A stretch of 64,000 bases of DNA from Stappia stellulata (GTDB lineage Bacteria; Pseudomonadota; Alphaproteobacteria; Rhizobiales; Stappiaceae), in NCBI RefSeq assembly GCF_020176715.1, contig NZ_JAIVMF010000007.1, forward strand, positions 62,001 through 126,000, read 5' to 3'. This document shows, piece after piece, positions 1 through 64,000 of the stretch. The notes under the pieces are model-generated. The model ran no database searches and was not told where the DNA came from. It was given only the letters and a program-made list of their open reading frames with translations. Made by a program: the position numbers and the translations under genes. Position 1 is the first letter of the stretch. Each line of letters opens with the position of its first letter.

Positions 1-14
1 GATGTCCGCCGGTT

Positions 15-1124
15 TCATCCGCGTGCTCCCGTCGCCGCGAAGCGGCAGGCCCCGGGGCCGACCGCGACCGGGTCTCCGCCCCGCGTCGCGATGGCGCGGA
101 AAAGCCCGTTCACGCCGCAGGCGGTATAGGCCGCACTGTCGTCGGTATATTCGCCGTTTTGCCGGGGCAGGAGGAAGCGCTCGTCGAGGTGGGAGGGAAA
201 CAGGCAGCCGGCCGTCGTCGTCACGGCACTGCGGAAACCGGCGGTCCGCACGATCTCCGCTTCGCGCCGGCCGCTGATCGACGGCGCGCCATAGGGATAG
301 GCGAAATGGCCCACGTCCCGGCCCAGGCGGTCTTCCAGATAGGTCTTGTTGTCGAGGATGTCGCGGCGCACGCTCTCTCCATCGAGCAGCGCGAGCGCGC
401 GGTGGGTGGTGGTGTGGGCGCCGATCTCGATAAGCGGGTGACGGTCGATCTCCACCATCTCGGCTTCGTCGAAGGCACGTGCCTCGACAATGTCCGGCAG
501 CGACACGCCATGTTTTGCAAAGGTCGGTGCGAGCACGTCCGCTCTGTGAAAATCCTCCCAGACCCAGGCGGTTGCGCGGCGCAACGCGGCGGTCTTGGTC
601 GCGCGGTCGGGGCAGGAAAACCGGACGCCCATCGGCTCGATCTCGACGCGGTCGTTGTCGAGGAACAAATGTTTCAGGCCCAGCCACCAGGCGTTGATCG
701 TGCGCGTCACCATTTCCGTCGGCACGAAGATCGTCGCCGGCGCGTGGTGGCGTTCAAGCATCGGCAGCGCGATGTCGATGTTGGAGCGATAGCCGTCGTC
801 GAAGGTCAGAACGGCAAAGGGGCGCGTTTGCGGGTCGTCCAGCCGCTTAAGCGCCTCGTCCATCGTGACGATGTCGCGGCCGCTGCCGCGCAGGTCCTTG
901 AGAATCCGCTCGAAGTCGGCGCTCTTGCAGCCCTGGTCGAGATCGGCCTTCGGGTCCTGCGTGAAATCGTGGAACATCAGGATCACGCCGCGCCCGCCGT
1001 AGATGCGCCCGACCACTCCCGGCAGTCCGCTGGCCCGCAACAGGCGCAGGCCGGCCGTCTTGATGCCGCGCCTTGCGCGTTCGGCAAGGCTCAGATGGGG
1101 AGTGACAGTCGCAAGCGGGGCCAT
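15..1124 (-). CDS. Polysaccharide deacetylase family protein
   Basis: Predicted carbohydrate esterase 4 (NodB-homology) protein of about 369 residues. The core motif TFDDGY lies near residue 107, the metal-binding HTTTH motif follows near residue 240-245, and FAYPYG follows shortly after; these are the family's metal and catalytic motifs. It would remove acetyl groups from a polysaccharide. No clear signal peptide is visible, so it may act on a lipid-linked intermediate in the cytoplasm. A GTG at 1166 would add 14 residues; the ATG at 1124 is preferred because the conserved fold does not need the extension. It is divergent from a glycosyltransferase and flippase, which supports a role in the same exopolysaccharide cluster. 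The substrate is not known. Confidence 0.85.
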   Translation of the reverse strand: MAPLATVTPHLSLAERARRGIKTAGLRLLRASGLPGVVGRIYGGRGVILMFHDFTQDPKADLDQGCKSADFERILKDLRGSGRDIVTMDEALKRLDDPQTRPFAVLTFDDGYRSNIDIALPMLERHHAPATIFVPTEMVTRTINAWWLGLKHLFLDNDRVEIEPMGVRFSCPDRATKTAALRRATAWVWEDFHRADVLAPTFAKHGVSLPDIVEARAFDEAEMVEIDRHPLIEIGAHTTTHRALALLDGESVRRDILDNKTYLEDRLGRDVGHFAYPYGAPSISGRREAEIVRTAGFRSAVTTTAGCLFPSHLDERFLLPRQNGEYTDDSAAYTACGVNGLFRAIATRGGDPVAVGPGACRFAATGARG

Positions 1125-1494
1125 GAGGTTCGGCTTTCGTCCTTCGATTTGAACCGGTATCGCCACACGTCCAGCGTCTTTGAGGCACGGTCGGGTTCGA
1201 TCCTAGGTCCGCCGGCATGAACATCCGGTTGAAATGCCTATGGTCCGTTCGGATCCTGCGCGTATGGTAAACCAAGTTTCAACGCGTGAATGCGCCAATT
1301 GGTGCGGAGCGGCGACGCTCGGGTGCGTTTGCCTGCGGTTCACGCGTTAACCGTCCGTTTAGACCGATCTCGCAATGCGGCGCGCCGGGTGGCGGTGTCG
1401 ACGGTCTGGAACACGGCAGGTTAAGGAATGCCCGATACGGTTCAGGGCGGTCGTACCCGAATGGCCCAAATCCACAAGAAAGCTCCATAGTCAC
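1125..1494. other. Divergent intergenic region
   Basis: This 370-base gap separates the deacetylase from the plus-strand polysaccharide genes and must carry promoters in both directions. I see no convincing -35/-10 pair, repeat or small gene in it. Confidence 0.5.
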
Positions 1495-2718
1495 ATGCGC
1501 GTCCTGATGGCCTGTGCCGCATTCCCGCCCTTCGTCGATGGCGGCGGCCCGATTTCCGCTCTGCTGCTGGCAAAGATGCTGCAGGAAGAGGGACATGATC
1601 TGCGCGTGATCAACACGGCCGATGCCGCGGAGCATGATACGCTCGAGGGCATCGAGGTGCACCGGATCCGACCGACGAATGTCTACTGGAATTATCGGCG
1701 TCCGCGCCCGGCCTGGAAGAAACTCGCCTGGCATGCGCTGGAAAACGGCAATCCGCGCGCCTATGCCGCCATGCGTCGCGAGATCCGCGCATTCGCCCCG
1801 GACATCCTGCTGACCGACAGCATCGAAAACATCAATGTTGCCTCCTGGGCCGCTGCCCGCTCGCTCGGCGTCCCGGTCGCCCATACGCTCAGAAGCGCCT
1901 TTCTGATGTGCTGGCGCGGCGTGATGCAGAAGAACGGGCGCAATTGCGACGGCCAGTGCACGACCTGCTGGATGGCGTCTCTCGGCAAGAAGTATTTCAC
2001 CCGCTATGTCGACGGTGTCTGCGGCGAGACCCGCGACGTGATCTCACGGCACGTCGAGCGCGGCTATTTTCCCAATGCCTTGTCCCGGTGCATTCCCGGA
2101 GCGATCGAGGAGACCGCCGCGACGGCGCCGCGCACGGCGCCTTCGAAGCGGGCAATGCGGGTTGGCTTCCTGGGGGTCCACACGCGGTTCAAGGGGCTCG
2201 ATGTTCTTGGCCGCGCGGCGGAGCGGCTCGGCGATTGCGCGCTGGAGTTTCATGTGGCCGGCACCGGCACTGCGGACGACGAAAAGGCGCTCCGGGCGCA
2301 GTTTCCAAGGGACAGGACCCGCTTTTGGGGTTGGGCCGATCCGCAAGCCTTCTTTCCCGAGGTCGACGTGCTGGTCTTCCCCTCGATCGGCCGCGAGGCG
2401 TTCGGGCGGGTGGCGGTCGAGGCCTTCGCGCATGCGGTTCCCGTCATCGGCTCCGACCTTGGCGGGATCGCCGAAACGGTCGAGCCCGGGCACAACGGCC
2501 TGCTGTTTGCGCCGGGCGATGCGGATGCGCTCGCCGACAGTCTGAGACGGCTTTCCGCCGCTCCCGATCTTTATGAGCATTTGTCCTTGGGGGCGCTTGA
2601 AAGCGCGCAGACCTATCTGCGTCCGCGTATCGCCGCTCTCTATACGGCGTTTCTCGAAGACACCTTGCGCCGGCACGCCAGACAGGCGCCCGCGCCGCAT
2701 CGCGAGGTGGCGCTGTGA
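1495..2718 (+). CDS. Glycosyltransferase family 4 protein
   Basis: GT-B fold glycosyltransferase of 407 residues. The N-terminus MRVLMACAAFPPFVDGGGP is the typical first Rossmann strand with a glycine-rich acceptor loop. The C-terminal half has VGFLGVHTRFKGLD and the nucleotide-sugar EX7E motif within REAFGRVAVEA, followed by GSDLGGIAE. A cysteine-containing stretch (CDGQCTTC, near residue 155) is an unusual insertion for the family. An in-frame ATG at 1375 exists, but homology starts at 1495, just after an AGAAAG ribosome site. It overlaps the start of the flippase gene by four bases (GTGA), so the two are translationally coupled. It likely adds one sugar to an exopolysaccharide repeat unit. 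Confidence 0.88.
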   Translation: MRVLMACAAFPPFVDGGGPISALLLAKMLQEEGHDLRVINTADAAEHDTLEGIEVHRIRPTNVYWNYRRPRPAWKKLAWHALENGNPRAYAAMRREIRAFAPDILLTDSIENINVASWAAARSLGVPVAHTLRSAFLMCWRGVMQKNGRNCDGQCTTCWMASLGKKYFTRYVDGVCGETRDVISRHVERGYFPNALSRCIPGAIEETAATAPRTAPSKRAMRVGFLGVHTRFKGLDVLGRAAERLGDCALEFHVAGTGTADDEKALRAQFPRDRTRFWGWADPQAFFPEVDVLVFPSIGREAFGRVAVEAFAHAVPVIGSDLGGIAETVEPGHNGLLFAPGDADALADSLRRLSAAPDLYEHLSLGALESAQTYLRPRIAALYTAFLEDTLRRHARQAPAPHREVAL

Positions 2719-4112
2719 AGCGGATCCGCACGCTGATTGCCGGCAAGGGCTTCAAGCGGCTGTTCTGGTCGCTGTTCAGCCGCTTCGGCAGCACGATCTT
2801 GAGCTTTGCTGTCCTGTTCGCCGCCAGTCATTCGCTGGAAACGGCGGAATACGGTCTTTACATCTTCCTGTTTTCCGTCGGCACGTCGCTCGGCCTGATC
2901 TTCACCTTCGGTCAGCCCGTGCTCCTGGTGAAACATTTCCGGCTGAAGGCGCATGTCCCCGGCGACAGCAATCAGGCCATCTTCTTCGTCAACGCGATCT
3001 GGCTGGCTTTCGGCACCGGCGTTCAGCTCCTGGCCGCGGTGGTGGTCTGGATCTTCTCCGACCGGTTGGCGGAACCCTACAATTCGCTCCCGATCGCGCT
3101 CCTGTTCGGTGCGGTCTTCACCTTGAGCGAATACCTCCAGAACTACTTCCGCATCCATGGGCAGATCGTGATGGCGCTGGTTCCGCGCGAGAACCTGTGG
3201 CGGCTATTGTCGGCGGTCACCCTGCCGGCGCTCGCTTATGCGGGGCTGCTCGCGAGCGGTGCGGCCGCGACCGAGATCGTCACGGGCCTGCTGTTCCTGA
3301 TGGTCGGCTATCAGGCGGTCGTCTTCGTTCGCCAGGAGGGGCTCGGCTTTCTGTCCCGCTCGGCGCCGACGCGGGAAAGCGTGCCCTGGCGGCGCTGGAA
3401 CGCGGAGACGCTCAACTTCAGCGCAAACGGCTTTTTCAACGCCGCGTCCTCCTATCTGGAAACGATCCTGATCGGCATCACCATCGGGCTGGAGGTCGCC
3501 GCCTTCTATTTCGTGGCCTATCGCATCGCGATGCTGCTGACCCTGCCGGTGCTGGCCATTGACACGGTCGGCATTCCGTTGATTTCGGCGAAATTCCAGG
3601 AAGACGACCGCCCGGGGGCCCAGAAACTCGTGGCGATGCTCTCTGCCGGCAGCTTCGCGCTGGCGGCAATCGGCGGCGTGATGCTCTATTTCCTGGGCCC
3701 CTACATCCTCTACATGTTCGATCCCGCCTTCGTTCCGCATTTCGACGTGCTGGTGCTCTTGTCGCTGGCGGCGATCAGCCACGCCTTTTTCGGTCCCGGC
3801 ACCTGGCTGACGATGATCGGCGGTGGCGAATCCTATCTGCTGCGCATGCGCAGCCTCGTCTTCATCCTTTATGCCGGCCTGCTGTATGTTCTCGGGCGTC
3901 AGTTCGGTCTCGACGGCGTCGCCATCGCCGGCTGGGCGCAGCTGGTGATCGTGCATCTGCTGTCGCGTCGCTGGGTCATGCGGCACTGGCAGGTCGACAA
4001 CATGGCGACCGCGATCTTCGGGGTCTGGCGCAATCGCGGCGGTGACGGCGGCGGTGCCGCGTCCGCCGCTGGCCTTGGCCAGGACAAGGGAAGCTCCCAT
4101 GCGCGCTCCTGA
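2715..4112 (+). CDS. Oligosaccharide flippase (Wzx/MATE-like) membrane protein
   Basis: Polytopic membrane protein of 465 residues with a dozen or so hydrophobic segments spread over its length. The N-terminal pattern (KRLFWSLFSRFGSTILSFAV) and the rest of the fold resemble polysaccharide transporters of the MOP superfamily that move lipid-linked oligosaccharides across the inner membrane. It starts with GTG overlapping the upstream stop and is followed, with a small overlap, by a secreted GH5 enzyme. The gene order glycosyltransferase, flippase, glycanase fits an exopolysaccharide assembly cluster. Confidence 0.85.
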   Translation: MKRIRTLIAGKGFKRLFWSLFSRFGSTILSFAVLFAASHSLETAEYGLYIFLFSVGTSLGLIFTFGQPVLLVKHFRLKAHVPGDSNQAIFFVNAIWLAFGTGVQLLAAVVVWIFSDRLAEPYNSLPIALLFGAVFTLSEYLQNYFRIHGQIVMALVPRENLWRLLSAVTLPALAYAGLLASGAAATEIVTGLLFLMVGYQAVVFVRQEGLGFLSRSAPTRESVPWRRWNAETLNFSANGFFNAASSYLETILIGITIGLEVAAFYFVAYRIAMLLTLPVLAIDTVGIPLISAKFQEDDRPGAQKLVAMLSAGSFALAAIGGVMLYFLGPYILYMFDPAFVPHFDVLVLLSLAAISHAFFGPGTWLTMIGGGESYLLRMRSLVFILYAGLLYVLGRQFGLDGVAIAGWAQLVIVHLLSRRWVMRHWQVDNMATAIFGVWRNRGGDGGGAASAAGLGQDKGSSHARS

Positions 4113-5169
4113 TGGAAGGTCCTCCGCTCGCAGGCGGGCCGCCCTTGCGGCGGTCCTGCCGCTCGTCCTTGCCCTGTCGGTGGGCCCGGCGGGCGCGGAG
4201 TGCCTGCGCGGGGCGAATGTGGCTGGCGCCGAATTCGGTGACCTGCCGGGCGTTCACGCCAAGACCTACATCTACCCGTCCCGGGAGACGCTTGCCTATC
4301 TGCGCGCCAAGGGCATGAACGCGGTGCGCCTGCCGTTTCGCTGGGAGCGCCTGCAGCCGCGGCTGAACGCGCCGCTTGCCGACAGCGAACTGGCCCTGAT
4401 CGACGAGACGGTCGCCACGGCGACGGGCATGGGGCTGACCGTCATTCTCGATCCCCACAATTACGCGAAATACCGCGGTACCCATATCGGCGAGGGCGCG
4501 GTCCCGACCTCCGCCTTCGCCGATTTCTGGGGGCGGCTGGCGGCGCGCTACAAGGGCCGCGAGGATGTCGTCTTCCTGCTGATGAACGAACCGTCGAATA
4601 TCTCCGCGCGCGACTGGCTGCCCTCGGTCAATGCGGCGATCGCGGCGATCCGGGAGGCGGGCGCCGACAATCTGGTGATGGTGCCGGGCACGATCTGGAC
4701 CGGCGCGTCGCATTGGTTCGACGACCAGCCGGGCGGCTCCAACGCCGAGGTGCTCAAAGGCGTGGTCGATCCCGTCGACCGCTACATCTTCGACGTTCAC
4801 CAGTATATGGACGACGATTTTTCCGGAACGAAGACCGCCTGCAGCCGCGTCGACGATGCGATGACCGCCATCGAGCGATTGACGGGGTGGCTGGAGGAAA
4901 CCGGCACTGCCGCCTTCCTCGGCGAGTTCGGGGGGCATGCCCGGCCCGATTGCTACGAGGGGCTTGTGCGCATGGTCGGCTATCTCAACGACCGGCCGGA
5001 CGTCTGGGCCGGCTGGGCAATCTGGGCGGCGGGCGACTGGTGGGGCGAGTATCCCCTGTCGGTGCAGCCGGAAGACGGTCTCGACCGCCCGCAGATGGTG
5101 GCGATTTCGCGCCTGATCGCGCGGCGCACGCCGGCCGAAAAGGCCTGTCCGGCGCTTGCCCGGCCGTGA
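4099..5169 (+). CDS. Secreted glycoside hydrolase family 5 (cellulase-like)
   Basis: Protein of 356 residues with an N-terminal signal sequence (arginine-rich start, hydrophobic stretch, GPAGAE cleavage region). GH5 features are clear: HxxNY-like LDPHNYAKYRG, the acid/base glutamate in LLMNEPSN, DVHQYMD, and the nucleophile glutamate in FLGEFGG. The ATG at 4099 has a GGGA ribosome site; an ATG at 4042 lies inside the flippase gene and would disrupt the signal peptide. It may trim or degrade the polysaccharide made by the neighbouring genes, as endoglucanases do in many rhizobial EPS clusters. Confidence 0.9.
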   Translation: MRAPDGRSSARRRAALAAVLPLVLALSVGPAGAECLRGANVAGAEFGDLPGVHAKTYIYPSRETLAYLRAKGMNAVRLPFRWERLQPRLNAPLADSELALIDETVATATGMGLTVILDPHNYAKYRGTHIGEGAVPTSAFADFWGRLAARYKGREDVVFLLMNEPSNISARDWLPSVNAAIAAIREAGADNLVMVPGTIWTGASHWFDDQPGGSNAEVLKGVVDPVDRYIFDVHQYMDDDFSGTKTACSRVDDAMTAIERLTGWLEETGTAAFLGEFGGHARPDCYEGLVRMVGYLNDRPDVWAGWAIWAAGDWWGEYPLSVQPEDGLDRPQMVAISRLIARRTPAEKACPALARP

Positions 5170-5179
5170 GGACAAGAGC

Positions 5180-6955
5180 ATGACGTCGAACGCAGCGAAT
5201 CCGCGGCTTGAGGGGAAAGGGGAGGACGCTCTCCGTCCGCTCGTCGTGTCCGGCACGTTTGCCGTCCTGCACCCGGCGCAAGGGGCGGTCGGCGTCGTGA
5301 TCGCCGGCGCCTGGGGCTATGAGGACCTGTGCGCCCGCCGGTCGATGCGCCTCCTGGCCGACCAGCTCGCGGCCGCCGGCTATCCGGCGCTGCGGTTCGA
5401 CTGGCCCGGCACGGGCGATGCAGCCGGCTCTGCTGCCGATGTCGAGGGTCTTGCCCGCTATGAGGCGGCGCTGGATGCGGCCTGTACCGCATTGCGGCAG
5501 CTTCCCGGCGTGGAGGAGATCGTCCTGCTCGGCCTCGGTCTCGGTGCCACGCTTGCGCTCAAGGCGGTGGCGGACGGACGCCAGGCCCCGGTGGCGCTCG
5601 CCCTTCTCGCTCCCGTGGTGAAGGGGCGCACCTATCTGCGCGAGCTTCAGGCGCGTGCGGCGATGATCGGCGAGATCACCGGTGCCGCGCCCGCCTGCGC
5701 GTCCGGGGAAATGCTCTCCATCGGCGGGCTCGGCCTTGGCGAGCGGCTGGCGGAGGAAATCCGCGCGCTCGATGTCTCCGGCCTTGCCGGGCTTGCGGAT
5801 CTGCCGCCGGCCTTCGTCCTGCATCGTTCGGGCAAGGCGACGGAAGAGGCCTTCGGCAAGGCGGCGTCCGCCGGGCACACCGGCGAGAGGCATGTCTTTG
5901 CCGGCTATGACGAGCTGATGAGCGACCCGACCGCCTCGGTCTGTCCACAGGCGGATTTCGACCGGCTGGTCGGATGGCTGGTGCGCATCCTCCCGCCGCG
6001 CACGGTCGGCGTGTCGCCCGCGTCGGTGGGGGGCTCCGCCCTTCGGCTTGCAGGCGGCGCGCAGGAGATGCCGCTTGCCTTTGGGCCGCAGGGCAATCTG
6101 GTCGGCATCTGGTGCGAGCCGGTCGAGCGTCTGCCCGGCGCACGTCCGGTGATCTTTCTCAATTCCGGCGCGACGCCGCGGGCCGGCTGGGCGCGCGGCG
6201 CGGCCGAGGCGGCGCGGGCGCTCGCGGGACGTGGCATCGCCTCGCTGCGCATCGACCTCGCCGACATTGGCGACAGCCGCCCCCAGGCCGGCGGACCGCC
6301 GATCGTGCATTATCACCCGTGCCAGCTTGCGGATCTCGCCGCCGCCCTCGACGTGGTGGAGGCCCATGGGTTCGGCGCCGGCGCCGTTGTCACCGGCACC
6401 TGCAGCGGCGCCTATCTGGCGCTCAACGGTGCGGTCGCCGACGCGCGCGTGCGCAAGGTGATTGCGGTCAACCTCCAGCGCTTCCTCTGGGATCCGCGCG
6501 ACGATGTCGCCGAGGTGCTGCGCTTCGGTCATACCTCGGCGGTCGACTACGGTCGCAAGATGCTGAGCGCGGAAAAATGGAAGCGGGTCCTGAGCGGCCA
6601 GACCAATGCCGTCGCGCTGGCGCGCTCGCTCGTGCGGCGCGGGTTTCGCCGCGCGGAACGCGATTTCGCGCCCTGGCTTTTCGGGTTGGCGCCGTTTTCC
6701 AGGCTCTATGCCAGCGTGCATGCCAATCTGGCGACGCTGCGCGACCGGGGCACGGATGTGACGCTTGTCTACAGCGACGGCGATCCGGGGCTGGCGCAGC
6801 TTCCGGTCTTCTTCGGCAAGGATCTGCGCCGGCGCGTTTCCTATCCCAATCTGGCGTTGGTCGAACTGTCCGATGCCGATCACAATCTGACCCAGCGCGC
6901 GGCGCGCGCGGAACTCGTCGAACTGCTGGCCGTGGCGGCTCAGCCGGCGGAATAG
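5180..6955 (+). CDS. Tandem double alpha/beta-hydrolase-like protein
   Basis: 591-residue protein made of two alpha/beta-hydrolase-like halves. The first half (roughly residues 15-270) has RFDWPGTGDAAG and a nucleophile elbow region LLGLGLGA in which the expected serine is glycine. The second half (roughly 300-590) has LRIDLADIGDS and the elbow VVTGTCSGAY, where the central residue is cysteine rather than serine. The arrangement resembles hydrolases found next to exopolysaccharide or exosortase genes, but I cannot assign a substrate. It follows the GH5 gene with a 10-base gap and a GAGGACAAG ribosome site. Its 3' end overlaps the convergent GH2-like gene by 16 bases. Confidence 0.75.
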   Translation: MTSNAANPRLEGKGEDALRPLVVSGTFAVLHPAQGAVGVVIAGAWGYEDLCARRSMRLLADQLAAAGYPALRFDWPGTGDAAGSAADVEGLARYEAALDAACTALRQLPGVEEIVLLGLGLGATLALKAVADGRQAPVALALLAPVVKGRTYLRELQARAAMIGEITGAAPACASGEMLSIGGLGLGERLAEEIRALDVSGLAGLADLPPAFVLHRSGKATEEAFGKAASAGHTGERHVFAGYDELMSDPTASVCPQADFDRLVGWLVRILPPRTVGVSPASVGGSALRLAGGAQEMPLAFGPQGNLVGIWCEPVERLPGARPVIFLNSGATPRAGWARGAAEAARALAGRGIASLRIDLADIGDSRPQAGGPPIVHYHPCQLADLAAALDVVEAHGFGAGAVVTGTCSGAYLALNGAVADARVRKVIAVNLQRFLWDPRDDVAEVLRFGHTSAVDYGRKMLSAEKWKRVLSGQTNAVALARSLVRRGFRRAERDFAPWLFGLAPFSRLYASVHANLATLRDRGTDVTLVYSDGDPGLAQLPVFFGKDLRRRVSYPNLALVELSDADHNLTQRAARAELVELLAVAAQPAE

Positions 6956-9426
6956 GCAACCGCGTCGCTGTTCAGCGCGCGCAACAGGCCGGAGGGGCGG
7001 GCGGCTGGATCGCTTTCGGGCCGCCGGACCAGCCTGATCCGTTTCGCCTGTCCCGGGGCAAGGTGAAACCAGTTGTCCTGCGGCTCGAAGGCGTCGTCGT
7101 CGATCAGGACCGATTGCGCGACACGATCGCTTTCCAGCACCAGCACGTCGGTTCCGTCGTCGTCGCGATCCATCGTCACCGACAGGATTGCGCCCTTGCC
7201 GGAAGCGCTTCGTCCAAGCGCGAAATGAAACGCCTCGTCGAGCGTGGTGCCGTCGCCATCGGCCAGCCGCACATGGGTGCAATCATGCGAGGGCGGGCCG
7301 AAGCGGAAGGCATATGTCACATCGAAGAAGGCGCCGATCAGGTCGGTGGCGGCAAGCGTGCGCGCCTCGCGCGGGGCGAGCACCAGGTCCTTTGTGCCGG
7401 TGGCAACCGCCAGCCGGCCGTCGCGCAGGCAGGTGAGGTCGAGGCGCAGCGCCTGCTCCCCGGCCGTATCGTTCACCACATGGATCGCAAGGCCGTTGGT
7501 GCCCTCGTCGGTCAGCGAGACGGCCAGCGGACGAAACGCGCGCTTCAGCGCATGCCAGGCGGACTTCGGCCGCCCGTCGTGCGCAACCACGCCCCATCCG
7601 GCCCCCGGCGCCAGATCCTGGAAGGTCCACACCAGCGCTCCGGCGCAGGACGATCCCGGCCGGCGCCATTCCGCGAAGGTCGCTTCCATCACCTCGGCGA
7701 CGGCTGCCCGGCCGAGGTCGAGCCAGCGCTGCGGGTCGCCGTGACGCAGCCTCGCGGGCGGGACCTCGTAGAGCGCCTCGACATAGTGATCGCGCGCGTC
7801 CTCGAAATCCCAGCCGACGCCCCGGTCGCGCGGAACGCCCTTTTTCCATGCCGGGTCGTGGCCCGGCGCGTTCCCGCCGGGCAGGGTCTGCGGATCGCCA
7901 TCGGGGATATTTGCAAAGGCGAGACACTCGGCGGCGAAGCGCATATTGGCGCGGCGCGCGTCCTCAAGCGGACGCAGATAGGCGCCGACGCCGTAGTAGT
8001 GGGCAATCCCGGCATCGGGAGAAAACGGCATCGCCCCGCCACACGGCGAATTCGGCACATAGGCGACGTCGGGGCGGATCTCGCGCACGACCTCGGGCAG
8101 GATCTCTTCGGTAAGCGGCCCGCGCCAGCGGCTTTCGGGAAGCCCGAGCATCGCGGCCTGCTGATACATCTCGCTGCCGCCGCAGACGACGGCAAGGCTC
8201 GGCGAGGCCTGGGTTGCGCGCAGATGGCCGCGCGTTTCGTCGCGCACGGCGGCGACGAAACTCTCGTCCTTCGCCGGATAATCGAAATTCGCGAACGGAA
8301 GGTCCTGCCAGACGAGAATGCCGAACTCGTCGCAAAGCTGATGGAAGGCCGGCGCCTCGGGCGCCATCGTGCCGCCGATCCTGAGCATGTTCATATGCGC
8401 GTCGCGGGCGCGTTCCAGCCACGGGCGGTAGCTTTCGCGGGTCGACGGCAGCCTGAGGATGTCGGCATTGGTCCAGACCGCGCCGCGGCAGAAGATCCGC
8501 TCGCCGTTGACCTTGAGCGCGAAGCCGTCGCCATCCGCGCCCCGGTCGACCTCGATGCGGCGGAATCCGGTGCGTCCCAGCGCGATGTCACCGGTCGTCG
8601 TGTGCAAGGTCAGGTCATGAAGATGCGGCGTGCCATGGGTGTGCGGCCACCAGGCCTCGATGCCGGGCAGCAGCATGTCCGCCGACCACCGGCCGTCGTC
8701 GCCCGTGTCGAGCGGCGCCTCCCAGCCGGCGCAGTGCAGGACCGGCGGCGTGTCTCCGGGGTCGCCCGGCAGCCGCAAGGCGACCCTGAGCCGACCCGTG
8801 CCGTCCTCGCCGAGCGTGGCCTCGATCGCGAGATCCTCGACCCGCACGGACCCTTCCGCAACGAGATGCAGACCGCGCCAGGGGCCGACGGCATGAACGT
8901 CCGGGCACCAGCCGGGCATGTGACCCAGCAGCGTCGTGCGCATCAGCCTGAGGCCCGCGTGGTTTGCAAGCTGCGTGCGCCAGCGCGCGCGGGGACCTTT
9001 TCGCTCCAGATGCGGCGCGAGGGCGCGGAAGCACAGCATGAGATCGCCCGGACCGTCGAGATCGAGCCGGATCTCGTGGCGGGCGTACATGCTGTCGGAA
9101 ATCAGCACCGGCTCACCGTCGAACCAGGCCTCGCACACGGTCGCAAGACCCGGAGCGATCAGCCTGTAGGCGCCAGGTTCTTGAACCTCGACATGGGCGA
9201 GATACCACACGTCGCGATCGTGCAAGGGCGTCGGTGCGTCGAGGGAAAACAGCCCGGCGTCGGCGAGCGCGCCGGCGGCCGTGCCGGGCACGGGGGCCGG
9301 GTGCCAATCGGCGTCGGCGGTGCAATCGGCCGGCGTCGCCCAGGCGCTTGCCTCGGTCACGGTCATGTCCCAGTCGATCCCGGCGAGCAGGTCGTCCGAC
9401 GGGTCGAGAAGGCAGGGATTGATCAT
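6940..9426 (-). CDS. GH2-like (beta-mannosidase-type) glycoside hydrolase
   Basis: 828-residue protein with the layout of GH2 enzymes: an N-terminal jelly-roll domain (WHPAPVPGTAAGAL, DVWYLAHVEV), an immunoglobulin-like domain, and a TIM barrel beginning near residue 320 (FCRGAVWTNADIL). The usual acid/base motif W-x-G-N-E appears as VVCGGSEMYQQ, and MRFAAECLAF takes the place of the nucleophile SEFG region, so both glutamates are present in unusual surroundings. A GTG start 12 bases upstream is possible; the ATG at 9426 has GTGAGAG in front. It is the last gene of the carrier-protein operon, 14 bases or so after the DUF1839 gene. No signal peptide is seen, so a cytosolic glycoside or glycoconjugate is the likely substrate. 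Confidence 0.75.
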   Translation of the reverse strand: MINPCLLDPSDDLLAGIDWDMTVTEASAWATPADCTADADWHPAPVPGTAAGALADAGLFSLDAPTPLHDRDVWYLAHVEVQEPGAYRLIAPGLATVCEAWFDGEPVLISDSMYARHEIRLDLDGPGDLMLCFRALAPHLERKGPRARWRTQLANHAGLRLMRTTLLGHMPGWCPDVHAVGPWRGLHLVAEGSVRVEDLAIEATLGEDGTGRLRVALRLPGDPGDTPPVLHCAGWEAPLDTGDDGRWSADMLLPGIEAWWPHTHGTPHLHDLTLHTTTGDIALGRTGFRRIEVDRGADGDGFALKVNGERIFCRGAVWTNADILRLPSTRESYRPWLERARDAHMNMLRIGGTMAPEAPAFHQLCDEFGILVWQDLPFANFDYPAKDESFVAAVRDETRGHLRATQASPSLAVVCGGSEMYQQAAMLGLPESRWRGPLTEEILPEVVREIRPDVAYVPNSPCGGAMPFSPDAGIAHYYGVGAYLRPLEDARRANMRFAAECLAFANIPDGDPQTLPGGNAPGHDPAWKKGVPRDRGVGWDFEDARDHYVEALYEVPPARLRHGDPQRWLDLGRAAVAEVMEATFAEWRRPGSSCAGALVWTFQDLAPGAGWGVVAHDGRPKSAWHALKRAFRPLAVSLTDEGTNGLAIHVVNDTAGEQALRLDLTCLRDGRLAVATGTKDLVLAPREARTLAATDLIGAFFDVTYAFRFGPPSHDCTHVRLADGDGTTLDEAFHFALGRSASGKGAILSVTMDRDDDGTDVLVLESDRVAQSVLIDDDAFEPQDNWFHLAPGQAKRIRLVRRPESDPAARPSGLLRALNSDAVAYSAG

Positions 9427-9452
9427 GGGAACTCTCACGTCACGCCAGAGGC

Positions 9453-10484
9453 TCAGGCGGCGCGGATGCCTGCTTGCGCCTGCGGATGATCCGCCGATGA
9501 ACGGGCAAGGGCAGGGCCCAGATCGCTCATCAGCCGGTCCCAGGCGGCGGCCGCCGGCTGAAGCCCTTCGCCAAGCTTGTCGAACTTCTTGCGGGCGAGC
9601 GCACGGGCGAGCTGGAACTGCAGGCTCTTGCAGGTCGCGGCGATCTCGCGTGCGGCGTCCGCCGGTGCGGCGAATCCGCCGTCCGGCGCCAGCCAGTCGA
9701 GATGGGTGCCGGCCAGTTCGAAATTCGCGCCCGCCTGCCGCAGCGTGTTGAAGGCGTATTTGTGAAACACATCGAACGGCCGTTCGCTCAACGCCTCGAT
9801 GTCGGCGGCGAAGGTCTCGGCATAGGCGGTGAAGGGATTGGCCGTCGGACGGCGCCCGTAGTGGACCCGCAACAGCCTCAGCGCCTCGGCCCGCCGCGCT
9901 TGCGGTGCGGGCGCTTTCGCCGGGAACTTGGCGAACTCCGTATAGGGCAGGAAGGGCAGGGCCTGCGCGTGGTCGCCGCGCTGGAACACGCCGTCGAAAT
10001 CCTCGCCTTCCAGCGCGAAGAAGCCGCCGTTGTGGAAGTAGCGCATCGTGCGGGCTCTGGCGTCGAGCGCGGTGATCGCCACCGTGGTCTTGCCGTGTTC
10101 AAGCCGATAGCTGACGCCCGGCGTATCTGGCAGGAAGTAGCTGTCGACCTCGACGAGGCATAGCCGGCCGCGCGCGATCTGGGTCGCGACGTGGGCTTCG
10201 GTCGGCTCGTAGATCGCCAGTTCCTGGGCGCGGATGCCATAAAGCCTCTCGAGGTCTTCCAGCGGCACCTTGAAGAAGGTGAACTGGTCGCCCTCGAAAT
10301 CCTGGGTCAGCGTGAAGCCGAGCATGGCCTCGGGCTCAAGACCCAGCGCATGCAATGTCTCGATCCACAGGTCGATGTAGCAGTTGGTTTCCGGCCAGAT
10401 CCGTTCCGCGTCATGCAGGGGATGCGGCGCATAGTTCTGCGGATCGAGGGCGGCGAGAGTTTCAAACATGTCGCAACGCCCCAT
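9453..10484 (-). CDS. DUF1839 family protein
   Basis: 343-residue soluble protein that I recognise as DUF1839, a family of unknown function found beside amino acid:[carrier protein] ligase genes in Rhizobiales. Recognisable stretches are WPETNCYIDLWIE near the N-terminus, DFEGDQFTFFKVP, and LVEVDSYFLPDTPGVSYR, which contains acidic and aromatic residues fit for a ligand pocket. Its start codon overlaps the upstream ligase stop (TGATG), indicating coupled translation. By context it may accept or transfer the aminoacyl group from the carrier protein; that is inference. Confidence 0.8.
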   Translation of the reverse strand: MGRCDMFETLAALDPQNYAPHPLHDAERIWPETNCYIDLWIETLHALGLEPEAMLGFTLTQDFEGDQFTFFKVPLEDLERLYGIRAQELAIYEPTEAHVATQIARGRLCLVEVDSYFLPDTPGVSYRLEHGKTTVAITALDARARTMRYFHNGGFFALEGEDFDGVFQRGDHAQALPFLPYTEFAKFPAKAPAPQARRAEALRLLRVHYGRRPTANPFTAYAETFAADIEALSERPFDVFHKYAFNTLRQAGANFELAGTHLDWLAPDGGFAAPADAAREIAATCKSLQFQLARALARKKFDKLGEGLQPAAAAWDRLMSDLGPALARSSADHPQAQAGIRAA

Positions 10485-11392
10485 CAGCTCCAGAGTGCGG
10501 CGCGCACGTCCGCCGGCCAGTCCGCCGTGTCCAGTCCGTGCTTGGCGAAGAGCGCGAGCGCGATGCGCTCCAGCCCGAAGCCGACGCAGGCGGTATGGGC
10601 AACCTCGCCGTCGGCCGTTTCCAGCCCCCAGGTGGCGCCGAAATGGTCCTGGTGATAGTTGAAGCTCAGGCAGGCGGTCTTGTTGGCGGCCGAAGTGACC
10701 GGGATCAGCAGCTCGAACTTCAGCTTCTGTTCGCGCTGGCTGTTGCCCATCATCTTGCCGGCGCGGCCGAAGAAGGGATCGTTGGCGGTGTCGAGTTCGA
10801 CGTCCAGGCCGACCGCCTCGATCAGCTTCGCGCCGCGTTCCATCCAGTCCTCGCGGAAGGCCATCACCTCGTCCGGCGTCCCGATGCGCACGAACTCGCG
10901 CATGCGGAAGAGCTGCATGCGCGCCGGGTCCTTCGACGGCTCGTGACGGAAGCAGTAGGACTGCAGGTCGAAAAGACCGCCGCCCTCGGGCAACGGGCCG
11001 CGCTTGGCGATCGTGGGATAGAGCGGATAGCAGGCCGCCGGCGTCAGCACGATGTCGGTCGCCTTTTGACCTTCCGTCCAGTCGCCGCCTTCAGCAATGC
11101 ACTGCAGCAGGTTCATATGGTCGAGCTCGCAGCCGCAGAAGCTGTGCACCGTGCCGGCGAGCTGCGGGAAGCTCTTCATGTAGCCCGAACCCTCGAAGTG
11201 GGCGCGGTTCATGCCCGGCGGAAAGCGGATCACTTCCGGCGTCGCATCCGGTGCGTGCCTGCCGATCAGCGCCTCGAAGCGGGCGATCACATCCTCGAAG
11301 GCGCCGCCGCGACCATAAAGCCCGTCGACGCCGGTGTCGATCAGCAGCCCGGCGGAAAACAGCCGGTCGAGCAGGGACGTTTGCATGTCCAT
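10484..11392 (-). CDS. Amino acid:[carrier protein] ligase, SerRS-like
   Basis: 302-residue class II synthetase-fold enzyme. It lacks the SerRS tRNA-binding coiled-coil arm and keeps the catalytic core: motif 2 region [21 protein letters not shown] and motif 3 [12 protein letters not shown]. Such proteins, first described for Bradyrhizobium Bll0957, activate glycine or alanine with ATP and load it on a small carrier protein instead of tRNA. The zinc-ligand cysteine and glutamate of that family fit the CGCELDH and FRMREF regions. The partner carrier protein is encoded three genes upstream in the same operon. An internal ATG two codons later is an alternative start. Confidence 0.88.
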
Positions 11393-11408
11393 GGTCCCGT
11401 TCCTCTCC

Positions 11409-12593
11409 TCAGCCCAGCAGGCTGGTGTCCTGTTTGTGGATCAAGAGCATGTTCGACGTGTTGCCGAGAATGCGGTCGTTGGAGATCATCAGCTGCGCCG
11501 AATGCGCGTCGCGCAGATGCCGCCCGAGGCTGAACGGCGTGCCGTTCTTGTAGGCCAGGATGCCGCAGATCAGCATGCAGTGATTGATGATCGTCAGGAT
11601 CGTCTGCGAACTCGCGATCTTGAGGTTGTTCATCGCGACCGAGAAACTCATCGACGACAATTTGTCCTCGTTCTCGCGCGCGGCCTCATACATCTCGAGA
11701 GCGGCCACGATGCTGGCCTTGACGCCCTGGAGCAGGCTGGAGGCTTCCGCGACGCGCAGCGCGCCGGGGGGCGTCATGTCGGGCGACTTGCGCGCCGCCG
11801 CCCGCACGAAGGCCTGGGCCTTGGCAAAGGCATCGGCCGCGATCCCGTACCACACCGCGCTCCAAAGGATATGGGCGTGTGCGAGCATGGACTGCGCGGC
11901 GATCTCGGCAAAGGGGCGCGGCAGGATCTGCACCGCAGGCGCCTCGCCCTTGAACACATAGCCGTCGGAACAGGTGCCGCGCATGCCGAGCGCGTCCCAG
12001 ACGTGGGTCTTTTCCAGCGTGTACTGGTCCTTGAGGAAGACAGTCAGCACCTGGTCGCTTGCCGCCGCATCGGCGTGGCTGCGTGAGGTGATCAGGATGG
12101 CGTCGGCCTGGTCGCCGTAGGAAATCACGGTGGCGTTCTTCTCAAGCCGGCAGGTGTCGCCGTCGACCTCGATGGCGCAAATGGAATTGCGCATGTTGCC
12201 GCCGATGCCGCCTTCCGTGGTGGCCGATCCAAGCAGCAGCTGCTCGCCGGCGACCCGCGCCATGAAGCCCTGGTGCCAGGCATCGTCGCCGCCGTGGGTG
12301 ACGAGGCTCGACACCTTGATCTGATGCATCGCGAAAACCATCGCGGAGGAGGAACACGCCTGGCCGAGGATCGAGCAGATTTCGGCGATCTCGGCCGTGG
12401 AGGCACCCTCGCCGCCGAAGGCGGTCGGGATCTGCACGCCCATCAGCCGTTCCGTGCGCATCGCCTCGACGGCTTCCGCCGGGAAGCGTCCGTCGCGGTC
12501 GACGCTGTCGGCATGACTTGTGGCGACCGCCGCCACGCGGCGCGCGCGCGCCGTCAGCTCGAGGTTCGGGGTGTGGGCGTGGATGTTCATCAT
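11409..12593 (-). CDS. Acyl-CoA dehydrogenase family protein
   Basis: 394-residue flavoprotein-like member of the acyl-CoA dehydrogenase superfamily. The N-terminal helical domain carries [10 protein letters not shown], the middle domain has [15 protein letters not shown] and [14 protein letters not shown], and the C-terminal helices complete the fold. The usual catalytic glutamate cannot be placed with certainty. It overlaps the carrier-protein stop by four bases (ATGA). In this operon its substrate is probably an aminoacyl group held on the carrier protein rather than acyl-CoA; flavin enzymes of this type oxidise carrier-bound aminoacyl groups in other pathways. Confidence 0.85.
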
Positions 12594-12847
12594 GCGGCCT
12601 GCTGATCTTCGCTCAGCTCCGTGACGACCTCGGCGATCGCCTTGATGCTGGAAAACGTCTTGCGGTTCAGCCGGTCTTCCGGGAACTCGATATCGAAATG
12701 CTCCTCGATGGCGAGCATCAGCTGCACCGAGGCAAAGGACGACAGACCGGCGGCGTAGAGATCCGCGTCGTCCTGCAATGTTGCGACATCCACCGGCAGC
12801 TTGCCGTGTTTGGCGACAATTGAGCGAATGGCTTCAACAGCGGACAT
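12590..12847 (-). CDS. Acyl/aminoacyl carrier protein
   Basis: 85-residue acidic helical carrier protein. The phosphopantetheine attachment serine lies in AAGLSSFASVQ (residues 36-37), in place of the usual DSL motif, followed by the recognition helix VQLMLAIEEHF. The start at 12847 is supported by an AGGAGA site nine bases upstream; an upstream in-frame ATG at 12919 has a lysine-rich extension without ribosome site. First gene of the minus-strand operon; the SerRS-like ligase two genes down is the expected loading enzyme. Confidence 0.88.
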   Translation of the reverse strand: MSAVEAIRSIVAKHGKLPVDVATLQDDADLYAAGLSSFASVQLMLAIEEHFDIEFPEDRLNRKTFSSIKAIAEVVTELSEDQQAA

Positions 12848-13166
12848 GACACTTCTCCTGTTACTCGCGATCGACTTCTTGGTTTTCTTGTTCCATTTCT
12901 GATGGAGCACGTATCTCACAAGTGTATTGACAATATCTGAAGTCGTTGAACAAAAGGCATTATGTTATTGGTAAGGTTAACTGAAAGCTTTTGGGAATGC
13001 ATGGAAAATCGCAAGCCGGCGCGTCGCACCGCAGGGGGGGCATGCGCGAATTCGTTGACCGTCCGGTCGATCAATTATTATATGGGGGAGGTCAGGCGTT
13101 GACGCGGCGGTTTGTGTCGCCGAAAACGCTTTAGGTTTAAAATTTGCCCGCGGGAGGGGCTTCGCA
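12848..13166. other. AT-rich divergent promoter region
   Basis: This gap between the carrier-protein operon and the thiolase gene is clearly AT-richer than its surroundings around 12890-12990. It contains the thiolase promoter listed separately. A matching promoter for the minus-strand operon must lie here too, but no single candidate stands out. Confidence 0.5.
13055..13083 (+). promoter_or_regulatory. Candidate housekeeping promoter for the thiolase
   Basis: A -35 element TTGACC (13055-13060) is followed after exactly 17 bases by a -10 element TTATAT (13078-13083). Transcription would begin about 75 bases before the thiolase ATG. The match is good for an alphaproteobacterial sigma-70-type promoter, but it rests on sequence alone. 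Confidence 0.45.
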
Positions 13167-14372
13167 ATGCGCCATGCCTATATCGTCGACTACATCCGCA
13201 CGCCCATCGGCCGGTTCGGCGGAGCGTTGAGCGCGGTGCGCGCCGATGACCTGGGGGCCGTGCCGATCCGCGCGCTGATGGCGCGCAATGCCGGTGTCGA
13301 CTGGGCGCGGGTCGATGATGTGATCTACGGCTGCGCCAACCAGGCGGGCGAGGACAACCGGAACGTGGCGCGCATGGCAGCCCTCCTGGCGGGTCTTCCG
13401 GTCGAGGTGCCGGGCACCACTGTCAACCGCCTGTGCGGCTCGGGAATGGACGCGGTGATCATGGCCGCGCGGGCCGTGCGCACCGGCGAGGCGGATCTGA
13501 TGATCGCCGGCGGCGTCGAGAGCATGTCGCGCGCGCCCTTCGTCATGCCGAAAGCGGACACGGCGTTCTCGCGCAAGGCGGAAATCCACGACACGACCAT
13601 CGGATGGCGCTTCGTCAATCCGGTGATGAAAAAGCAGTATGGCATCGATTCCATGCCCGAGACGGCGGAAAACGTCGCCGCCGACTATGCGGTCGCGCGC
13701 GCCGACCAGGATGCCTTCGCCGTGCGCTCGCAGGAGCGCGCCGTCGCGGCTCAGGCAAACGGTCGCCTGGCGCAGGAAATCACTCCGGTGACGATCCCGC
13801 AGCGCAAGGGCGATCCGGTGATTGTCGAGCAGGACGAGCATCCGCGCCCCGGCACCACGGTGGAGAAGCTCGCCAAGCTCGCGACCCCGTTCCGCGACGG
13901 CGGCTCGGTGACGGCCGGCAATGCGTCGGGTGTGAATGACGGTGCGGCGGCGCTTCTGATCGCCTCGGAAGAGGCGGTGAAGGCCTATGGGCTGACGCCG
14001 ATCGCGCGGGTCGTCGGCGGTGCGGCGGCGGGCGTGCCGCCGCGCGTCATGGGCATTGGTCCGGTTCCCGCGTCGCGCAAGCTGATGGCGCGGCTTGGCC
14101 TGTCGATTTCCGATTTCGACGTTGTCGAGCTGAACGAAGCCTTCGCCGCGCAAGGGCTTGCGGTGCTGCGCGAGCTGGGGCTTGGCGACGATTGCGCGCA
14201 TGTGAATCCCAACGGCGGCGCGATTGCGCTCGGCCATCCGCTCGGCATGTCGGGCGCGCGCATTGTCGGCACGGCGGCGCTGGAATTGTCGCTGCGCGGC
14301 GGAACCCGGGCGCTGTCGACCATGTGCATCGGTGTCGGTCAGGGCATTGCCTGCGCCATCGAGACGGCCTGA
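13167..14372 (+). CDS. pcaF: 3-oxoadipyl-CoA/acetyl-CoA thiolase
   Basis: 401-residue thiolase, the usual length for 3-oxoadipyl-CoA thiolase, the last enzyme of the beta-ketoadipate pathway for aromatic compounds. Active-site cysteine is in [11 protein letters not shown] (near residue 91), the histidine in [12 protein letters not shown] (near 357), and the second cysteine in TMCIGVGQG (near 387). The stretch [21 protein letters not shown] is typical of PcaF-like enzymes. There are no other pca genes around it, so the assignment to PcaF rather than a general acetyl-CoA acetyltransferase is likely but not certain. It ends 10 bases before a convergent methyltransferase gene. Confidence 0.85.
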
Positions 14373-14382
14373 CCCCGACCGG

Positions 14383-15210
14383 TTAAACCGGCAGGGCGGC
14401 GAGATCGCGATGCCCGACCCGGGTGACGAGCGCCCGCGCGGCGATTTCTCCGCGCCGGCGCGCGTGCCAGCGTGACAGCGCGTCGGCATCGATTGCCATA
14501 TCGGCCGCCATGTCGCGGGCTGCGTCGACCCAGCCATCGACAAGCATCGACTGGAACGCCTGCTCGTCCGGCTCCGCCTCCCAGTCAGAGCGACCTTCGA
14601 CCACCCGGAAGCCGGCCTCCTGGAAGACCTCGCGGGTGAGATCGGCTGCCTGCGGTCCAAGGGCTGCGCCAAACCCCTTGTCGCCACGCTGATGCGCGTT
14701 CATCGCCTCGCGGATGCTTGCGTCGAGGGGGGCGGCCGGGTCGAGCGACAGGCGCCCGTCGTAGGTCAGCATCGCCAGGAACGGCAGCCGGTGTGCCGCG
14801 AGCTGACGGGCGAAGGCGGAGACCCATCCCGCCGACACCAGATCGAGAAACGCCGAGGTGGTGACCCCGTCGACGCCCTCAAGCAGCGCCTCGGGCACGC
14901 CCGCCGCGAGATCCGCCTCGACGATCTCGATGTGCGTCTGCTCCTCGCCGATCAGCGCGCGGGCGCGGGCGATCAGCGCGGGGTCGTGTTCGGCGAGCCG
15001 CCAGGCCTGAAGTGCCGCGAGATGGGGCGCGAGCGCGCGAAGCGTCGCGCCGGTGCCCGCACCGAGATCGAGCAACACCAGCGGACGCGTCGGGTCGCAA
15101 CCCTTGCGCACGGCAAGGTAAGTGAGAAAGGCGTCGCGGACGGTTGCATTGCGGGCCCGCAGGTCGACCGGTTCGCGCGCCGACAGCCAGTCGCCGGAAA
15201 ATCCGCTCAT
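14383..15210 (-). CDS. Class I SAM-dependent methyltransferase
   Basis: 275-residue methyltransferase-like protein. The SAM-binding motif I is LVLLDLGAGTGATLRAL near residue 47, with an acidic end of strand 2 (LAEHDP) and TTSAFLDLVSAGW as the post-motif region. It overlaps the preceding glycosyltransferase by four bases and is the last gene of a four-gene minus-strand unit with a dehydrogenase and a pterin-synthase-like protein. The methyl acceptor cannot be told from sequence. Confidence 0.8.
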   Translation of the reverse strand: MSGFSGDWLSAREPVDLRARNATVRDAFLTYLAVRKGCDPTRPLVLLDLGAGTGATLRALAPHLAALQAWRLAEHDPALIARARALIGEEQTHIEIVEADLAAGVPEALLEGVDGVTTSAFLDLVSAGWVSAFARQLAAHRLPFLAMLTYDGRLSLDPAAPLDASIREAMNAHQRGDKGFGAALGPQAADLTREVFQEAGFRVVEGRSDWEAEPDEQAFQSMLVDGWVDAARDMAADMAIDADALSRWHARRRGEIAARALVTRVGHRDLAALPV

Positions 15211-16283
15211 TGCTCTATGCCTTTCAAGATGTCCAGGAACCGAATGGCTTGCGCGTCCCAGCCGGGCAGGCCCGCGACATGCGCCCGCGCGCCGAGCGAC
15301 AGAGCATGGCGATCAGCGGCGCTGTCGGCAAGCCGGGCAAGGGCATCGGCCACCGCCGCGACGGCGCCGGCAGGCAGAATGATACCGGCCGTTTCCGGGA
15401 CCGTGTCGCGCACCGCGCCGGCGCCGGTGGCAACAACCGGCAGCCCGTGGGCCATCGCCTCGACGAACGCCATGCCGTAGCCCTCGTAGCGGGTCGTCAG
15501 CACGAAGAGATCCGCCGCCCGGTAAAGCGCGTCGAGGGCCGCGCGCGGCAGCGCGCCGTGCAGGGTCACTTGGTCGTCGAGCCCAAGCCGGCTAACCAGC
15601 GCGCTCAGTTCCGCCGCATGGGCGGGATCGAGATCCGCGCTGCCGGCGATGTCGAGCCGCACGTTTCGCGGCGCGAGCCGGCTGAACGCCTCGAGCAGCG
15701 TCGCATGGTCCTTGCGCGGGATCAGCGATCCGACGCTGAGCAGTCTGAGCGGACCGCCGGCGTCCTCCGGACGTTTCGCGTCGATGCGCTCTGCGGTCTC
15801 GATGCCCGGTTCGACGACGCTGACGGCCTCGGCGGCGATGCCGAAGGTCTCGCGTACCGCGCGTGCGGTCGCCGCACTCGTGGTCACCACATGGCGGACA
15901 TGGGAAAGGGCAGCGCGTTCCGCCGCGATCAGCGCGTGGGCGGCCGCCTCGTCCAGTCCGCTTTCGTGGCCCAGCGGATGATGCAGCAGCGAAACGAGCC
16001 GCAAGCGTCCGGCATGGGGGGCGACCTCCTCGGCCATGACGCCGCAGGCCAGCCCGTCGATTATCGTGAGCCGTCCGTCGGGAATCTCAGCCAGCGTCCG
16101 GGCGGCCGCAGCGCGCACCTCCGGCGAGGGGGCCGGATAGCCGGGGCCGAGCGAGCGTGTCTCGACCATCACTCCCGCGCGCTGAAGCGCTGCGATCAGC
16201 GCGCGGTCGTAGAGATAGCCGCCGGTCGGCGTCGACAACGCGCCGGGATAGAGAAACGTCAGCGCGGAGGCGGCGGCGCTCAT
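15207..16283 (-). CDS. Glycosyltransferase family 4 protein
   Basis: 358-residue GT-B glycosyltransferase. The N-terminus has the glycine loop STPTGGYLYDRAL, and the C-terminal half has LLSVGSLIPRKDH and the EX7E-type motif in TTRYEGYGMAFVEAMAHGLP. The start at 16283 overlaps the stop of the pterin-synthase-like gene (TGATG), which decides it over an ATG 21 bases upstream. Its context with a pterin-fold protein suggests that it glycosylates a small molecule rather than a surface polymer; this is inference. Confidence 0.82.
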   Translation of the reverse strand: MSAAASALTFLYPGALSTPTGGYLYDRALIAALQRAGVMVETRSLGPGYPAPSPEVRAAAARTLAEIPDGRLTIIDGLACGVMAEEVAPHAGRLRLVSLLHHPLGHESGLDEAAAHALIAAERAALSHVRHVVTTSAATARAVRETFGIAAEAVSVVEPGIETAERIDAKRPEDAGGPLRLLSVGSLIPRKDHATLLEAFSRLAPRNVRLDIAGSADLDPAHAAELSALVSRLGLDDQVTLHGALPRAALDALYRAADLFVLTTRYEGYGMAFVEAMAHGLPVVATGAGAVRDTVPETAGIILPAGAVAAVADALARLADSAADRHALSLGARAHVAGLPGWDAQAIRFLDILKGIEQ

Positions 16284-16681
16284 CAGATGTCCGCTTCGTA
16301 CCAAGCCCGCGCGACATGGGATTCGTGCAGCGTGACGCGGATCGCATGCAGTTCGCTGCCCGCACGGCCCAGCCGGTCGGCGCGGGCGGCAGCGGCGAGC
16401 TTGTCGAAGATGTAGCGGGTCAGGAATTCGGTCGTGGTGTTCTTGCCCTTGAACTCCGGCACCTCGTCGAGGTTCTGGAAGTTCAGCGGCGCCAGCGTTT
16501 CCTTCAGCACCTCGTGGGCGCGGCCGATGTCGATGACGATGCCGTTCTCGTCGAGATCGCGGGCAAGAAAGGCCGCGTCGACCACGAAGGTGGCGCCATG
16601 CATCTTCTGCGCCGGCCCGAAAACCTCGCCCTTGAAGGAATGGGCGATCATGATGTGGTCGCGAACTTCAACACTGTGCAT
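16283..16681 (-). CDS. 6-pyruvoyl-tetrahydropterin-synthase-fold protein, degenerate active site
   Basis: 132-residue protein with the T-fold of QueD/PTPS enzymes. The first zinc histidine is in IMIAHSF and the second in KMHGATF, but the third ligand (LHGH in QueD) is alanine. The catalytic cysteine four residues before HGH is also alanine, and the Asp-His pair (LDHHYLND in QueD) is LNFQNLDEV. The C-terminal pterin-anchoring glutamate (HESH) is kept. It therefore may bind a pterin without the standard lyase chemistry, or do another reaction. It sits between a dehydrogenase and a glycosyltransferase gene. Confidence 0.8.
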   Translation of the reverse strand: MHSVEVRDHIMIAHSFKGEVFGPAQKMHGATFVVDAAFLARDLDENGIVIDIGRAHEVLKETLAPLNFQNLDEVPEFKGKNTTTEFLTRYIFDKLAAAARADRLGRAGSELHAIRVTLHESHVARAWYEADI

Positions 16682-16716
16682 TGGGATACTCCAGAAACGT
16701 CGGGGAAACGGGGTCG

Positions 16717-17736
16717 TCAGGCGATGTCGGCGGGGGTGTCGTAGGAGATCAGCGGCATCAGCCCGCCGCCCTCGGGACCAAGCAGCGCGGGGATGCGCTC
16801 CGGCGCCTCTGTCAGCGGGACCGGCGGCGAAATCAGGGCATCGAGCGCCGGTTCACGCAAAAGTGAAAGCGCCGTCGACAGTCTGCGGCTGTAGCTCCAG
16901 CGCGCCTGCCGCTCGGCCGGTACGCGCCCCACCTGGCTAGAGCGCAGCGTCAGCCGGCGGCTGTGGAACGCCCCGCCGAGCGTTGCCGTGACCGGCGTCG
17001 TTCCGTACCAGCTCATTTCCACCACGCGGGCCTCTATTCCGGCCAGCGAAAGCGCGGTGTCGAGCCCGTCCGGTTGGCCGCTGGCGTGAAAGACGAGGTC
17101 CTGGTCTTCCGGTGCCGCATCGGGGGTCGCGAAGTCGGCTCCGAGCGCGCGTGCGCGTGCTTCGCGCGCCGGATCGACGTCCACGACGGTGACCTTCGTG
17201 CCGGGAATGCGCGCGGCCAGATGGGCGACGAGCAGGCCGATGATGCCGCCGCCGACCACGGCAATGTGATCCCCCGGTGAGGCGCCGCCGTCCCATAACC
17301 CATTGAGCGCGGTTTCCATATTGGCCGCGAGGATGCCGCGCGCGGCCGGAACGCCTTTGGGCAGCGGCAGCGCGGCCTCGGCCGGAACGCAATAGAGGGA
17401 CTGATGGGGATGGAGCACGAAGACGGTCTCGCCCAGCCGGTCGGGGGCACCGGCGACGATCTCGCCAACGCCGGCATAGCCGTATTTGACGGGAAAGGGA
17501 AAGTCGCCCTCCTGGAACGGGGCGCGCATGCGGCTCCATTCGCTTTCCGGCACCTTGCCCGAAAGCACCAGCCGTTCGGTCCCCGGGCTGACGCCGCTGA
17601 AGAGTGCGCGGACGCAGACCTCGCCGGGACCCGGCGCGGGCACGGTTGCACTGCGAAGCGCCATGCGGCCAGGGCTCACCGACCACAAGGCCCGCGTTTC
17701 GCACGGAAATATTTTTGCGATTGTGCGGTGCGTCAC
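16717..17736 (-). CDS. Zinc-type alcohol dehydrogenase family protein
   Basis: 339-residue medium-chain dehydrogenase/reductase. GVSPGTERLVLSGKV and FPVKYGYAGVGEIV form the catalytic domain, and the cofactor site is HIAVVGGGIIGLLVAHLA near residue 160 with an acidic VTVVDVDP strand end suggesting NAD. The usual first zinc cysteine is replaced by serine (FSGVSPGTE), so catalytic zinc binding is doubtful. First gene of the unit with the pterin-fold protein; divergent from opgH. Confidence 0.78.
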   Translation of the reverse strand: MTHRTIAKIFPCETRALWSVSPGRMALRSATVPAPGPGEVCVRALFSGVSPGTERLVLSGKVPESEWSRMRAPFQEGDFPFPVKYGYAGVGEIVAGAPDRLGETVFVLHPHQSLYCVPAEAALPLPKGVPAARGILAANMETALNGLWDGGASPGDHIAVVGGGIIGLLVAHLAARIPGTKVTVVDVDPAREARARALGADFATPDAAPEDQDLVFHASGQPDGLDTALSLAGIEARVVEMSWYGTTPVTATLGGAFHSRRLTLRSSQVGRVPAERQARWSYSRRLSTALSLLREPALDALISPPVPLTEAPERIPALLGPEGGGLMPLISYDTPADIA

Positions 17737-17825
17737 AAATCCTCCTCAGTCGCGCGCAACGTATAGCCCAACGGATCGGCCGCCGCATCGGGGGCCGTCG
17801 TACTTATATGTGCAAAGGTCGTTGT

Positions 17826-19718
17826 ATGTATCAAAAGCACCGTCCGAATTTTCTGACGCCGGACCCGTCCGGGCTTGGCGCCGCGTCCCAGGCCCCCGCT
17901 TCGGGTGCGTCGCACACGCCGGTTGATGCGCGCCGCCTGGCCGTTCGCCGCGCGGTCTTCGCGACCCTCGTCCTTGGCACGATCGCCGCGCTCACCGCGC
18001 TTCTTGTCGTCAGCTTTTCCGGCGACGGCGTGAGCTGGGCGGAAGGGCTGATGATCGGCTGTTTCCTGCTGACCCTGCCGTGGACCGCGATCGGCTTCTG
18101 GAACGCGGTCATCGGGCTGACGCTGATGCGCACCCGGCGCGACCCGGTCGCCCATGTCTGCCCGATCGCCGAGGGCGACACCTCCGTGTCGAGCCGCTCG
18201 TCCACCGCCATTTTGTCCTGCATCCGCAACGAGGACGTCGACCAGGTCGCCGTCCATCTCGACGCCATGCTTGGCGATCTGTCGCGCACGCCGCATGCCG
18301 CCGGCTTCACGCTCTATGTTCTGAGCGACACCGACCGGCCCGAGATCGCCGCCAAGGAAGACGCCGTTTTCGCCGCCTTGGCCGACCGCTGGGCCCATGT
18401 CCTGCCGGTGGTCTACCGCCGCCGCGACGACAATCCGGGCTTCAAGGCCGGCAACATCCGCGATTTCTGCGTCCGCTGGGGCGCCAACCACGATTATGCG
18501 CTGGTGCTCGACGCCGACAGCTTCATGTCGGGCGCGGCGATTGTCGACCTCGTCGCGAAAATGGACGCCAATCCGCGTCTCGGCATCCTGCAGACGCTGG
18601 TGGTCGGCATGCCGACCAGCAGCGCCTTTGCCCGCATCTTCCAGTTCGGCATGCGTCTCGGCATGCGCTCCTACACGCTCGGCAGCGCCTGGTGGCAGGG
18701 CGATTGCGGTCCCTACTGGGGGCACAACGCGATACTGAGGGTGAACCCCTTCACCGAGGCGTGCCACCTGCCGGTGCTTCCGGGCAAGGGCCCGCTGTCG
18801 GGCTGGATCCTGAGCCACGACCAAGTCGAGGCGGTGCTGATGCGCCGCGCCGGCTACGAGGTCCGGGTGATCCCGCGCGAGACGGAGAGTTTCGAGGAAA
18901 ACCCGCCGAACGCGCTGGAGTTCATCCGCCGCGAATTGCGCTGGTGCCAGGGCAACCTCCAGTATCTCAAGCTGCTCGGGCTGCCGGGGCTGCTGCCCAC
19001 CAGCCGGGTGCAGATGGTGCTGGCGATCCTGATGTTCGTCTCCGCGCCGGCCTGGCTGTTGTTCATGGCAACGGGTGCCGCGATCGTCGCCTTCGGCGGG
19101 CATGAGCTCGTGCGCTTCGAACAGGTCTCCGGCTTCACGCTTTTCGTCGTGATCCTGACGATGATCTTCGCCCCCAAGATTGCGACGGTGATCGACATCC
19201 TCGCCGACAGGCGGCTGCGCACGGCCTTCGGCGGACCGGCGCGGATCGTTGCGAGCGCACTGACGGAAATCGTCTTCGCCGCGCTGATGGCCCCGGTCGT
19301 CGCCGTCGCCGTATCGCTCTTCGTCGCCGGACTGCCCTTCGGCAAGGCGATGGGCTGGGGCGCGCAGGTGCGCGACACCCGTGCCCTGCCGCTCGGCCTG
19401 TGCGTCTCGCGGCTGTGGCCGCAGATGCTCTTCGGCTTTGCCGGCTTCGCATGGGCTGCCGTCTTCGCGCCGTCGCTCGTCTGGCCGCTCCTGCCGGTGA
19501 TCCTCGGACCGGCGATTGCCGTTCCGCTGGCGCTCGGCACGTCGGGCGAATGGGTCGGACGGCTGGCGCTGGCAACGCGCCTCTGGCGCCTGCCGGAGGA
19601 GACCGTGCCGCCGGAATGCCTGCTGCCGCTTCGCCTCTCCGCTCATGCGGCGCTGGGCGTCGCCTTCGTGCCGCCGCGCGCCTTCTTCGAGCCGGATCTG
19701 GAAAAGGCCGAAGCCTGA
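17826..19718 (+). CDS. opgH: Glucans biosynthesis glucosyltransferase H
   Basis: 630-residue inner-membrane processive glucosyltransferase (GT2) that polymerises the beta-1,2 backbone of osmoregulated periplasmic glucans from UDP-glucose. Visible are the N-terminal membrane pair, IRNEDVDQV, the DAD motif in VLDADSFMSG near residue 229, HDQVEAVLM, and the QxxRW-equivalent ELRWCQGNLQY near residue 370, followed by four or more membrane segments. The ATG at 17826 has AAAGG in front; earlier in-frame starts do not. No opgG is adjacent. The probable modifying protein OpgC is encoded about 7 kb downstream. Confidence 0.92.
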   Translation: MYQKHRPNFLTPDPSGLGAASQAPASGASHTPVDARRLAVRRAVFATLVLGTIAALTALLVVSFSGDGVSWAEGLMIGCFLLTLPWTAIGFWNAVIGLTLMRTRRDPVAHVCPIAEGDTSVSSRSSTAILSCIRNEDVDQVAVHLDAMLGDLSRTPHAAGFTLYVLSDTDRPEIAAKEDAVFAALADRWAHVLPVVYRRRDDNPGFKAGNIRDFCVRWGANHDYALVLDADSFMSGAAIVDLVAKMDANPRLGILQTLVVGMPTSSAFARIFQFGMRLGMRSYTLGSAWWQGDCGPYWGHNAILRVNPFTEACHLPVLPGKGPLSGWILSHDQVEAVLMRRAGYEVRVIPRETESFEENPPNALEFIRRELRWCQGNLQYLKLLGLPGLLPTSRVQMVLAILMFVSAPAWLLFMATGAAIVAFGGHELVRFEQVSGFTLFVVILTMIFAPKIATVIDILADRRLRTAFGGPARIVASALTEIVFAALMAPVVAVAVSLFVAGLPFGKAMGWGAQVRDTRALPLGLCVSRLWPQMLFGFAGFAWAAVFAPSLVWPLLPVILGPAIAVPLALGTSGEWVGRLALATRLWRLPEETVPPECLLPLRLSAHAALGVAFVPPRAFFEPDLEKAEA

Positions 19719-19900
19719 CCCCGGATGAGACCCAGGGGCGGGTCACGCGGGCGTGAGCGGGATTGCAGGGCGCGTCTCGCTTGGTTGATTTGAACGGAGC
19801 GGGCGTTGCTCTCACAGTGGGATCGTCGGGACCGGATTGTTCACCGGGTCCCGGCGCCCGCAACGCCGCCGGGTCCGGCGGATCGCCCTCAGGAGCCAAG

Positions 19901-20410
19901 ATGCCCATGTCCGCCTCCCTCTCGTCCGTCGCCCGGCCGCGGCACGGCCTGTTTCCGCCCCTGACGCTGGCAACGCTCGGCACGGCAATCCTCGCCGGGC
20001 TTCTCGCCGATGGCGCCTGGGAGATCTGGGCGCGCTTCGTCACGCCCTACTGGGTCGGCGGCCCGTTGCAGCCGGCAGCACTTGTGCAGTCCGTCTTCGG
20101 CTTCAGCAATTTCGCGTTGGCCGAGGCGGTACACCTCGTCGTCGGCATCGTTTTCTATCCGCTCGGCTATCTCTTCATCGCAAGGCCGATTGCCGATCGC
20201 TTCTTTCCGTTTCTGCCCTGGCCGGTGGTCGCGCTCGGGTTCGGGGCGGGCCTCTGGGTCTTCGCGCTCTATGTCATGGCGCATCTGATCGCCGGCCTGC
20301 CGCCGTTTCTCGGGTTCATCCAGTTGACCTGGGCCTCGCTGGTCGGGCATCTGATCTTCGGTCTCGTCTGCGGTGCCGTCGTGCGCTGGCGGAGCGGGGC
20401 CACAGGCTGA
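19901..20410 (+). CDS. Small integral membrane protein, function unknown
   Basis: 169-residue protein with four to five hydrophobic segments (about residues 20-40, 65-90, 110-135 and 145-165). The start is set by a CAGGAGCCAAG ribosome site directly before 19901. I do not recognise the family with certainty; it has some resemblance to YagU-type membrane proteins. It stands alone between opgH and a CoA-transferase gene. The 180 bases before it hold no feature that I can see. Confidence 0.65.
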   Translation: MPMSASLSSVARPRHGLFPPLTLATLGTAILAGLLADGAWEIWARFVTPYWVGGPLQPAALVQSVFGFSNFALAEAVHLVVGIVFYPLGYLFIARPIADRFFPFLPWPVVALGFGAGLWVFALYVMAHLIAGLPPFLGFIQLTWASLVGHLIFGLVCGAVVRWRSGATG

Positions 20411-20441
20411 TTTCCCCTCCCTTGAAAGGATTTGCGCGCTG

Positions 20442-21746
20442 GTGACGACCTCTTCCGGGACTGTAGCTTCGTCCGATCCGCTGTCTAAGAACACGCCTCG
20501 AGGCCCGCTTGCGGGCCTCGTCGTGCTCGACCTGTCGCGCATTCTTGCCGGCCCCACCGCCACGCAATTGCTGGGCGATCTCGGCGCCACCGTCTGGAAG
20601 ATCGAACGTTCGGGAACGGGCGACGACACCCGTGGCTGGGGCCCGCCGTTTCTCAAGGACAAGCAGGGAAACGAGACGCGCGAGAGCGCCTATTATCTGT
20701 CCGCCAACCGCAACAAACGCTCGCTCGCTGTCGATATCGCCCAGCCTGCGGGCCAGGACCTCTTGCGCCGTCTCGCCTGCAAGGCCGACGTGCTGATCGA
20801 GAACTTCAAGGTCGGCGATCTCGCCCGGCGCGGGCTCGGCTACGCGGATCTCAAGGCCCTCAATCCGGGGCTGATCTATTGCTCGATCTCCGGCTTCGGC
20901 CAGACCGGTCCCTATGCGGCGCGCGCCGGCTACGATTTCCTGATCCAGGGCATGGGCGGGTTGATGTCCCTGACCGGGCGGCCCGACGCGGAGGGCGGCG
21001 AGCCGACCAAGGCGGGTGTGGGGATCGCCGACGTCATGTGCGGCATGTATGCCTCCAACGCGATCCTGGCGGCCCTTCATCATCGAACGGCAACCGGCGA
21101 GGGGCAGCACATCGACGTCGCCCTGCTCGATACCCAGGTCGCCTGGCTGATCAACCAGGGCGTGGCCTATCTCACCGACGGCGCGGTGCCGCCCCGGCGC
21201 GGCAATGCCCATCCCACCATCGTGCCCTATAACGCCTATCCGGCGCGCGACGGCGCCTTCATCCTGGCGGTCGGCAACGACGCGCAGTTCCGCCGCTTCT
21301 GCGAGGTGGCGGGCGCGCCGGCGCTTGCCGACGATCCGCGGTTTTCCGCCAATGCAGAACGCGTGCGCAACCGCGCGGCGCTCGAGCCGGAAATCGAGCG
21401 GCTGACCCGCACGCGCGACGCGGCCGAGTGGATCGCCGTGCTGGAGGCCGCCGGCGTTCCCTGCGGGCCGATCAACGATGTCGGCGAGGTCTTCGCCGAT
21501 CCGCAGGTGCGTCATCGCGGCATGCGCATTTCCATGCCGCATGAGGCGAGCGCGACCGGGACGGTCGATCTCATCGGCAATCCGCTGAACCTGTCGAAGA
21601 CCCCGGTAACCTATCGTCACGCGCCGCCGGAACTTGGCGCGGACACGCAGGCCGTGCTGAAACAGGCACTGGGCCTTGAGGATGACGATCTGGCACGCCT
21701 GAGGGCGGACGGCGCGTTCGGCGCGCAGAAAGACGAGACGCAATGA
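20442..21746 (+). CDS. CaiB/BaiF family CoA-transferase
   Basis: 434-residue type III CoA-transferase. The N-terminal GLVVLDLSRILAGPTATQLLGDLGATVWKIE is the CoA-binding entrance of the family; the catalytic aspartate is in RAGYDFLIQGMGG near residue 166, and GEGQHIDVALLD follows. Such enzymes move CoA between carboxylic acids. GTG at 20442 follows GAAAGGA. The gene overlaps the next one by four bases, so the CoA-transferase and the TPP enzyme probably serve one pathway, in the manner of formyl-CoA transferase with oxalyl-CoA decarboxylase, though the partner here is not a recognisable oxalyl-CoA decarboxylase. Confidence 0.9.
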   Translation: MTTSSGTVASSDPLSKNTPRGPLAGLVVLDLSRILAGPTATQLLGDLGATVWKIERSGTGDDTRGWGPPFLKDKQGNETRESAYYLSANRNKRSLAVDIAQPAGQDLLRRLACKADVLIENFKVGDLARRGLGYADLKALNPGLIYCSISGFGQTGPYAARAGYDFLIQGMGGLMSLTGRPDAEGGEPTKAGVGIADVMCGMYASNAILAALHHRTATGEGQHIDVALLDTQVAWLINQGVAYLTDGAVPPRRGNAHPTIVPYNAYPARDGAFILAVGNDAQFRRFCEVAGAPALADDPRFSANAERVRNRAALEPEIERLTRTRDAAEWIAVLEAAGVPCGPINDVGEVFADPQVRHRGMRISMPHEASATGTVDLIGNPLNLSKTPVTYRHAPPELGADTQAVLKQALGLEDDDLARLRADGAFGAQKDETQ

Positions 21747-23404
21747 CAACGAAAGCGGGGACAACCGCAGCAGGGAAAACGGGTGCGGGACTGATCGCCG
21801 CCAAGCTCCATCAGGCCGGCTGCCGCCATGCCTTCGGCATTCCGGGCGGCGAGGTGCTGGCGCTGATGGATGCGCTGGACAGCGCCGGCATCGCCTTCCA
21901 TCTCGTCAAGCACGAGAACGCCGGCGGCTTCATGGCCGAGGGCGTGTGGCACGCCGAGGCGCGTGAGACGGGATCCGCCGCGCCGGGCGTATTGCTCGCA
22001 ACACTCGGGCCGGGCGTTGCCAATGCGGTCAATGTCGTCGCCAATGCCTGGCAGGACCGGGTGCCGCTGATTTTCCTCACCGGCTGCGTCGATGCGGCAG
22101 AAGCCGAAACCTACACCCATCAGGTGTTCGACCATCAGCAGCTCCTGCGGCCCATCGTCAAGGCGAGCTTTCGCGCAAGCCCCGGCGCGCTCGGCGCAAT
22201 GATGGACAAGGCGATCCGTATCGCACTCGACGGCCAGCCCGGACCGGTGCATGTCGACGTACCGATCTCGGTCGCCGAAGGCGCAACCGGGGAGGCGCTG
22301 CGGCCCCTGCCGGTCGGAGTCTCACCGGCGGATTTGCGCCCTGCCGGGGCAACGCTGGAGGCTGCGCGCGTGCTCTTTGCCGCTTCAAAGCGCCCCATCG
22401 CCATCGCCGGCGTCGATGCGGTGAACGAGGGTGCGGGCGAGGCCATCGCCGCCTTCTGCCGGACGCATTCCGTGCCGCTTGTCACCACCTACAAGGGCAA
22501 GGGGCTGATCGACGAGGCCGACCCTTTGGCGCTTGGCGGGGCGGGCCTGTCGCCGCGTGCCGACGCGCATCTCCTGCCGCTCTTCAAGGCCTCCGACTGC
22601 ATCCTGCTTTTGGGCTACGATCCCATCGAGATGCGCATCAACTGGCGCGATCCCTGGCCCCACGACGCCCCTGTGATCGAGATCGCGGCGACACCGCGCA
22701 CTCATGGCATGCACGGCGCGCGCCATACTCTCGCCTCCGGCGTTGCGCCCGCGCTTCGCGCGCTCGGCGAGGGGCGAAAGGCAACTGCGTCCTGGGAGGG
22801 CGGCGAGATCGCTGCCGCGAGGGCTGCTCTTGCCGCCCAATTCGCGCCGGAGCCGGAGGGCTGGGGCCCGGCTTGCGTGTTCCACGCCTTGCGCGAAGTT
22901 CTCCCGCCAGAGACGGTCGCCACCGCCGACAGCGGCGCGCATCGCATTCTGGTCTCGCAGATCTGGCAGACGGCGGTGCCGCGCGGCATGCTGCAATCCT
23001 CCGCGCTCTGCACCATGGCCTGCGCCCTGCCGCTCGGCATGGGGCAGAAGCTGGCCGATCCGGCGCGACCCGTTGTGGTCTTCGTCGGCGATGCCGGGCT
23101 GGAAATGGGGCTTGGCGAACTGGCGACCCTGCGCGACATGCGCCTGCCGGTCATCGTCTGCGTGCTGGTCGATGAAAGCCTGGCGCTGATTGAACTGAAG
23201 CAGCGCGCCGGCCAGCGGCCCAATGTCGGCGTGGATTTCTCAGGAACGGATTTTCCGGCACTTGCCCGGGCGATGGGCGGGCACGGCGTGTGGGTGGACG
23301 ACGTCGAAACGCTCAGCCGCGAGGCAACCGCCGCACTTGCCCGCGACAGCTACGCGCTGCTTGCCTGCCGCATCGGCCGCCGCGCCTATGACGGGAAGTT
23401 CTGA
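21743..23404 (+). CDS. Thiamine-diphosphate-dependent enzyme, acetolactate-synthase-like
   Basis: 553-residue protein with the three-domain TPP-enzyme fold: N-terminal PYR domain with the catalytic glutamate in LVKHENAGGFMAEG (near residue 54), a central domain, and a C-terminal PP domain. The magnesium/TPP motif is GDAGLEMGLGELATLRDM followed by VLVDES, so the usual GDG...NN is altered to GDA...DE. Substrate unknown; decarboxylation or ligation of a 2-oxo acid or CoA thioester is the general chemistry. Coupled to the CoA-transferase by ATGA. Confidence 0.82.
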   Translation: MTTKAGTTAAGKTGAGLIAAKLHQAGCRHAFGIPGGEVLALMDALDSAGIAFHLVKHENAGGFMAEGVWHAEARETGSAAPGVLLATLGPGVANAVNVVANAWQDRVPLIFLTGCVDAAEAETYTHQVFDHQQLLRPIVKASFRASPGALGAMMDKAIRIALDGQPGPVHVDVPISVAEGATGEALRPLPVGVSPADLRPAGATLEAARVLFAASKRPIAIAGVDAVNEGAGEAIAAFCRTHSVPLVTTYKGKGLIDEADPLALGGAGLSPRADAHLLPLFKASDCILLLGYDPIEMRINWRDPWPHDAPVIEIAATPRTHGMHGARHTLASGVAPALRALGEGRKATASWEGGEIAAARAALAAQFAPEPEGWGPACVFHALREVLPPETVATADSGAHRILVSQIWQTAVPRGMLQSSALCTMACALPLGMGQKLADPARPVVVFVGDAGLEMGLGELATLRDMRLPVIVCVLVDESLALIELKQRAGQRPNVGVDFSGTDFPALARAMGGHGVWVDDVETLSREATAALARDSYALLACRIGRRAYDGKF

Positions 23405-23413
23405 CGGACGGAC

Positions 23414-23905
23414 TCAGTTGGTCGCGTCCTCGGCAATTGCCTTGAACACCGCGTCGAGCTCGCCCGCCAGCGCCTGCAGCGCGTCGCCGCCCTCCGCCAG
23501 ATAGGGGGCGAAGACGAAGCTCGGGTGCTTGTAGGAAAGCGTCGCCCCGCCGTCGGGGGTCTCGGTGACATAGAAGCGGATCGGCGCCTCGATGCCGGCG
23601 GCAACGCTCGCCGCCAGCATCCGCCTCGCATAGTCGTTGCGATAGACCCCGATCACCCGGTTTCCGGGGATGGTGATGCCCTGCATCTTCGCACCGTCCG
23701 AGGCGCTTGCCTGGGTGACAAGGCCCATCCCGGCCGTCTTGATCGCGGCCGTCAGACTGTCCACGAGGTCGGGAAAGGTCTTGTCGGTGGCGATCACCGT
23801 CCAGCCGTCGCGGGGTGCGAGTTCGCCCTGCGCGGCGGCGGGACCGGCAACATGGGAAAAGGCCGCCAGCATCAAGGCGACGGCAAGGGACGTGAGACGG
23901 GTCAT
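23414..23905 (-). CDS. Secreted DUF302 family protein
   Basis: 163-residue protein with a signal peptide ending near AAAQG and a DUF302 domain (TFPDLVDSLTAAIKTAGMGLVTQASAS, then GNRVIGVYRNDYARRML). The family is often linked to heme- or metal-related periplasmic functions, but its role is not established. The start at 23905 has AAGGGAG upstream. It lies 107 bases from the YeeE/YedE gene on the same strand and may share its transcript. Confidence 0.8.
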   Translation of the reverse strand: MTRLTSLAVALMLAAFSHVAGPAAAQGELAPRDGWTVIATDKTFPDLVDSLTAAIKTAGMGLVTQASASDGAKMQGITIPGNRVIGVYRNDYARRMLAASVAAGIEAPIRFYVTETPDGGATLSYKHPSFVFAPYLAEGGDALQALAGELDAVFKAIAEDATN

Positions 23906-24012
23906 GTCGGGTCGGCTCCCTTCAGGAAATGAAACGGAAGCCGACCCTAGTCGAGATTGTTGCCCGCACCGCACACGCGGCAATCACGGATGATCACGAT
24001 GTGGCGCGGGCC

Positions 24013-25185
24013 TCAGCCCATCCCGAGCTTCAGGCGGGCGCGCGTGCCGGCGAGGCTGCCGATGAAGCCGAAGACGAGCCACAGCCAGCCGTGCAGCGAA
24101 CCGGAGACGATCCCGCCGAGATAGGCGCCGATGTTGCAGCCGTAGGCGAGCCGCGCGCCATAGCCCATCAGCAGGCCGCCGATGATCGCGGTCAGGAGAT
24201 CGCGGGTCGAAAGCTTCCACACGGGCGCGTATTTGCCGGCAAGGGCGGCCGCCGTCATGGCGCCGATCAGGATGCCGAAGTTCATCACCGAGGTCGCGTC
24301 GGCGAAGACGGAAGCCTCGAGCGCGCCTTTCTGCCACTGCCAGTAGGGCCAGTCGGTGACGGTCACGCCGAAGCCCTGCCAGATCTTCGCGCCCCACAGC
24401 GCAAAGCCGGAGGTGATGCCCCAGGGCCGGCCGAGCACGACGAAGGTGGCGATGCCGACGACGGCGATCATCACCGCGCCGAAGCGCAGCGACCAGGGAC
24501 CGGCGAGAAAGCTCTCGGTCGCGCGCGGCTCGGCGAGGCTGCCGTGCGCCTTGCGCTCGACCCTGATGCTCCACAGCGCGATCAGCCCGAGCACGGCAGC
24601 CGTTGCGGCAAAGGCGCCAATGGGGCCGAATTCGGTGATCAGGGAAACGGCCGGCAGCTTCGGCAGCGTCCCCCAGAGATGCATGTGCGGGGTGGCGGCG
24701 ACCGAGCCCATCACGAAGGCTGTCAGCGTCACCATCATGCGCGTCGACCCGCCGCCGGCGGTGAACAGCGTGCCGGAGGCGCAACCGCCGCCGAGCTGCA
24801 TGCCGAAACCGAACATGGTCGCGCCGATGGCGGCGGCGATGCCGAAGGGAAAGACGAAGCCGCCGGTCGGCATGCCGAAGGAGGCGCCCCAGCCGATCAG
24901 CGGAAAGGAGACCGCCGCCGTCAGCAGGATCAGCAGGAACTGCGCCCGCAGGCCCCCGCCGCGCTTCTCCGTGACGATGCGGCGCCAGGCGGCGGTGAAG
25001 CCGAAGCTCGAATGATAAAGCGCAACGCCGGCAAGGCCGCCGATCAGCACGGCATAGCCGAGTGTCGGGCCGCCGGTGTTGCTGGCGATCAGGGCGACCG
25101 CCGCAAGAGCGGCGAGCGACAGGGCGAGAACCGCGCGGTTCGCGCCGGCAAACGTCTGGGCGAGGGATTGGGCAAGAGCTGTCAT
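24013..25185 (-). CDS. YeeE/YedE family sulfur-compound transporter
   Basis: 390-residue polytopic membrane protein of the YeeE/YedE (TsuA) family, which takes up thiosulfate or related sulfur species. Both hallmark cysteine motifs are present: GGGCASGTLFTAGGGS in the first half and LAYGCNIGAYLGGIVSG in the second half, arranged as an internal repeat. About ten membrane segments. A start at 25185 is chosen because homology begins there; the upstream in-frame extension is not membrane-like. No TusA-like partner gene is seen beside it. Confidence 0.88.
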   Translation of the reverse strand: MTALAQSLAQTFAGANRAVLALSLAALAAVALIASNTGGPTLGYAVLIGGLAGVALYHSSFGFTAAWRRIVTEKRGGGLRAQFLLILLTAAVSFPLIGWGASFGMPTGGFVFPFGIAAAIGATMFGFGMQLGGGCASGTLFTAGGGSTRMMVTLTAFVMGSVAATPHMHLWGTLPKLPAVSLITEFGPIGAFAATAAVLGLIALWSIRVERKAHGSLAEPRATESFLAGPWSLRFGAVMIAVVGIATFVVLGRPWGITSGFALWGAKIWQGFGVTVTDWPYWQWQKGALEASVFADATSVMNFGILIGAMTAAALAGKYAPVWKLSTRDLLTAIIGGLLMGYGARLAYGCNIGAYLGGIVSGSLHGWLWLVFGFIGSLAGTRARLKLGMG

Positions 25186-25543
25186 GGCTTCTAGGTACTC
25201 CCTTGCGCGGGCGGGCGGAAGGTATGGCGTTTTGCAGGAGCGCCTGCCCGCGCAATCGCATTGCCCGGATCTGGCCGCTATTGGAAGATACATGCGATCC
25301 CTGTCCGCCGTCGCACACGTCGGCCACAAGTTTTTGTGTGTTGCACGTCATCCGCGCCACGGAAAAACTGACAGGGCGAAAGAAAGCAGGCGGGCGTCCG
25401 TCCTTGCAAGATCCGTGGTCGGCTCCTCCCGGTCGAACGACGGGCCTTGCCGACCCGAAGCCCTTTGCCTCCCCCGCGCTGCGGCCCGTGCGCCGCCGCA
25501 GGAAACCGCGCGGCCGAAGCGCCGCTGGCAGGAAGAAAGCCGA
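25186..25543. other. Divergent intergenic region
   Basis: 358 bases between the YeeE/YedE gene and the TPR gene. No small gene, repeat or clear promoter was recognised. Confidence 0.4.
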
Positions 25544-26926
25544 ATGACCCTTACCGATCGCTACGGCTACCCTCTCACGATGTCGGACAGCGCCGCCCTG
25601 GAGGCCTGGCAGCGCGCGCTCGATGCGTTTCTGGCCCATGGCACGGCAACGCCGGACCATCTCGCCCGGGCGCTCTCGCTGGAGCCGCAGTTCGCGCTCG
25701 GGCACGCGACGCACGGCCTGTTCTGCCTGCTGCTCGGCCGGCGCGAAATGGTGGATGTGGCGCAGGACGACTGGACGCGGGCGGACGGCGCGCGCGCAGC
25801 GCTTGGCGCGACCCCGCGCGAGGCGGCGGTGATCGATGCCCTGCGCGACTGGCTCGACGGCCATCCGCGCGCGGCGGCCGACCGCCTCGACGCAACCCTT
25901 GCCGCCCATCCCGCCGACCCGCTCCTGATGAAACTGGTGCATGCGGTGCGCTTCGTGCTCGGCGATGCCGGCGGCATGCGACGTTCGGTGGAAGGCGTGC
26001 TTGAGGCCTATGACCAGAGCCACTCCGCCTATGGCTATCTGCTGGGTTGTCATGCCTTCGCGCTGGAGGAAACCGGCGACTACGAGCGGGCCGAGCGCAC
26101 GGGACGCCGCGCCGTCGAGATCGCGCCCGACGATGCCTGGGGGTTGCATGCCGTTGCCCATGTCCACGACATGACGGGCCGCTTCGACGAGGGGCGGCGC
26201 TGGCTGGAGGCGAACACCCAGGCCTTTTCCCACTGCAACAACTTCCGCTTCCACGTCTGGTGGCATCTGGCGCTGATGTATCTCGACCGGGGCGATATCG
26301 CGGCCGTTCTGGCGCTCTACGATGCGGAAATCCGCGCGGAACACACCGACGACTATCGCGACATCTCCAATGCGGCCTCGCTGCTCGTGCGGCTGGAAAT
26401 CGAGGGTGTCAACGTCGGCGGACGCTGGGACGAACTGGCGCGGCTCTCCGAAACCCGGATCGACGATCGCTGCAATCTCTTCGCCGACCTGCACTACATG
26501 ATCTCGCTCGGCGGCGGACGGCGGCGGCAGGCCGCCGACGAGATGCTTGCCTCCGTCGCCCTGCATGCCGAGGAGCCGTCCGATCTGGGGCGGATCGCGT
26601 CACGGACCGGGCTGTCGGCCGCACGCGGTCTCGACGCCTATTTCCGGGGCAATTTCTATTCCGCCTTCCATCACCTCGATCGGGCCCGCCCGACGTTGCG
26701 CGACATTGGCGGCAGCCATGCCCAGCGCGATGTGTTCGAGCGTCTGGCGATCGACGCGGCCCTGCGTGCGGGGCTGGCCGGTGAAGCGGAGCGGCTGCTG
26801 CGCGAGCGTCTGTCGTTGCGCGGCGCGCTCGACCGCTTCGCCTCCGAGCGGCTGGAACGGGTGGACAGCATGAAGCGGGCGGCAAAGATCATGCAAAACG
26901 AAGCCTTGCGCGCCGTGCCGGCGTAA
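25544..26926 (+). CDS. TPR-repeat protein similar to TTC38
   Basis: 460-residue helical repeat protein. Tetratricopeptide-like units are seen around residues 170-260 (ALEETGDYERAERTGRRAVE, AHVHDMTGRFDEGRRWLEAN). The stretch HVWWHLALMYLDRGDIAAVLALYD is characteristic of the TTC38 family, found from bacteria to human, whose function is unknown. ATG at 25544 follows GGAAGAAAG. It precedes opgC by about 100 bases without a coupled start. Confidence 0.78.
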   Translation: MTLTDRYGYPLTMSDSAALEAWQRALDAFLAHGTATPDHLARALSLEPQFALGHATHGLFCLLLGRREMVDVAQDDWTRADGARAALGATPREAAVIDALRDWLDGHPRAAADRLDATLAAHPADPLLMKLVHAVRFVLGDAGGMRRSVEGVLEAYDQSHSAYGYLLGCHAFALEETGDYERAERTGRRAVEIAPDDAWGLHAVAHVHDMTGRFDEGRRWLEANTQAFSHCNNFRFHVWWHLALMYLDRGDIAAVLALYDAEIRAEHTDDYRDISNAASLLVRLEIEGVNVGGRWDELARLSETRIDDRCNLFADLHYMISLGGGRRRQAADEMLASVALHAEEPSDLGRIASRTGLSAARGLDAYFRGNFYSAFHHLDRARPTLRDIGGSHAQRDVFERLAIDAALRAGLAGEAERLLRERLSLRGALDRFASERLERVDSMKRAAKIMQNEALRAVPA

Positions 26927-27024
26927 ATTCGCCTTGGTTTTGACGCGGCCGCGTGTCAGAGCCGTTCCGCTTCCGCGCCAGACCGCGGTTGCATACGTTC
27001 CAACGTTTCAAGGACCTGCGTTTC

Positions 27025-28272
27025 GTGAACATGCATTCCACGTCCGCGCCACCAGCCCCGCGCCCGCGCGATCCGCGCCTCGATTTCTTTCGCGGCATCG
27101 GCATGTTCATCATCTTCATCGCCCACCTTCCGGCCAACAGCTGGACGCTGTGGATCCCGGCGCGGTTCGGCTTTTCCGACGCGACGGAGATGTTCGTCTT
27201 CTGCTCGGGGATGGCCTCGGCCATCGCCTTCGGCAAGGTGTTCGACCAGAGCGGCTGGCTGATGGGGGCGGCCCGTGTCAGCCACCGGGTCTGGCAGGTC
27301 TATTGGGCCCATGTCTGCCAGTTTCTGATCATTGCCGCAGGGCTTGTCGCGGTGCAGACCAGCGGTGTGCTGAACCGCTGCTGCGGCCTGACTCAGGACT
27401 ATGTTGCCTCGCTCAATCTCTGGCATTTTTTCGAGAAGGCCGGCGAGACGCTGCCGGGTCTCCTGACGCTGACCTATGTGCCGAATTATTTCGACATCCT
27501 GCCGATGTATATCGTCATCCTGGTGCTTCTGCCGGTGATCATGGCGCTGTCGCAGCTGGGGCGCTGGCCGGTGTTTGCCTTCATGGGCGCGCTCTGGCTT
27601 GGCGCCAACCTCAAGCTTCTCGGCCTGCCGGCGGAACCCTGGTCGGATCGGGTGTGGTTCTTCAATCCGTTTGCCTGGCAGCTCCTGTTCTTCACCGGCT
27701 TTGCCTATATGCGCGGCTGGATCCCGGCCCCGCCCGTGCGCCACGGTCTGATCCTCGCAGCCCTTGCCGTCGTCCTCTTGACCGTTCCCTTTGCCTGGTT
27801 TCGCGCCTATGGCGCCTTTCCGGTGCTGCTTGAGGTGCGCAACGCCATCGAGCCGCTGTGGACCAAGACGGAGTTTGGCGTCCTGCGCTATGTCCACTTC
27901 CTGGCGCTGGCCTATCTCGCCTGGGTCGCGGTCGGCGCCGGCGGGCGTTATCTCGTCGTCGACAACGCCTGGGGTGCGGTGGTCCGCGTGATCCAGAAGG
28001 TCGGCCAGCAGTCGCTTGCGGTGTTCCTGGCAAGCCTGGTCGTCGCCCAGGCTGTCGGCATCCTGCGCGACATGGTCTGGGGGCGCGGCGACATGCTGAT
28101 CGAGTTCCTCGCCAACGCAGGCGGCTTTGCCGCTCTCATTGCGGTTGCCTATGTCGTCTCCTGGTACAAGAAGGAGCCCTGGCGCCGGAAAGGCCCGCCG
28201 CACGGGCCGGCCGGCGCGGCCTCCGCCGACCGTCGCGGCACGGCACAGCCGGCGCGCGAAACCGTTCGCTGA
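27025..28272 (+). CDS. opgC: OpgC-type glucan-modifying acyltransferase
   Basis: About 415-residue membrane protein with ten or so hydrophobic segments. The N-terminal motif DPRLDFFRGIGMFIIFIAHLPAN and RFGFSDATEMFVFCSG are typical of OpgC, which adds succinyl groups to osmoregulated periplasmic glucans, rendering them anionic. Start: AAGGA lies 10 bases before GTG at 27025; ATG at 27031 and GTG at 26953 are alternatives. Together with opgH at 17826 it indicates substituted periplasmic glucans. Confidence 0.87.
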   Translation: MNMHSTSAPPAPRPRDPRLDFFRGIGMFIIFIAHLPANSWTLWIPARFGFSDATEMFVFCSGMASAIAFGKVFDQSGWLMGAARVSHRVWQVYWAHVCQFLIIAAGLVAVQTSGVLNRCCGLTQDYVASLNLWHFFEKAGETLPGLLTLTYVPNYFDILPMYIVILVLLPVIMALSQLGRWPVFAFMGALWLGANLKLLGLPAEPWSDRVWFFNPFAWQLLFFTGFAYMRGWIPAPPVRHGLILAALAVVLLTVPFAWFRAYGAFPVLLEVRNAIEPLWTKTEFGVLRYVHFLALAYLAWVAVGAGGRYLVVDNAWGAVVRVIQKVGQQSLAVFLASLVVAQAVGILRDMVWGRGDMLIEFLANAGGFAALIAVAYVVSWYKKEPWRRKGPPHGPAGAASADRRGTAQPARETVR

Positions 28273-28297
28273 TCCGCGTCGGCGCTGGTCCTCGGAG

Positions 28298-29161
28298 CTA
28301 TTCCGGCCAGCCCAGATGATCGCCGAGCGCGCGCCAGGCCCGCTCCACCCATTCGGCGCGCACGCTGTGTCCGCCGGAATGCAGGCAGACTTCCAGCAGC
28401 GATGCGGCCGGACCGGATCGGGTCGGCGCTTGCTGGCGCTGGCAGGTGAGGCCGCTGTCGGGCGCTGCGGCCGGAAAGACCTGCGGCAGACCGGCCTGCG
28501 CCTGCCAGACGGCGAGACTGTCGGCGACATCGGACTGGCGCCAGCGCTCGCCGATGGGACGTCCCTCCAGCGGCACCGTCCGGTCCGCGGTGCCATGCAC
28601 GTGGAACAGCACTGGCGCCGGCGAGGGGCAGTCCTTCGGGATCGGATCCCAGAACGCCCCGGCGATCGGGGCGAAGCCGGCGAAAAGCCTGCCGCGATAG
28701 CAGGCAAGGTTCCACACCATCGATCCGCCCATGGAAAAGCCCGTGGCCATCATCCGGTCGGCGCGCAAGGGAAAGCGGCTGGTGAGATCCTTGATCAACG
28801 CATCGAAAAACGCGAAGTCATCGCGCAAGGTGCGCGGCGCGCCGGGATAGGACCAGGTCTTGCCCGCGCCTTGCGGGGCGACGAAGGCGACATTGAGCCG
28901 GTCGGCCAGCCGGGCCCAGGCCGCGTTGCGCATTTCGCCCGCCGCCGTTCCGCGCCAGCCATGCAGGAAGACGATGGCCCCGAGCGGGGTCTTGCCGTCC
29001 CAGTCTGCCGGAAAGCGGATGCGGTATTCGCCGGTCTCGATCCGGCAGGGGGTCTCGATGCCGCATTCGGCCTCCGCTCCGGCGTTGGCGCCGGGCGGCG
29101 CGGCAAACACCGCCAGCGACAGCGCAAGATAGACCCGGAGGGCGGATGCGACAGGCGGCAT
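28298..29161 (-). CDS. Secreted PHB-depolymerase/LpqC-like esterase
   Basis: 287-residue alpha/beta hydrolase with a signal peptide (hydrophobic stretch then ANAGAEA). The catalytic serine is in MMATGFSMGGSM, the aspartate probably in VHGTADRTVP, and the histidine in LHSGGHSV. The oxyanion-side motif FLHGWRG is present. This group includes secreted poly(3-hydroxybutyrate) depolymerase-like and feruloyl esterase-like enzymes; the real substrate cannot be told. Convergent with opgC, 25 bases apart. Confidence 0.82.
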   Translation of the reverse strand: MPPVASALRVYLALSLAVFAAPPGANAGAEAECGIETPCRIETGEYRIRFPADWDGKTPLGAIVFLHGWRGTAAGEMRNAAWARLADRLNVAFVAPQGAGKTWSYPGAPRTLRDDFAFFDALIKDLTSRFPLRADRMMATGFSMGGSMVWNLACYRGRLFAGFAPIAGAFWDPIPKDCPSPAPVLFHVHGTADRTVPLEGRPIGERWRQSDVADSLAVWQAQAGLPQVFPAAAPDSGLTCQRQQAPTRSGPAASLLEVCLHSGGHSVRAEWVERAWRALGDHLGWPE

Positions 29162-29277
29162 TGCGGGCGATCCCTTGTGTGACGGTCTCCGCAACAGGAT
29201 GCGCGCCCGCCGGCAAAGGACAAGGGCTGTGGACAGGAATGTCCCTCACGGATCGGTGATCGTCGGTTGCAGCCGGT

Positions 29278-29439
29278 CTACAGGATCGCCCAGCGGATCA
29301 CGCTGGCGACGACGAACAGCGTGCCGACGCCGACAAGCCACAGTCCGGCGAACCAGGCAAGCCGGCGCCACGCCGGCTGCGCGTCCGCCGTGTGCCGCGT
29401 GTCGTGCGCCTCCCCGTTGCCGGACCCTTGTGCGGCCAT
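29278..29439 (-). CDS. cydX: Small CydX/DUF2474-like subunit of cytochrome bd
   Basis: 53-residue protein with one C-terminal membrane segment (WRRLAWFAGLWLVGVGTLFVVASVIRWAIL region). The tryptophan-rich start of the segment and closing Arg-Trp match the DUF2474/CydX-like single-pass subunits encoded after cydAB. Its ATG overlaps the cydB stop (TGATG). Such proteins stabilise the oxidase complex. Confidence 0.75.
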   Translation of the reverse strand: MAAQGSGNGEAHDTRHTADAQPAWRRLAWFAGLWLVGVGTLFVVASVIRWAIL

Positions 29440-30446
29440 CAGTGATAGCCCTCGCCCGGCCGCACCTTGCCGCGGAAGATCCAGTAGGCATAAGCGGAAT
29501 AGGCCAGGATCATCGGGATCAGCACGGCGGCGCCGGCCAGCAGGAACGCTAGCGAACTGTCGGGCGCAGCCGCCTCCCAGATGGTGACCGTCGGCGGCAC
29601 GATGTTGGGGTAGAGGCTGATGCCAAGACCCGCGAAGGTGACGAGGAACAGCGCCAGGCTTGCCAGGAAGGGCAGGGCGTCGCGGGTGCCGTTGAGGCTC
29701 CTGAACAGCACGACGGCAAGGCCCAGCACCATCAGCGGCACAGGGGCGGTGTAGAGGATCTGCGGCATCTCGAACCAGCGCGCGGCAATCGCCGGGTCGA
29801 GCGCCGGGGTCCACAGGCTGACGATGCCGATCATGGCGAGCATCGCGAACATCAGCGTCAGCGCCAGGCCCCGGAAGTGATCCTGCATCGGGCCTTCGCA
29901 TTTCCACACCAGCCAGGTGGCACCGAGAAGCGCATAGCCGATGACGACGGCAACGCCGGTCATCAGAGAAAACGGCGTGAGCCAGTCGAGCCAGCCGCCG
30001 GCATAGGCGCGGCCCTCCACGGCGATGCCCTGGACGATGGCGCCCAGGATAATTCCCTGCGCGAGCGCCGCCGTCAGCGATCCGAGGAAGAAGGCGATGT
30101 CCCAGATCCAGCGCCGCTGCTCGCTCGACTTGAAGCGGAACTCGAACACCACGCCCCGAAACACCAGCCCGAACAGCATGGCGAAGATCGGGGCATAGAG
30201 CGCGGGCATCAGGATCGCGTAGGCCAGCGGAAACACCGCGTAGAGCCCGCCGCCGCCGAGCACCAGCCAGGTTTCGTTGCCGTCCCACACGGGGGCGACG
30301 GAATTCATCATCACGTCGCGCTCGGTGGCCGAGCGGGCGGTGGGAAACAGGATGCCGAGGCCGAGGTCGAAGCCGTCGAGCACGACATAGAGAAACACCG
30401 CCGCTGCGATCAGCAGCGCCCAGATGAGGGGAAGGTCGAGGTCCAT
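29439..30446 (-). CDS. cydB: Cytochrome bd-type ubiquinol oxidase subunit II
   Basis: 335-residue membrane protein. The N-terminus PLIWALLIAAAVFLYVVLDGFDLGLGILFP and VAPVWDGNETWLV are signatures of CydB/CioB. About eight membrane helices. It starts four bases after the cydA stop and is coupled to cydX. The oxidase gives high-affinity, often cyanide-tolerant oxygen reduction. Confidence 0.95.
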   Translation of the reverse strand: MDLDLPLIWALLIAAAVFLYVVLDGFDLGLGILFPTARSATERDVMMNSVAPVWDGNETWLVLGGGGLYAVFPLAYAILMPALYAPIFAMLFGLVFRGVVFEFRFKSSEQRRWIWDIAFFLGSLTAALAQGIILGAIVQGIAVEGRAYAGGWLDWLTPFSLMTGVAVVIGYALLGATWLVWKCEGPMQDHFRGLALTLMFAMLAMIGIVSLWTPALDPAIAARWFEMPQILYTAPVPLMVLGLAVVLFRSLNGTRDALPFLASLALFLVTFAGLGISLYPNIVPPTVTIWEAAAPDSSLAFLLAGAAVLIPMILAYSAYAYWIFRGKVRPGEGYH

Positions 30447-30450
30447 GACG

Positions 30451-31860
30451 TCACTCCGCGGGGTTGGGGGTGGTCTTGTCGCGATAGGCGAAGGCCGGGG
30501 TCACACCCGCGGCGCGGGTCGGCTCGCCGGCATGCGGGCCGTCGCCGGCATCGGGCGGGGCCGCCATCGAGCGCAGCAGGTAGAAGGTGCCGATGCCGAA
30601 GACGATGAAATAGACCACGATGAACACCAGCAGCGAGGTGGCGACCGCAGGCGCATCGACCGGCGAGATGCTGTCGGCGGTCCGCAGCAGCCCGTAGACG
30701 GTGAAGGGCTGGCGTCCGACCTCGGTGGTGATCCAGCCGGCAAGCACCGCGATGAAACCGGTCGGACCCATGGCCAGCGCCAGCTTGTGGAACAGCGGCG
30801 TGTCGTAGAGCCGCCCCCTGGCCCGCAGGTAGAGGCTCAGGAGCCCGATGCCGAGCATCGCGAAGCCGATGCCCACCATCACGCGGAAGGAGAAGAACAC
30901 GATGGTCGCGTTCGGCCGGTCCTCGGGCGGAAAGTCGTTGAGACCGGGCACCCGTCCGTCGAGCGAATGGGTCAGGATCAGGCTGCCGAGCTTGGGGATC
31001 GCGACCTGGTAGCGGGTCTCGCCTGCTGCCATGTCGGGCACGCCGAAGAGGATCAGCGGCGCGCCTTCCTCGCCCTCGAAATGGCCTTCCATCGCCGCGA
31101 TCTTCGCCGGCTGGTGCTCCAGCGTGTTGAGGCCGTGCATGTCGCCGGCGACGATCTGCAGCGGGGTCACGAGGGCCGCCATCCACATCGCCATGGAAAA
31201 CATCACCCTTGCCGCGTCACTGCTGCGGTCCTTCAAAAGGTGCCAGGCGCCGACCGCGCCGACCACGAAGGCGGTGGTCAGATAGGCCGCCAGCATCATG
31301 TGAACGAAACGGTAGGGGAAGGACGGGTTGAAGACGATCTCGAACCAGTTTTCCGGCACGAACTGTCCGACCTCGTTGATCGAGAAGCCCGCCGGCGTCT
31401 GCATCCAGCTGTTGACCGACAGGATCCAGAAGCCCGACAGCGCCGTGCCGAAGGCGACCATGCAGGTCGCGGCGAAATGCAGGCGCGGGCCGACCCGGGT
31501 CAGGCCGAACAGCATGATGCCCAGGAAGCCGGCTTCCAGGAAGAAGGCCGACAGCACCTCATAGCCCATCAGCGGGCCGAGCACCGGGCCGGTCTTGTCG
31601 GAGAAGACCGACCAGTTGGTGCCGAACTGATAGGTCATGACGATGCCGGAGACGACGCCCATGCCGAAGGCGACGGCGAAGATCTTCATCCAGTATTTGA
31701 ACAGGCGCAGATAGACGTCGCGCCCGCTCGTCAGCCACAGGCCTTCGAGCACCATCAGGAAGCTCGCCAGCCCGATGGTGAAGGAGGGAAAGATGATGTG
31801 GAACGAGACGGTGAACGCGAACTGGAAACGGGCCAGATCGACTGCGGAAAACTCCATCAT
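30451..31860 (-). CDS. cydA: Cytochrome bd-type ubiquinol oxidase subunit I
   Basis: 469-residue membrane subunit carrying the hemes. Heme-ligand histidine region TVSFHIIFPSF near residue 21, FGMGVVSGIVM, and the GRQPFTVYGLLRT motif near the C-terminal half are typical. The quinone-binding Q-loop is short, as in cyanide-insensitive (CioA-type) oxidases. A second ATG directly follows the first. First gene of cydABX; the 166 bases upstream show no clear FNR box. Confidence 0.95.
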   Translation of the reverse strand: MMEFSAVDLARFQFAFTVSFHIIFPSFTIGLASFLMVLEGLWLTSGRDVYLRLFKYWMKIFAVAFGMGVVSGIVMTYQFGTNWSVFSDKTGPVLGPLMGYEVLSAFFLEAGFLGIMLFGLTRVGPRLHFAATCMVAFGTALSGFWILSVNSWMQTPAGFSINEVGQFVPENWFEIVFNPSFPYRFVHMMLAAYLTTAFVVGAVGAWHLLKDRSSDAARVMFSMAMWMAALVTPLQIVAGDMHGLNTLEHQPAKIAAMEGHFEGEEGAPLILFGVPDMAAGETRYQVAIPKLGSLILTHSLDGRVPGLNDFPPEDRPNATIVFFSFRVMVGIGFAMLGIGLLSLYLRARGRLYDTPLFHKLALAMGPTGFIAVLAGWITTEVGRQPFTVYGLLRTADSISPVDAPAVATSLLVFIVVYFIVFGIGTFYLLRSMAAPPDAGDGPHAGEPTRAAGVTPAFAYRDKTTPNPAE

Positions 31861-32026
31861 GGTCTCTCCAACGTGGGATGGCGGCGCGGTCCGGCGGTGG
31901 GGGCGCCGGGCTGTGCGGTAAATTTCAAACTCGCGAACATAAGTGTCGCGCAGTCGCCCAAAGGCTATGTGACAGAGTGAAGCGTGTCGCGGCCCCAGCG
32001 CAAGGGTGGCTTGCGCAAAGCGCAGA

Positions 32027-32860
32027 TCACGCCCATTCGCCTTCGGTCGGAATATTGATCGTGCGGCCGCAATGCTTGCAGTGCACCGCGTCCGGGTCGT
32101 GGCGCGACAGGCCGCAGTCGGGGCAGTTGTAGGCGACTTTCTGCGGCCGGAAGATCGTCTGGATCAGGCGCAGGAACAGCCCGACCCCGAAGATCATGAT
32201 CAGCACGGTCAAGAGCCGCCCGAAGCTGTCGGTCATGGTGATGTCGCCGAACCCGGTGGTGGTCAGCGTGGTCACGGTGAAATACAGCGCGTCCAGATAG
32301 TTGTTGATCGCCGGATTCTGGTGGCCCTCGGTCACGAAGACGATTGCCGTGACCACGAAGACGAAGACGATCAGGTTGATCGCCGACTGGATGATCTCCT
32401 CGTTGCGACGGAAGAAATGCGAGGCCGAGCGCAGCTCGCGCAGCAGATGGTAGGAGCGCAGCAGGCGCAGCATCCGCACCACCCTGAGGAACGCGAGATT
32501 GTCGATGAAGGCGCTGGCCAGCAGCGACAGGATCACGATCAGGTCGGCGATATTGGTGAACTCGAACACCATCCGCCACGGCCGGTGGGCGGCATACATG
32601 CGCAGGCCGTAATCGACGATCAGCACCACCGCGATGACATAGTCGATCAGATGGTGCGCGATGGCGGTTTCCATCATCGAGGACACGACGAAATAGGCGA
32701 TCGTCACGAGATCGAACACGAGAAGCGCCAGCCGCCAGCGTCGCGCGCCCGGTGTCATGCCGTAATAGAGCCGGCGCACCCTGGCGCGCAGTCCCGATGA
32801 CGGGGAGGCGCGGGTGTCTTCGTCTTCTGTCTGCGTCGGTTCGGACGTGTCGCTGGTCAT
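32027..32860 (-). CDS. Voltage-gated-type potassium channel with C-terminal zinc ribbon
   Basis: 277-residue six-helix channel subunit. The S4-like segment LRVVRMLRLLRSYHLLREL carries regularly spaced arginines, and the pore has TVTTLTTTGFGDIT with the selectivity filter TTGFGD. The C-terminus holds two CxxC pairs (CPDCGLSRHD...CKHCGR) forming a small zinc ribbon, an unusual cytosolic tail for this family. The start at 32860 is the first ATG before the acidic N-terminal tail; an upstream in-frame ATG is less likely. Confidence 0.85.
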   Translation of the reverse strand: MTSDTSEPTQTEDEDTRASPSSGLRARVRRLYYGMTPGARRWRLALLVFDLVTIAYFVVSSMMETAIAHHLIDYVIAVVLIVDYGLRMYAAHRPWRMVFEFTNIADLIVILSLLASAFIDNLAFLRVVRMLRLLRSYHLLRELRSASHFFRRNEEIIQSAINLIVFVFVVTAIVFVTEGHQNPAINNYLDALYFTVTTLTTTGFGDITMTDSFGRLLTVLIMIFGVGLFLRLIQTIFRPQKVAYNCPDCGLSRHDPDAVHCKHCGRTINIPTEGEWA

Positions 32861-33012
32861 GGGAGGACAAGACCCCAGCCGATGGTCGGCGTCAATGCCG
32901 GACGCGGAAACCCCGCGGGACGCAGGCTGCGCATTGGCTTTGGACTCTTTTGCGAATCGTCGCAAACTTTTTGTTAACCAATTCAGCCTTGGGCGACTTC
33001 GGGGTGGGACCG

Positions 33013-33366
33013 ATGACTTCTGACATGAGCTTCCTGGACTGGGCGCGGGGCACGGAGGCGGGCGTGACGGCCACTTCGCACCGCGCGTCGACCGCCATGC
33101 CGACTCTGGACGATTCCCTGCGCTTCGCCGAACAGCATGTCGGCGACATCCTGCACACGCCGAAATCGCGCGACGGCGCGGCCTATCGCTTCATCGTTCG
33201 CGGCACCGGGCGATTTGGCGACGGCGCGCGCTCGGGCAGCCCGAGCGAGGTGCTCGCCGCCACGCGCCGCGAGGCGGAGCTGAGGCGTCTTCATGCGGTC
33301 GCGACCAGTATCGCCAGTTATCTCGAAGAACGCATCGAGGCGGAAAGCCCGGTCGCGCCGGGCTGA
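33013..33366 (+). CDS. Hypothetical protein
   Basis: 117-residue soluble protein that I do not recognise. It is preceded by GGGGTGGGA. The sequence is mostly polar with a basic central part (SPSEVLAATRREAELRRLHAVATSIASYLEERIE) predicted to form one long helix. It is divergent from the potassium-channel gene and convergent with the dipeptidase gene. Confidence 0.55.
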   Translation: MTSDMSFLDWARGTEAGVTATSHRASTAMPTLDDSLRFAEQHVGDILHTPKSRDGAAYRFIVRGTGRFGDGARSGSPSEVLAATRREAELRRLHAVATSIASYLEERIEAESPVAPG

Positions 33367-33379
33367 GGTCTGCGCCTGT

Positions 33380-34435
33380 CTATGCCCAGGTGCGTTCCAG
33401 CACCGAGAGCCAGTTGCGCCAGGCGATCTTCTCGATCAGGTCCTCGCCGTATCCGGCGGCGCGAAACGCCTCGATCAGCTTCGGCAGTCCGGTGACGTCG
33501 CCGATGGCGCGCGGCACGAAACAGCCGTCGAAATCCGACCCGAGCGCCACCCCGTCCTCGCCGAGCCTGGACAGCATGTGATCGGTGTGGCGCACCATCA
33601 GCTCCAGCGGCGTGTCGCCCTTGTGGGCGCCGTCCGGCCTGAGGAAGGCGACGTGGAAGTTGAGGCCGGCCAGCCCCTTGCTCTCGGCGATGGCGTCGAG
33701 CTGGCGGTCGGTGAGATTGCGCGCCGACGGGCAGACCGCATGGGCATTGGAGTGGGAGGCGACCAGCGGGCGGTCGCTGAGCTCGGCCACATCCCAGAAC
33801 CCCTTTTCGGTTAGATGCGACAGGTCGATCATGATCTTGAGCGCGTTGCAGGCCCTGACCAGCGCCTTGCCGGCGTCGCTCAACCCCGGTCCCGTGTCCG
33901 GTGAGGACGGGCAGGTCATCGGCGCGCCGTCGCCGAAGATGTTCGGCCGGCTCCACACCGGACCGAGCGAGCGCAGGCCCGCCGCATGCAAGACCTCGAG
34001 CGCGCAGAAATCCGCGTCGATCGCCTCCGCGCCCTCGATGTGCAGCACCATGGCAAGTGCGCCGTCGGCCATCGCCTGCCGGATGCCCGGCGCATCGGTG
34101 CAGATCCTGACCGCGCCGGCGGCTTCGCGTTCCAGCCGCCGGGCGCGCGCGGCCATGCGCAGCGTGAACCCCAGCGCGACCTCCTGCGCGACCGGCGCGA
34201 AATTCGCCGGATCGTTCGGATTGTAGCGAACCGTGAGATCGAGCCCCGTGCGCGAGGGCACATACATTGCAAACAGCCCGCCGGCAAAGCCGCCTTCGCG
34301 GGCGCGCGGCAGGTCGATGTGATCGCGCTCGGCGCGGGCGAGGAACGAGCGTTCGCGCGGGGTTCCGGCGCCCAACTCCAGTTTCAGCAAGGTGTCGTTG
34401 TGTCCGTCGAAGACGGGCACGAGGTCGCGGCGCAT
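33380..34435 (-). CDS. Membrane-dipeptidase (M19) family zinc peptidase
   Basis: 351-residue metallodipeptidase. Metal ligands are visible as FDGHNDT at the N-terminus, the bridging glutamate in LHIEGAEAI, and histidines in IDLSHL and VASHSNAH; GSDFDGCFVP closes the barrel. The start at 34435 has GGAGATCC in front. It is divergent from the aminotransferase operon that ends with the special tRNA and peptide. M19 enzymes split dipeptides, often with D- or unusual residues, so it could process the product of that operon; this is inference. Confidence 0.87.
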   Translation of the reverse strand: MRRDLVPVFDGHNDTLLKLELGAGTPRERSFLARAERDHIDLPRAREGGFAGGLFAMYVPSRTGLDLTVRYNPNDPANFAPVAQEVALGFTLRMAARARRLEREAAGAVRICTDAPGIRQAMADGALAMVLHIEGAEAIDADFCALEVLHAAGLRSLGPVWSRPNIFGDGAPMTCPSSPDTGPGLSDAGKALVRACNALKIMIDLSHLTEKGFWDVAELSDRPLVASHSNAHAVCPSARNLTDRQLDAIAESKGLAGLNFHVAFLRPDGAHKGDTPLELMVRHTDHMLSRLGEDGVALGSDFDGCFVPRAIGDVTGLPKLIEAFRAAGYGEDLIEKIAWRNWLSVLERTWA

Positions 34436-34739
34436 GCGGATCTCCAGAAGGGGACTGCGGAAGCGGTACACTCGCCACACAAACGGTCCGTTGCAAGAAG
34501 GAACTGCGATCGGGACGCTTGCCAAGTCGCGGCCCGCTTTTCCGTATGGTTTCGTCTGCCTATGTCCTGCCAGGCGACGTTGCGGAATATAAGCAAGATT
34601 TAGAAAATTTTTTCAGAGTGCAAGATTCAGGATACGAATTTGACGCTGGGTCACAAATGAGTTGCGTGCATAGACTGTTTGTGATCGTATAACGAGTATA
34701 AGTAAATTATACAATTTAATAGAGATTTTCGGTGGTGGC
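34436..34739. other. AT-rich divergent control region
   Basis: The 304 bases between the dipeptidase and aminotransferase genes are markedly AT-rich from about 34590 to 34735, unlike the surrounding GC-rich genes. They contain repeated GTATAA elements and a palindrome listed separately. No protein gene is credible here. Confidence 0.5.
34687..34712 (+). promoter_or_regulatory. Candidate operator: GTATAA repeats and palindrome
   Basis: GTATAA occurs at 34687 and again nine bases later at 34696; the second copy forms a perfect 6-base inverted repeat with TTATAC at 34707-34712 around GTAAA. The site ends 27 bases before the aminotransferase ATG, where a repressor or activator could act. Confidence 0.35.
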
Positions 34740-36221
34740 ATGATGTGTGACCGTGTGACCGGCCCCCTGGATGGCCCTGCGGCCCAGCGGCTGCATCGTG
34801 CCCGGCTTGCCCTCATGGGTGTGGGGGAGGACGGGGCGCGCATCGGGCCGGGCATGTTCGATGCGGATGTCGTGTCGTTCGCTCATGGCGAAGGCGTGCG
34901 TCGGCCGTTTCCCGGTGCCATACGCAAGGCGGTCGAGGCGTTGCATGACGCGCAAGGCGCGCCGATCGAGAACTACATGTTCCTGCGGCGCTTCCCCGAT
35001 CTCGAGGTGGAAATTTCCAAAAACTTCTGCCGCAACGGCGTTCCGCCCGAGTTTGCGGGCAATGTCGTGCTCGACGCCGGGTCGACGCGCCTGATGGTGG
35101 CCGCTCTTGGCCTGATGAGCCGCGGCGGGGCGGAGGTCGTCACCTCGCCGGGCTTCTATCATCCGCTTGCCGGCTGGTGCGGCTACCTTGATCGGCCGTT
35201 GCATGTGCTGCCGACCTCCAGGGCGTGCGCCTACAAGCTCTGCGCGCAGGACCTCAGGGACTGGCTCGTCCGGACACGGCCCGCAACGCCCCCGCTTCTC
35301 GTTCTCTTCAATCCGACGATGACCGGCGCCGTCTACAGCCAGGACGAGCTGGATGATCTCGGCGAGGTTCTGGTCGGGGCGGACATGCTGGCCATCGAGG
35401 ATGCGCTGTTTGCCGGTTCCGAACACGACCCCGACAAGACCGGTGGCCGTCTGGCCGCTTCGCCGGCGGGCGAGCGCTGCCTCACGGTCGCCGGTGCCAG
35501 CAAGCTGCATTGCCTGGCCAATCTCAGGATCGGCTGGGGGTGCGGCCCGCAATGGCTGATCGGCGCGCTCCAGGACTATGTGACCAGCAGCGCGGCCAGC
35601 ATTCCCCATGTCGCCAAGGCGGCCGCCCTTGGCGCCCTGCGCGCGCCGGCGCTTTTCTCCCGGCGCAATGTCGAGGAGTGCCGGCGGCGGATCGCGCTCG
35701 TCTGCGATCTGGTGCGCGGTCTGGACGCGCGGCTGCGCACGGCGACGCGGCTGAACGCTCCCATGGTGACGGTCGGACACGAGGTGGAGGCCGGACACTC
35801 GGTGCTGCTCGAGTTTCCCTGTCTTGCCGGTCACGATCTCTCGGACGGTGGCGCGCCGCGCGATGGCGCGGATCTGACGCGGCTGTTCCTCAACGAGGCG
35901 AAGGTCGCCTTCGCGCCGGCCCTGTCGCACGGGTTCGACGGTCCGCGCGTGCGCGCGAATGTGGCCTCCATCGGCACGCAATTCACCTATGACGCCTCAA
36001 GGGTCTGGGAGGCGCGGGAGGACGATAGCTGGGGCGAGGAGCAGGAACGCGCCTTCGACGGCGGCTTTGCCCGGGCGCGGGACCTGATCTCCTCCACCTT
36101 CGCCGAACGCATCGAGCCTGCGGTATTCCGGCTGCTGGGCCAGGCGCCCGAGGTGGCGCGATCGCGGCGGCAACGGTCCGCTGCGGCTGCGTTCGCGACC
36201 GGACAGGGGGTGGCGCTGTGA
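34740..36221 (+). CDS. PLP-dependent aminotransferase (fold type I)
   Basis: 493-residue class I/II aminotransferase-like enzyme. The cofactor-binding features are GNVVLDAGSTRLMVAAL, NPTMTGAVYSQDEL (the NPxNPTG region), AIEDALFAGS with the pyridine-binding aspartate, and the Schiff-base lysine in VAGASKLHCLANLRIGW, where the following arginine is also kept. The order fits aminotransferases or related PLP lyases. ATG at 34740 is directly followed by another ATG. First gene of a coupled four-protein operon (HAD hydrolase, Rossmann oxidoreductase, methyltransferase) that continues into a tRNA and a peptide gene. It probably makes or converts an unusual amino acid. Confidence 0.82.
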   Translation: MMCDRVTGPLDGPAAQRLHRARLALMGVGEDGARIGPGMFDADVVSFAHGEGVRRPFPGAIRKAVEALHDAQGAPIENYMFLRRFPDLEVEISKNFCRNGVPPEFAGNVVLDAGSTRLMVAALGLMSRGGAEVVTSPGFYHPLAGWCGYLDRPLHVLPTSRACAYKLCAQDLRDWLVRTRPATPPLLVLFNPTMTGAVYSQDELDDLGEVLVGADMLAIEDALFAGSEHDPDKTGGRLAASPAGERCLTVAGASKLHCLANLRIGWGCGPQWLIGALQDYVTSSAASIPHVAKAAALGALRAPALFSRRNVEECRRRIALVCDLVRGLDARLRTATRLNAPMVTVGHEVEAGHSVLLEFPCLAGHDLSDGGAPRDGADLTRLFLNEAKVAFAPALSHGFDGPRVRANVASIGTQFTYDASRVWEAREDDSWGEEQERAFDGGFARARDLISSTFAERIEPAVFRLLGQAPEVARSRRQRSAAAAFATGQGVAL

Positions 36222-37291
36222 GCCGGCGTGACGGCGCGGGCGTCGCCGAAACCGCCACCGCGATCCAGCCGGCGCTCCGGCCACGCAGCGTGCGGAGCGC
36301 GGTCGGGGCTTCCGTTGCCCCGGCACTGCGTCCCGCCATGGCGGAGGCGCCGGCGGAACCGGTTGAGGCCATGGCGCTTTCCGGGCTGGGCGCGCTGTTC
36401 GATCCGGCGTCCGGCGCCGGAAATCCGCCGCTAGCCGCGCTGGTCGACGTCTGGGGCGTTCTCACCGACGGCGCGCGGGCGTTTGTGCCCGCCATCGAGG
36501 CCTTGAAAGTGCTCAGGGCACGGGGCGTGCCGGTAGCGCTTGTCTCCAACACCTCCAGGCGCGGCGGCGAGCTGGCCCGCCTGCTCGAGGGGCAGGGGCT
36601 CGCATCGGACCTTCATGACGCGGTGATCACCGGCGGCGGTCTGGCGTTCGGGCATCTGTCGGCAGAGGTGGCGCGCCGGCGTGCCGGCGGCGGCGATGAC
36701 TTGCGGTGCCTGATCGTCGGGACCCAGCCGGGCGGCGACTGGGCGCGCGACGCCGGGCTTCGATGCGTGGCAAGCGTCGACGAGGCGGATCTGTTGCTCG
36801 GCTTCGGCGTTCTGGGCGAGGGCGACCCGCGCCCCGGTGCGCCGCCGCCGGCGCCGGATATCGCGGTCCGCCGGCTGTTGCGAACCGCCGCCCGCTCGGG
36901 CCTGCCGCTCATCCTGACCAATGCCGACACCAGCGTGCGCATCGCGGGCGCGCTTCATCTCGGCATCGGGGCGCTTGCGCCGCTCTACCAGTCGCTCGGC
37001 GGCACGGTGCGCATCTACGGAAAGCCGGGCGCGGACATGTTCGCGGCCGCTCTCGACGCCGTCGGGGTCGCCGACCCGGGCCGTGTCGTGATGATCGGCG
37101 ACACTTTGGCGACCGATATCGCCGGCGCCCGCGCCGCCGGCATCGTTACCGTCCTGGTGACCGGCGCCGGCTCGCATGCCGACGAGCTTCATGTCGGGGC
37201 CGGCGGAACCTTCTGCGCCGAGGCGCTTGCCCGGCTTGCCAGGCGCGCGCGGGTCATGCCGCACCATGTGATGGAGGCGATGCAATGGTAG
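36218..37291 (+). CDS. HAD-superfamily class IIA hydrolase
   Basis: 357-residue phosphatase-like protein. Motif I is ALVDVWGVLTDG (nucleophile aspartate near residue 77), motif II VALVSNTSRRG, motif III includes IYGKPGADMF, and motif IV is VVMIGDTLATDIAGARAAG. The DVWGV form is typical of a rhizobial subgroup of class IIA HAD proteins. A 70-residue N-terminal tail of low complexity precedes the domain. Starts at GTG inside the aminotransferase stop (GTGA). It would remove phosphate from an intermediate in the amino acid pathway suggested for this operon. Confidence 0.82.
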   Translation: MSRRDGAGVAETATAIQPALRPRSVRSAVGASVAPALRPAMAEAPAEPVEAMALSGLGALFDPASGAGNPPLAALVDVWGVLTDGARAFVPAIEALKVLRARGVPVALVSNTSRRGGELARLLEGQGLASDLHDAVITGGGLAFGHLSAEVARRRAGGGDDLRCLIVGTQPGGDWARDAGLRCVASVDEADLLLGFGVLGEGDPRPGAPPPAPDIAVRRLLRTAARSGLPLILTNADTSVRIAGALHLGIGALAPLYQSLGGTVRIYGKPGADMFAAALDAVGVADPGRVVMIGDTLATDIAGARAAGIVTVLVTGAGSHADELHVGAGGTFCAEALARLARRARVMPHHVMEAMQW

Positions 37292-38430
37292 AAAAGGCGA
37301 GACGGACCCGTGTCCTGATCTTCGGAGCCGGTGTGATCGGCGGTCATGTCTGCGATCTGCTGTCGCGCATGGACGACCGCTTCGATCTTACCGTTTCGGC
37401 GCGGCGCGCGGACGCGCTGTCCCAGCGCGTGAACCTGTCGATCACCTCCGCGCTGTGTCTCGGGTTCGACCCGCGCATCGAGGCGGTGGCCTGCGATGTG
37501 TTCCAGACCGATGCCTGCGCCGCGCTGATCGACCGGGTCCGCCCGGACATCATCGTCAATGCCACCAGCCTGCAGACCTTCTGGGAAATCGGCCTCCTGC
37601 CGGCGGAGGCCTACAGGCATCTGGAACGCGCGCGCATCGGCCCGTGGCTGCCCAATCACCTCGCCACCGCGCGGGCGCTGATGCGCGCCGTGCGCTCCGC
37701 CGGCAGCACCGCGCTGGTGGTCAATGCCGCCTTCCCCGATGCGGTCAACTCCGCGCTTGCAACGGTCGGTCTCGCCCCGGATGTCGGCGGCGGCAACATC
37801 GCCAACATCGTGCCGACGCTGACCCGTGCCGCAGCGCGCCAGCTCGGCGTCGAGCGCGCGGAGCTGACCGTTCACTTCGTCGCCCATCATGTCGCCTGCA
37901 ACGCGATTTCCTCCTACGGCACGCCGGGCGAGGCGCCCTACCGGCTGAGCATCCTGCTCGACGGCGCGGAGGTTGCCGACACCCTCGATCACACGGCGCT
38001 GTTTGCCAGCGTCATCGGCGAGTTCAAGCGCGTGCGCGGGGTCACCGGCCAGATCGTTGCCGCGTCCGGTGTCGCCGCGGTGACCGCTGCCTTGAGTGCG
38101 CCCGACACGCAAAAACCCATGCATGTGCCGGGTCCCAACGCGCTTCCCGGCGGCTATCCGGCTCTTGTCGGCAAGGGCGAGGTGCGCCTCGCCCTGCCCA
38201 ATGGCCTGCCGCAGGACGAGGCGATCCGCGTCAATCTCGACGGCCAGACGGTGGAAGGGATCTCCGAGATCCGCGCCGATGGCACGATCGTCTATGCTCC
38301 GGCGGAAATGGCCGTGCTGCGCGAGGCCTTTGGCTATGATTGCGCGCAGATGCATGTCGACGAGGTCGACGACTGGGCGGGCGAGTTGCAGGCGCGCTAC
38401 CGCGCCTATGCCGAGAGGCTAAGCGCATGA
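37285..38430 (+). CDS. Rossmann-fold oxidoreductase, saccharopine-dehydrogenase-like
   Basis: 381-residue protein with an N-terminal dinucleotide site RVLIFGAGVIGGHVCDLLSR and a strand-2 SARRAD end that would favour NADP. DIIVNATSLQTFWEIG and NAAFPDAVNSAL form the cofactor cleft edge. The C-terminal part (VERAELTVHFVAHHVACNAI onward) is a mixed domain as in saccharopine-dehydrogenase-like reductases. It overlaps the HAD stop by seven bases and the methyltransferase start by four. A reductase joining or reducing an amino- or oxo-acid intermediate is plausible; no precise reaction can be given. Confidence 0.75.
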   Translation: MVEKARRTRVLIFGAGVIGGHVCDLLSRMDDRFDLTVSARRADALSQRVNLSITSALCLGFDPRIEAVACDVFQTDACAALIDRVRPDIIVNATSLQTFWEIGLLPAEAYRHLERARIGPWLPNHLATARALMRAVRSAGSTALVVNAAFPDAVNSALATVGLAPDVGGGNIANIVPTLTRAAARQLGVERAELTVHFVAHHVACNAISSYGTPGEAPYRLSILLDGAEVADTLDHTALFASVIGEFKRVRGVTGQIVAASGVAAVTAALSAPDTQKPMHVPGPNALPGGYPALVGKGEVRLALPNGLPQDEAIRVNLDGQTVEGISEIRADGTIVYAPAEMAVLREAFGYDCAQMHVDEVDDWAGELQARYRAYAERLSA

Positions 38431-39215
38431 GCGAGGCGGGCGCGATGGCGAAAGACGGACACAGCGGCGATTCGCAGGCGGTGAGCCTGGTGACGGCAAA
38501 CCGGCGTGGACGCACGACGACGCGGCTGAACGAGATCAACCGGCGCTTCGCGGAGCTGGCCGGCAGGGCGTCCCGTCCCGTGCTCGACCTCGGCTGTGCC
38601 TTCGGCGTCGCCACCCACGCAGCTCTGGAGGCCGGCGCCACCGTTCATGCCAATGACATCGATCCGGCGCATCTGGAGGCGACCGCGCGCGATGCGCCGG
38701 CGGGAACCGCGCAGCGGCTGCATCTCGTGCCCGGCGGCTTTCCCGCCGATCTCGAGTTCGCGCCCGGCAGCCTGTCGCTGGTGCATGCCTCCAACCTGCT
38801 GAATTTTCTTTCCGGCGCCGAAATCGAGACGGGCTTTGCGAAAATCGCCGCCTGGCTGGAGCCGGGCGGCCGGTTCCTGTCGATTTCCGGGTCGCCCTAT
38901 GCCGCCAACATTCGCGCGTTCGGGGCGATCTACGAGGCCAATCGCGCTGCAGGAGTGCCGTGGCCGGGCGAATGCCATGACCTTCCGGCGATCTCCGACG
39001 ATCCGACGATCAGCGAGCTGCCGAGGTTTCTGCACCTGCTCGATCCCGACGTGCTCTCCCGCGCCGCGCGGGCGGCCGGTCTGGAGGTCGAGGAGGCGCA
39101 GTTCTTTCACCGCGCGGGAACGCCCGACTACATCGCGCTCGACGGGCGCGAGAACGTCGTCTTCGTCGCGCGAAAACCGACCCCTGAGGACGAAAAGGGG
39201 CAAATGCATCCGTAG
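38427..39215 (+). CDS. Class I SAM-dependent methyltransferase overlapping a tRNA
   Basis: 262-residue methyltransferase. Motif I is VLDLGCAFGVATHAALEAG, with the ribose-binding aspartate in VHANDIDP, and SLVHASNLLNFLSG as motif IV region. It is coupled by ATGA to the oxidoreductase. Its last codons and stop (39206-39215) are at the same time the first ten bases of the tRNA gene, so transcript and tRNA must be separated by processing. All 18 proline codons are CCG, CCC or CCT; none is CCA, in contrast to the peptide gene just downstream. Confidence 0.82.
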   Translation: MSEAGAMAKDGHSGDSQAVSLVTANRRGRTTTRLNEINRRFAELAGRASRPVLDLGCAFGVATHAALEAGATVHANDIDPAHLEATARDAPAGTAQRLHLVPGGFPADLEFAPGSLSLVHASNLLNFLSGAEIETGFAKIAAWLEPGGRFLSISGSPYAANIRAFGAIYEANRAAGVPWPGECHDLPAISDDPTISELPRFLHLLDPDVLSRAARAAGLEVEEAQFFHRAGTPDYIALDGRENVVFVARKPTPEDEKGQMHP

Positions 39216-39393
39216 CTTAACCGGTAAAATGCTGCAGCGGAACGCCTGGAAGGCCTGGCGACTGGGGAATGATTTCACCAGGGCATCGTCATTCCACCCC
39301 GACCCGGATCCCGGAACGGCGGACTTTACGCGGCTTAAGAGCACCAGCTTTGGGAGTTGGTAGGTGCGGGTTCGAGTCCCGTCGGATGCGCCA
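39206..39393 (+). tRNA. tRNA(UGG) with a 112-nt D-loop insertion
   Basis: The outer parts give a complete canonical tRNA. The acceptor stem 39206-39212 (GCATCCG) pairs perfectly with 39383-39389; D-stem GCTT (39215-39218) pairs with GAGC (39339-39342); the anticodon arm is 39344-39360 with loop TTTGGGA and anticodon TGG at 39351-39353; the T-arm has loop TTCGAGT; discriminator G and encoded CCA end at 39393. U8, A14, G18, G19, U33, G37 and the T-loop bases are all present, and the core is exactly 76 nt. Between position 20 (39225) and 21 (39338) lie 112 extra bases that fold on their own. G1-C72 and G73 differ from the C1-G72, A73 set that ProRS uses. A T5 run follows. It is probably co-transcribed with the operon. 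Confidence 0.82.
39226..39337 (+). other. Structured insertion in the tRNA D-loop
   Basis: These 112 bases interrupt the D-loop of the UGG tRNA. GCTGC at 39231-39235 can pair with GCGGC at 39330-39334, closing the insertion. Inside, GGAATGA (39266-39272) pairs perfectly with TCATTCC (39289-39295), extended by GG/CC after a one-base bulge, and CGCC (39243) can pair with GGCG (39257). The insertion is too small for a group I or II intron and is not in the anticodon loop. It could be a retained RNA domain, or be removed by an unknown route. Confidence 0.6.
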
Positions 39394-39440
39394 TTTTTCC
39401 GCGCGCTGCCAGTGTCGGCACGCCGCGCGACATGTGACAC

Positions 39441-39470
39441 GGCCTCCCGGAGCGCGCTCCGGTGGAGGCC
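39441..39470 (+). promoter_or_regulatory. Long RNA hairpin in the peptide leader
   Basis: GGCCTCC (39441-39447) pairs with GGAGGCC (39464-39470) and encloses the palindrome CGGAGCGCGCTCCG. The stem lies between the tRNA and the peptide ribosome site. No U-run follows, so it is not an intrinsic terminator; it may be an RNase processing or stability element. Confidence 0.55.
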
Positions 39471-39494
39471 GGACCAGTTTCCTGCATGGGAAGG

Positions 39495-39505
39495 AAAGGA
39501 GGTGA
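39495..39505 (+). promoter_or_regulatory. Near-perfect Shine-Dalgarno sequence of the CCA-rich peptide
   Basis: AAAGGAGGTGA is almost fully complementary to the 3' end of 16S rRNA and lies six bases before the ATG at 39512. It is the strongest ribosome site in the window and fixes the reading frame of the peptide. Confidence 0.8.
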
Positions 39506-39511
39506 AAAATC

Positions 39512-39844
39512 ATGGACAAAGTGATGGCTATCCGGGAGATCAAGGCCGCGCTCGCGTTGACGAGTGCGCGTCTCTCCGAGACCGCTGCGCCAATGGCGAA
39601 CCGGTCTGTACCAGCGTCTGGTGTTCCAGCCGCTATGCCAAAGCTGGCAGCAGCTCCACCCGCCGTTCCAGCGGGCAAGGGCGTGCCAGCGGGCGCGATG
39701 CCACCCGCTGTTCCAGCCAAGGATCTCGACGATCTGGCTGTTCCAGCGGCGCATCCACTGGCGCGTGATGCGGCGCCAATCGCCAGCTCGGCTCCAATTG
39801 CCGCTGGCGCGCTCGCCAAGTTCGATGCCGTTCCAGCCCGCTAA
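39512..39844 (+). CDS. Pro/Ala/Val-rich peptide with CCA-biased proline codons
   Basis: 110-residue protein unlike any family I know. The first 26 residues form a proline-free, helix-prone leader (MDKVMAIREIKAALALTSAR). The rest is rich in Ala, Pro and Val with repeated VPA units. Of 16 proline codons, 14 are CCA and the other two, CCC, each directly follow a CCA; there is no CCG or CCT. The CCA codons stand at irregular spacing and in varied contexts (gcg-cca-atg, gta-cca-gcg, atg-cca-aag, cat-cca-ctg), so the bias is not simply a copied repeat, although GTTCCAGC occurs five times. CCA is the codon of the UGG tRNA encoded 119 bases upstream. It could be a precursor peptide or scaffold in which CCA positions receive a special amino acid. 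Confidence 0.7.
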   Translation: MDKVMAIREIKAALALTSARLSETAAPMANRSVPASGVPAAMPKLAAAPPAVPAGKGVPAGAMPPAVPAKDLDDLAVPAAHPLARDAAPIASSAPIAAGALAKFDAVPAR

Positions 39845-39923
39845 GGCCTGACCGGCCGGCGGGCGACCGTCGTCCGATAGCCGCAGCACCGGAACGCGCG
39901 CGATCTTGCGCTTTCGCAAACTG

Positions 39924-39965
39924 TGATGCCCTGGAAATGATGCCCTGGAAACGATGCCCTGTAGA
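39924..39965 (+). repeat. Three tandem 14-base repeats
   Basis: TGATGCCCTGGAAA occurs twice without spacing (39924-39937, 39938-39951), followed by a third, changed copy starting CGATGCCCTGTAGA (39952-39965). Confidence 0.7.
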
Positions 39966-40134
39966 AACCCGCGCCGCGGGAAGGCCGGCCGGCTTGGTCC
40001 GGTTTTTCCGCGGCTGCATCGGCACGAAGCGCGCCGGACGCTGCCCGCCGGTGACCCTGTCCGGGCGGACTTGCAACTTTTGCAAGTTTTGCACCGGATT
40101 TTGCGAAGATTGCCTTTTGAATTGCGAATATTGA
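39937..40134 (+). CDS. Possible small cysteine-rich protein
   Basis: An open frame of 65 codons whose C-terminus has six cysteines in 18 residues, spaced C-x2-C-x2-C-x3-C-x2-C-x3-C (CNFCKFCTGFCEDCLLNC). The first four match the [4Fe-4S] ferredoxin spacing. All these cysteines are TGC codons in a locally AT-rich stretch. No good ribosome site precedes the ATG at 39937, and a GTG start nearer the cysteines is possible. It may be a second small peptide of this locus, or chance. Confidence 0.25.
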   Translation: MMPWKRCPVETRAAGRPAGLVRFFRGCIGTKRAGRCPPVTLSGRTCNFCKFCTGFCEDCLLNCEY

Positions 40135-40237
40135 TCGACTTGCGTGTGACCGCGCGCTTGACGCGCAGCACGGCAGGGCGGGGAGAAGTCGCCGGTCGTG
40201 CGCCGGTCGGGATGTCTCGCGGGCCCGTCTTGAAACC

Positions 40238-41947
40238 TCAGGCCTCAACGCCCGGCAGCAGGCCGCAGGCGATCATCGCCGCCCTTACCTGCGGCTGCAG
40301 CACCGCATTCGCTTCCGGTCCGATCTCCCCGTCGCGGCGGGCCTGCGCGAGGCGTGCCAGGAAGCGCGCCGGCGCCACCGGATCGTCGCGCTCGCAGGCC
40401 TGGATCAGCACCCGCCGGAGCCGCTCGCCCTGAAGCAGCGCGAAGCGTCCGGCATCTCCAAGAAACGCTGCTCCAAGAGGCGCTGCCGGTTCTGCCGATG
40501 GGGCAAGCGCGAGTGCCGCGAGATCGAAGCCCGGATTGCGCGCCGGATCGGTGAGGGTCGCGAGGTCGATCTCCAGCGCAACGCCCGCCTCCGCGATCAG
40601 GAACGGCGTCAGCGCCACGGCCGCAACGGCCGCGTCCCGCGCCGCATCGGGCAGGGCGGCGAGCGCTGCCGGCAGGTTGCGGGCGAGCCTGTCGATCAGG
40701 TCGTCGATCAGGAGCGTGTTGCCGGTGCTCGATTTCATCGTCGATCCGTCGAGCCGCACCAATTGATGCGGCAGCATCCGGTAGCGCTCGAAAAACGGTC
40801 CGGCGCCGAGCGCCTTCAAGGCATCGATGCGGATCTCGGTGCTGGTCAGCCATTCCTCGCCCATAACATGCAGGATGCGGTCGGCCGGCGATGCGCTCTG
40901 TGCCGCCTCGAGCCAGAGAACCAGCGCGCGCAGGTGTTCGGTGGCAAAGCCGTCGCTGCGGGTCAGCGGGCAGCGCGGGTAGTCGTCGCGCCCGGTTTCC
41001 AGAATCACCACGCCGTCGTCCTCGCGCCGTGCCAGACCGACGTCGATCAGCCGGTCCGCCAGCGCCAGCGCGGGTCCGACCGCGTCCGATTCGCGCAGGA
41101 AGATGTCGTGGCGCTGGCCGAGGCGGGCGAGCGTCGCCGCCTGGTCGCGCAGGACGAGATCGATCATGTCCCGCCACAGGGCGAGTGTTGCCGGATCGCC
41201 CGCCCGCCAGGCGGCGAGCGTCGCATCGGCGGCATCGCCATGCAGCGTCAGTTCGCGCGCGATCGGCGCGTCGGCATCCGCGCCGCCCTCTTCAGTCACG
41301 ACGGCGCCTGCGATGTCACCGTAAAGCCTGCCGACAATCCGGTCGACGGGGCCGCTGCCCTTAAGCGCAGACAGTCCGCCCGCAGCCGAAACGCCGGCCA
41401 GTGCCTCGGCGATGTTGCGGCCGATGTCGCAGACGACGCTCTGGCAGGCGACCTCGGCGCCGCGTGCCCGCCACAGCGCGGCAAGCGCGCCGCCGAGCGC
41501 GATGTTGCGCAGGTGGCCGACATGGAGCGCCTTGTTGGCGTTGGGATCGAGATAGTCGACGACAATCCGCCTGCCCGAGGCGGTGCCGCCGAGCCGCAAG
41601 GGATCGCGCCGATGCAAGGCGAGACCGTCGGCGACGCGCTCCAGCGTCGCGTCGGTGAAGCGCAGCGTCAGCCGGTTCTTGGAAAGCCGCGCGCTTGCAA
41701 CCGCCGGCCAGGCCTCGAAGACAGCTCCAAGCGCCGTGCGGGCCGCGCCGTCGACGCGGCCCTTGAGGATGACGGAGACGTCGGCGGCACCTTGCGGGGA
41801 GCGGCGAAAGTCGGTCTGCCGGTCGAGCGCGCCGACGGCAGCCTCAAGCCCGGCCTCGACGAGCGCCGACAGGGCGCCCGCGCCGAGCGGGCCGCCCGGA
41901 TCCGCGATGCCGCCGCTCTCCTGTGCCGTTTTCGGGTCCTGGGTCAT
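40238..41947 (-). CDS. Arginyl-tRNA-synthetase-like paralogue
   Basis: 569-residue class I synthetase of ArgRS type and length. An N-terminal domain of about 115 residues, which in ArgRS contacts the tRNA D-loop, precedes the catalytic core with the HIGH motif as KALHVGHLRN (residues 140-149) and the KMSKS-type loop as MKSSTGN (404-410). The helical C-terminal anticodon-binding region is present. The segment equivalent to the ArgRS VVG-x-x-Q-x-x-H substrate region reads HVMGEEWLTSTEI, lacking the glutamine and histidine, which suggests another amino acid. It is convergent with the tRNA/peptide genes and lies 81 bases after mtnA. It is the natural candidate for charging the D-loop-inserted tRNA; that pairing is inference. 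Confidence 0.82.
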   Translation of the reverse strand: MTQDPKTAQESGGIADPGGPLGAGALSALVEAGLEAAVGALDRQTDFRRSPQGAADVSVILKGRVDGAARTALGAVFEAWPAVASARLSKNRLTLRFTDATLERVADGLALHRRDPLRLGGTASGRRIVVDYLDPNANKALHVGHLRNIALGGALAALWRARGAEVACQSVVCDIGRNIAEALAGVSAAGGLSALKGSGPVDRIVGRLYGDIAGAVVTEEGGADADAPIARELTLHGDAADATLAAWRAGDPATLALWRDMIDLVLRDQAATLARLGQRHDIFLRESDAVGPALALADRLIDVGLARREDDGVVILETGRDDYPRCPLTRSDGFATEHLRALVLWLEAAQSASPADRILHVMGEEWLTSTEIRIDALKALGAGPFFERYRMLPHQLVRLDGSTMKSSTGNTLLIDDLIDRLARNLPAALAALPDAARDAAVAAVALTPFLIAEAGVALEIDLATLTDPARNPGFDLAALALAPSAEPAAPLGAAFLGDAGRFALLQGERLRRVLIQACERDDPVAPARFLARLAQARRDGEIGPEANAVLQPQVRAAMIACGLLPGVEA

Positions 41948-42028
41948 CGATCCGTTCCGAAAGACGCGAAAAGACGCGTGTCCGGATCAGTCTTGCAACC
42001 TTCGGTCGATTAGGCAAGCCGTGCCGCG

Positions 42029-43129
42029 CTATGCCACCGCGCGCTCCGGGAAGAGGCCGGCGAGGCCTTCGGCGCTGGCCGCGCAGATGCCGCGCTCGGT
42101 GATCAGGCCGGTGACCAGACGCGCCGGGGTCACGTCGAAGGCGGGATTGGCGGCGGGCGTGTCCGGCGGCGAGATCAGCACCTTGTCGAGCGTGCCGTCG
42201 GCGCGCCGGCCCTGGATCCAGGTGACTTCCTCGCCGCTGCGCTCCTCGATCGGGATCTCGCGCACGCCGTCGCGCACGGTCCAGTCGATGGTGGAGGAGG
42301 GCAGCGCGACATAGAAGGGAATGCCGTTGTCCTTCGCCGCCAGCGCCTTCAGATAGGTGCCGATCTTGTTGCAGACGTCGCCCTGCGCGGTGGTGCGGTC
42401 GGTGCCGGTGATGACGATGTCGACCTGGCCGTGCTGCATCAGGTGGCCGCCGGCATTGTCGACGATCAGCGTGTGCGGCACGCCGTGCTTGCCCAGTTCC
42501 CAGGCCGTCAGGCTGGCGCCCTGGTTGCGCGGCCGGGTCTCGTCGACGAAGACATGCACGTCGATGCCTTCATCATGCGCCTGATAGATCGGCGAAGTGG
42601 CGGTGCCCCAGTCGACGGTGGCGATCCAGCCGGCATTGCAATGGGTCAACACGTTGACCCGTTCGCCGGGCTTCTTTTTCGCGGCGATCTCGCGGATCAG
42701 CGCGAGGCCGTTCGCGCCGATCGCGTGGTTGACGGCGACGTCCTCGTCGCAGAGCTCGGCGGCGAAGCGCCAAGCGGCCTCCGCGCGCTCCGCCTGGCCG
42801 AGCGGCGCCAGACGGGCACGGGCGGCATCGAGCGCCCATTTCAGGTTGATTGCGGTCGGCCGCGTTGCGATCAGCGTGTCATAGGCGGCGGCAAGCGCGG
42901 CGTCGCCCGCGTCGCGCTGCATCGCCAGCGCCATGCCGTAGGCGGCGGTGGCGCCGATCAGCGGCGCGCCGCGCACCCACATGTCGCGAATGGCGGTGGC
43001 CGCCTCGTCGACGCTGCGCAGATCCACGGTGACGAATTCATGCGGCAGCCGGGTCTGGTCGATGATGCAGGCGCTGACGCCGTCTTCACCCGGCCAGATC
43101 GCGCGATAGGGGGTTCCGTCGATCTTCAT
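42029..43129 (-). CDS. mtnA: S-methyl-5-thioribose-1-phosphate isomerase
   Basis: 366-residue enzyme of the methionine salvage pathway that turns methylthioribose-1-phosphate into methylthioribulose-1-phosphate. Signatures: [16 protein letters not shown], the catalytic cysteine in [12 protein letters not shown], the aspartate in [21 protein letters not shown], and [20 protein letters not shown] at the C-terminus. The start at 43129 has GGGAAATTC in front. The rest of the pathway is not encoded in this window. Confidence 0.95.
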
Positions 43130-43217
43130 GAATTTCCCGTTCCGGTTGCAGGATCTCAAGGAGAGCTTACCACGCCCGTGGCCTGCGCAAAACCGCTGCC
43201 CGCCCGGTTTTCCCGCT

Positions 43218-43532
43218 CTACCGTCCTTCGGCGAGCACCACGTGGAAGCCCTCGAAATCGGGCGGGCCGAGGTAGAGCGGCTTGTTGTCGCCGGCGTTCT
43301 TGTGGGCGTCGCGGAAGGCCTGGCTCTTGGTCCAGGCACGGAAGGCGTCCTCGCTCTCCCAGATGGTGTGGGAGGCAAACAGCGTGTGGTCATCGCCGGT
43401 CGCGCCGCGCAAGAGGTGAAACTCTTTGAAGCCCGGCACGTCGGAAAGCTTGCGCTCGCGGTTGCGCCAGACGGTTTCGAAGTCGTCCTCGTGGCCGGGT
43501 TTGACGCGAAAGCGGTTCATGGCGATGAACAT
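43218..43532 (-). CDS. hmuQ: IsdG/HmuQ-type heme-degrading monooxygenase
   Basis: 104-residue protein of the antibiotic-biosynthesis-monooxygenase fold. Residues Asn6, Trp67 and His77 fall at the positions of the catalytic Asn-Trp-His set of IsdG-type heme oxygenases ([21 protein letters not shown]). It is preceded by AGGAGGACA and overlaps the DUF2325 gene by 16 bases. With hemP and iron boxes nearby it probably frees iron from imported heme. Confidence 0.85.
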
Positions 43533-44809
43533 GTCGGGGTGTCCTCCTGTAGCGGGTCGTGACCCGATACTTGGCCATGATCGTCGCCTTCGACAAGGCT
43601 GCGCAGCGCCTTTGCAAAGGCGCTCTGGCCGGCACTGCGCAAGGGTACGAAAGGCATGTTGAGTTTCTGGCACGCCCGCTTGGCGCGCAGGCAGGCGTCG
43701 TGGCTGACGCAACTGACGGGGCAAAAGACGCAGTCGACCGACGGCAGCAGCTGGTCGAGCCGTTGCGGTGCGTCCTCCACGCCGCCGTCATGGTGCAGAA
43801 AGGCGGCGTTGAACTCCGCGGCAATGCCGCGCAACCGGTCGCGGTGGCCGTGCAGCCCGCCGACATAAAGCACGGTGCGTGGTTTTCCGGCTGACGCTGG
43901 CTGCCGAGCGATCCCCGCCGCAACCGGGGAAGCGGATACCGCAGGGGCTGCGGCGGGCGAGGCGCCACGCGCGGCCCGGTGGTCTGGTCCCGCCTTTTCG
44001 ATGTCACGCAGACGCGCCTCCGCCTGGCGTGCCCGTACCCTTGCGCCTTGAAGCGCACGCTGAGCCTTGTCGAACCGGCGCTGCAGCGCGTCGGCTTGCG
44101 ACCGGCCTGTCGGCTTTGTGGCGGCGTCGGCGCCGCGGGCAGCGCTTGCCTGCAGGTCGGTGAGGCGTGCGCGCAGCAGGGCGATTTCCCGATCGCGCTC
44201 CGCCAGGGCTGCGTGAAGCCCGGCCTCGGTGCGCCGGGCGCGCTCCTGCGTCTCGCGGATCTGGTCGCGCAGCGCCGCCGCCTCCACCGTCTTGCGTCGG
44301 AAGGAGGCGCCGGCCAGATGCGACCACATGTGCACCTCGCCGAAGACGCGGACCCGAAGGTCGTTCGGCACGTGACCGTGGCTCATGAAGGCCCAATAGG
44401 CGGGGGCAACCTGGCCGCGGTCGCACATGTCGTCCCAAAGCGCAGCCAGATCCGCCGCGCTTCGGGTGCGCGCGATCCGCCGCAAGGCGCCCTCGTAGCG
44501 GGTGTCGAGGAGTTTCTGGAACGCGCGAGAAAAGGTGTTGTCAGTGGTCGACAGGCGGACGAAGTGGCCGTGCAGGTCGTAGTCGGGGGTCTCGGGGGCA
44601 ACCTCCATGCCGATCCGCCGCGCGATCCGGCGCAGGTCGCCGACACTGGCGCAGGTTCCGACGATCGAGCAATGCACGTTGTCGCTCTGCTCCCAAAGGG
44701 CGATCCGGCGGCGCGGCTCCGTCTCTCCGGTGTCGGATGCGGCGCCGGACGTCTCGGCCTTGATCGCGGCGGCAATGGCCACGCCGATGCGGTCATCGCC
44801 CGCGCACAT
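43517..44809 (-). CDS. DUF2325 protein with coiled coil
   Basis: 430-residue protein. The N-terminal half is helical (NVHCSIVGTCASVGDLRRIARRIG, CDRGQVAPAYWAFMSHGH), the middle (about residues 200-310) is an Arg/Ala/Glu-rich coiled coil, and the C-terminal 100 residues form a DUF2325 domain (VLYVGGLHGHRDRLRGIA, FLHHDGGVED, CVFCPVSCVSHDACLRAK). DUF2325 proteins occur beside heme-uptake genes in alphaproteobacteria; their role is not settled, but the cysteines and histidines suit metal or heme binding. The start is set by GGAGGTCCGTC before 44809. Confidence 0.82.
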   Translation of the reverse strand: MCAGDDRIGVAIAAAIKAETSGAASDTGETEPRRRIALWEQSDNVHCSIVGTCASVGDLRRIARRIGMEVAPETPDYDLHGHFVRLSTTDNTFSRAFQKLLDTRYEGALRRIARTRSAADLAALWDDMCDRGQVAPAYWAFMSHGHVPNDLRVRVFGEVHMWSHLAGASFRRKTVEAAALRDQIRETQERARRTEAGLHAALAERDREIALLRARLTDLQASAARGADAATKPTGRSQADALQRRFDKAQRALQGARVRARQAEARLRDIEKAGPDHRAARGASPAAAPAVSASPVAAGIARQPASAGKPRTVLYVGGLHGHRDRLRGIAAEFNAAFLHHDGGVEDAPQRLDQLLPSVDCVFCPVSCVSHDACLRAKRACQKLNMPFVPLRSAGQSAFAKALRSLVEGDDHGQVSGHDPLQEDTPTCSSP

Positions 44810-45075
44810 GACGGACCTCCGGCCGGCGGGGCGAGGCGGCGCGCAAGCCGCGCGCGGAAAGACGGCAATGGGAGACTGGCGACAGCATGGATCCTCGCGG
44901 GGTGCGCGGCACGACGCGGCACCTGCGGATGGTGCCGCTCGCATCTTTGCAGGACGAAGGCATGGCTGGCTGAACCGGCGAGGGAGATGCCGGCCTGGCT
45001 TGCTGGCGCTTGGACATGTCCGGCGGCGCCCTGGACACGGGTGGGGCCGGCGAACGCCTTGAGATCTATAAAACA

Positions 45076-45090
45076 TGATAATTGGAGTCA
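45076..45090. promoter_or_regulatory. Iron-responsive operator (TGA-N9-TCA), distal copy
   Basis: TGATAATTGGAGTCA matches the IRO box (TGA-N9-TCA) bound by the iron regulator RirA in Rhizobiales. It lies in ATAAAACATGATAATT, which is repeated around the second box. It probably governs the minus-strand DUF2325 and heme-oxygenase genes. Confidence 0.6.
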
Positions 45091-45197
45091 AGTTAAAAGC
45101 CTGTCGCCCCTGCAAGGTATGACCGCATGGACGAAGCCGCCCGGCCTGCGGTGTTTTTCAACAGGCGCATGGTGAGGATTGCGCCCGCGATAAAACA

Positions 45198-45212
45198 TGA
45201 GTAATTGAGTCA
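45198..45212. promoter_or_regulatory. Iron-responsive operator (TGA-N9-TCA), hemP copy
   Basis: TGAGTAATTGAGTCA also matches TGA-N9-TCA and shares the flank ATAAAACATGA with the first box. It ends 66 bases before the hemP ATG, a good place for control of hemP transcription by RirA. Confidence 0.6.
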
Positions 45213-45278
45213 TGAATTAGTCGGGCGCGGCGGCTTCGCCCGCAGTCGTTCAAGCGCCAGTTGTTCAAGGAGATTGTC

Positions 45279-45488
45279 ATGCCTCAAGACACGTCCGTCC
45301 GCCGGTCGCTGCTTCGCCGGCCGGGTGCGCGCCGGCCCTTCGGCGGTGGACCCAAGCCCGATCTTGCGCCGCTCGAGCTTGACAGTTCCGCGCTTTTTCA
45401 GGGCGCGCGCGAGGTGCACATCAGGCACAAGGACATGACCTACCGCCTGTCGATCACGCGCTTCGAGAAGCTGCTTTTGACCAAGTAG
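45279..45488 (+). CDS. hemP: Hemin uptake protein HemP
   Basis: 69-residue protein. The C-terminal part LDSSALFQGAREVHIRHKDMTYRLSITRFEKLLLTK is the HemP/HmuP signature (L-x-S-x-x-L-F...H-x-G/D-x-x-Y-x-L-R/S-x-T). It aids expression of heme uptake genes. An AAGGAGA site fixes the start. Iron box just upstream; no heme receptor gene is in the window. Confidence 0.9.
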   Translation: MPQDTSVRRSLLRRPGARRPFGGGPKPDLAPLELDSSALFQGAREVHIRHKDMTYRLSITRFEKLLLTK

Positions 45489-45628
45489 CGGCCCGCTTGC
45501 GCCGATGCATGTGGACCGGCGATGCGGCTGCGGCTGGAAACCCGCAAAAAGTCTGCTAAAAGACCGGAAACCTTCTCACCATGCCGCGTGCGCGGGCTTG
45601 TCCGTGCGCCGCAAATCCCGACGGTGCC

Positions 45629-46711
45629 ATGTCCGAACTCGAAACCCTGGAATCCGAGATCCTCGCGGCCATTGCCGCCGCGTCGAACGAAGCCGAGCTG
45701 GAAGAGGTCCGGGTCGCGGCCCTTGGCAAGAAGGGCTCGGTCTCCGAGCAGCTCAAGACGCTCGGCAAGCTTTCGCCGGAGGAGCGCCGGGAAATGGGTC
45801 CGGCGATCAACGGCCTGAAAGCCCGCGTCGGCGAGGCGCTGGGCGCGCGCCGCGAGGTGCTGCAGGAGGCGGCTCTCAACGCCAGGCTCGAGGCGGAGCG
45901 GGTCGACGTCACCCTGCCGCTGCGCGCCGCGCCTTCCGAAACCGGCCGCATTCATCCCGTCAGCCAGGTGATCGACGAACTCACCGCGATCTTCGCCGAC
46001 ATGGGCTTTTCCATCGCCGAAGGCCCGGACGTGGAGACCGATCACCTCAACTTCACGGCGCTGAATTTCCCGGAAGACCATCCGGCGCGTGACATGCACG
46101 ACACGTTCTTCCTGCATCCCAAGGAAGACGGCGAGCGCATGTTGCTCAGGACCCACACCTCGCCGGTGCAGATCCGCACGATGATGTCGCAAAAGCCGCC
46201 GATCCGCGTGATCACGCCGGGCCGCACCTATCGCTGCGACAGCGACCAGACGCATACGCCGATGTTCCATCAGGTCGAGGGTCTGGTCATCGACAAGGGC
46301 AGCCACATCGGTCACCTGAAGTGGATCCTGGAGGAATTCTGCAAGGCGTTCTTCGAGGTCGACGAGATCAAGATGCGCTTCCGCCCGTCGTTCTTTCCCT
46401 TCACCGAGCCGTCGATGGAGGTCGATATCGGCTGCGATCGCTCGGGCAACGAGGTGAAGATCGGCGAGGGCGACGACTGGCTGGAGATCCTCGGTTGCGG
46501 CATGGTCCATCCCAATGTCATCCGCAACTGCGGGCTGGACCCGGACGAGTATCAGGGCTTCGCCTGGGGCATGGGCATCGACCGCATCGCCATGCTGAAA
46601 TACGGCATGCCGGACCTGCGCGCCTTCTTCGACGCCGACGTGCGCTGGATCGACCACTATGGCTTCCGCCCGCTCGACCTTCCGACGCTGTTCGGGGGGC
46701 TGTCGCGATGA
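45629..46711 (+). CDS. pheS: Phenylalanine--tRNA ligase alpha subunit
   Basis: 360-residue class II synthetase subunit. An N-terminal coiled coil (residues 1-85) precedes the catalytic core, with motif 2 near [14 protein letters not shown] region and motif 3 in [30 protein letters not shown] is characteristic. The ATG at 45629 is chosen because the conserved N-terminus starts there. Its stop overlaps the next gene by four bases. Confidence 0.96.
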
Positions 46712-47361
46712 GGCATCTCGCAGCCCTGTGGCTGGTGCTGCTGGCGGTGCTTGTCGCCCTGCCGGCGCAGGTTCAGGCTCAAGTCCCGACGGCTGGGGCA
46801 GGCGCGCCCTCCTTCCTGGAGGTCTGCGCCGAAAAGACCGAGGAGCGCGGCCGGCTGCGCTATTGCGACGACTATTTCCGCCAGGGTCTGGGCGCCGGCG
46901 CGGATCCGGTGCTTTACCTGCGCGACCGCATCACCCGGCTGCGGGCAAGCCATGAGGCCAGCGCGGCTGACAAGTACCAGAGCTTCCTGACGGCGGTCTA
47001 CATCACCGCCTTCCTGACCATCGCCACCATCGTGCTGGTGACGAGCGAACGGCGCATCGCCGGGATCTCGAAATGGTCGACGGCAACCTCCGCTCTGGCG
47101 CTGCTGGTGCTCATCGGCGCGATGACCTACGGCTGGCTCGACAAGAGCCAGGCCGAGGATGCGGCCATGCTGGAACTCGGCCTCCTGCGCGACCAGATCG
47201 AGATCGAGGCCTCGCAGGCGATCGCCGGCGGCGACGGGATCACCGACCGGCAGGTGGAGCGCTGGAACGACCGGCTGCACGAGATCGGCCTGCGTTTCGC
47301 GCAGTCCTATGCCGGGGCCTCCGTGATGCCCGATCTGGACCGTTTCACCCCGACCGATTGA
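46708..47361 (+). CDS. Membrane protein inserted between pheS and pheT
   Basis: 217-residue protein with a signal-like N-terminus ([21 protein letters not shown]), a cysteine-containing exported part ([20 protein letters not shown]), two membrane helices around residues 95-115 and 125-145 ([32 protein letters not shown]), and a charged tail. Family not recognised. It is coupled to pheS by ATGA and lies 66 bases before pheT, so it is made from the same transcript. Confidence 0.75.
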
Positions 47362-47427
47362 CGGTCGCGTCGAATGGCGCCGCCCGTTTCGGCGCCCTCC
47401 GCGACATGAAGACAAGAGACCGACGCC

Positions 47428-49848
47428 ATGAAATTCACCCTGTCCTGGCTCAAGGATCACCTGGAGACCGACGCCGGCCTCGACGAGATCGTCGAGACGC
47501 TGACCCGCATCGGCCTGGAGGTCGAGGATGTCGTCAATCCGGCCGACAAGCTGAAGAGCTTCACCATCGCCCGCGTGGTGGAGGCGAAGCAGCACCCGAA
47601 CGCCGACCGGCTCAAGGTGCTCAGCGTCGACGCCGGCGATGGCGGCGAGCTGTTGCAGATCGTCTGCGGCGCGCCCAATGCCCGCACCGGTCTCGTCGGC
47701 GTGCTGGCGCGTCCCGGCGACTATGTTCCGGGCATCGACGTGACGCTTTCGGTTGGCAAGATCCGCGACGTGGAAAGCTTCGGCATGATGTGCTCGGAGC
47801 GCGAGCTTGAGCTGTCTGACGAGCACAGCGGCATCATCGACCTCGGCGAGAACGCGCCGGTGGGCGCCTCCTTCGCCGCCTATGCCGGCATCGACGATCC
47901 GGTGATCGAGATCGGCCTGACGCCGAACCGTCCCGATTGCGCCGGCGTTGCCGGCATCGCCCGCGACCTTGCCGCAGCCGGTCTCGGCAAGTTCAAGGAA
48001 AACCGGCCGCAGCCGATCGCGGGCGAGGGCGACTGCCCGGTCAAGGTCAATCTGGACTTCGGCGACACGCCGTCGCTCTGCCCCGCCTTCGGCTTGCGCC
48101 TCGTGCGCGGCATCAAGAACGGCCCCTCGCCGGAGTGGATGCAGAAGCGGTTGATCGCCATTGGCCTGCGCCCGATCAACGCGCTGGTCGACATCACCAA
48201 CTACATCACCTTCGACCGCGGCCGTCCGCTGCATGTCTTCGATGCGGCCAAGGTCAAGGGCGACCTCACCGTGCGGCGCGGCCGCGCGGGCGAGGAGCTG
48301 CTGGCGCTCGACGGCAAGACCTACCGCTTCGACGACACCATGTGCGTGATCGCCGACGAGAACGGTCTGGAATCCATCGGCGGCATCATGGGCGGCGAGG
48401 TCTCCGGCTGCACCGCCGAGACCACCGACGTTTTGATCGAATCGGCGCTGTGGGACGAGACCAACATCGCCCGCACCGGTCGTGCGCTCGGCATCAACAC
48501 CGACGCGCGCTACCGCTTCGAGCGCGGCGTCGATCCGCAGTTCTGCCTCCCGGGTCTGGAGCTTGCCACGCAGATGGTGATGGACCTGTGCGGCGGCACG
48601 CCGAGCAAGACGACCTTCTCCGGCGCCATTCCCGACACCGACCGCGTCATCGATTTCCCCTTCGCCGAGGTCAAGCGGCTGTCGGGCCTCTCGCTGTCGG
48701 ATGCGGAGATCAAGGGCGTGCTCGGCCGGCTCGGCTTCTGGGTCGCCGGCAGCGGCGACACGGTCAAGGTCTCGCCGCCGTCCTGGCGTCCGGACGTGCA
48801 CGGCAAGGCGGATCTCGTCGAGGAGGTCGTGCGCATCGTCGGCCTCGACAAGGTGGTCTCCACCCCGCTGCCGCGCCAGTCGACGGTCTCCGACCGGGTG
48901 CTGACCATCGCCCAGACGCGCCGCTCGCAGGCACGGCGCACGCTCGCCGTGCGCGGCATGAAGGAAGCGGTTACCTGGTCGTTCATCTCGCGCCAGCAGG
49001 CGGAAGCCTTCGGCGGCGGCGGGCGCGATCTTGAACTTGCCAACCCGATTTCCGCCGACATGTCGGACATGCGCCCGAGCCTCGTGCCGGGGCTTGCAGC
49101 CGCCGCCCAGCGCAATGCCGACCGCGGCTATCCGGATGTCGCTCTCTTCGAGGTCGGCCAGGTCTTCGCCAACGACACGCCGAAGGGCCAGTCGATGGTC
49201 GCCGCCGGCGTGCGCCGGGGGACCGCCGCCTTCACCGGCTCCGACCGTCACTGGGCGGGCAATGCCGCCCCCGTCGGTGTCTTCGACGCCAAGGCCGACG
49301 CCGAGGCAGCGCTTGCCGCGGCCGGCGCGCCGGTCGACAAGCTGATGGTCTTCGCCGAGGCGCCGGACTGGCTGCATCCCGGGCGTTCGGGCGAATTGCG
49401 CCTCGGCCCCAAGACGGTGCTCGCGCGCTTCGGCGAATTGCATCCGCGCGTCATGCGTGACCTCGACATCGACGGACCGGTCGCGGTCTTCGAGGTGTTC
49501 CTTGACGCGATCCCCGTGCCCAAGGGCAAGGGCGGCCGCTCCAAGGGCGCCTTCAACGCCAGCGACCTGATGCCGGTGCGTCGCGACTTTGCTTTCGTCG
49601 TCGACGAGGCGGTGACCGCCGACAAGCTGATCAAGGCCGCGCGCGGCGCCGACAAGGCGCTGATCGTCGACGTGACCCTGTTCGACGTCTATCGCGGCAA
49701 GGGCATCGAGGAGGGGCGCAAGTCGCTCGCCATCGACGTCACGCTGCAGCCGCGCGACAAGACGCTGACCGACGAGGACATCGATGCGGTCGCGGCCAAG
49801 ATCCGCGCGGCGGTGGAAAAGGCGACCGGCGGAACGCTTCGCGGCTGA
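47428..49848 (+). CDS. pheT: Phenylalanine--tRNA ligase beta subunit
   Basis: 806-residue subunit of normal length. It shows the N-terminal tRNA-binding (EMAP-like) domain (about 40-150, [21 protein letters not shown]), the B3/B4 editing domain ([18 protein letters not shown] near 250), B5 (about 400-470), the core-like domain, and the C-terminal FDX-ACB domain ([23 protein letters not shown]). Works with PheS as an alpha2beta2 enzyme. Confidence 0.96.
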
Positions 49849-49997
49849 CGCGGGCTCTTGGCGCCAGCCGGACCCTTCGGCTGGCGGCTTGTGCCGGGAC
49901 ACCGTGTCCCATACCCTTTGCGAGGTGCTTCGGCGCGTCCGGCGAGAGCCGGGCGCTTGGGCGCCTGCGGGGCAGGGTTCTTGATCTGGAGACTTTC

Positions 49998-50822
49998 GTG
50001 GCCGCACAGACATCGCCTCGAAACCCGGTACCGTCGAGCGGCCTTGCCCTCGACCGCACGACGCTGGGCGATCCCGCGTGCGCGAGCGAGGACGACCGCC
50101 GCCGGGTGCTGGAGCTTCTCCTGCGCACCGATCTGCCGCTGATGCGGGTGCTGCGCGGTGCCAGACGGCTTGCGCTGCCGGACTGGCGCCTGGCCAGCGG
50201 CGCGATCTACCAGACGGTGTGGAACGCGCTCACCGGCCGCGCGCCGGGCCACGGCATCAAGGATTACGACCTTCTGTATTTCGACGGCACGGACACCGGC
50301 TATGAGGCGGAGGACCGGGAAATCGCACGCGGCGCGGCGCTCTTCGCCGATGCACCGGTTCCCGTCGAGATCCGCAATCAGGCGCGGGTGCACCTTTGGT
50401 TTCAGGCCCGCTTCGGCCGGGCTTATCCGAAGCTGCGCTGCACCGACGAGGCGCTGTTGAACTACGCGTCCAAGACCCATGCCGTGGCCGTGCGGCTGGA
50501 GAACGACGACCGCTTGTCGATTGTCGCGCCGTTCGGCCTTGCCGATGTCTTCGCCATGCGGCTGGTGCCCAATCCCGTGCTCGACAACGCCGAGACCTAC
50601 GCGAAAAAGGCCGCGCGCATGAGTGCCGCCTGGCCCGAGGTCGAGGTCGTGCCCTGGCCGGCCGATGCGGCGGACCAGGAGGTGGATCCGGGTCCGTCGG
50701 CCGCGATGGATGAACCCCGGCCGCAGGCGCAAACGGCCTTTGATCCCGGCTATGCGCCGTCGGCCGCCGGCCGGGACTGGATGTCGCTTGCGACCAGCCC
50801 GCGTACCGAATTGCCGAAATAG
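49998..50822 (+). CDS. DUF925-type nucleotidyltransferase-like protein
   Basis: 274-residue protein. The stretch GAIYQTVWNALTGRAPGHGIKDYDLLYFD contains the metal-binding GS/GA...DxD-like pattern of nucleotidyltransferase-fold proteins of the DUF925 family, and VRLENDDRLSIVAPFGLADVFAMRLVPN is the family's C-terminal mark. Substrate unknown. GTG start with GGAG eight bases before. Its 3' end overlaps the convergent pabBC gene by 73 bases. Confidence 0.8.
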   Translation: MAAQTSPRNPVPSSGLALDRTTLGDPACASEDDRRRVLELLLRTDLPLMRVLRGARRLALPDWRLASGAIYQTVWNALTGRAPGHGIKDYDLLYFDGTDTGYEAEDREIARGAALFADAPVPVEIRNQARVHLWFQARFGRAYPKLRCTDEALLNYASKTHAVAVRLENDDRLSIVAPFGLADVFAMRLVPNPVLDNAETYAKKAARMSAAWPEVEVVPWPADAADQEVDPGPSAAMDEPRPQAQTAFDPGYAPSAAGRDWMSLATSPRTELPK

Positions 50823-52588
50823 ACCTTTTCGGCCCGCAGCACATCGTCGAGCGTCAACTCCGCCTCGAAGGCCCGTCCGCTGTCCAGCAGGGCTTCGCGC
50901 AGCGTGCCCGGCAACAGGCCGTGGGCAAGCGGCGGCGTCAGCAGCCGGCCCGCCCGGGCGACGAAGAGATTGGTGTAGCTTCCTTCCGTCGCGAAGCCGT
51001 CCCGGTTGACGAACAGAACCTCGTCGCATCCCCGGGTCGTGACCATCCGCTTCAGGGTCTCGTCGTAGAGCGCGCGGCGCGTCGTCTTGTGGGCAAGCAG
51101 CGGATTGTCGGCATCGACCGGCGTGTCCGACAGCGCGATGCGCCAGCGCGGCGGCGTCGGCGCGAGCGCTTCGTCGGCAAGGCGAAACCGCCCGTCGGCG
51201 GAGACTTCCAGCCGGACCCGGCGCGGCGCGTCGAACCCCTTCGCACGTTCCGCAAGCGCCGCCGCGATCCTGTCCGGCGCACAGGCGAACCCGAGCCGGG
51301 CCGCGCTCGTCCGAAGCCGGCGCATGTGGCGCGCAAGCAGCAGATAGCCCTCGCCCGGATGCCAGGCCATGGTCTCGATCAGGGCGAAATCCGGCAACGG
51401 ACGCTCAAGGAAGGCGAGCTTCAGCCAGCTTTCGGCATATTCGGGACCGGCCCCGGAATCGAAAACGACACCCGATCCCGTCCCGATCTCGAAGGGGCCT
51501 TCGCTGGCACCCTCGGGCGTGCGCGCCACCAGGGTGCGGATCGCGACGTTGAAGCGAAAGTCGCCGCCGGGCGCAAGGTGGCCGATGGCGCCGGTGTAGA
51601 TCCCGCGCGGGCCGGTTTCCAGCTCGTGCAGGATCTCCATCGCCCTCAGTTTCGGCGCGCCGGTGATCGAGCCGCAGGGAAAGAGCCGTGCCATGCAGGC
51701 GGCAAACCCGTGGCCGGGCTCCAGCTCCGCTTCCACCGTCGAGGTCATCTGGTGCAGCGTGGCATAGGGCTCGACCTCGAAGAGGCGCGGCACCTTCACG
51801 CTGCCCGGCACGGCGATGCGCGACAGGTCGTTGCGCATCAGGTCGACGATCATGACGTTTTCGGCCTGCGACTTGGGATCGCGGGCAAGCTCTGCGGCGA
51901 TTTCCGCATCGACGTTCTGGTTCGCGCCGCGCGGCGCCGTCCCCTTCATCGGCCGGCAGGTGAGGCGCATGCCGCGCCGCTCCAGAAAAAGCTCCGGCGA
52001 CAGCGACAGAACCTGGTGCGTGCCGAGATCGAGCCAGGCGGCATGGCCGACGGGCTGTGTTGTGACCAGCCGTGCGAAGAGGGCGCGCAGGTCGCCGGAC
52101 CAGCGCCCGCGGGCCCGCATGGTCAGATTGGCCTGATAGATGTCGCCGCGCGCAAGATGGTCGCGCACGGCCGTGAAGGCGGCCTGATAGTCCTCTTCGC
52201 TCATGTCGAGGCCGTCGACGGTTGCCGTGGGCGGCGCCGCATGGGCGGCCGCCCGGGCGTCCGCGTCGACAAGCTGTGTCAGCGCCGCCGCGCGGTCGAG
52301 CCGCTCGGGCGCGTCGTAGACGCCGAACCAGACCAGCGGGAGGTCCGGGTCGCGCGGGGCAAGCGTACGCAGCTTGTCCTCGAAGGCATAGCCGGCTTCA
52401 TAGGAGAGAAAGCCGGCAAGATGCGCGCCCTCGGCCGCGGCACGCTCGGCGTCTTGCAGGCAGGCGGCGACGTCTTCCACGCGCGTGCAGGCAAGAATGC
52501 GCCGAGGCGCGGTGAAGCGAAGCGCGGTGCCCGCCTGCGCGTCGAGCAGCAGCACGCTTTCAGCCGTGTCGCTTGTGCCTTTGCTCAT
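50750..52588 (-). CDS. pabB: Aminodeoxychorismate synthase I / lyase fusion
   Basis: 612-residue fusion for 4-aminobenzoate (folate) synthesis. The N-terminal 400 residues are a PabB-type chorismate-using enzyme: CRPMKGTAPRG has the lysine that marks aminodeoxychorismate synthase, and LMRNDLSRI, HQMTSTVEAEL and PCGSITGAPKLRAMEILHELE form the active site. The last 200 residues are a PabC-type PLP lyase with the lysine in LLAHKTTRRALYDE and TEGSYTNLFV. The fusion is known in many bacteria. The glutaminase PabA is not in the window. Confidence 0.92.
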   Translation of the reverse strand: MSKGTSDTAESVLLLDAQAGTALRFTAPRRILACTRVEDVAACLQDAERAAAEGAHLAGFLSYEAGYAFEDKLRTLAPRDPDLPLVWFGVYDAPERLDRAAALTQLVDADARAAAHAAPPTATVDGLDMSEEDYQAAFTAVRDHLARGDIYQANLTMRARGRWSGDLRALFARLVTTQPVGHAAWLDLGTHQVLSLSPELFLERRGMRLTCRPMKGTAPRGANQNVDAEIAAELARDPKSQAENVMIVDLMRNDLSRIAVPGSVKVPRLFEVEPYATLHQMTSTVEAELEPGHGFAACMARLFPCGSITGAPKLRAMEILHELETGPRGIYTGAIGHLAPGGDFRFNVAIRTLVARTPEGASEGPFEIGTGSGVVFDSGAGPEYAESWLKLAFLERPLPDFALIETMAWHPGEGYLLLARHMRRLRTSAARLGFACAPDRIAAALAERAKGFDAPRRVRLEVSADGRFRLADEALAPTPPRWRIALSDTPVDADNPLLAHKTTRRALYDETLKRMVTTRGCDEVLFVNRDGFATEGSYTNLFVARAGRLLTPPLAHGLLPGTLREALLDSGRAFEAELTLDDVLRAEKVYFGNSVRGLVASDIQSRPAADGA

Positions 52589-52622
52589 GACGCGCTCGCT
52601 CGCCGTCGGTCGGGCGTGGGGA

Positions 52623-53684
52623 TCAGGTCTTCGCCTGCGTGGGCGTCCGCACGGGCGCGGTCCTGTTCAGCCTGGCAAACGCGCGGTCGAGGATCTTCGG
52701 CGCGCTGCCGTGGCTCGCGGCCAGGAGATATTCCCTCGGGTAGCGGTGGAGCTTGCCCAGCAACCGGCCGATCCCCTTCTTGCTCGCCGCATGCGCGATG
52801 GCCGAGGTCGCATGCAGATCCGCCCAGAGCGTCTCGTAGTTCTCCGGCATCTCGATCGGCGCGTCGCTGAAGCTTGAGGACACCTTGCGCGCGAGGATCG
52901 TCGTCGACGCCGAGGCGGCCGGAATGATCTCGAAGCCCGCCTTGAGCAGCATCGCCTTCAGCGTCTCGTGATTGAAATTGTAGATATGGGCGTAGTGGAA
53001 GCGCGTCGACGGCGCGTGATTGGTGTTCTGGATGTTGGGAACGGCGACCGAGAACAACCCGTTGTCGCGCAGCAGGCCGTTGATCGCGCGCAGCGAGGCG
53101 AGCGGATCGGGCAGATGCTCCAGCACGTGGTTCAGGTTGATGATGTCATAGCCGTCGTCGCGCAGATCCGCTGTTTCGTAGGTGCAGTTCTGCACCGGCA
53201 GGCCGAGCACCCGCTTCGTGTAGTCGGCATAGCCCGTGTTGGGCTCGACGCCGGTGACCTCGAAGCCCATCTTGCGGGCCATGTAGAGGAACTCGCCGCT
53301 GCCCGATCCGATGTCGAGAAAGCGCGTCTGCTCCGGGCTTGCGTGTCCGGCGATCTGGGCAACCCGCTGATAGGCGCCCGGCGCATAGCGGTAGGTGTGC
53401 TTCAGCTTCGGTTCGTAGGTCGACTTGTAGGCCTTGCGGTAGTCGACGGCATAGAAACGGTCGAGCTCTTCCTTGGTCGGGATCGGGTGGCTGTGCACCA
53501 GACCGCAGCCGGTGCAGATCACCGTCGTCAGCGGCTTTGCGTCGCGGCCCACGCCGGAGACCACGCGCCGGTCTTTCCCGGCGCAGATGCGGCATTCCGT
53601 TTCCAGCGTGATCACGCTTCCGTTTTCGACATTCGGCAAGACACGGCCCCCGTTCTGGAAAGATCTGCGGTTTGGGCAGGGCAT
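52623..53684 (-). CDS. SAM methyltransferase with N-terminal zinc ribbon
   Basis: 353-residue protein. Two CxxC pairs (CRICAGK, CTGCGL) form a zinc ribbon; the methyltransferase domain has FLDIGSGSGEFLYMARKMGFEVTGVEPN near residue 115 and NLNHVLEHLPDP. This pattern is common in sugar or polyketide C-methyltransferase-like proteins and in glycan clusters. The start at 53684 has GGGAG; a later in-frame start is possible. Confidence 0.8.
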   Translation of the reverse strand: MPCPNRRSFQNGGRVLPNVENGSVITLETECRICAGKDRRVVSGVGRDAKPLTTVICTGCGLVHSHPIPTKEELDRFYAVDYRKAYKSTYEPKLKHTYRYAPGAYQRVAQIAGHASPEQTRFLDIGSGSGEFLYMARKMGFEVTGVEPNTGYADYTKRVLGLPVQNCTYETADLRDDGYDIINLNHVLEHLPDPLASLRAINGLLRDNGLFSVAVPNIQNTNHAPSTRFHYAHIYNFNHETLKAMLLKAGFEIIPAASASTTILARKVSSSFSDAPIEMPENYETLWADLHATSAIAHAASKKGIGRLLGKLHRYPREYLLAASHGSAPKILDRAFARLNRTAPVRTPTQAKT

Positions 53685-53871
53685 GCGGCTCCCGCGCCGT
53701 CCCGCGGCCCTGTCATATTGGATCGGGCCGTTTGCGACCAGAAAAATGTGCCGCCGAGCAGCCCGGCGTCGGGCTTGACGTTCCACGGGCTGGAGGCGCC
53801 AGCCTTGCGGCGTGGCCGCCGTCTCGCGACAGGACGCCGGCCGGGTTTCGCAGTCGCTCGGGAGATGCAGG

Positions 53872-54792
53872 ATGAGCCACGCAAGTCATGGTCCGGCGCC
53901 GGTGCGCGGGCGCGGAATGGCGATTTCCGCCTGGCTGACCGGGATTTACTTCGTCGTGGAACTGGCGATCGGATTGTGGATCGGATCGGTCGCCGTGATT
54001 GCGGATGCGCTGCACACATTTTCGGCCGTCGGCGGGATCCTGGTCGCGCTTCTCGCCGCCCGGCTTGCCCGGCGCCCGGCCGATGCGCAACGCTCCTTCG
54101 GCTGGTACCGCAGCGAGATCATCGGCGCATTGGTCAACGGCGGCTTCCTGCTGGCAATGGCGATCGTGGTGATCGTGATGTCGGCAATGCGCCTGTTCGA
54201 CCCGATCGAGTTGCCGACCACTCCGATGCTGATCGCCGCCGCCGGCGGTCTGGCGACGGAGGTCGTCTCGCTCGCGCTGGTCTGGAGGCAGGCGCGCGAG
54301 GACATCAACGTGCGCGGCGCGCTGTGGCACATCATCCAGACCTTCGTCGGCAGCCTGTTGATCATCGTCACCGCGCTGGTGATCTGGCTCACCGGTTTCT
54401 ACGCCATCGATCCCCTGTTGGGGATGGCTTTCGGCTTTGTGCTGATCTGGGCGAGTTGGGGGATCCTGCGCGATGCGTCGCATCTGCTGATGGAGGGAAC
54501 ACCCCCCGGCATCGAGCTGCAACAGGTGTCGGCCGCGCTTGCCGGGCTTGACGGTGTCGTCGACGTTCACCACCCCCATGCCTGGGCCCTCACCAGTGGC
54601 CGGCACGTGTTTTCCGCGCATTTGCGGGTGCGCGACGACGCCCTTTCCCCGGCGGTGCTGGCCAGCGCGCACGACCTGCTGCGGCACAGGTTCGGGTTCT
54701 ATTTTTCCACCCTGCAGCTGGAAGTCCGCTGCCTCGACGAGGAAACCGCCCCGCAGATCGATGTCGCCCGCGCGTCGTACCCGCGCACGTGA
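53872..54792 (+). CDS. Cation-diffusion-facilitator-like protein lacking metal aspartates
   Basis: 306-residue protein with six membrane helices and a C-terminal cytosolic domain as in CDF transporters. The helix-2 metal site, usually H-x3-D, reads HTFSA, and the helix-5 site reads HIIQT, so both conserved aspartates are gone while the histidines remain. The C-terminal domain (VVDVHHPHAWALTSGRHVFSAHLRV) is intact. It may carry another ion or have a regulatory role. GGAGATGCAGG precedes the ATG. Confidence 0.8.
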   Translation: MSHASHGPAPVRGRGMAISAWLTGIYFVVELAIGLWIGSVAVIADALHTFSAVGGILVALLAARLARRPADAQRSFGWYRSEIIGALVNGGFLLAMAIVVIVMSAMRLFDPIELPTTPMLIAAAGGLATEVVSLALVWRQAREDINVRGALWHIIQTFVGSLLIIVTALVIWLTGFYAIDPLLGMAFGFVLIWASWGILRDASHLLMEGTPPGIELQQVSAALAGLDGVVDVHHPHAWALTSGRHVFSAHLRVRDDALSPAVLASAHDLLRHRFGFYFSTLQLEVRCLDEETAPQIDVARASYPRT

Positions 54793-54915
54793 GGGATTTC
54801 AGCGAAGTGCCGGCGGCGGGAGATGCGCGCCGCCCCGGGACTCGGCTTTGTCGGAATATGCGATAGAATTCGCCGGGTTGATCCCCCGATTGCAATTCCG
54901 ATTCCTGGAGAGCGT

Positions 54916-55686
54916 ATGTCCGACCTTACGAACAAGACTGTTGTCATTACCGGTGCCAGCCGCGGCATCGGCGCGGCCGCCGCGCGTCATCTGGCGTCGC
55001 TCGGCGCGAGCGTCGTGCTTGCGGCGCGCAGCACCGGCGATATCGAGCGCATCGCCAAGGAGATCGAGGCCGCCGGCGGAACGGCGACCGCCATGGCCTG
55101 CGACGTGGCCCGCAACGAGGATGTGAAGGCGCTGGTCGCGCGGACTGTGGAGCTTTACGGAGGGCTCGACGTCCTGGTGAACAACGCCGGCCTGATCGAT
55201 CCGATCGCGCGGATCGCCGACAGCGATCCCGACGCCTGGAGCCAGGTCGTCGACGTCAACGTCAAGGGCGTCTACTACGGCCTGCGCCATGCGATCCCGG
55301 AAATGACCGCGCGCGGCGGCGGCACCATCATCAACATCAGCTCGGGGGCGGCCACCGGCGCGCTGGAAGGCTGGAGCCACTATTGCGCCACCAAGGCGGC
55401 GGTGCTGTCGCTGACCCGCTGCACCGACAAGGAATATCGCGGCGAGGGCATCCGCATGATCGGCCTCAGCCCCGGCACGGTGAAGACCGACATGCAGGTC
55501 GCGATCAAGGCGTCGGGCCTCAATCCGGTGAGCCAGCTCGACCCGTCGGTGCATATTCCGCCCGAATGGGTCGCCCAGGCGATCGCCTATCTCTGCGGAC
55601 CCGGCGGCGATGCCTATCTCGGCACGGATTTCTCGCTGAAGACCAACGAGGGCCGCGCGGCCGTCGGTCTGCCGCCGGTGTCCTGA
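54916..55686 (+). CDS. Short-chain dehydrogenase/reductase
   Basis: 256-residue SDR. Cofactor site TGASRGIGAAAARHL, NNAG in LVNNAGLIDPIA, catalytic serine in INISSGAA, and the Tyr-x3-Lys pair in SHYCATKAAVLSL. The basic residue after strand 2 (LAARS) suggests NADP. A TGGAGAG site precedes the start. Substrate unknown. Confidence 0.88.
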   Translation: MSDLTNKTVVITGASRGIGAAAARHLASLGASVVLAARSTGDIERIAKEIEAAGGTATAMACDVARNEDVKALVARTVELYGGLDVLVNNAGLIDPIARIADSDPDAWSQVVDVNVKGVYYGLRHAIPEMTARGGGTIINISSGAATGALEGWSHYCATKAAVLSLTRCTDKEYRGEGIRMIGLSPGTVKTDMQVAIKASGLNPVSQLDPSVHIPPEWVAQAIAYLCGPGGDAYLGTDFSLKTNEGRAAVGLPPVS

Positions 55687-55688
55687 CC

Positions 55689-56387
55689 CTAGACGGAGAC
55701 CCCGAAGACCATGCCGACGGCGGCGGTCGCGGCCATGGCGAGCGCGCCCCAGAAGCTGACCCGCAGCGCCCCCTTGGCGATCCCGGCGCCGCCGGCGGAG
55801 GCGCCCAGGCCGCCGAGCACGGCAAGCGCCGGCAGCGTGGTGACCGCCACCGCCATCGAGATCGCGGAGGCCGGCGCAAGCCCCGCCACGATCAGCGGCA
55901 CGACGGCACCGATTGCAAAGGTCAGCGCGGACACCGCGGCGGCCTGGATCGGGCGGGCGGTAATGGTCTCGGAGATGCCGAGCTCGTCACGCATATGCGC
56001 GCCGAGCGCGTCCTTTTCGGTGAGCTGGATCGCGACCTGCCGGGCCAGCCGGTCGTCGAGACCGCGCTCGACATAGATCTGCGTCAGTTCGTCGAGTTCG
56101 GCCTCCGGGGTTTCCTCCAGTTCGCGTATCTCGCGCGCGATGTCGGCCTGTTCCGCATCGGTCTGCGAACTCACCGAGACATATTCGCCGGCGGCCATCG
56201 ACATCGCGCCGGCGACGAGACCGGCGAGGCCGGCGATCAGCACCTCCGGGCGTCCGGACCCGGCCGCGGCCACGCCGACAACGAGGCTCGCGGTCGACAC
56301 CAGACCGTCGTTGGCGCCCAGCACCGCGGCGCGCAGCCAGCCGATGCGATGCACGAGATGGATTTCGGAGTGAAGAATACGGGTCAT
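55689..56387 (-). CDS. VIT-family iron/manganese transporter
   Basis: 232-residue membrane protein of the VIT1/CCC1 family. The signature IGWLRAAVLGANDGLVSTASLVVGVAAAG forms helix 1, AGAMSMAAGEYVSVSSQTDAE follows, then a cytosolic acidic helical hairpin (EIRELEETPEAELDELTQIY) that binds metal, and three further helices. It is coupled by ATGA to the P-type ATPase gene, suggesting that both handle the same metal. Confidence 0.9.
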   Translation of the reverse strand: MTRILHSEIHLVHRIGWLRAAVLGANDGLVSTASLVVGVAAAGSGRPEVLIAGLAGLVAGAMSMAAGEYVSVSSQTDAEQADIAREIRELEETPEAELDELTQIYVERGLDDRLARQVAIQLTEKDALGAHMRDELGISETITARPIQAAAVSALTFAIGAVVPLIVAGLAPASAISMAVAVTTLPALAVLGGLGASAGGAGIAKGALRVSFWGALAMAATAAVGMVFGVSV

Positions 56388-58261
56388 AGGCTTTGTCCTT
56401 TCGCATCGCTCGCCGACGGCTGCGCGCGCGGTGTGATCCTCAGGGCGCGCAGGGCATTCAGGATCACGGCCACATCGATCGCCTCCTGCAACAGCGCACC
56501 CTGCACCGGTGTCAGATAGCCGAAGGCGGCGGCAACCATGCCGGCAATCGAAAGGCCGATCCCGACGACGACGCTCTCGACCGCGATCCGCCGGGCGCCG
56601 TTCGCCACTTCCAGCCCCGGCAGCAGGCGGTCGAGATGGTCGACCAGCAGGACGACGTCGGCGGCTTCCGCCGAGGCGGCCGCACCGCGCGCGCCCATGG
56701 CAACGCCGACGTCCGCCGCCGCCAGCGCGGGGGCGTCGTTGACACCGTCGCCGACCATCATCACGGGGCCGTTCTTGCGTTCGCTCAAGACCAGCAGCAC
56801 CTTCTGGTCCGGCGAGAGCTCCGAGCGCACCGCATCGAGGCCGAGGCCTTGCGTCACGGCCTCTGCCACCGCGCGCCGGTCGCCGGTCGCCAGCAGGATC
56901 CGCTCGATGCCGTTTTCCCTGAGGCCGGCAAGCAGCCCCGCCGTCCCGGAGCGCAGCGCGTCGGCCAGGAGCAGATGGCCCGCCAGAGCACCGTCGACGG
57001 AGACGGCGACGATCACCGATCCCGGTTCGCGAAGATGGTGATCCCAGCCGGGCCGCTCGGCCTGCCGGGCGACGAAACCGATGCCGCCGACGACGACGCG
57101 GCGGCCATCCACGGTGCCGGCGACGCCCTCGCCCGGCGTTTCGACGATCTGCTGCGGCACGGGCAGGACCATCCCGCGCGCCCGCGCTTCCGCGACGATG
57201 GCCTGCGCGATCGGATGTTTCGAGGCCTGGTCGAGAGCGGCGGCGAAATAGAGAACCTCCCGGTCCGCCAGGTCGCCGTGGACTTCGATTGCAACGATCT
57301 GCGGGCGCCCGTCGGTCAGCGTGCCGGTCTTGTCGAGGATCAGCGTGTTGATCCGTGCCAGTGCCTCCAGCGGTTTCGCGCCCTTGATCAGCACGCCGAA
57401 ATGGGCGGCGCGCGACAGGCCCGCTACCAGCGCCACCGGCACGGCAAGGATCAGCGGGCAGGGCGTTGCGACGACGAGAACGGCGACCGCGCGGATCGGA
57501 TCGCCGGTGATCCACCAGGCGGCCGTTGCCAGCACCACGGTGACGGCGAGAAAGGCGAGCGAATAGCGGTCGGCGAGCCGTGCCATCGGCGCCTTGGACT
57601 TTTGCGCCGCCTCCACCAGCCGCACGATCCCGGCATAGGTGCTGTCGGCGGCGCGGCGGGTGGCGCAGAGGTCGAAGGCCTCGCCGGCGTTGGTCGCCCC
57701 GCTCATCACCTCGGCATCGCGCTCAAGTCGCGCCGGCATGGATTCGCCCGTCAGCGCCGACAGGTCGAGAACGGCGCGATCGCTTGCAAGCGTTCCGTCG
57801 ACCGGTGCGACGTCGCCTTGCCGGATGAGCAGGACGTCGCCGGGCTCGATGTCCTCCAGCGGCACCTCGTCGAGCGCGCCGTTGCGGTGCCGGGTCGCGG
57901 TGCGCGGCACGCGGGCGAGCAGCGCGCTCATCTCGCGCCGGGCGCGCCCCTCGGCGAAGCTTTCCAGAAAAGTGCCGCCCGAATACATCAGTGCGACAAC
58001 GGCGGCGGCGAGCGTCTCGCCGAAGGCAAGCGCGGCCGTCATGGAAAGGGCCGCGACGATATCGAGGCCGACCTCGCCGGCGCGCAGCGAGCGGGCGATT
58101 TCCAGCAGAAGCGCTGCCAGTACGGGCAGGACACCGGCCGTCCAGACGACGCTTGCCGGCTGTGCCAGCCCGGCAAGCGACAGGGCGAGTCCGGCCAGAA
58201 GCCCGGCAAGCGCGATGGCGACAAGCGCGGTGTTCACACGGTCCTGAAACGGGGCGGTCAT
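56384..58261 (-). CDS. P1B-type metal-transporting ATPase (TPC motif)
   Basis: 625-residue P-type ATPase without N-terminal metal-binding domain. Motifs: DLSALTGESMPARLE, the membrane metal site VVATPCPLILAVP, phosphorylation site LILDKTGTLTDGRP, nucleotide-domain SKHPIAQAI, and MMVGDGVNDAPALAAADVG. The TPCP form is that of the P1B-5 subgroup, linked to nickel and iron, though the C-terminal hemerythrin of some members is absent. Coupled to the VIT-family gene. Confidence 0.88.
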   Translation of the reverse strand: MTAPFQDRVNTALVAIALAGLLAGLALSLAGLAQPASVVWTAGVLPVLAALLLEIARSLRAGEVGLDIVAALSMTAALAFGETLAAAVVALMYSGGTFLESFAEGRARREMSALLARVPRTATRHRNGALDEVPLEDIEPGDVLLIRQGDVAPVDGTLASDRAVLDLSALTGESMPARLERDAEVMSGATNAGEAFDLCATRRAADSTYAGIVRLVEAAQKSKAPMARLADRYSLAFLAVTVVLATAAWWITGDPIRAVAVLVVATPCPLILAVPVALVAGLSRAAHFGVLIKGAKPLEALARINTLILDKTGTLTDGRPQIVAIEVHGDLADREVLYFAAALDQASKHPIAQAIVAEARARGMVLPVPQQIVETPGEGVAGTVDGRRVVVGGIGFVARQAERPGWDHHLREPGSVIVAVSVDGALAGHLLLADALRSGTAGLLAGLRENGIERILLATGDRRAVAEAVTQGLGLDAVRSELSPDQKVLLVLSERKNGPVMMVGDGVNDAPALAAADVGVAMGARGAAASAEAADVVLLVDHLDRLLPGLEVANGARRIAVESVVVGIGLSIAGMVAAAFGYLTPVQGALLQEAIDVAVILNALRALRITPRAQPSASDAKGQSL

Positions 58262-58319
58262 CTGCGGGTGGCCATGAAAGGAAGGTCCGGTGTCAGGTCA
58301 CGCTTCGGGCGGTGGGGCG

Positions 58320-59279
58320 TCAGGCCGGGCGCGGCTGGAACAGAGATCCGACCGGCGTCCGGCGAAGCCTGTCGCCGTCGCGGTCGATGAAGAGGGCGTC
58401 GAGGGTCAGTTTACGGGCGATCCGCGCGCCCTCCAAGCGTCCTTTGACCATCAGCGCCGTTGCCCATGCGTCCGCCGCCATGCAGGTTTCGGCGACGACA
58501 GTGACCGAGGCCGGCGCATGCGCCAGCGGGCCGCCGCGTTTCGGGTCCATCGTGTGCGACAGCCGCTGCCCGCCGATCTCGACGAAATGACGATAGTCGC
58601 CCGAAGTGGCAACCGCGGCATTTTCAAGCGCCAGGATCGCGCAAGGTTTGCGTGCCAAGGGGTCGGGATCCTCGATCGCAACCGTCCAGGGCGTTCCGTC
58701 CGGCTGGGTGCCGAGCGCGCGCAGCTCGCCGTCGATGGCAAGGAGCGCCCCGGGAAGGGCGAACGCCTTGGCGACCTCGGCGAGCCGGTCAACGCCATAT
58801 CCCTTGGCGATGCCGCAAAGATCGAGCGACACCGGCGCATGCTTGCGGGCCCGGCCGGCTGCCGTATCGAGTTCCACCACGTCATGCGCCGCTGGCCTCG
58901 TGGTGGAAAGCGCCGCGCGGATGCGGCTTTCCGCCGCCGCCTGCGGGCCGAAGCCCCAGGCCGCAACCGCATCACCCATGGCGATGTCGAAGGCCCCGTC
59001 CGAGGCGCGCCCGATCGCAAGCCCGGCCTCGAGCACCGTCATCAGCGCGGCCGGAAGCTCGACCCAGGCACCGGTGGGGGCCGCGTTCAGCCGCATGAGA
59101 TCGCTGTCGGCTTTCCAGGTGGACATCTGGGCATCCACCTCGGCCACCGCCTGTGCCATGGCGCGTTCGACCGGCCGCACGTCGAAGTCCGCCGGCATGT
59201 GGAACAGCGCCGACCAGCGGGTGCCCATGGTCGCGCCGTTCAGCGCATGGCGGGTGAGATCAGTAAATGTCTTCGCCAT
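58320..59279 (-). CDS. apbE: FAD:protein FMN transferase
   Basis: 319-residue ApbE-family enzyme. ATMGTRWSALF at the N-terminus, DLCGIAKGYGVDRLAEV and GQRLSHTMDPKRGGPLAHAPASVTVVAETCMAADAWATALMV with the metal-binding aspartate are typical. It attaches FMN covalently to exported flavoproteins. No lipoprotein signal is seen. It overlaps the upstream PepSY/flavin reductase gene by 20 bases, the likely functional partner. Confidence 0.92.
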   Translation of the reverse strand: MAKTFTDLTRHALNGATMGTRWSALFHMPADFDVRPVERAMAQAVAEVDAQMSTWKADSDLMRLNAAPTGAWVELPAALMTVLEAGLAIGRASDGAFDIAMGDAVAAWGFGPQAAAESRIRAALSTTRPAAHDVVELDTAAGRARKHAPVSLDLCGIAKGYGVDRLAEVAKAFALPGALLAIDGELRALGTQPDGTPWTVAIEDPDPLARKPCAILALENAAVATSGDYRHFVEIGGQRLSHTMDPKRGGPLAHAPASVTVVAETCMAADAWATALMVKGRLEGARIARKLTLDALFIDRDGDRLRRTPVGSLFQPRPA

Positions 59280-61467
59280 ATCGGCCTTCTGCTTTCAGCG
59301 TCTGGAGGGAAAGTCCGTGCGGGGCGAGGATCTCGCCAAGCGCCTCGGCGACGCCGGCGGCCATGCCGCGCCCGCCGCACACGAGCACCTCGGCACCGTT
59401 GCCGATCAGCTGCGCCACCCGCGCGCCATCGCGGCGCAAGGCGTCCTGGACGTAGGTGCGCGTTCCCGTGCGGGAAAATGCGGTGGTGAGCGAGGCGAGC
59501 CGTCCATCGGCCTGCCACTCTGTCAGTTCCTTTCCGTACAGCAGGTCGCTGTCGGGATGGCGGACACCGAACCACAGATGCATCGCCCGTCGTTTCGTGT
59601 TGGCGCGGGCAAAGCCTGCGAGCGGCCCGATGCCCGTTCCCGCGCCGATCAGGATCACCGGCGCGCGGCCGCGTTTCGGGCGAAACGTCGGGTTGGGGCG
59701 CACGAAGGCGCGCACGCTGTCGCCGGGCCGAAGGCCCAGAAGCTGGCCCGAGCACACTCCGCCGGGGTGCTTCTTCACACAGATTTCCGCAAAGCCGTCG
59801 CTTGTCGCGGAGGCAAGCGAATAGAAGCGGGTGACGGGCGATCCGTCCGGCACGATGCCGATGAGATCGCCGGCGGCGAAGCGCGGCAGGCCCTGGCCCA
59901 GCCAGCGACGCCAGACGGCAACCCGGGGCACGGCGAAACGCAGGATGGAGACAGGGGTCTGCATGTCCGTGCCGTAGTCGCGGCGCGAGAGGAGCGTCAA
60001 ACCTTCCGTGTGCGGCGCGACCGGCTGGTGGTCGATCTCCAGCGGCGTGCCGATGGCCGCGCCGAAGGCCCGCGCCCAGCGGGCGAAGTCCTGCGGCGAC
60101 TGGCGGTCCACGCTGTCCATCGGCAGGAGTTCCGCCCAGCCTTTCGCCGCCGCCGCATCCACGACATCTTGGGCGAAGCCGCAAAAGGCGGGAAAGTTGC
60201 GGTCGCCGAAACCGAGCACCGCAAGCGGCGCGGCGGGGGGCGTCGGCAGAGCGGCCAGCCGGTCGAGGAAGCCCGCTGCCGAGGCCGGGGCGGTTCCGTC
60301 GCCATAGGTCGCGGCCAGCACGACGATCCGCCTGGCGCCCGTGTAGCGTGCGGGTGAAAAGCGCGACATGGCATCGGTGTGCACCGTGTGGCCGGCGCCC
60401 GTGAGTGCGTCATGCAGGGCTTTTGCAAATCCCCAGGTGGTTCCGCCCTCGCTGCCGACCAGCAGGATCGTGTCGGCCCGCGCCGCCGCGGCATTGGCGC
60501 GGATGCGCGGCCTTTTGCCAGCGCCGCCTGCCCAGAGCACGACGCCCGTTCCCGCCATGACGGGAATGCCGAGCGCCATCAGGCCAAGCACCAGCCCGAG
60601 GACGGAGGCGCCTTCGCCGGTGTGCAGCATGTAGACGGTTTCGGTGATCCGCTCCAAGCCGCCGAGGTCGTTCCAGGCGATGAGCGCGCCCGTGCCCTGG
60701 TCGATATAGCCCTGGCCGGCATCGGTCTTCAGCGTGAAGGCGTCCGTCGGATCGTCGGGGTAGGGGAAGGTGAGCTCGCGCAAGGCAAAGACGGGCGTCT
60801 CGCGCAGCACCGGCATGTCGCCGACGGCGGCGCCGGTTTCTCCGCTGACGGCGGGAAAGACGGGCGGGCCGGCGCCTTCCGGCAGGAGGGAAAAGGTCGA
60901 GGCGCTCATCCAAAGCGCGGTGATGGAGGACAGCAGCAGTCCGGCGACCGAAAGACGGGCGATCTCCACATGCAGCCGCCCGGACACGGGCCCCTTGAGC
61001 GGCGAAAACACCTTCCGCCAGCCGCCGGTGCGCCGCGCCACAAGGGCGATGCCGCTGATCGAAAGAAGAAGCAGCGATGCCGCGCCGGCCGCCGCCGCGA
61101 TCCGCCCGGCGTCGTCGAGGAACAGCGACCGGTGCAGGGTCTTCAGCCAGCCGTGGGCGACCGGCGCATCGGCGCTTGCGACGCCCGCGCCGGTCGCCGG
61201 ATCGATTGTCGCCGCGCCCGGCGCGCCGTCTTCAAACCAGTAGGCAGTGATCTGACCCGACGGCGCACGGCGGATCTGTTCGACGCCCGGATATCGGGCC
61301 TGGATCCGCGTTGCGAGCTCCGCGACGCTGAGCCGGGCCTCGGCCTGCGCCGGGGCCTGAAGGGTCTCCAGCGCCGGGAACAGCGAGAGGGCGGCGCCCG
61401 ACAGGGCGAGCACCACAAGGAGTGCCGCGGCAATGAGGCCCGGCCACCGGTGCAGGCTGCGGATCAT
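59260..61467 (-). CDS. PepSY-membrane, flavodoxin and reductase fusion
   Basis: 735-residue fusion. Residues 1-330 form a PepSY-associated membrane part with four helices and two periplasmic PepSY-like modules. Next comes a flavodoxin-like domain (TILLVGSEGGTTWGFAKAL near 355), then a ferredoxin-reductase-type FAD/NADPH part (RFYSLASA, ILIGAGTGIGPLAGFARAN, VLVCGGRGMAAGVAEAL). The enzyme should carry electrons from NADPH across the membrane to an acceptor such as ferric iron or an exported flavoprotein. Coupled to apbE. Confidence 0.87.
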   Translation of the reverse strand: MIRSLHRWPGLIAAALLVVLALSGAALSLFPALETLQAPAQAEARLSVAELATRIQARYPGVEQIRRAPSGQITAYWFEDGAPGAATIDPATGAGVASADAPVAHGWLKTLHRSLFLDDAGRIAAAAGAASLLLLSISGIALVARRTGGWRKVFSPLKGPVSGRLHVEIARLSVAGLLLSSITALWMSASTFSLLPEGAGPPVFPAVSGETGAAVGDMPVLRETPVFALRELTFPYPDDPTDAFTLKTDAGQGYIDQGTGALIAWNDLGGLERITETVYMLHTGEGASVLGLVLGLMALGIPVMAGTGVVLWAGGAGKRPRIRANAAAARADTILLVGSEGGTTWGFAKALHDALTGAGHTVHTDAMSRFSPARYTGARRIVVLAATYGDGTAPASAAGFLDRLAALPTPPAAPLAVLGFGDRNFPAFCGFAQDVVDAAAAKGWAELLPMDSVDRQSPQDFARWARAFGAAIGTPLEIDHQPVAPHTEGLTLLSRRDYGTDMQTPVSILRFAVPRVAVWRRWLGQGLPRFAAGDLIGIVPDGSPVTRFYSLASATSDGFAEICVKKHPGGVCSGQLLGLRPGDSVRAFVRPNPTFRPKRGRAPVILIGAGTGIGPLAGFARANTKRRAMHLWFGVRHPDSDLLYGKELTEWQADGRLASLTTAFSRTGTRTYVQDALRRDGARVAQLIGNGAEVLVCGGRGMAAGVAEALGEILAPHGLSLQTLKAEGRYGEDIY

Positions 61468-61480
61468 CGCAATGTCTCCC

Positions 61481-61963
61481 TTACATGTCGTAGGAGAAGG
61501 AGGAGATGTAGCGCCGGCCGGGCGTGGGTTTGCCCGCGCCGGCGGAGGTCAACGGCACGGTGATTTCCGACGGGCTGTCGCGCATGTCCTCGACGGCGGC
61601 GTCGATGTGCAGCACATAGCCGGCATCGAAGAGCGCGTCGGAGAGATCGAGCGTGATGGAAAGCTGACGTCCCGCGCCGACGCTGGCACCGGTGATGCCG
61701 TTGATCTCGGCTGTGTTGCCGGCGGTCGCACGGTACCAGTCGCGCAGATGCTCGTAGTATTTGGCCTTGCCGCCGGCCATCCACAGGCTGCCCTTGTAGG
61801 CGCCCGAGGCGTCGGTGACATAAAGCGCCAGATAGGCGCCGTCGCCGCCGTAGGCGTTCAGCGTCGTGGTCAGGGTGACCGGCCGGGCCTGCGCGGCGCC
61901 GGGAAGGACGAGCACTGTCGACAGCGCGGTGGTAAGGGCAAGGGCGGCAAGAAGGGATTTCAT
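61481..61963 (-). CDS. Secreted DUF2271 protein
   Basis: 160-residue protein with a signal peptide (LALTTALSTVLVLPGAAQA) and a DUF2271 beta-rich domain (YLALYVTDASGAYKGSLWMAGGKAKYYEHLRDWYRA, INGITGASVGAGR). The family is encoded next to PepSY reductases and ApbE proteins, as here. The IN/DGITGAS stretch is reminiscent of flavinylation-type or FMN-binding segments. Exact role unknown. Confidence 0.85.
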   Translation of the reverse strand: MKSLLAALALTTALSTVLVLPGAAQARPVTLTTTLNAYGGDGAYLALYVTDASGAYKGSLWMAGGKAKYYEHLRDWYRATAGNTAEINGITGASVGAGRQLSITLDLSDALFDAGYVLHIDAAVEDMRDSPSEITVPLTSAGAGKPTPGRRYISSFSYDM

Positions 61964-62052
61964 CGGGGATCTCCGGCTTGGAAAGGGCGGGGGAGGTGGC
62001 CCGACCGCCTGAGCGGGCGGCGGGCCTTGCAGGCTTGGGCGGGGAACGGCCG

Positions 62053-62403
62053 TCAGTTCACCTTGACCTTGGGCGCGGCGCCGGTGCCGAACAGGCCGTT
62101 GGCCGGCGGGGCCACACTGCCGGCAGGCGCCGCGTTCATGCCGCCCCGGCGTCCGCCGTCGTCATCATCGTCGTCGTCATCATCATCGTCGTCGTGGTCA
62201 TCATCGTGATCGTCATCCTCGTCATGATCGTCGTCATCATTGCTGGCGAGCTTCAGCAAACCGTGCTGGAGCGTCTCCGCACCCTTGGAGAGGGCTGCAT
62301 AGGGTTCGTCCAGGTCGAGGGTCTTGATGGCGCCGATGGCGGGGACCGCGATCAGCGCGCCGAGCGCGGTGGAGGCGGCGAGAATGGCAAGTTTCGTCTT
62401 CAT
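62053..62403 (-). CDS. Exported Asp/His-rich metal-binding-type protein
   Basis: 116-residue protein with an N-terminal signal peptide (LAILAASTALGALIAVPAIGA) and a run of about 30 residues consisting of Asp with scattered His and Glu near residues 57-86, followed by a short GRRGG and proline-containing tail. Such tracts bind divalent or ferric ions. The start at 62403 has a GGAGAGC site. It is probably the periplasmic metal donor or buffer of this locus. Confidence 0.75.
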   Translation of the reverse strand: MKTKLAILAASTALGALIAVPAIGAIKTLDLDEPYAALSKGAETLQHGLLKLASNDDDDHDEDDDHDDDHDDDDDDDDDDDDGGRRGGMNAAPAGSVAPPANGLFGTGAAPKVKVN

Positions 62404-62512
62404 GGAAGCTCTCCTTGAAAATCTGTCGATGCGGGGAGAGTGGCCGTCCAGCCTGAGCGCTTGCTGGCGGTTTGCCGGTTTTCGCTTCAGCTTGGCGTCA
62501 GCTTGGAGCGCG

Positions 62513-62542
62513 GCGCAAAGAAAAGCCCGCGAGACCGCGGGC
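62513..62542 (-). terminator. Intrinsic terminator after the PepSY gene
   Basis: Read on the minus strand, GCCCGCG-GTCT-CGCGGGC forms a 7-bp GC stem followed by TTTTCTTT. It would end transcription from the PepSY gene at 62828-63103. Confidence 0.6.
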
Positions 62543-62777
62543 CCAGACTGATGACAAGCGGGCCCAGACTGATGACAAAGAGTGCGAATGCTCTCCAGCC
62601 TCATATCGGGCAAGCGGAAGCGCGACCCGGTATCGGAGAGCCAAACACCTATCCGTTTTTAGGAGTTGCCAGCGGCCGGGTCCCTGCCTCTCCGATCCCG
62701 GATCGCAGCTCACGCTGCGTCCGGGAGGACGCCTGCTCGAGGCTTTGTCATCATCCACCGCCCGCGAGACCGCGGGC
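62537..62777. repeat. REP-like palindromic element with inverted ends
   Basis: GATGACAAAG (62571-62580) and CTTTGTCATC (62743-62752) are perfect inverted repeats enclosing about 160 bases, and the same hairpin GCCCGCG-AGAC-CGCGGGC stands outside on each side (62525-62542 and 62760-62777). No transposase is present. Confidence 0.45.
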
Positions 62778-62827
62778 TTCGGGAAAAAGGGGGCGGGCGA
62801 AACTGCGTCTCTTAGAGACGGCCGGTC

Positions 62828-63103
62828 TCAGTCGTCGAACTCGAATTCCACGATCTCCAGCGTCGCCGGATCGACCTTCACCTCGATGGCGCGGCCCTGG
62901 GCGTCGCGGCCCTTGATCTCGTAGCAGCCGTCATCGATCTTGATGCGCCGGACCGTCCAGCCCTTGGTCTCGGCCATGGTCTGGACCGCCTTGCGCGGCT
63001 GCCATTGCGCCATCGGCACGGTGCAGTCGTCGTCGCTGGCGCTGGCCGGACCGGCTGCGCCAAGGGACAAGGACGCGGCGAGGAGAATGAGGGGCATTTT
63101 CAT
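62828..63103 (-). CDS. Secreted PepSY domain protein
   Basis: 91-residue protein: signal peptide (PLILLAASLSLGAAGPASA) followed by a single PepSY domain (GWTVRRIKIDDGCYEIKGRDAQGRAIEVKVDPATLEIVEFEFDD). Two cysteines may form a disulfide. It is divergent from the response-regulator gene, an arrangement in which the PepSY protein is often controlled by, or modulates, the two-component system. Confidence 0.85.
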   Translation of the reverse strand: MKMPLILLAASLSLGAAGPASASDDDCTVPMAQWQPRKAVQTMAETKGWTVRRIKIDDGCYEIKGRDAQGRAIEVKVDPATLEIVEFEFDD

Positions 63104-63247
63104 GGGAACACTCCGCAGGGTTTGGATCTTGCCCCTTTCATGCACCGCCAATCTGACGCGGACCTGAAGCGGGCGCCCGGCGGGCTTCAGCTTGCGGTAA
63201 GGCCGAAAGGCGAGATAGATGCAAGGATCCACCAACGGCGAGCCATC

Positions 63248-63907
63248 ATGCGCGTATTGCTGATTGAAGACGATGACGTGCTCGGTGCCGCCGTGCACGA
63301 CCAGATCGCCGCCGACGGCCACTCGCTTGACTGGGTCAGGCGGCTCGATGCCGCCCGCGATGCCATCGCCGTTGCCGCCTACGATCTGGTGCTGCTCGAC
63401 CTGATGCTGCCGGACGGGCGCGGCATTCCCTTCTTGAAGGAGCTGCGCGGTCGCGGTGATGTCACCCCGGTGATCATCCTCACCGCGCTCGACCAGGTCA
63501 GCGACCGCATCGAGGGGCTGAACGCCGGCGCCGACGACTATCTGGTCAAACCCTTCGATCTCGCGGAGCTTTCCGCCCGTATCGGCTCCGTCGCGCGGCG
63601 CTATTCCGGCAATCCCAATCCGGTCGTCACGCTGGGGCCGCTGGAAATCGATCTCGCCGCCCGCAGTGTGCGCAAGGACGGCAAGCCGGTGGCGCTGACG
63701 GCGCGCGAATGGGTGCTGTTCGAGGCCTTCGTCCAGCGCCCCGGCCAGTTGCTCTCCAAGGCGCAACTGGAAGAGCGGCTCTATTCCTTCGACACGGAGA
63801 TCGAGAGCAACACCATCGAGGTGCATGTCAGCCGCCTGCGCAAGAAGCTCGGCCGCGGCGCGATCACCACCGAACGGGGGCTGGGATATCGCCTGGGCGC
63901 GCCATGA
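63248..63907 (+). CDS. OmpR/PhoB-type response regulator
   Basis: 219-residue regulator. The receiver domain has the acidic pair EDD at residues 7-9, the phosphorylated aspartate in LVLLDLMLPDG (near residue 51), and the lysine in YLVKPFD (near 101). The C-terminal winged helix (VALTAREWVLFEAFVQRPGQLLSKAQLEERLY, ESNTIEVHVSRLRKKLG) binds DNA. It is of the QseB/PmrA-like subgroup by general look. Coupled by ATGA to a histidine-kinase gene. Confidence 0.93.
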   Translation: MRVLLIEDDDVLGAAVHDQIAADGHSLDWVRRLDAARDAIAVAAYDLVLLDLMLPDGRGIPFLKELRGRGDVTPVIILTALDQVSDRIEGLNAGADDYLVKPFDLAELSARIGSVARRYSGNPNPVVTLGPLEIDLAARSVRKDGKPVALTAREWVLFEAFVQRPGQLLSKAQLEERLYSFDTEIESNTIEVHVSRLRKKLGRGAITTERGLGYRLGAP

Positions 63908-64000
63908 GGTGGCCGCGCTCGATCCAGCTGCGGCTTGCGCTGGCGATCAGCCTGGGGGTCACCCTGTTGTGGATGGCGGCGGCCACGGTGACGGCGACGA
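63904..64000 (+). CDS. Sensor histidine kinase, 5' fragment
   Basis: Only the first 32 codons are in the window (MRWPRSIQLRLALAISLG, then hydrophobic residues of the first membrane helix). The ATGA overlap with the response regulator and the basic plus hydrophobic N-terminus indicate the partner sensor kinase. The rest lies beyond the window. Confidence 0.8.
   Translation, partial: MRWPRSIQLRLALAISLGVTLLWMAAATVTAT

Follow-up and report, generated by a model that had tools for sequence, protein, structure and literature searches.

A putative sense-codon recoding cassette in Stappia stellulata, with an ArgRS-like synthetase, a tRNA(UGG) bearing a D-loop insert, and a CCA-rich gene

What might be the function of a locus in which a tRNA with the anticodon UGG and a long D-loop insert lies next to a CCA-rich gene, a diverged relative of arginyl-tRNA synthetase (ArgRS), and four putative biosynthetic enzymes? 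This arrangement is found in the window, a 64,000-nucleotide stretch of the Stappia stellulata genome (Table 1). The explanation that we consider fairly probable, judging from the sequence, is a self-contained cassette for sense-codon recoding, in which an orthogonal pair would decode CCA in one mRNA as an amino acid other than proline, probably a non-standard one.

Table 1. Features of the cassette and their positions in the window
Feature	Position	Strand	Remarks
AT, PLP-dependent fold-type I aminotransferase-like enzyme	34740..36221	+	Pfam PF00155, 4e-13
HAD, HAD-IIA phosphatase-like enzyme	36218..37291	+	TIGR01459, 120 bits versus cut-off of 103.75
ROS, Rossmann oxidoreductase, saccharopine-dehydrogenase-like	37285..38430	+	PF03435, score under family cut-off
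MT, SAM-dependent methyltransferase	38427..39215	+	PF13649, 5e-12
Special tRNA, anticodon UGG	39206..39393	+	188 nt; cloverleaf read by hand; anticodon at 39351-39353
D-loop insert	39225..39333	+	
Possible insert hairpin	39264..39300	+	loop with CCAGGGCATC (39278-39287), which can pair with the repeat in the 3' UTR
PEP, target protein gene	39512..39844	+	110 residues; 14 CCA codons; AAAGGAGGTGA immediately upstream
Three near-repeats of GATGCCCTG(GAAA), at which the tRNA insert might dock	39925..39961	+	3' of the PEP stop codon
Terminator-like hairpin with T-run	39983..40009	+	3' of the repeats; consensus match only; 2 in the region versus 4.9 expected by chance
RS, ArgRS-like synthetase	40238..41947	-	569 aa; HVGH kept; amino-acid site diverged

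Layout, distribution, and putative enzymes

The cassette consists of seven parts, namely, the genes for an aminotransferase, a HAD phosphatase, a Rossmann oxidoreductase, and a methyltransferase, the tRNA(UGG), the gene for the 110-residue protein, and the convergent ArgRS-like gene. The initial annotation of this DNA had listed an enzyme operon, a UGG tRNA, a CCA-rich gene, and a convergent ArgRS-like gene, and all of these are in place. The four enzyme genes overlap stop to start, all on the forward strand. The complete cassette, in constant order and at a constant site, is found in 5 of 14 Stappia genomes and is absent from the remaining 73 family genomes searched. It is flanked by an M19 dipeptidase gene on one side and mtnA on the other, and these two genes abut in 7 of the 8 cassette-free loci examined. 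RS is present in 5 of 87 family genomes (E of 1e-20 or less), and the tRNA and the PEP gene are found in the same five family genomes (E of 1e-10 or less). The three are never found apart; their independent occurrence had been named as a finding that would speak against a common function. Conservation of all the parts together in five genomes makes their co-location more than chance. The culture-collection strain Stappia stellulata DSM 5886 carries the special tRNA and the UTR repeats. Beyond the genus, RS searches of order (297 genomes, E of 1e-20 or less), class (385 genomes, E of 1e-25 or less), and phylum (398 genomes, E of 1e-25 or less) samples matched only the window's own genome; these samples overlap and contain few cassette-bearing species, and at most a few candidates were scored per genome. 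Plasmids and viral contigs gave no match to RS, and plasmids gave none to the special tRNA. An exact short-pattern scan of genome contigs returned two loci, which are the same DNA as genomes G077 and G085 where they overlap.

The NCBIfam matches of AT are aspartate transaminase, GntC, and VioD, every one far under its cut-off; its orthologues in the four other genomes share 63 to 91% identity. The identity in the other loci is 50 to 93% for HAD (four loci), 73 to 99% for ROS (four loci), and 75 to 99% for MT. Relatives of ROS adjoin a PLP enzyme and a TIGR01459 HAD protein in three rhizobial plasmids and ATP-grasp proteins in genome G717. Outside the window's own genome, relatives of AT and ROS also have an MFS transporter and a pair of ATP-grasp proteins as neighbors. 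Such a neighborhood might be what an amino-acid-making module would look like. A structure prediction for ROS from five sequences gave a poor model (mean pLDDT of 40.6), which was not used. In the recoding explanation, AT, HAD, ROS, and MT would together make the unusual amino acid.

The target gene and its CCA codons

PEP looks like a plain Ala/Pro-rich protein. Its 16 proline codons comprise 14 CCA and 2 CCC, which reproduces the earlier count. In 152 crude gene calls from the same genome, CCA makes up 3.7% of 3,728 proline codons, so that the excess in PEP has a binomial P of about 1e-18; none of the 145 background genes with at least 10 proline codons exceeds 30% CCA. A cassette-free relative uses CCA to a similar extent (4.1% versus 3.7%). 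A general bias toward A-ending codons was considered and rejected, because such codons are rare for alanine (2 of 34) and valine (1 of 8) in PEP.

All 14 CCA codons of the window's PEP gene are CCA in five of five genomes, whereas, of the 38 remaining four-fold codons that are fixed, 15 change their third base (Fisher p = 0.005), a comparison that rests on few lineages because the five genomes are related. The non-CCA proline codons occupy three columns, which are variable or lineage specific; CCC and CCG directly follow CCA and differ between loci, and the CCA itself stays constant. Under recoding, the real proline elsewhere in PEP would be encoded by CCC or CCG.

Selection could also keep the CCA triplets for a role in the RNA, or because they read as tryptophan codons (TGG) on the antisense strand, and not for their meaning as codons, which we regard as hardly likely. 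The in-register antisense reading is open in all five loci, with Trp at each CCA, and the hexamer TTCCAG, complementary to the CTGGAA found in the insert and the UTR, is present at 5 of the 14 CCA sites; at the other 9 it is missing. Between the window and locus L041, changes fall mostly at the third positions of forward codons (34, versus 10 and 6 at the other two). Counted by codon, 26 are altered synonymously and 14 nonsynonymously in the forward frame; for the antisense frame, the corresponding counts are 4 and 36. This substitution pattern identifies the forward frame as the coding one, and the Trp-rich antisense ORF was rejected as a true gene.

The special tRNA and its companion synthetase

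The cloverleaf of the special tRNA has the acceptor stem GCATCCG/CGGATGC, G73, an encoded CCA end, the D-stem GCTT/GAGC, the anticodon loop TTTGGGA, and a T-arm; its TGG anticodon has the NGG form of tRNA-Pro. ARAGORN did not report this tRNA, and Rfam RF00005 matches it in part, with 29.5 bits where the cut-off is 29. In the window, its first 10 bases are the last 10 of the MT gene, whereas in L041 the MT gene ends upstream without overlap. The tRNA body is identical at 78 or 79 of 79 bases in the other four loci, and its nearest host tRNA is tRNA-Arg(CCG). A remnant of an integration site was rejected in view of this near invariance of the body across the five loci.

The D-loop amounts to 120 nt, about 109 of them extra; the insertion described earlier is thus real, but its length had been put at 112 nt. 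The insert is identical at 105 to 108 of 109 bases in the other four loci; as a yardstick, the four-fold sites of ROS agree at 105 of 180 in the most distant pair. The possible hairpin has an energy of -8.9 kcal/mol, and an alternative fold is lower, at -10.5; base changes in the insert are few (four in L041) and give no covariation. Folding of the special tRNA revealed no extra stability over shuffles (z of 0.90; 161 of 200 shuffles as stable). An insert of about 109 nt may impede folding or ribosome use, which counts against recoding.

The identity elements of this tRNA are mixed. It carries G1-C72 and G73, so the C1-G72 and A73 determinants of bacterial ProRS are missing, in agreement with the initial annotation, which had noted the absence of A73 and G72; the ordinary host tRNA-Pro species (UGG, CGG, and GGG) all have C1-G72 and A73. 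It also has T20 and G35 (position 20 being placed by hand) in place of the ArgRS determinants A20 and C35. Some determinants are retained, which counts against recoding: in the available part of PMC9976931, which covers the determinants of ArgRS and bacterial ProRS, G73 is accepted in arginine identity, and G35/G36 belong to proline identity. A plain function in proline insertion would draw on the proline anticodon UGG, on G35/G36, and on the ordinary appearance of PEP: the tRNA would give proline, or would in certain conditions help a CCA-rich gene to be translated, and the CCA choice would be regulatory. We find this quite improbable, given the missing C1-G72 and A73 (PMC9976931, as far as its available part goes), the ArgRS-like companion synthetase, and the CCC and CCG codons that vary right after an unvarying CCA.

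RS resembles ArgRS in its catalytic domain (Pfam match of 3.6e-10; PF00750 found in five of five RS proteins), and its HVGH, the HIGH motif of the class I catalytic domain, is invariant. Against the argS equivalog TIGR00456 it scores 87.4 bits, under the cut-off of 261.65, and in a profile comparison the HIGH region alone aligned. The Tyr and Asp at Escherichia coli positions 313 and 317, which we take to have a role in arginine binding, are both kept in 31 of 31 sampled ArgRS proteins (32 less one 28-residue fragment) and are missing from RS. At these positions, the HMM alignment places Glu and Ala and a hand-made gapped alignment Gly and Glu, the key loop being ambiguous. Structure prediction from five sequences was poor (mean pLDDT of 43.9), with the best-modeled stretch within residues 13 to 108. 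The suggestion that RS would contact the D-loop through its N-terminal domain, as ArgRS does, would have to be adjusted: T20 is not the A of arginine tRNAs, and inspection of RS by eye reveals no recognizable GDYQ, a motif that ArgRS has in its N-terminal domain.

RS might nevertheless charge plain arginine, or some other amino acid of the standard set. CCA would then mean Arg in PEP, and the enzymes would either modify PEP after its synthesis or have an unconnected role. In its tRNA body as well as in RS, the cassette comes closest to the arginine system, and the paralogous pairs ProRSx/tRNA-ProA and CysRS*/SelC*, as described in the available part of PMC9437257, retained the amino acid of the parent. 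We judge this unlikely, as RS is without the Tyr and Asp of all sampled ArgRS proteins, four enzyme genes travel with the RS/tRNA pair, and a change from CCA to Arg would bring no advantage over Arg codons unless it were conditional. The charged tRNA could instead serve as a donor, either to a peptide ligase or for a modification of PEP, its codon reading being irrelevant. Aminoacyl-tRNAs do feed PEARLs and cyclodipeptide synthases (PMC11962472 and PMC4159871, in the parts available), and the likeness would lie in tRNA-dependent peptide chemistry. However, none of the proteins of the cassette has a match to a family of ligases, so the transfer by a ligase proposed in the initial annotation is not supported; as the UGG/CCA match and the CCA invariance would also go unexplained, such a donor role appears very unlikely.

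The other proposal made there, that the paralogue charges the special tRNA and the residue enters at CCA, fits the CCA invariance, the missing ProRS and ArgRS determinants, and the altered RS site. In this predicted pathway, RS would use its altered amino-acid site to charge the special tRNA with the unusual amino acid, and the tRNA, combining an arginine-like acceptor stem with the proline anticodon UGG, would deliver this residue to the PEP CCA codons, 14 per chain. CCA is still in use in the remainder of the host genome, which also encodes a normal tRNA-Pro(UGG); therefore, recoding would have to be confined to the PEP mRNA, and possible competition by the normal tRNA counts against the recoding reading.

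Insert-UTR complementarity and known systems

A candidate for such confinement is the pairing of the D-loop insert with the three 3' UTR repeats. The insert is complementary to the triple repeat over 10 to 11 nt, and the repeats are kept in all five loci; the two most distant loci share 42 of the 48 bases there, versus 39 of 72 in the preceding UTR, which is near neutral. In the window's genome, the exact 13-mer is found at this locus only. Given this complementarity to a conserved triple repeat, the tRNA may be tethered to the PEP mRNA. RNA duplexfold, which tolerates long interior loops, was negative in four loci, where 142 to 262 of 500 shuffled UTRs and 81 to 142 of 500 shuffled inserts were equally good; in L041, the counts were 21 and 7 of 500, respectively. 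In tests run after that negative result, exact matches of 10 nt were reached by 56 of 3,000 shuffled UTRs and the observed 11 nt by 16 of 3,000, and 7 to 11 of 500 shuffles bound as strongly upon cofolding. There is about an even chance that the pairing has another origin, being a control of tRNA processing from a common transcript or mere coincidence, with confinement achieved by conditional expression. The tRNA and PEP may share a transcript, the tRNA overlapping the end of the MT gene in the window, and the statistics of each single test are modest; the triplication of the repeats, their conservation relative to the UTR before them, and the restriction of the 13-mer to this locus point the other way.

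Two natural additions to the code are known, selenocysteine and pyrrolysine, and each of them uses a stop codon. In pylTSBCD, a dedicated synthetase, a dedicated tRNA, and amino acid biosynthesis genes travel together; pyrrolysine reads UAG in several proteins. The present cassette likewise links a tRNA, a synthetase, and putative biosynthesis genes, whose enzymes would make the charged amino acid, but its codon is the sense codon CCA, its synthetase is related to ArgRS, and one target gene is linked to it, with no UAG and no PylRS. In selenocysteine insertion, an mRNA element limits recoding. The candidate 3' UTR repeat would be a comparable cis element, except that it would pair with the tRNA itself; the unusual D-arm is another likeness, one that the selenocysteine tRNA displays as well, according to the available part of PMC7609411. 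No special elongation factor or tRNA-modifying converter was recognized among the cassette proteins.

Dedicated synthetase-tRNA pairs are described in the available part of PMC9437257. In ProRSx/tRNA-ProA of Streptomyces, a duplicated synthetase co-evolved with a tRNA bearing the anticodon of another amino acid; the parent amino acid is kept, and that part describes neither a target mRNA nor biosynthesis genes. In CysRS*/SelC* of Desulfobacterales, a noncanonical synthetase is genetically coupled to its own tRNA, but it is cysteine that is inserted at UGA, not a new amino acid. The bacterial allo-tRNAs share the odd structure and the mismatch between anticodon and identity; they have a 12-bp acceptor domain and mostly serine identity, and the available part of PMC7609411 describes neither a synthetase of their own nor a target. 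The earlier statement that no described system has this set of parts holds in full-text literature searches, in which subscription journals were thinly covered and no equivalent was found; PMC12945691 makes no mention of ArgRS, anticodon, or codon.

A more far-reaching version, in which an amino acid beyond the known 22 is written by a sense codon in one mRNA only and the D-loop insert is an antisense address docking on the 3' UTR repeats, is tentative and, in our view, rather doubtful. In that version, the cassette comes and goes as a unit, so that a genome would gain or lose a codon meaning with its other CCA codons untouched. If recoding takes place, a dedicated pair would serve a sense codon that the host still reads as proline, and codon meaning could be set per mRNA; synthetic biology would gain an orthogonal pair of the ArgRS type from nature and, perhaps, a tRNA that can be addressed. 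The genetic code of some Stappia bacteria would then include a natural addition at an ordinary codon.

Organization and distribution of the cassette

The seven parts of the cassette are flanked on one side by a divergent M19 dipeptidase gene and on the other by mtnA, with the synthetase gene RS in convergent orientation (see the table); the genome, G000, is an assembly of 58 contigs. AT, HAD, ROS, and MT overlap stop to start with their neighbors. The 5′ end of the special tRNA falls within the final MT codons, indicating that the tRNA is probably excised from a longer transcript; in L041, the most distant locus, the MT stop is upstream of the tRNA. PEP follows the tRNA after 118 nt, with AAAGGAGGTGA just ahead of it, and a terminator-like site (a consensus match only) lies 3′ of the untranslated-region (UTR) repeats. 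The stretch upstream of AT has a G+C content of 33%, versus 68% for the whole window, and is a possible promoter region; a search of this stretch for a sigma-70-type promoter match found none.

Features of the cassette locus, in window positions
Feature	Position	Strand	Description
Low-G+C stretch	34580-34720		upstream of AT
AT	34740-36221	+	aminotransferase-like
HAD	36218-37291	+	TIGR01459 phosphatase-like
ROS	37285-38430	+	Rossmann oxidoreductase
MT	38427-39215	+	SAM methyltransferase
Special tRNA	39206-39393	+	anticodon UGG
Insert	39225-39333		in the tRNA D-loop
Antisense frame	39335-40171	-	across PEP
PEP	39512-39844	+	110-residue target protein
GCACCGGAACGC	39886-39897		motif in PEP 3′ UTR
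Repeats	39925-39961		PEP 3′ UTR
Terminator-like site	39983		3′ of repeats
RS	40238-41947	-	ArgRS-like synthetase

RS was detected in 5 of the 87 family genomes, all within the genus set of 14, and an independent DNA search with the tRNA and PEP as the query matched the same five genomes and no further ones. All five carriers have the complete cassette (7/7 parts) in a constant order; this comparison shows that the cassette behaves as a unit. The Stappia stellulata DSM 5886 record (L037), which carries it, is the same DNA as G085, a member of the window's genus. The mtnA loci were examined in 8 of 9 cassette-free genus genomes (G078 lacked a usable mtnA match). The M19 gene adjoins mtnA directly in seven of the eight, with the match ends about 85 to 210 nt apart. 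In G074, no M19 gene is found within 1.5 kb of mtnA; an A+T-rich stretch, seen by eye, takes its place upstream of mtnA (L158) and perhaps represents another insertion at the cassette's site. When presence of the cassette is mapped onto an mtnA tree of 13 genomes, at least two changes are required, and the block has thus been gained or lost repeatedly.

The synthetase and the special tRNA

RS retains the HVGH motif and catalytic-domain similarity to ArgRS, and its score is far under the argS cut-off. In the HMM alignment, SDGFATEHLRALVLW, invariant in all five RS sequences, occupies the stretch containing Tyr and Asp of canonical ArgRS (Escherichia coli positions 313 and 317). These two residues, which have a role in arginine binding, are present in 31/31 sampled canonical enzymes; RS has Glu/Ala or Gly/Glu there, according to the placement of one gap. 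Thus, comparison shows an amino-acid site that is altered yet conserved, which would fit an enzyme with a different substrate.

The host tRNA-Pro genes (anticodons UGG, CGG, and GGG) are ordinary, each carrying C1-G72 and A73, in place of which the special tRNA has G1-C72 and G73. Of the 42 distinct tRNA sequences of the host, tRNA-Arg(CCG) most resembles the body of the special tRNA, at 51/77 aligned positions, with the small margin of one over the runner-up (50/77); the acceptor stem shares 12 of 14 bases with tRNA-Arg(CCG) and 10 with the next-best tRNA. According to PMC9976931, arginine identity depends on A20 and C35, with G73 tolerated, whereas bacterial ProRS recognizes C1-G72 and A73, proline identity also involving G35/G36. 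The special tRNA has T20 (placed by hand) and G35; it lacks A20, C35, C1-G72, and A73 and retains G73 and G35/G36. By this comparison it is without the major Pro and Arg determinants, and should therefore be charged poorly by both the host ArgRS and ProRS.

CCA codons and the possible insert/repeat pairing

CCA accounts for 14 of the 16 Pro codons of PEP in the window, versus 3.7% in 152 crude gene calls of the genome. All 14 columns are CCA in 5/5 genomes, and L041 has a fifteenth CCA inside an insertion. Three columns contain non-CCA Pro codons: one CCC is replaced by TCC or GCC in two loci, the second is CTG in L041, and the third, CCG, is found in L041 alone. These codons always stand immediately 3′ of a CCA codon, so PEP treats the two kinds of Pro codons as distinct. 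The third base changes in 0 of the 14 fixed Pro columns versus 15 of the 38 other fixed four-fold columns (Fisher p = 0.005). Comparison of the loci thus shows selection for CCA in PEP. Substitutions between the more distant loci are mostly at third positions of the + frame; the window and L038 differ by four changes in all, none at third positions. The antisense frame, with Trp at each CCA, was rejected as the real gene: the substitution pattern lends it no support, and conservation does not follow the antisense reading.

The D-loop insert of the window differs from that of each other locus at 1 to 4 of 109 positions, versus 105/180 (58%) identity at ROS four-fold sites of the most distant pair. 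A segment of the insert, CCAGGGCATC, shows complementarity to GATGCCCTGG, found in all five loci as two copies and a third, partial copy about 80 to 120 nt 3′ of the PEP stop codon. In the comparison of the window with L041, 42/48 positions of the repeats are identical; the 75 nt right behind the stop are about neutral (39/72). The 13-mer GATGCCCTGGAAA has two copies in the window's genome, both at the cassette locus, and 0 to 3 in other genus genomes, including one each in four cassette-free ones and one away from the cassette locus in G081. The predicted binding of the insert hairpin to the repeats, -15 to -20 kcal/mol, was matched by 7 to 11 of 500 shuffles per locus, the loci not being independent; among 3,000 shuffled UTRs, 56 had a complementary match of 10 nt and 16 one of 11 nt. 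Tethering of the special tRNA to the PEP mRNA through this pairing is plausible. CCA remains in use throughout the genome, about as often as in cassette-free G082, so any recoding would need to be confined. A second short motif of the 3′ UTR, GCACCGGAACGC, is conserved at the corresponding place in L041.

Enzymes and the proposed reading

The PLP enzyme, phosphatase, oxidoreductase, and methyltransferase families would be compatible with synthesis of an unusual amino acid. Weak matches of AT, far under the cut-off and ranked below the aspartate transaminase model, include GntC and VioD, enzymes linked to arginine-derived cyclic amino acids, and give no more than a hint. Relatives of ROS (39 to 44%) are carried by rhizobial plasmids. 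In the three neighborhoods viewed (L084, L085, and L087), they adjoin a TIGR01459 HAD protein and an enzyme annotated as alanine racemase, a set that constitutes a conserved pathway without a name; L084 and L085 also contain a DMT transporter. In G717 (L088, positions 2104 to 8579), relatives of AT (29%) and ROS (36%) are found together with two ATP-grasp proteins and an MFS transporter, possibly an amino-acid-ligase-type peptide cluster with the AT/ROS module in common, whose product would be ligated into a small peptide. No RS or PEP matches were found in these rhizobial and G717 neighborhoods. On a Planktothrix agardhii plasmid (L086), a ROS relative (27%) lies in a region that also encodes alkene reductase, aminotransferase, asparagine synthase, and phytanoyl-CoA dioxygenase and that may be a specialized metabolite cluster.

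A literature search for an equivalent system found none described. The closest precedents are the pyrrolysine and selenocysteine systems together with ProRSx/tRNA-ProA and CysRS*/SelC*. The pyrrolysine cassette has a similar architecture but differs in codon and synthetase family, and the Stappia cassette is not a member of it. In the proposed reading, RS would charge the special tRNA with a non-standard amino acid, the charged tRNA would decode CCA on the ribosome, and pairing of the insert with the 3′ UTR repeats would tether it to the PEP mRNA.
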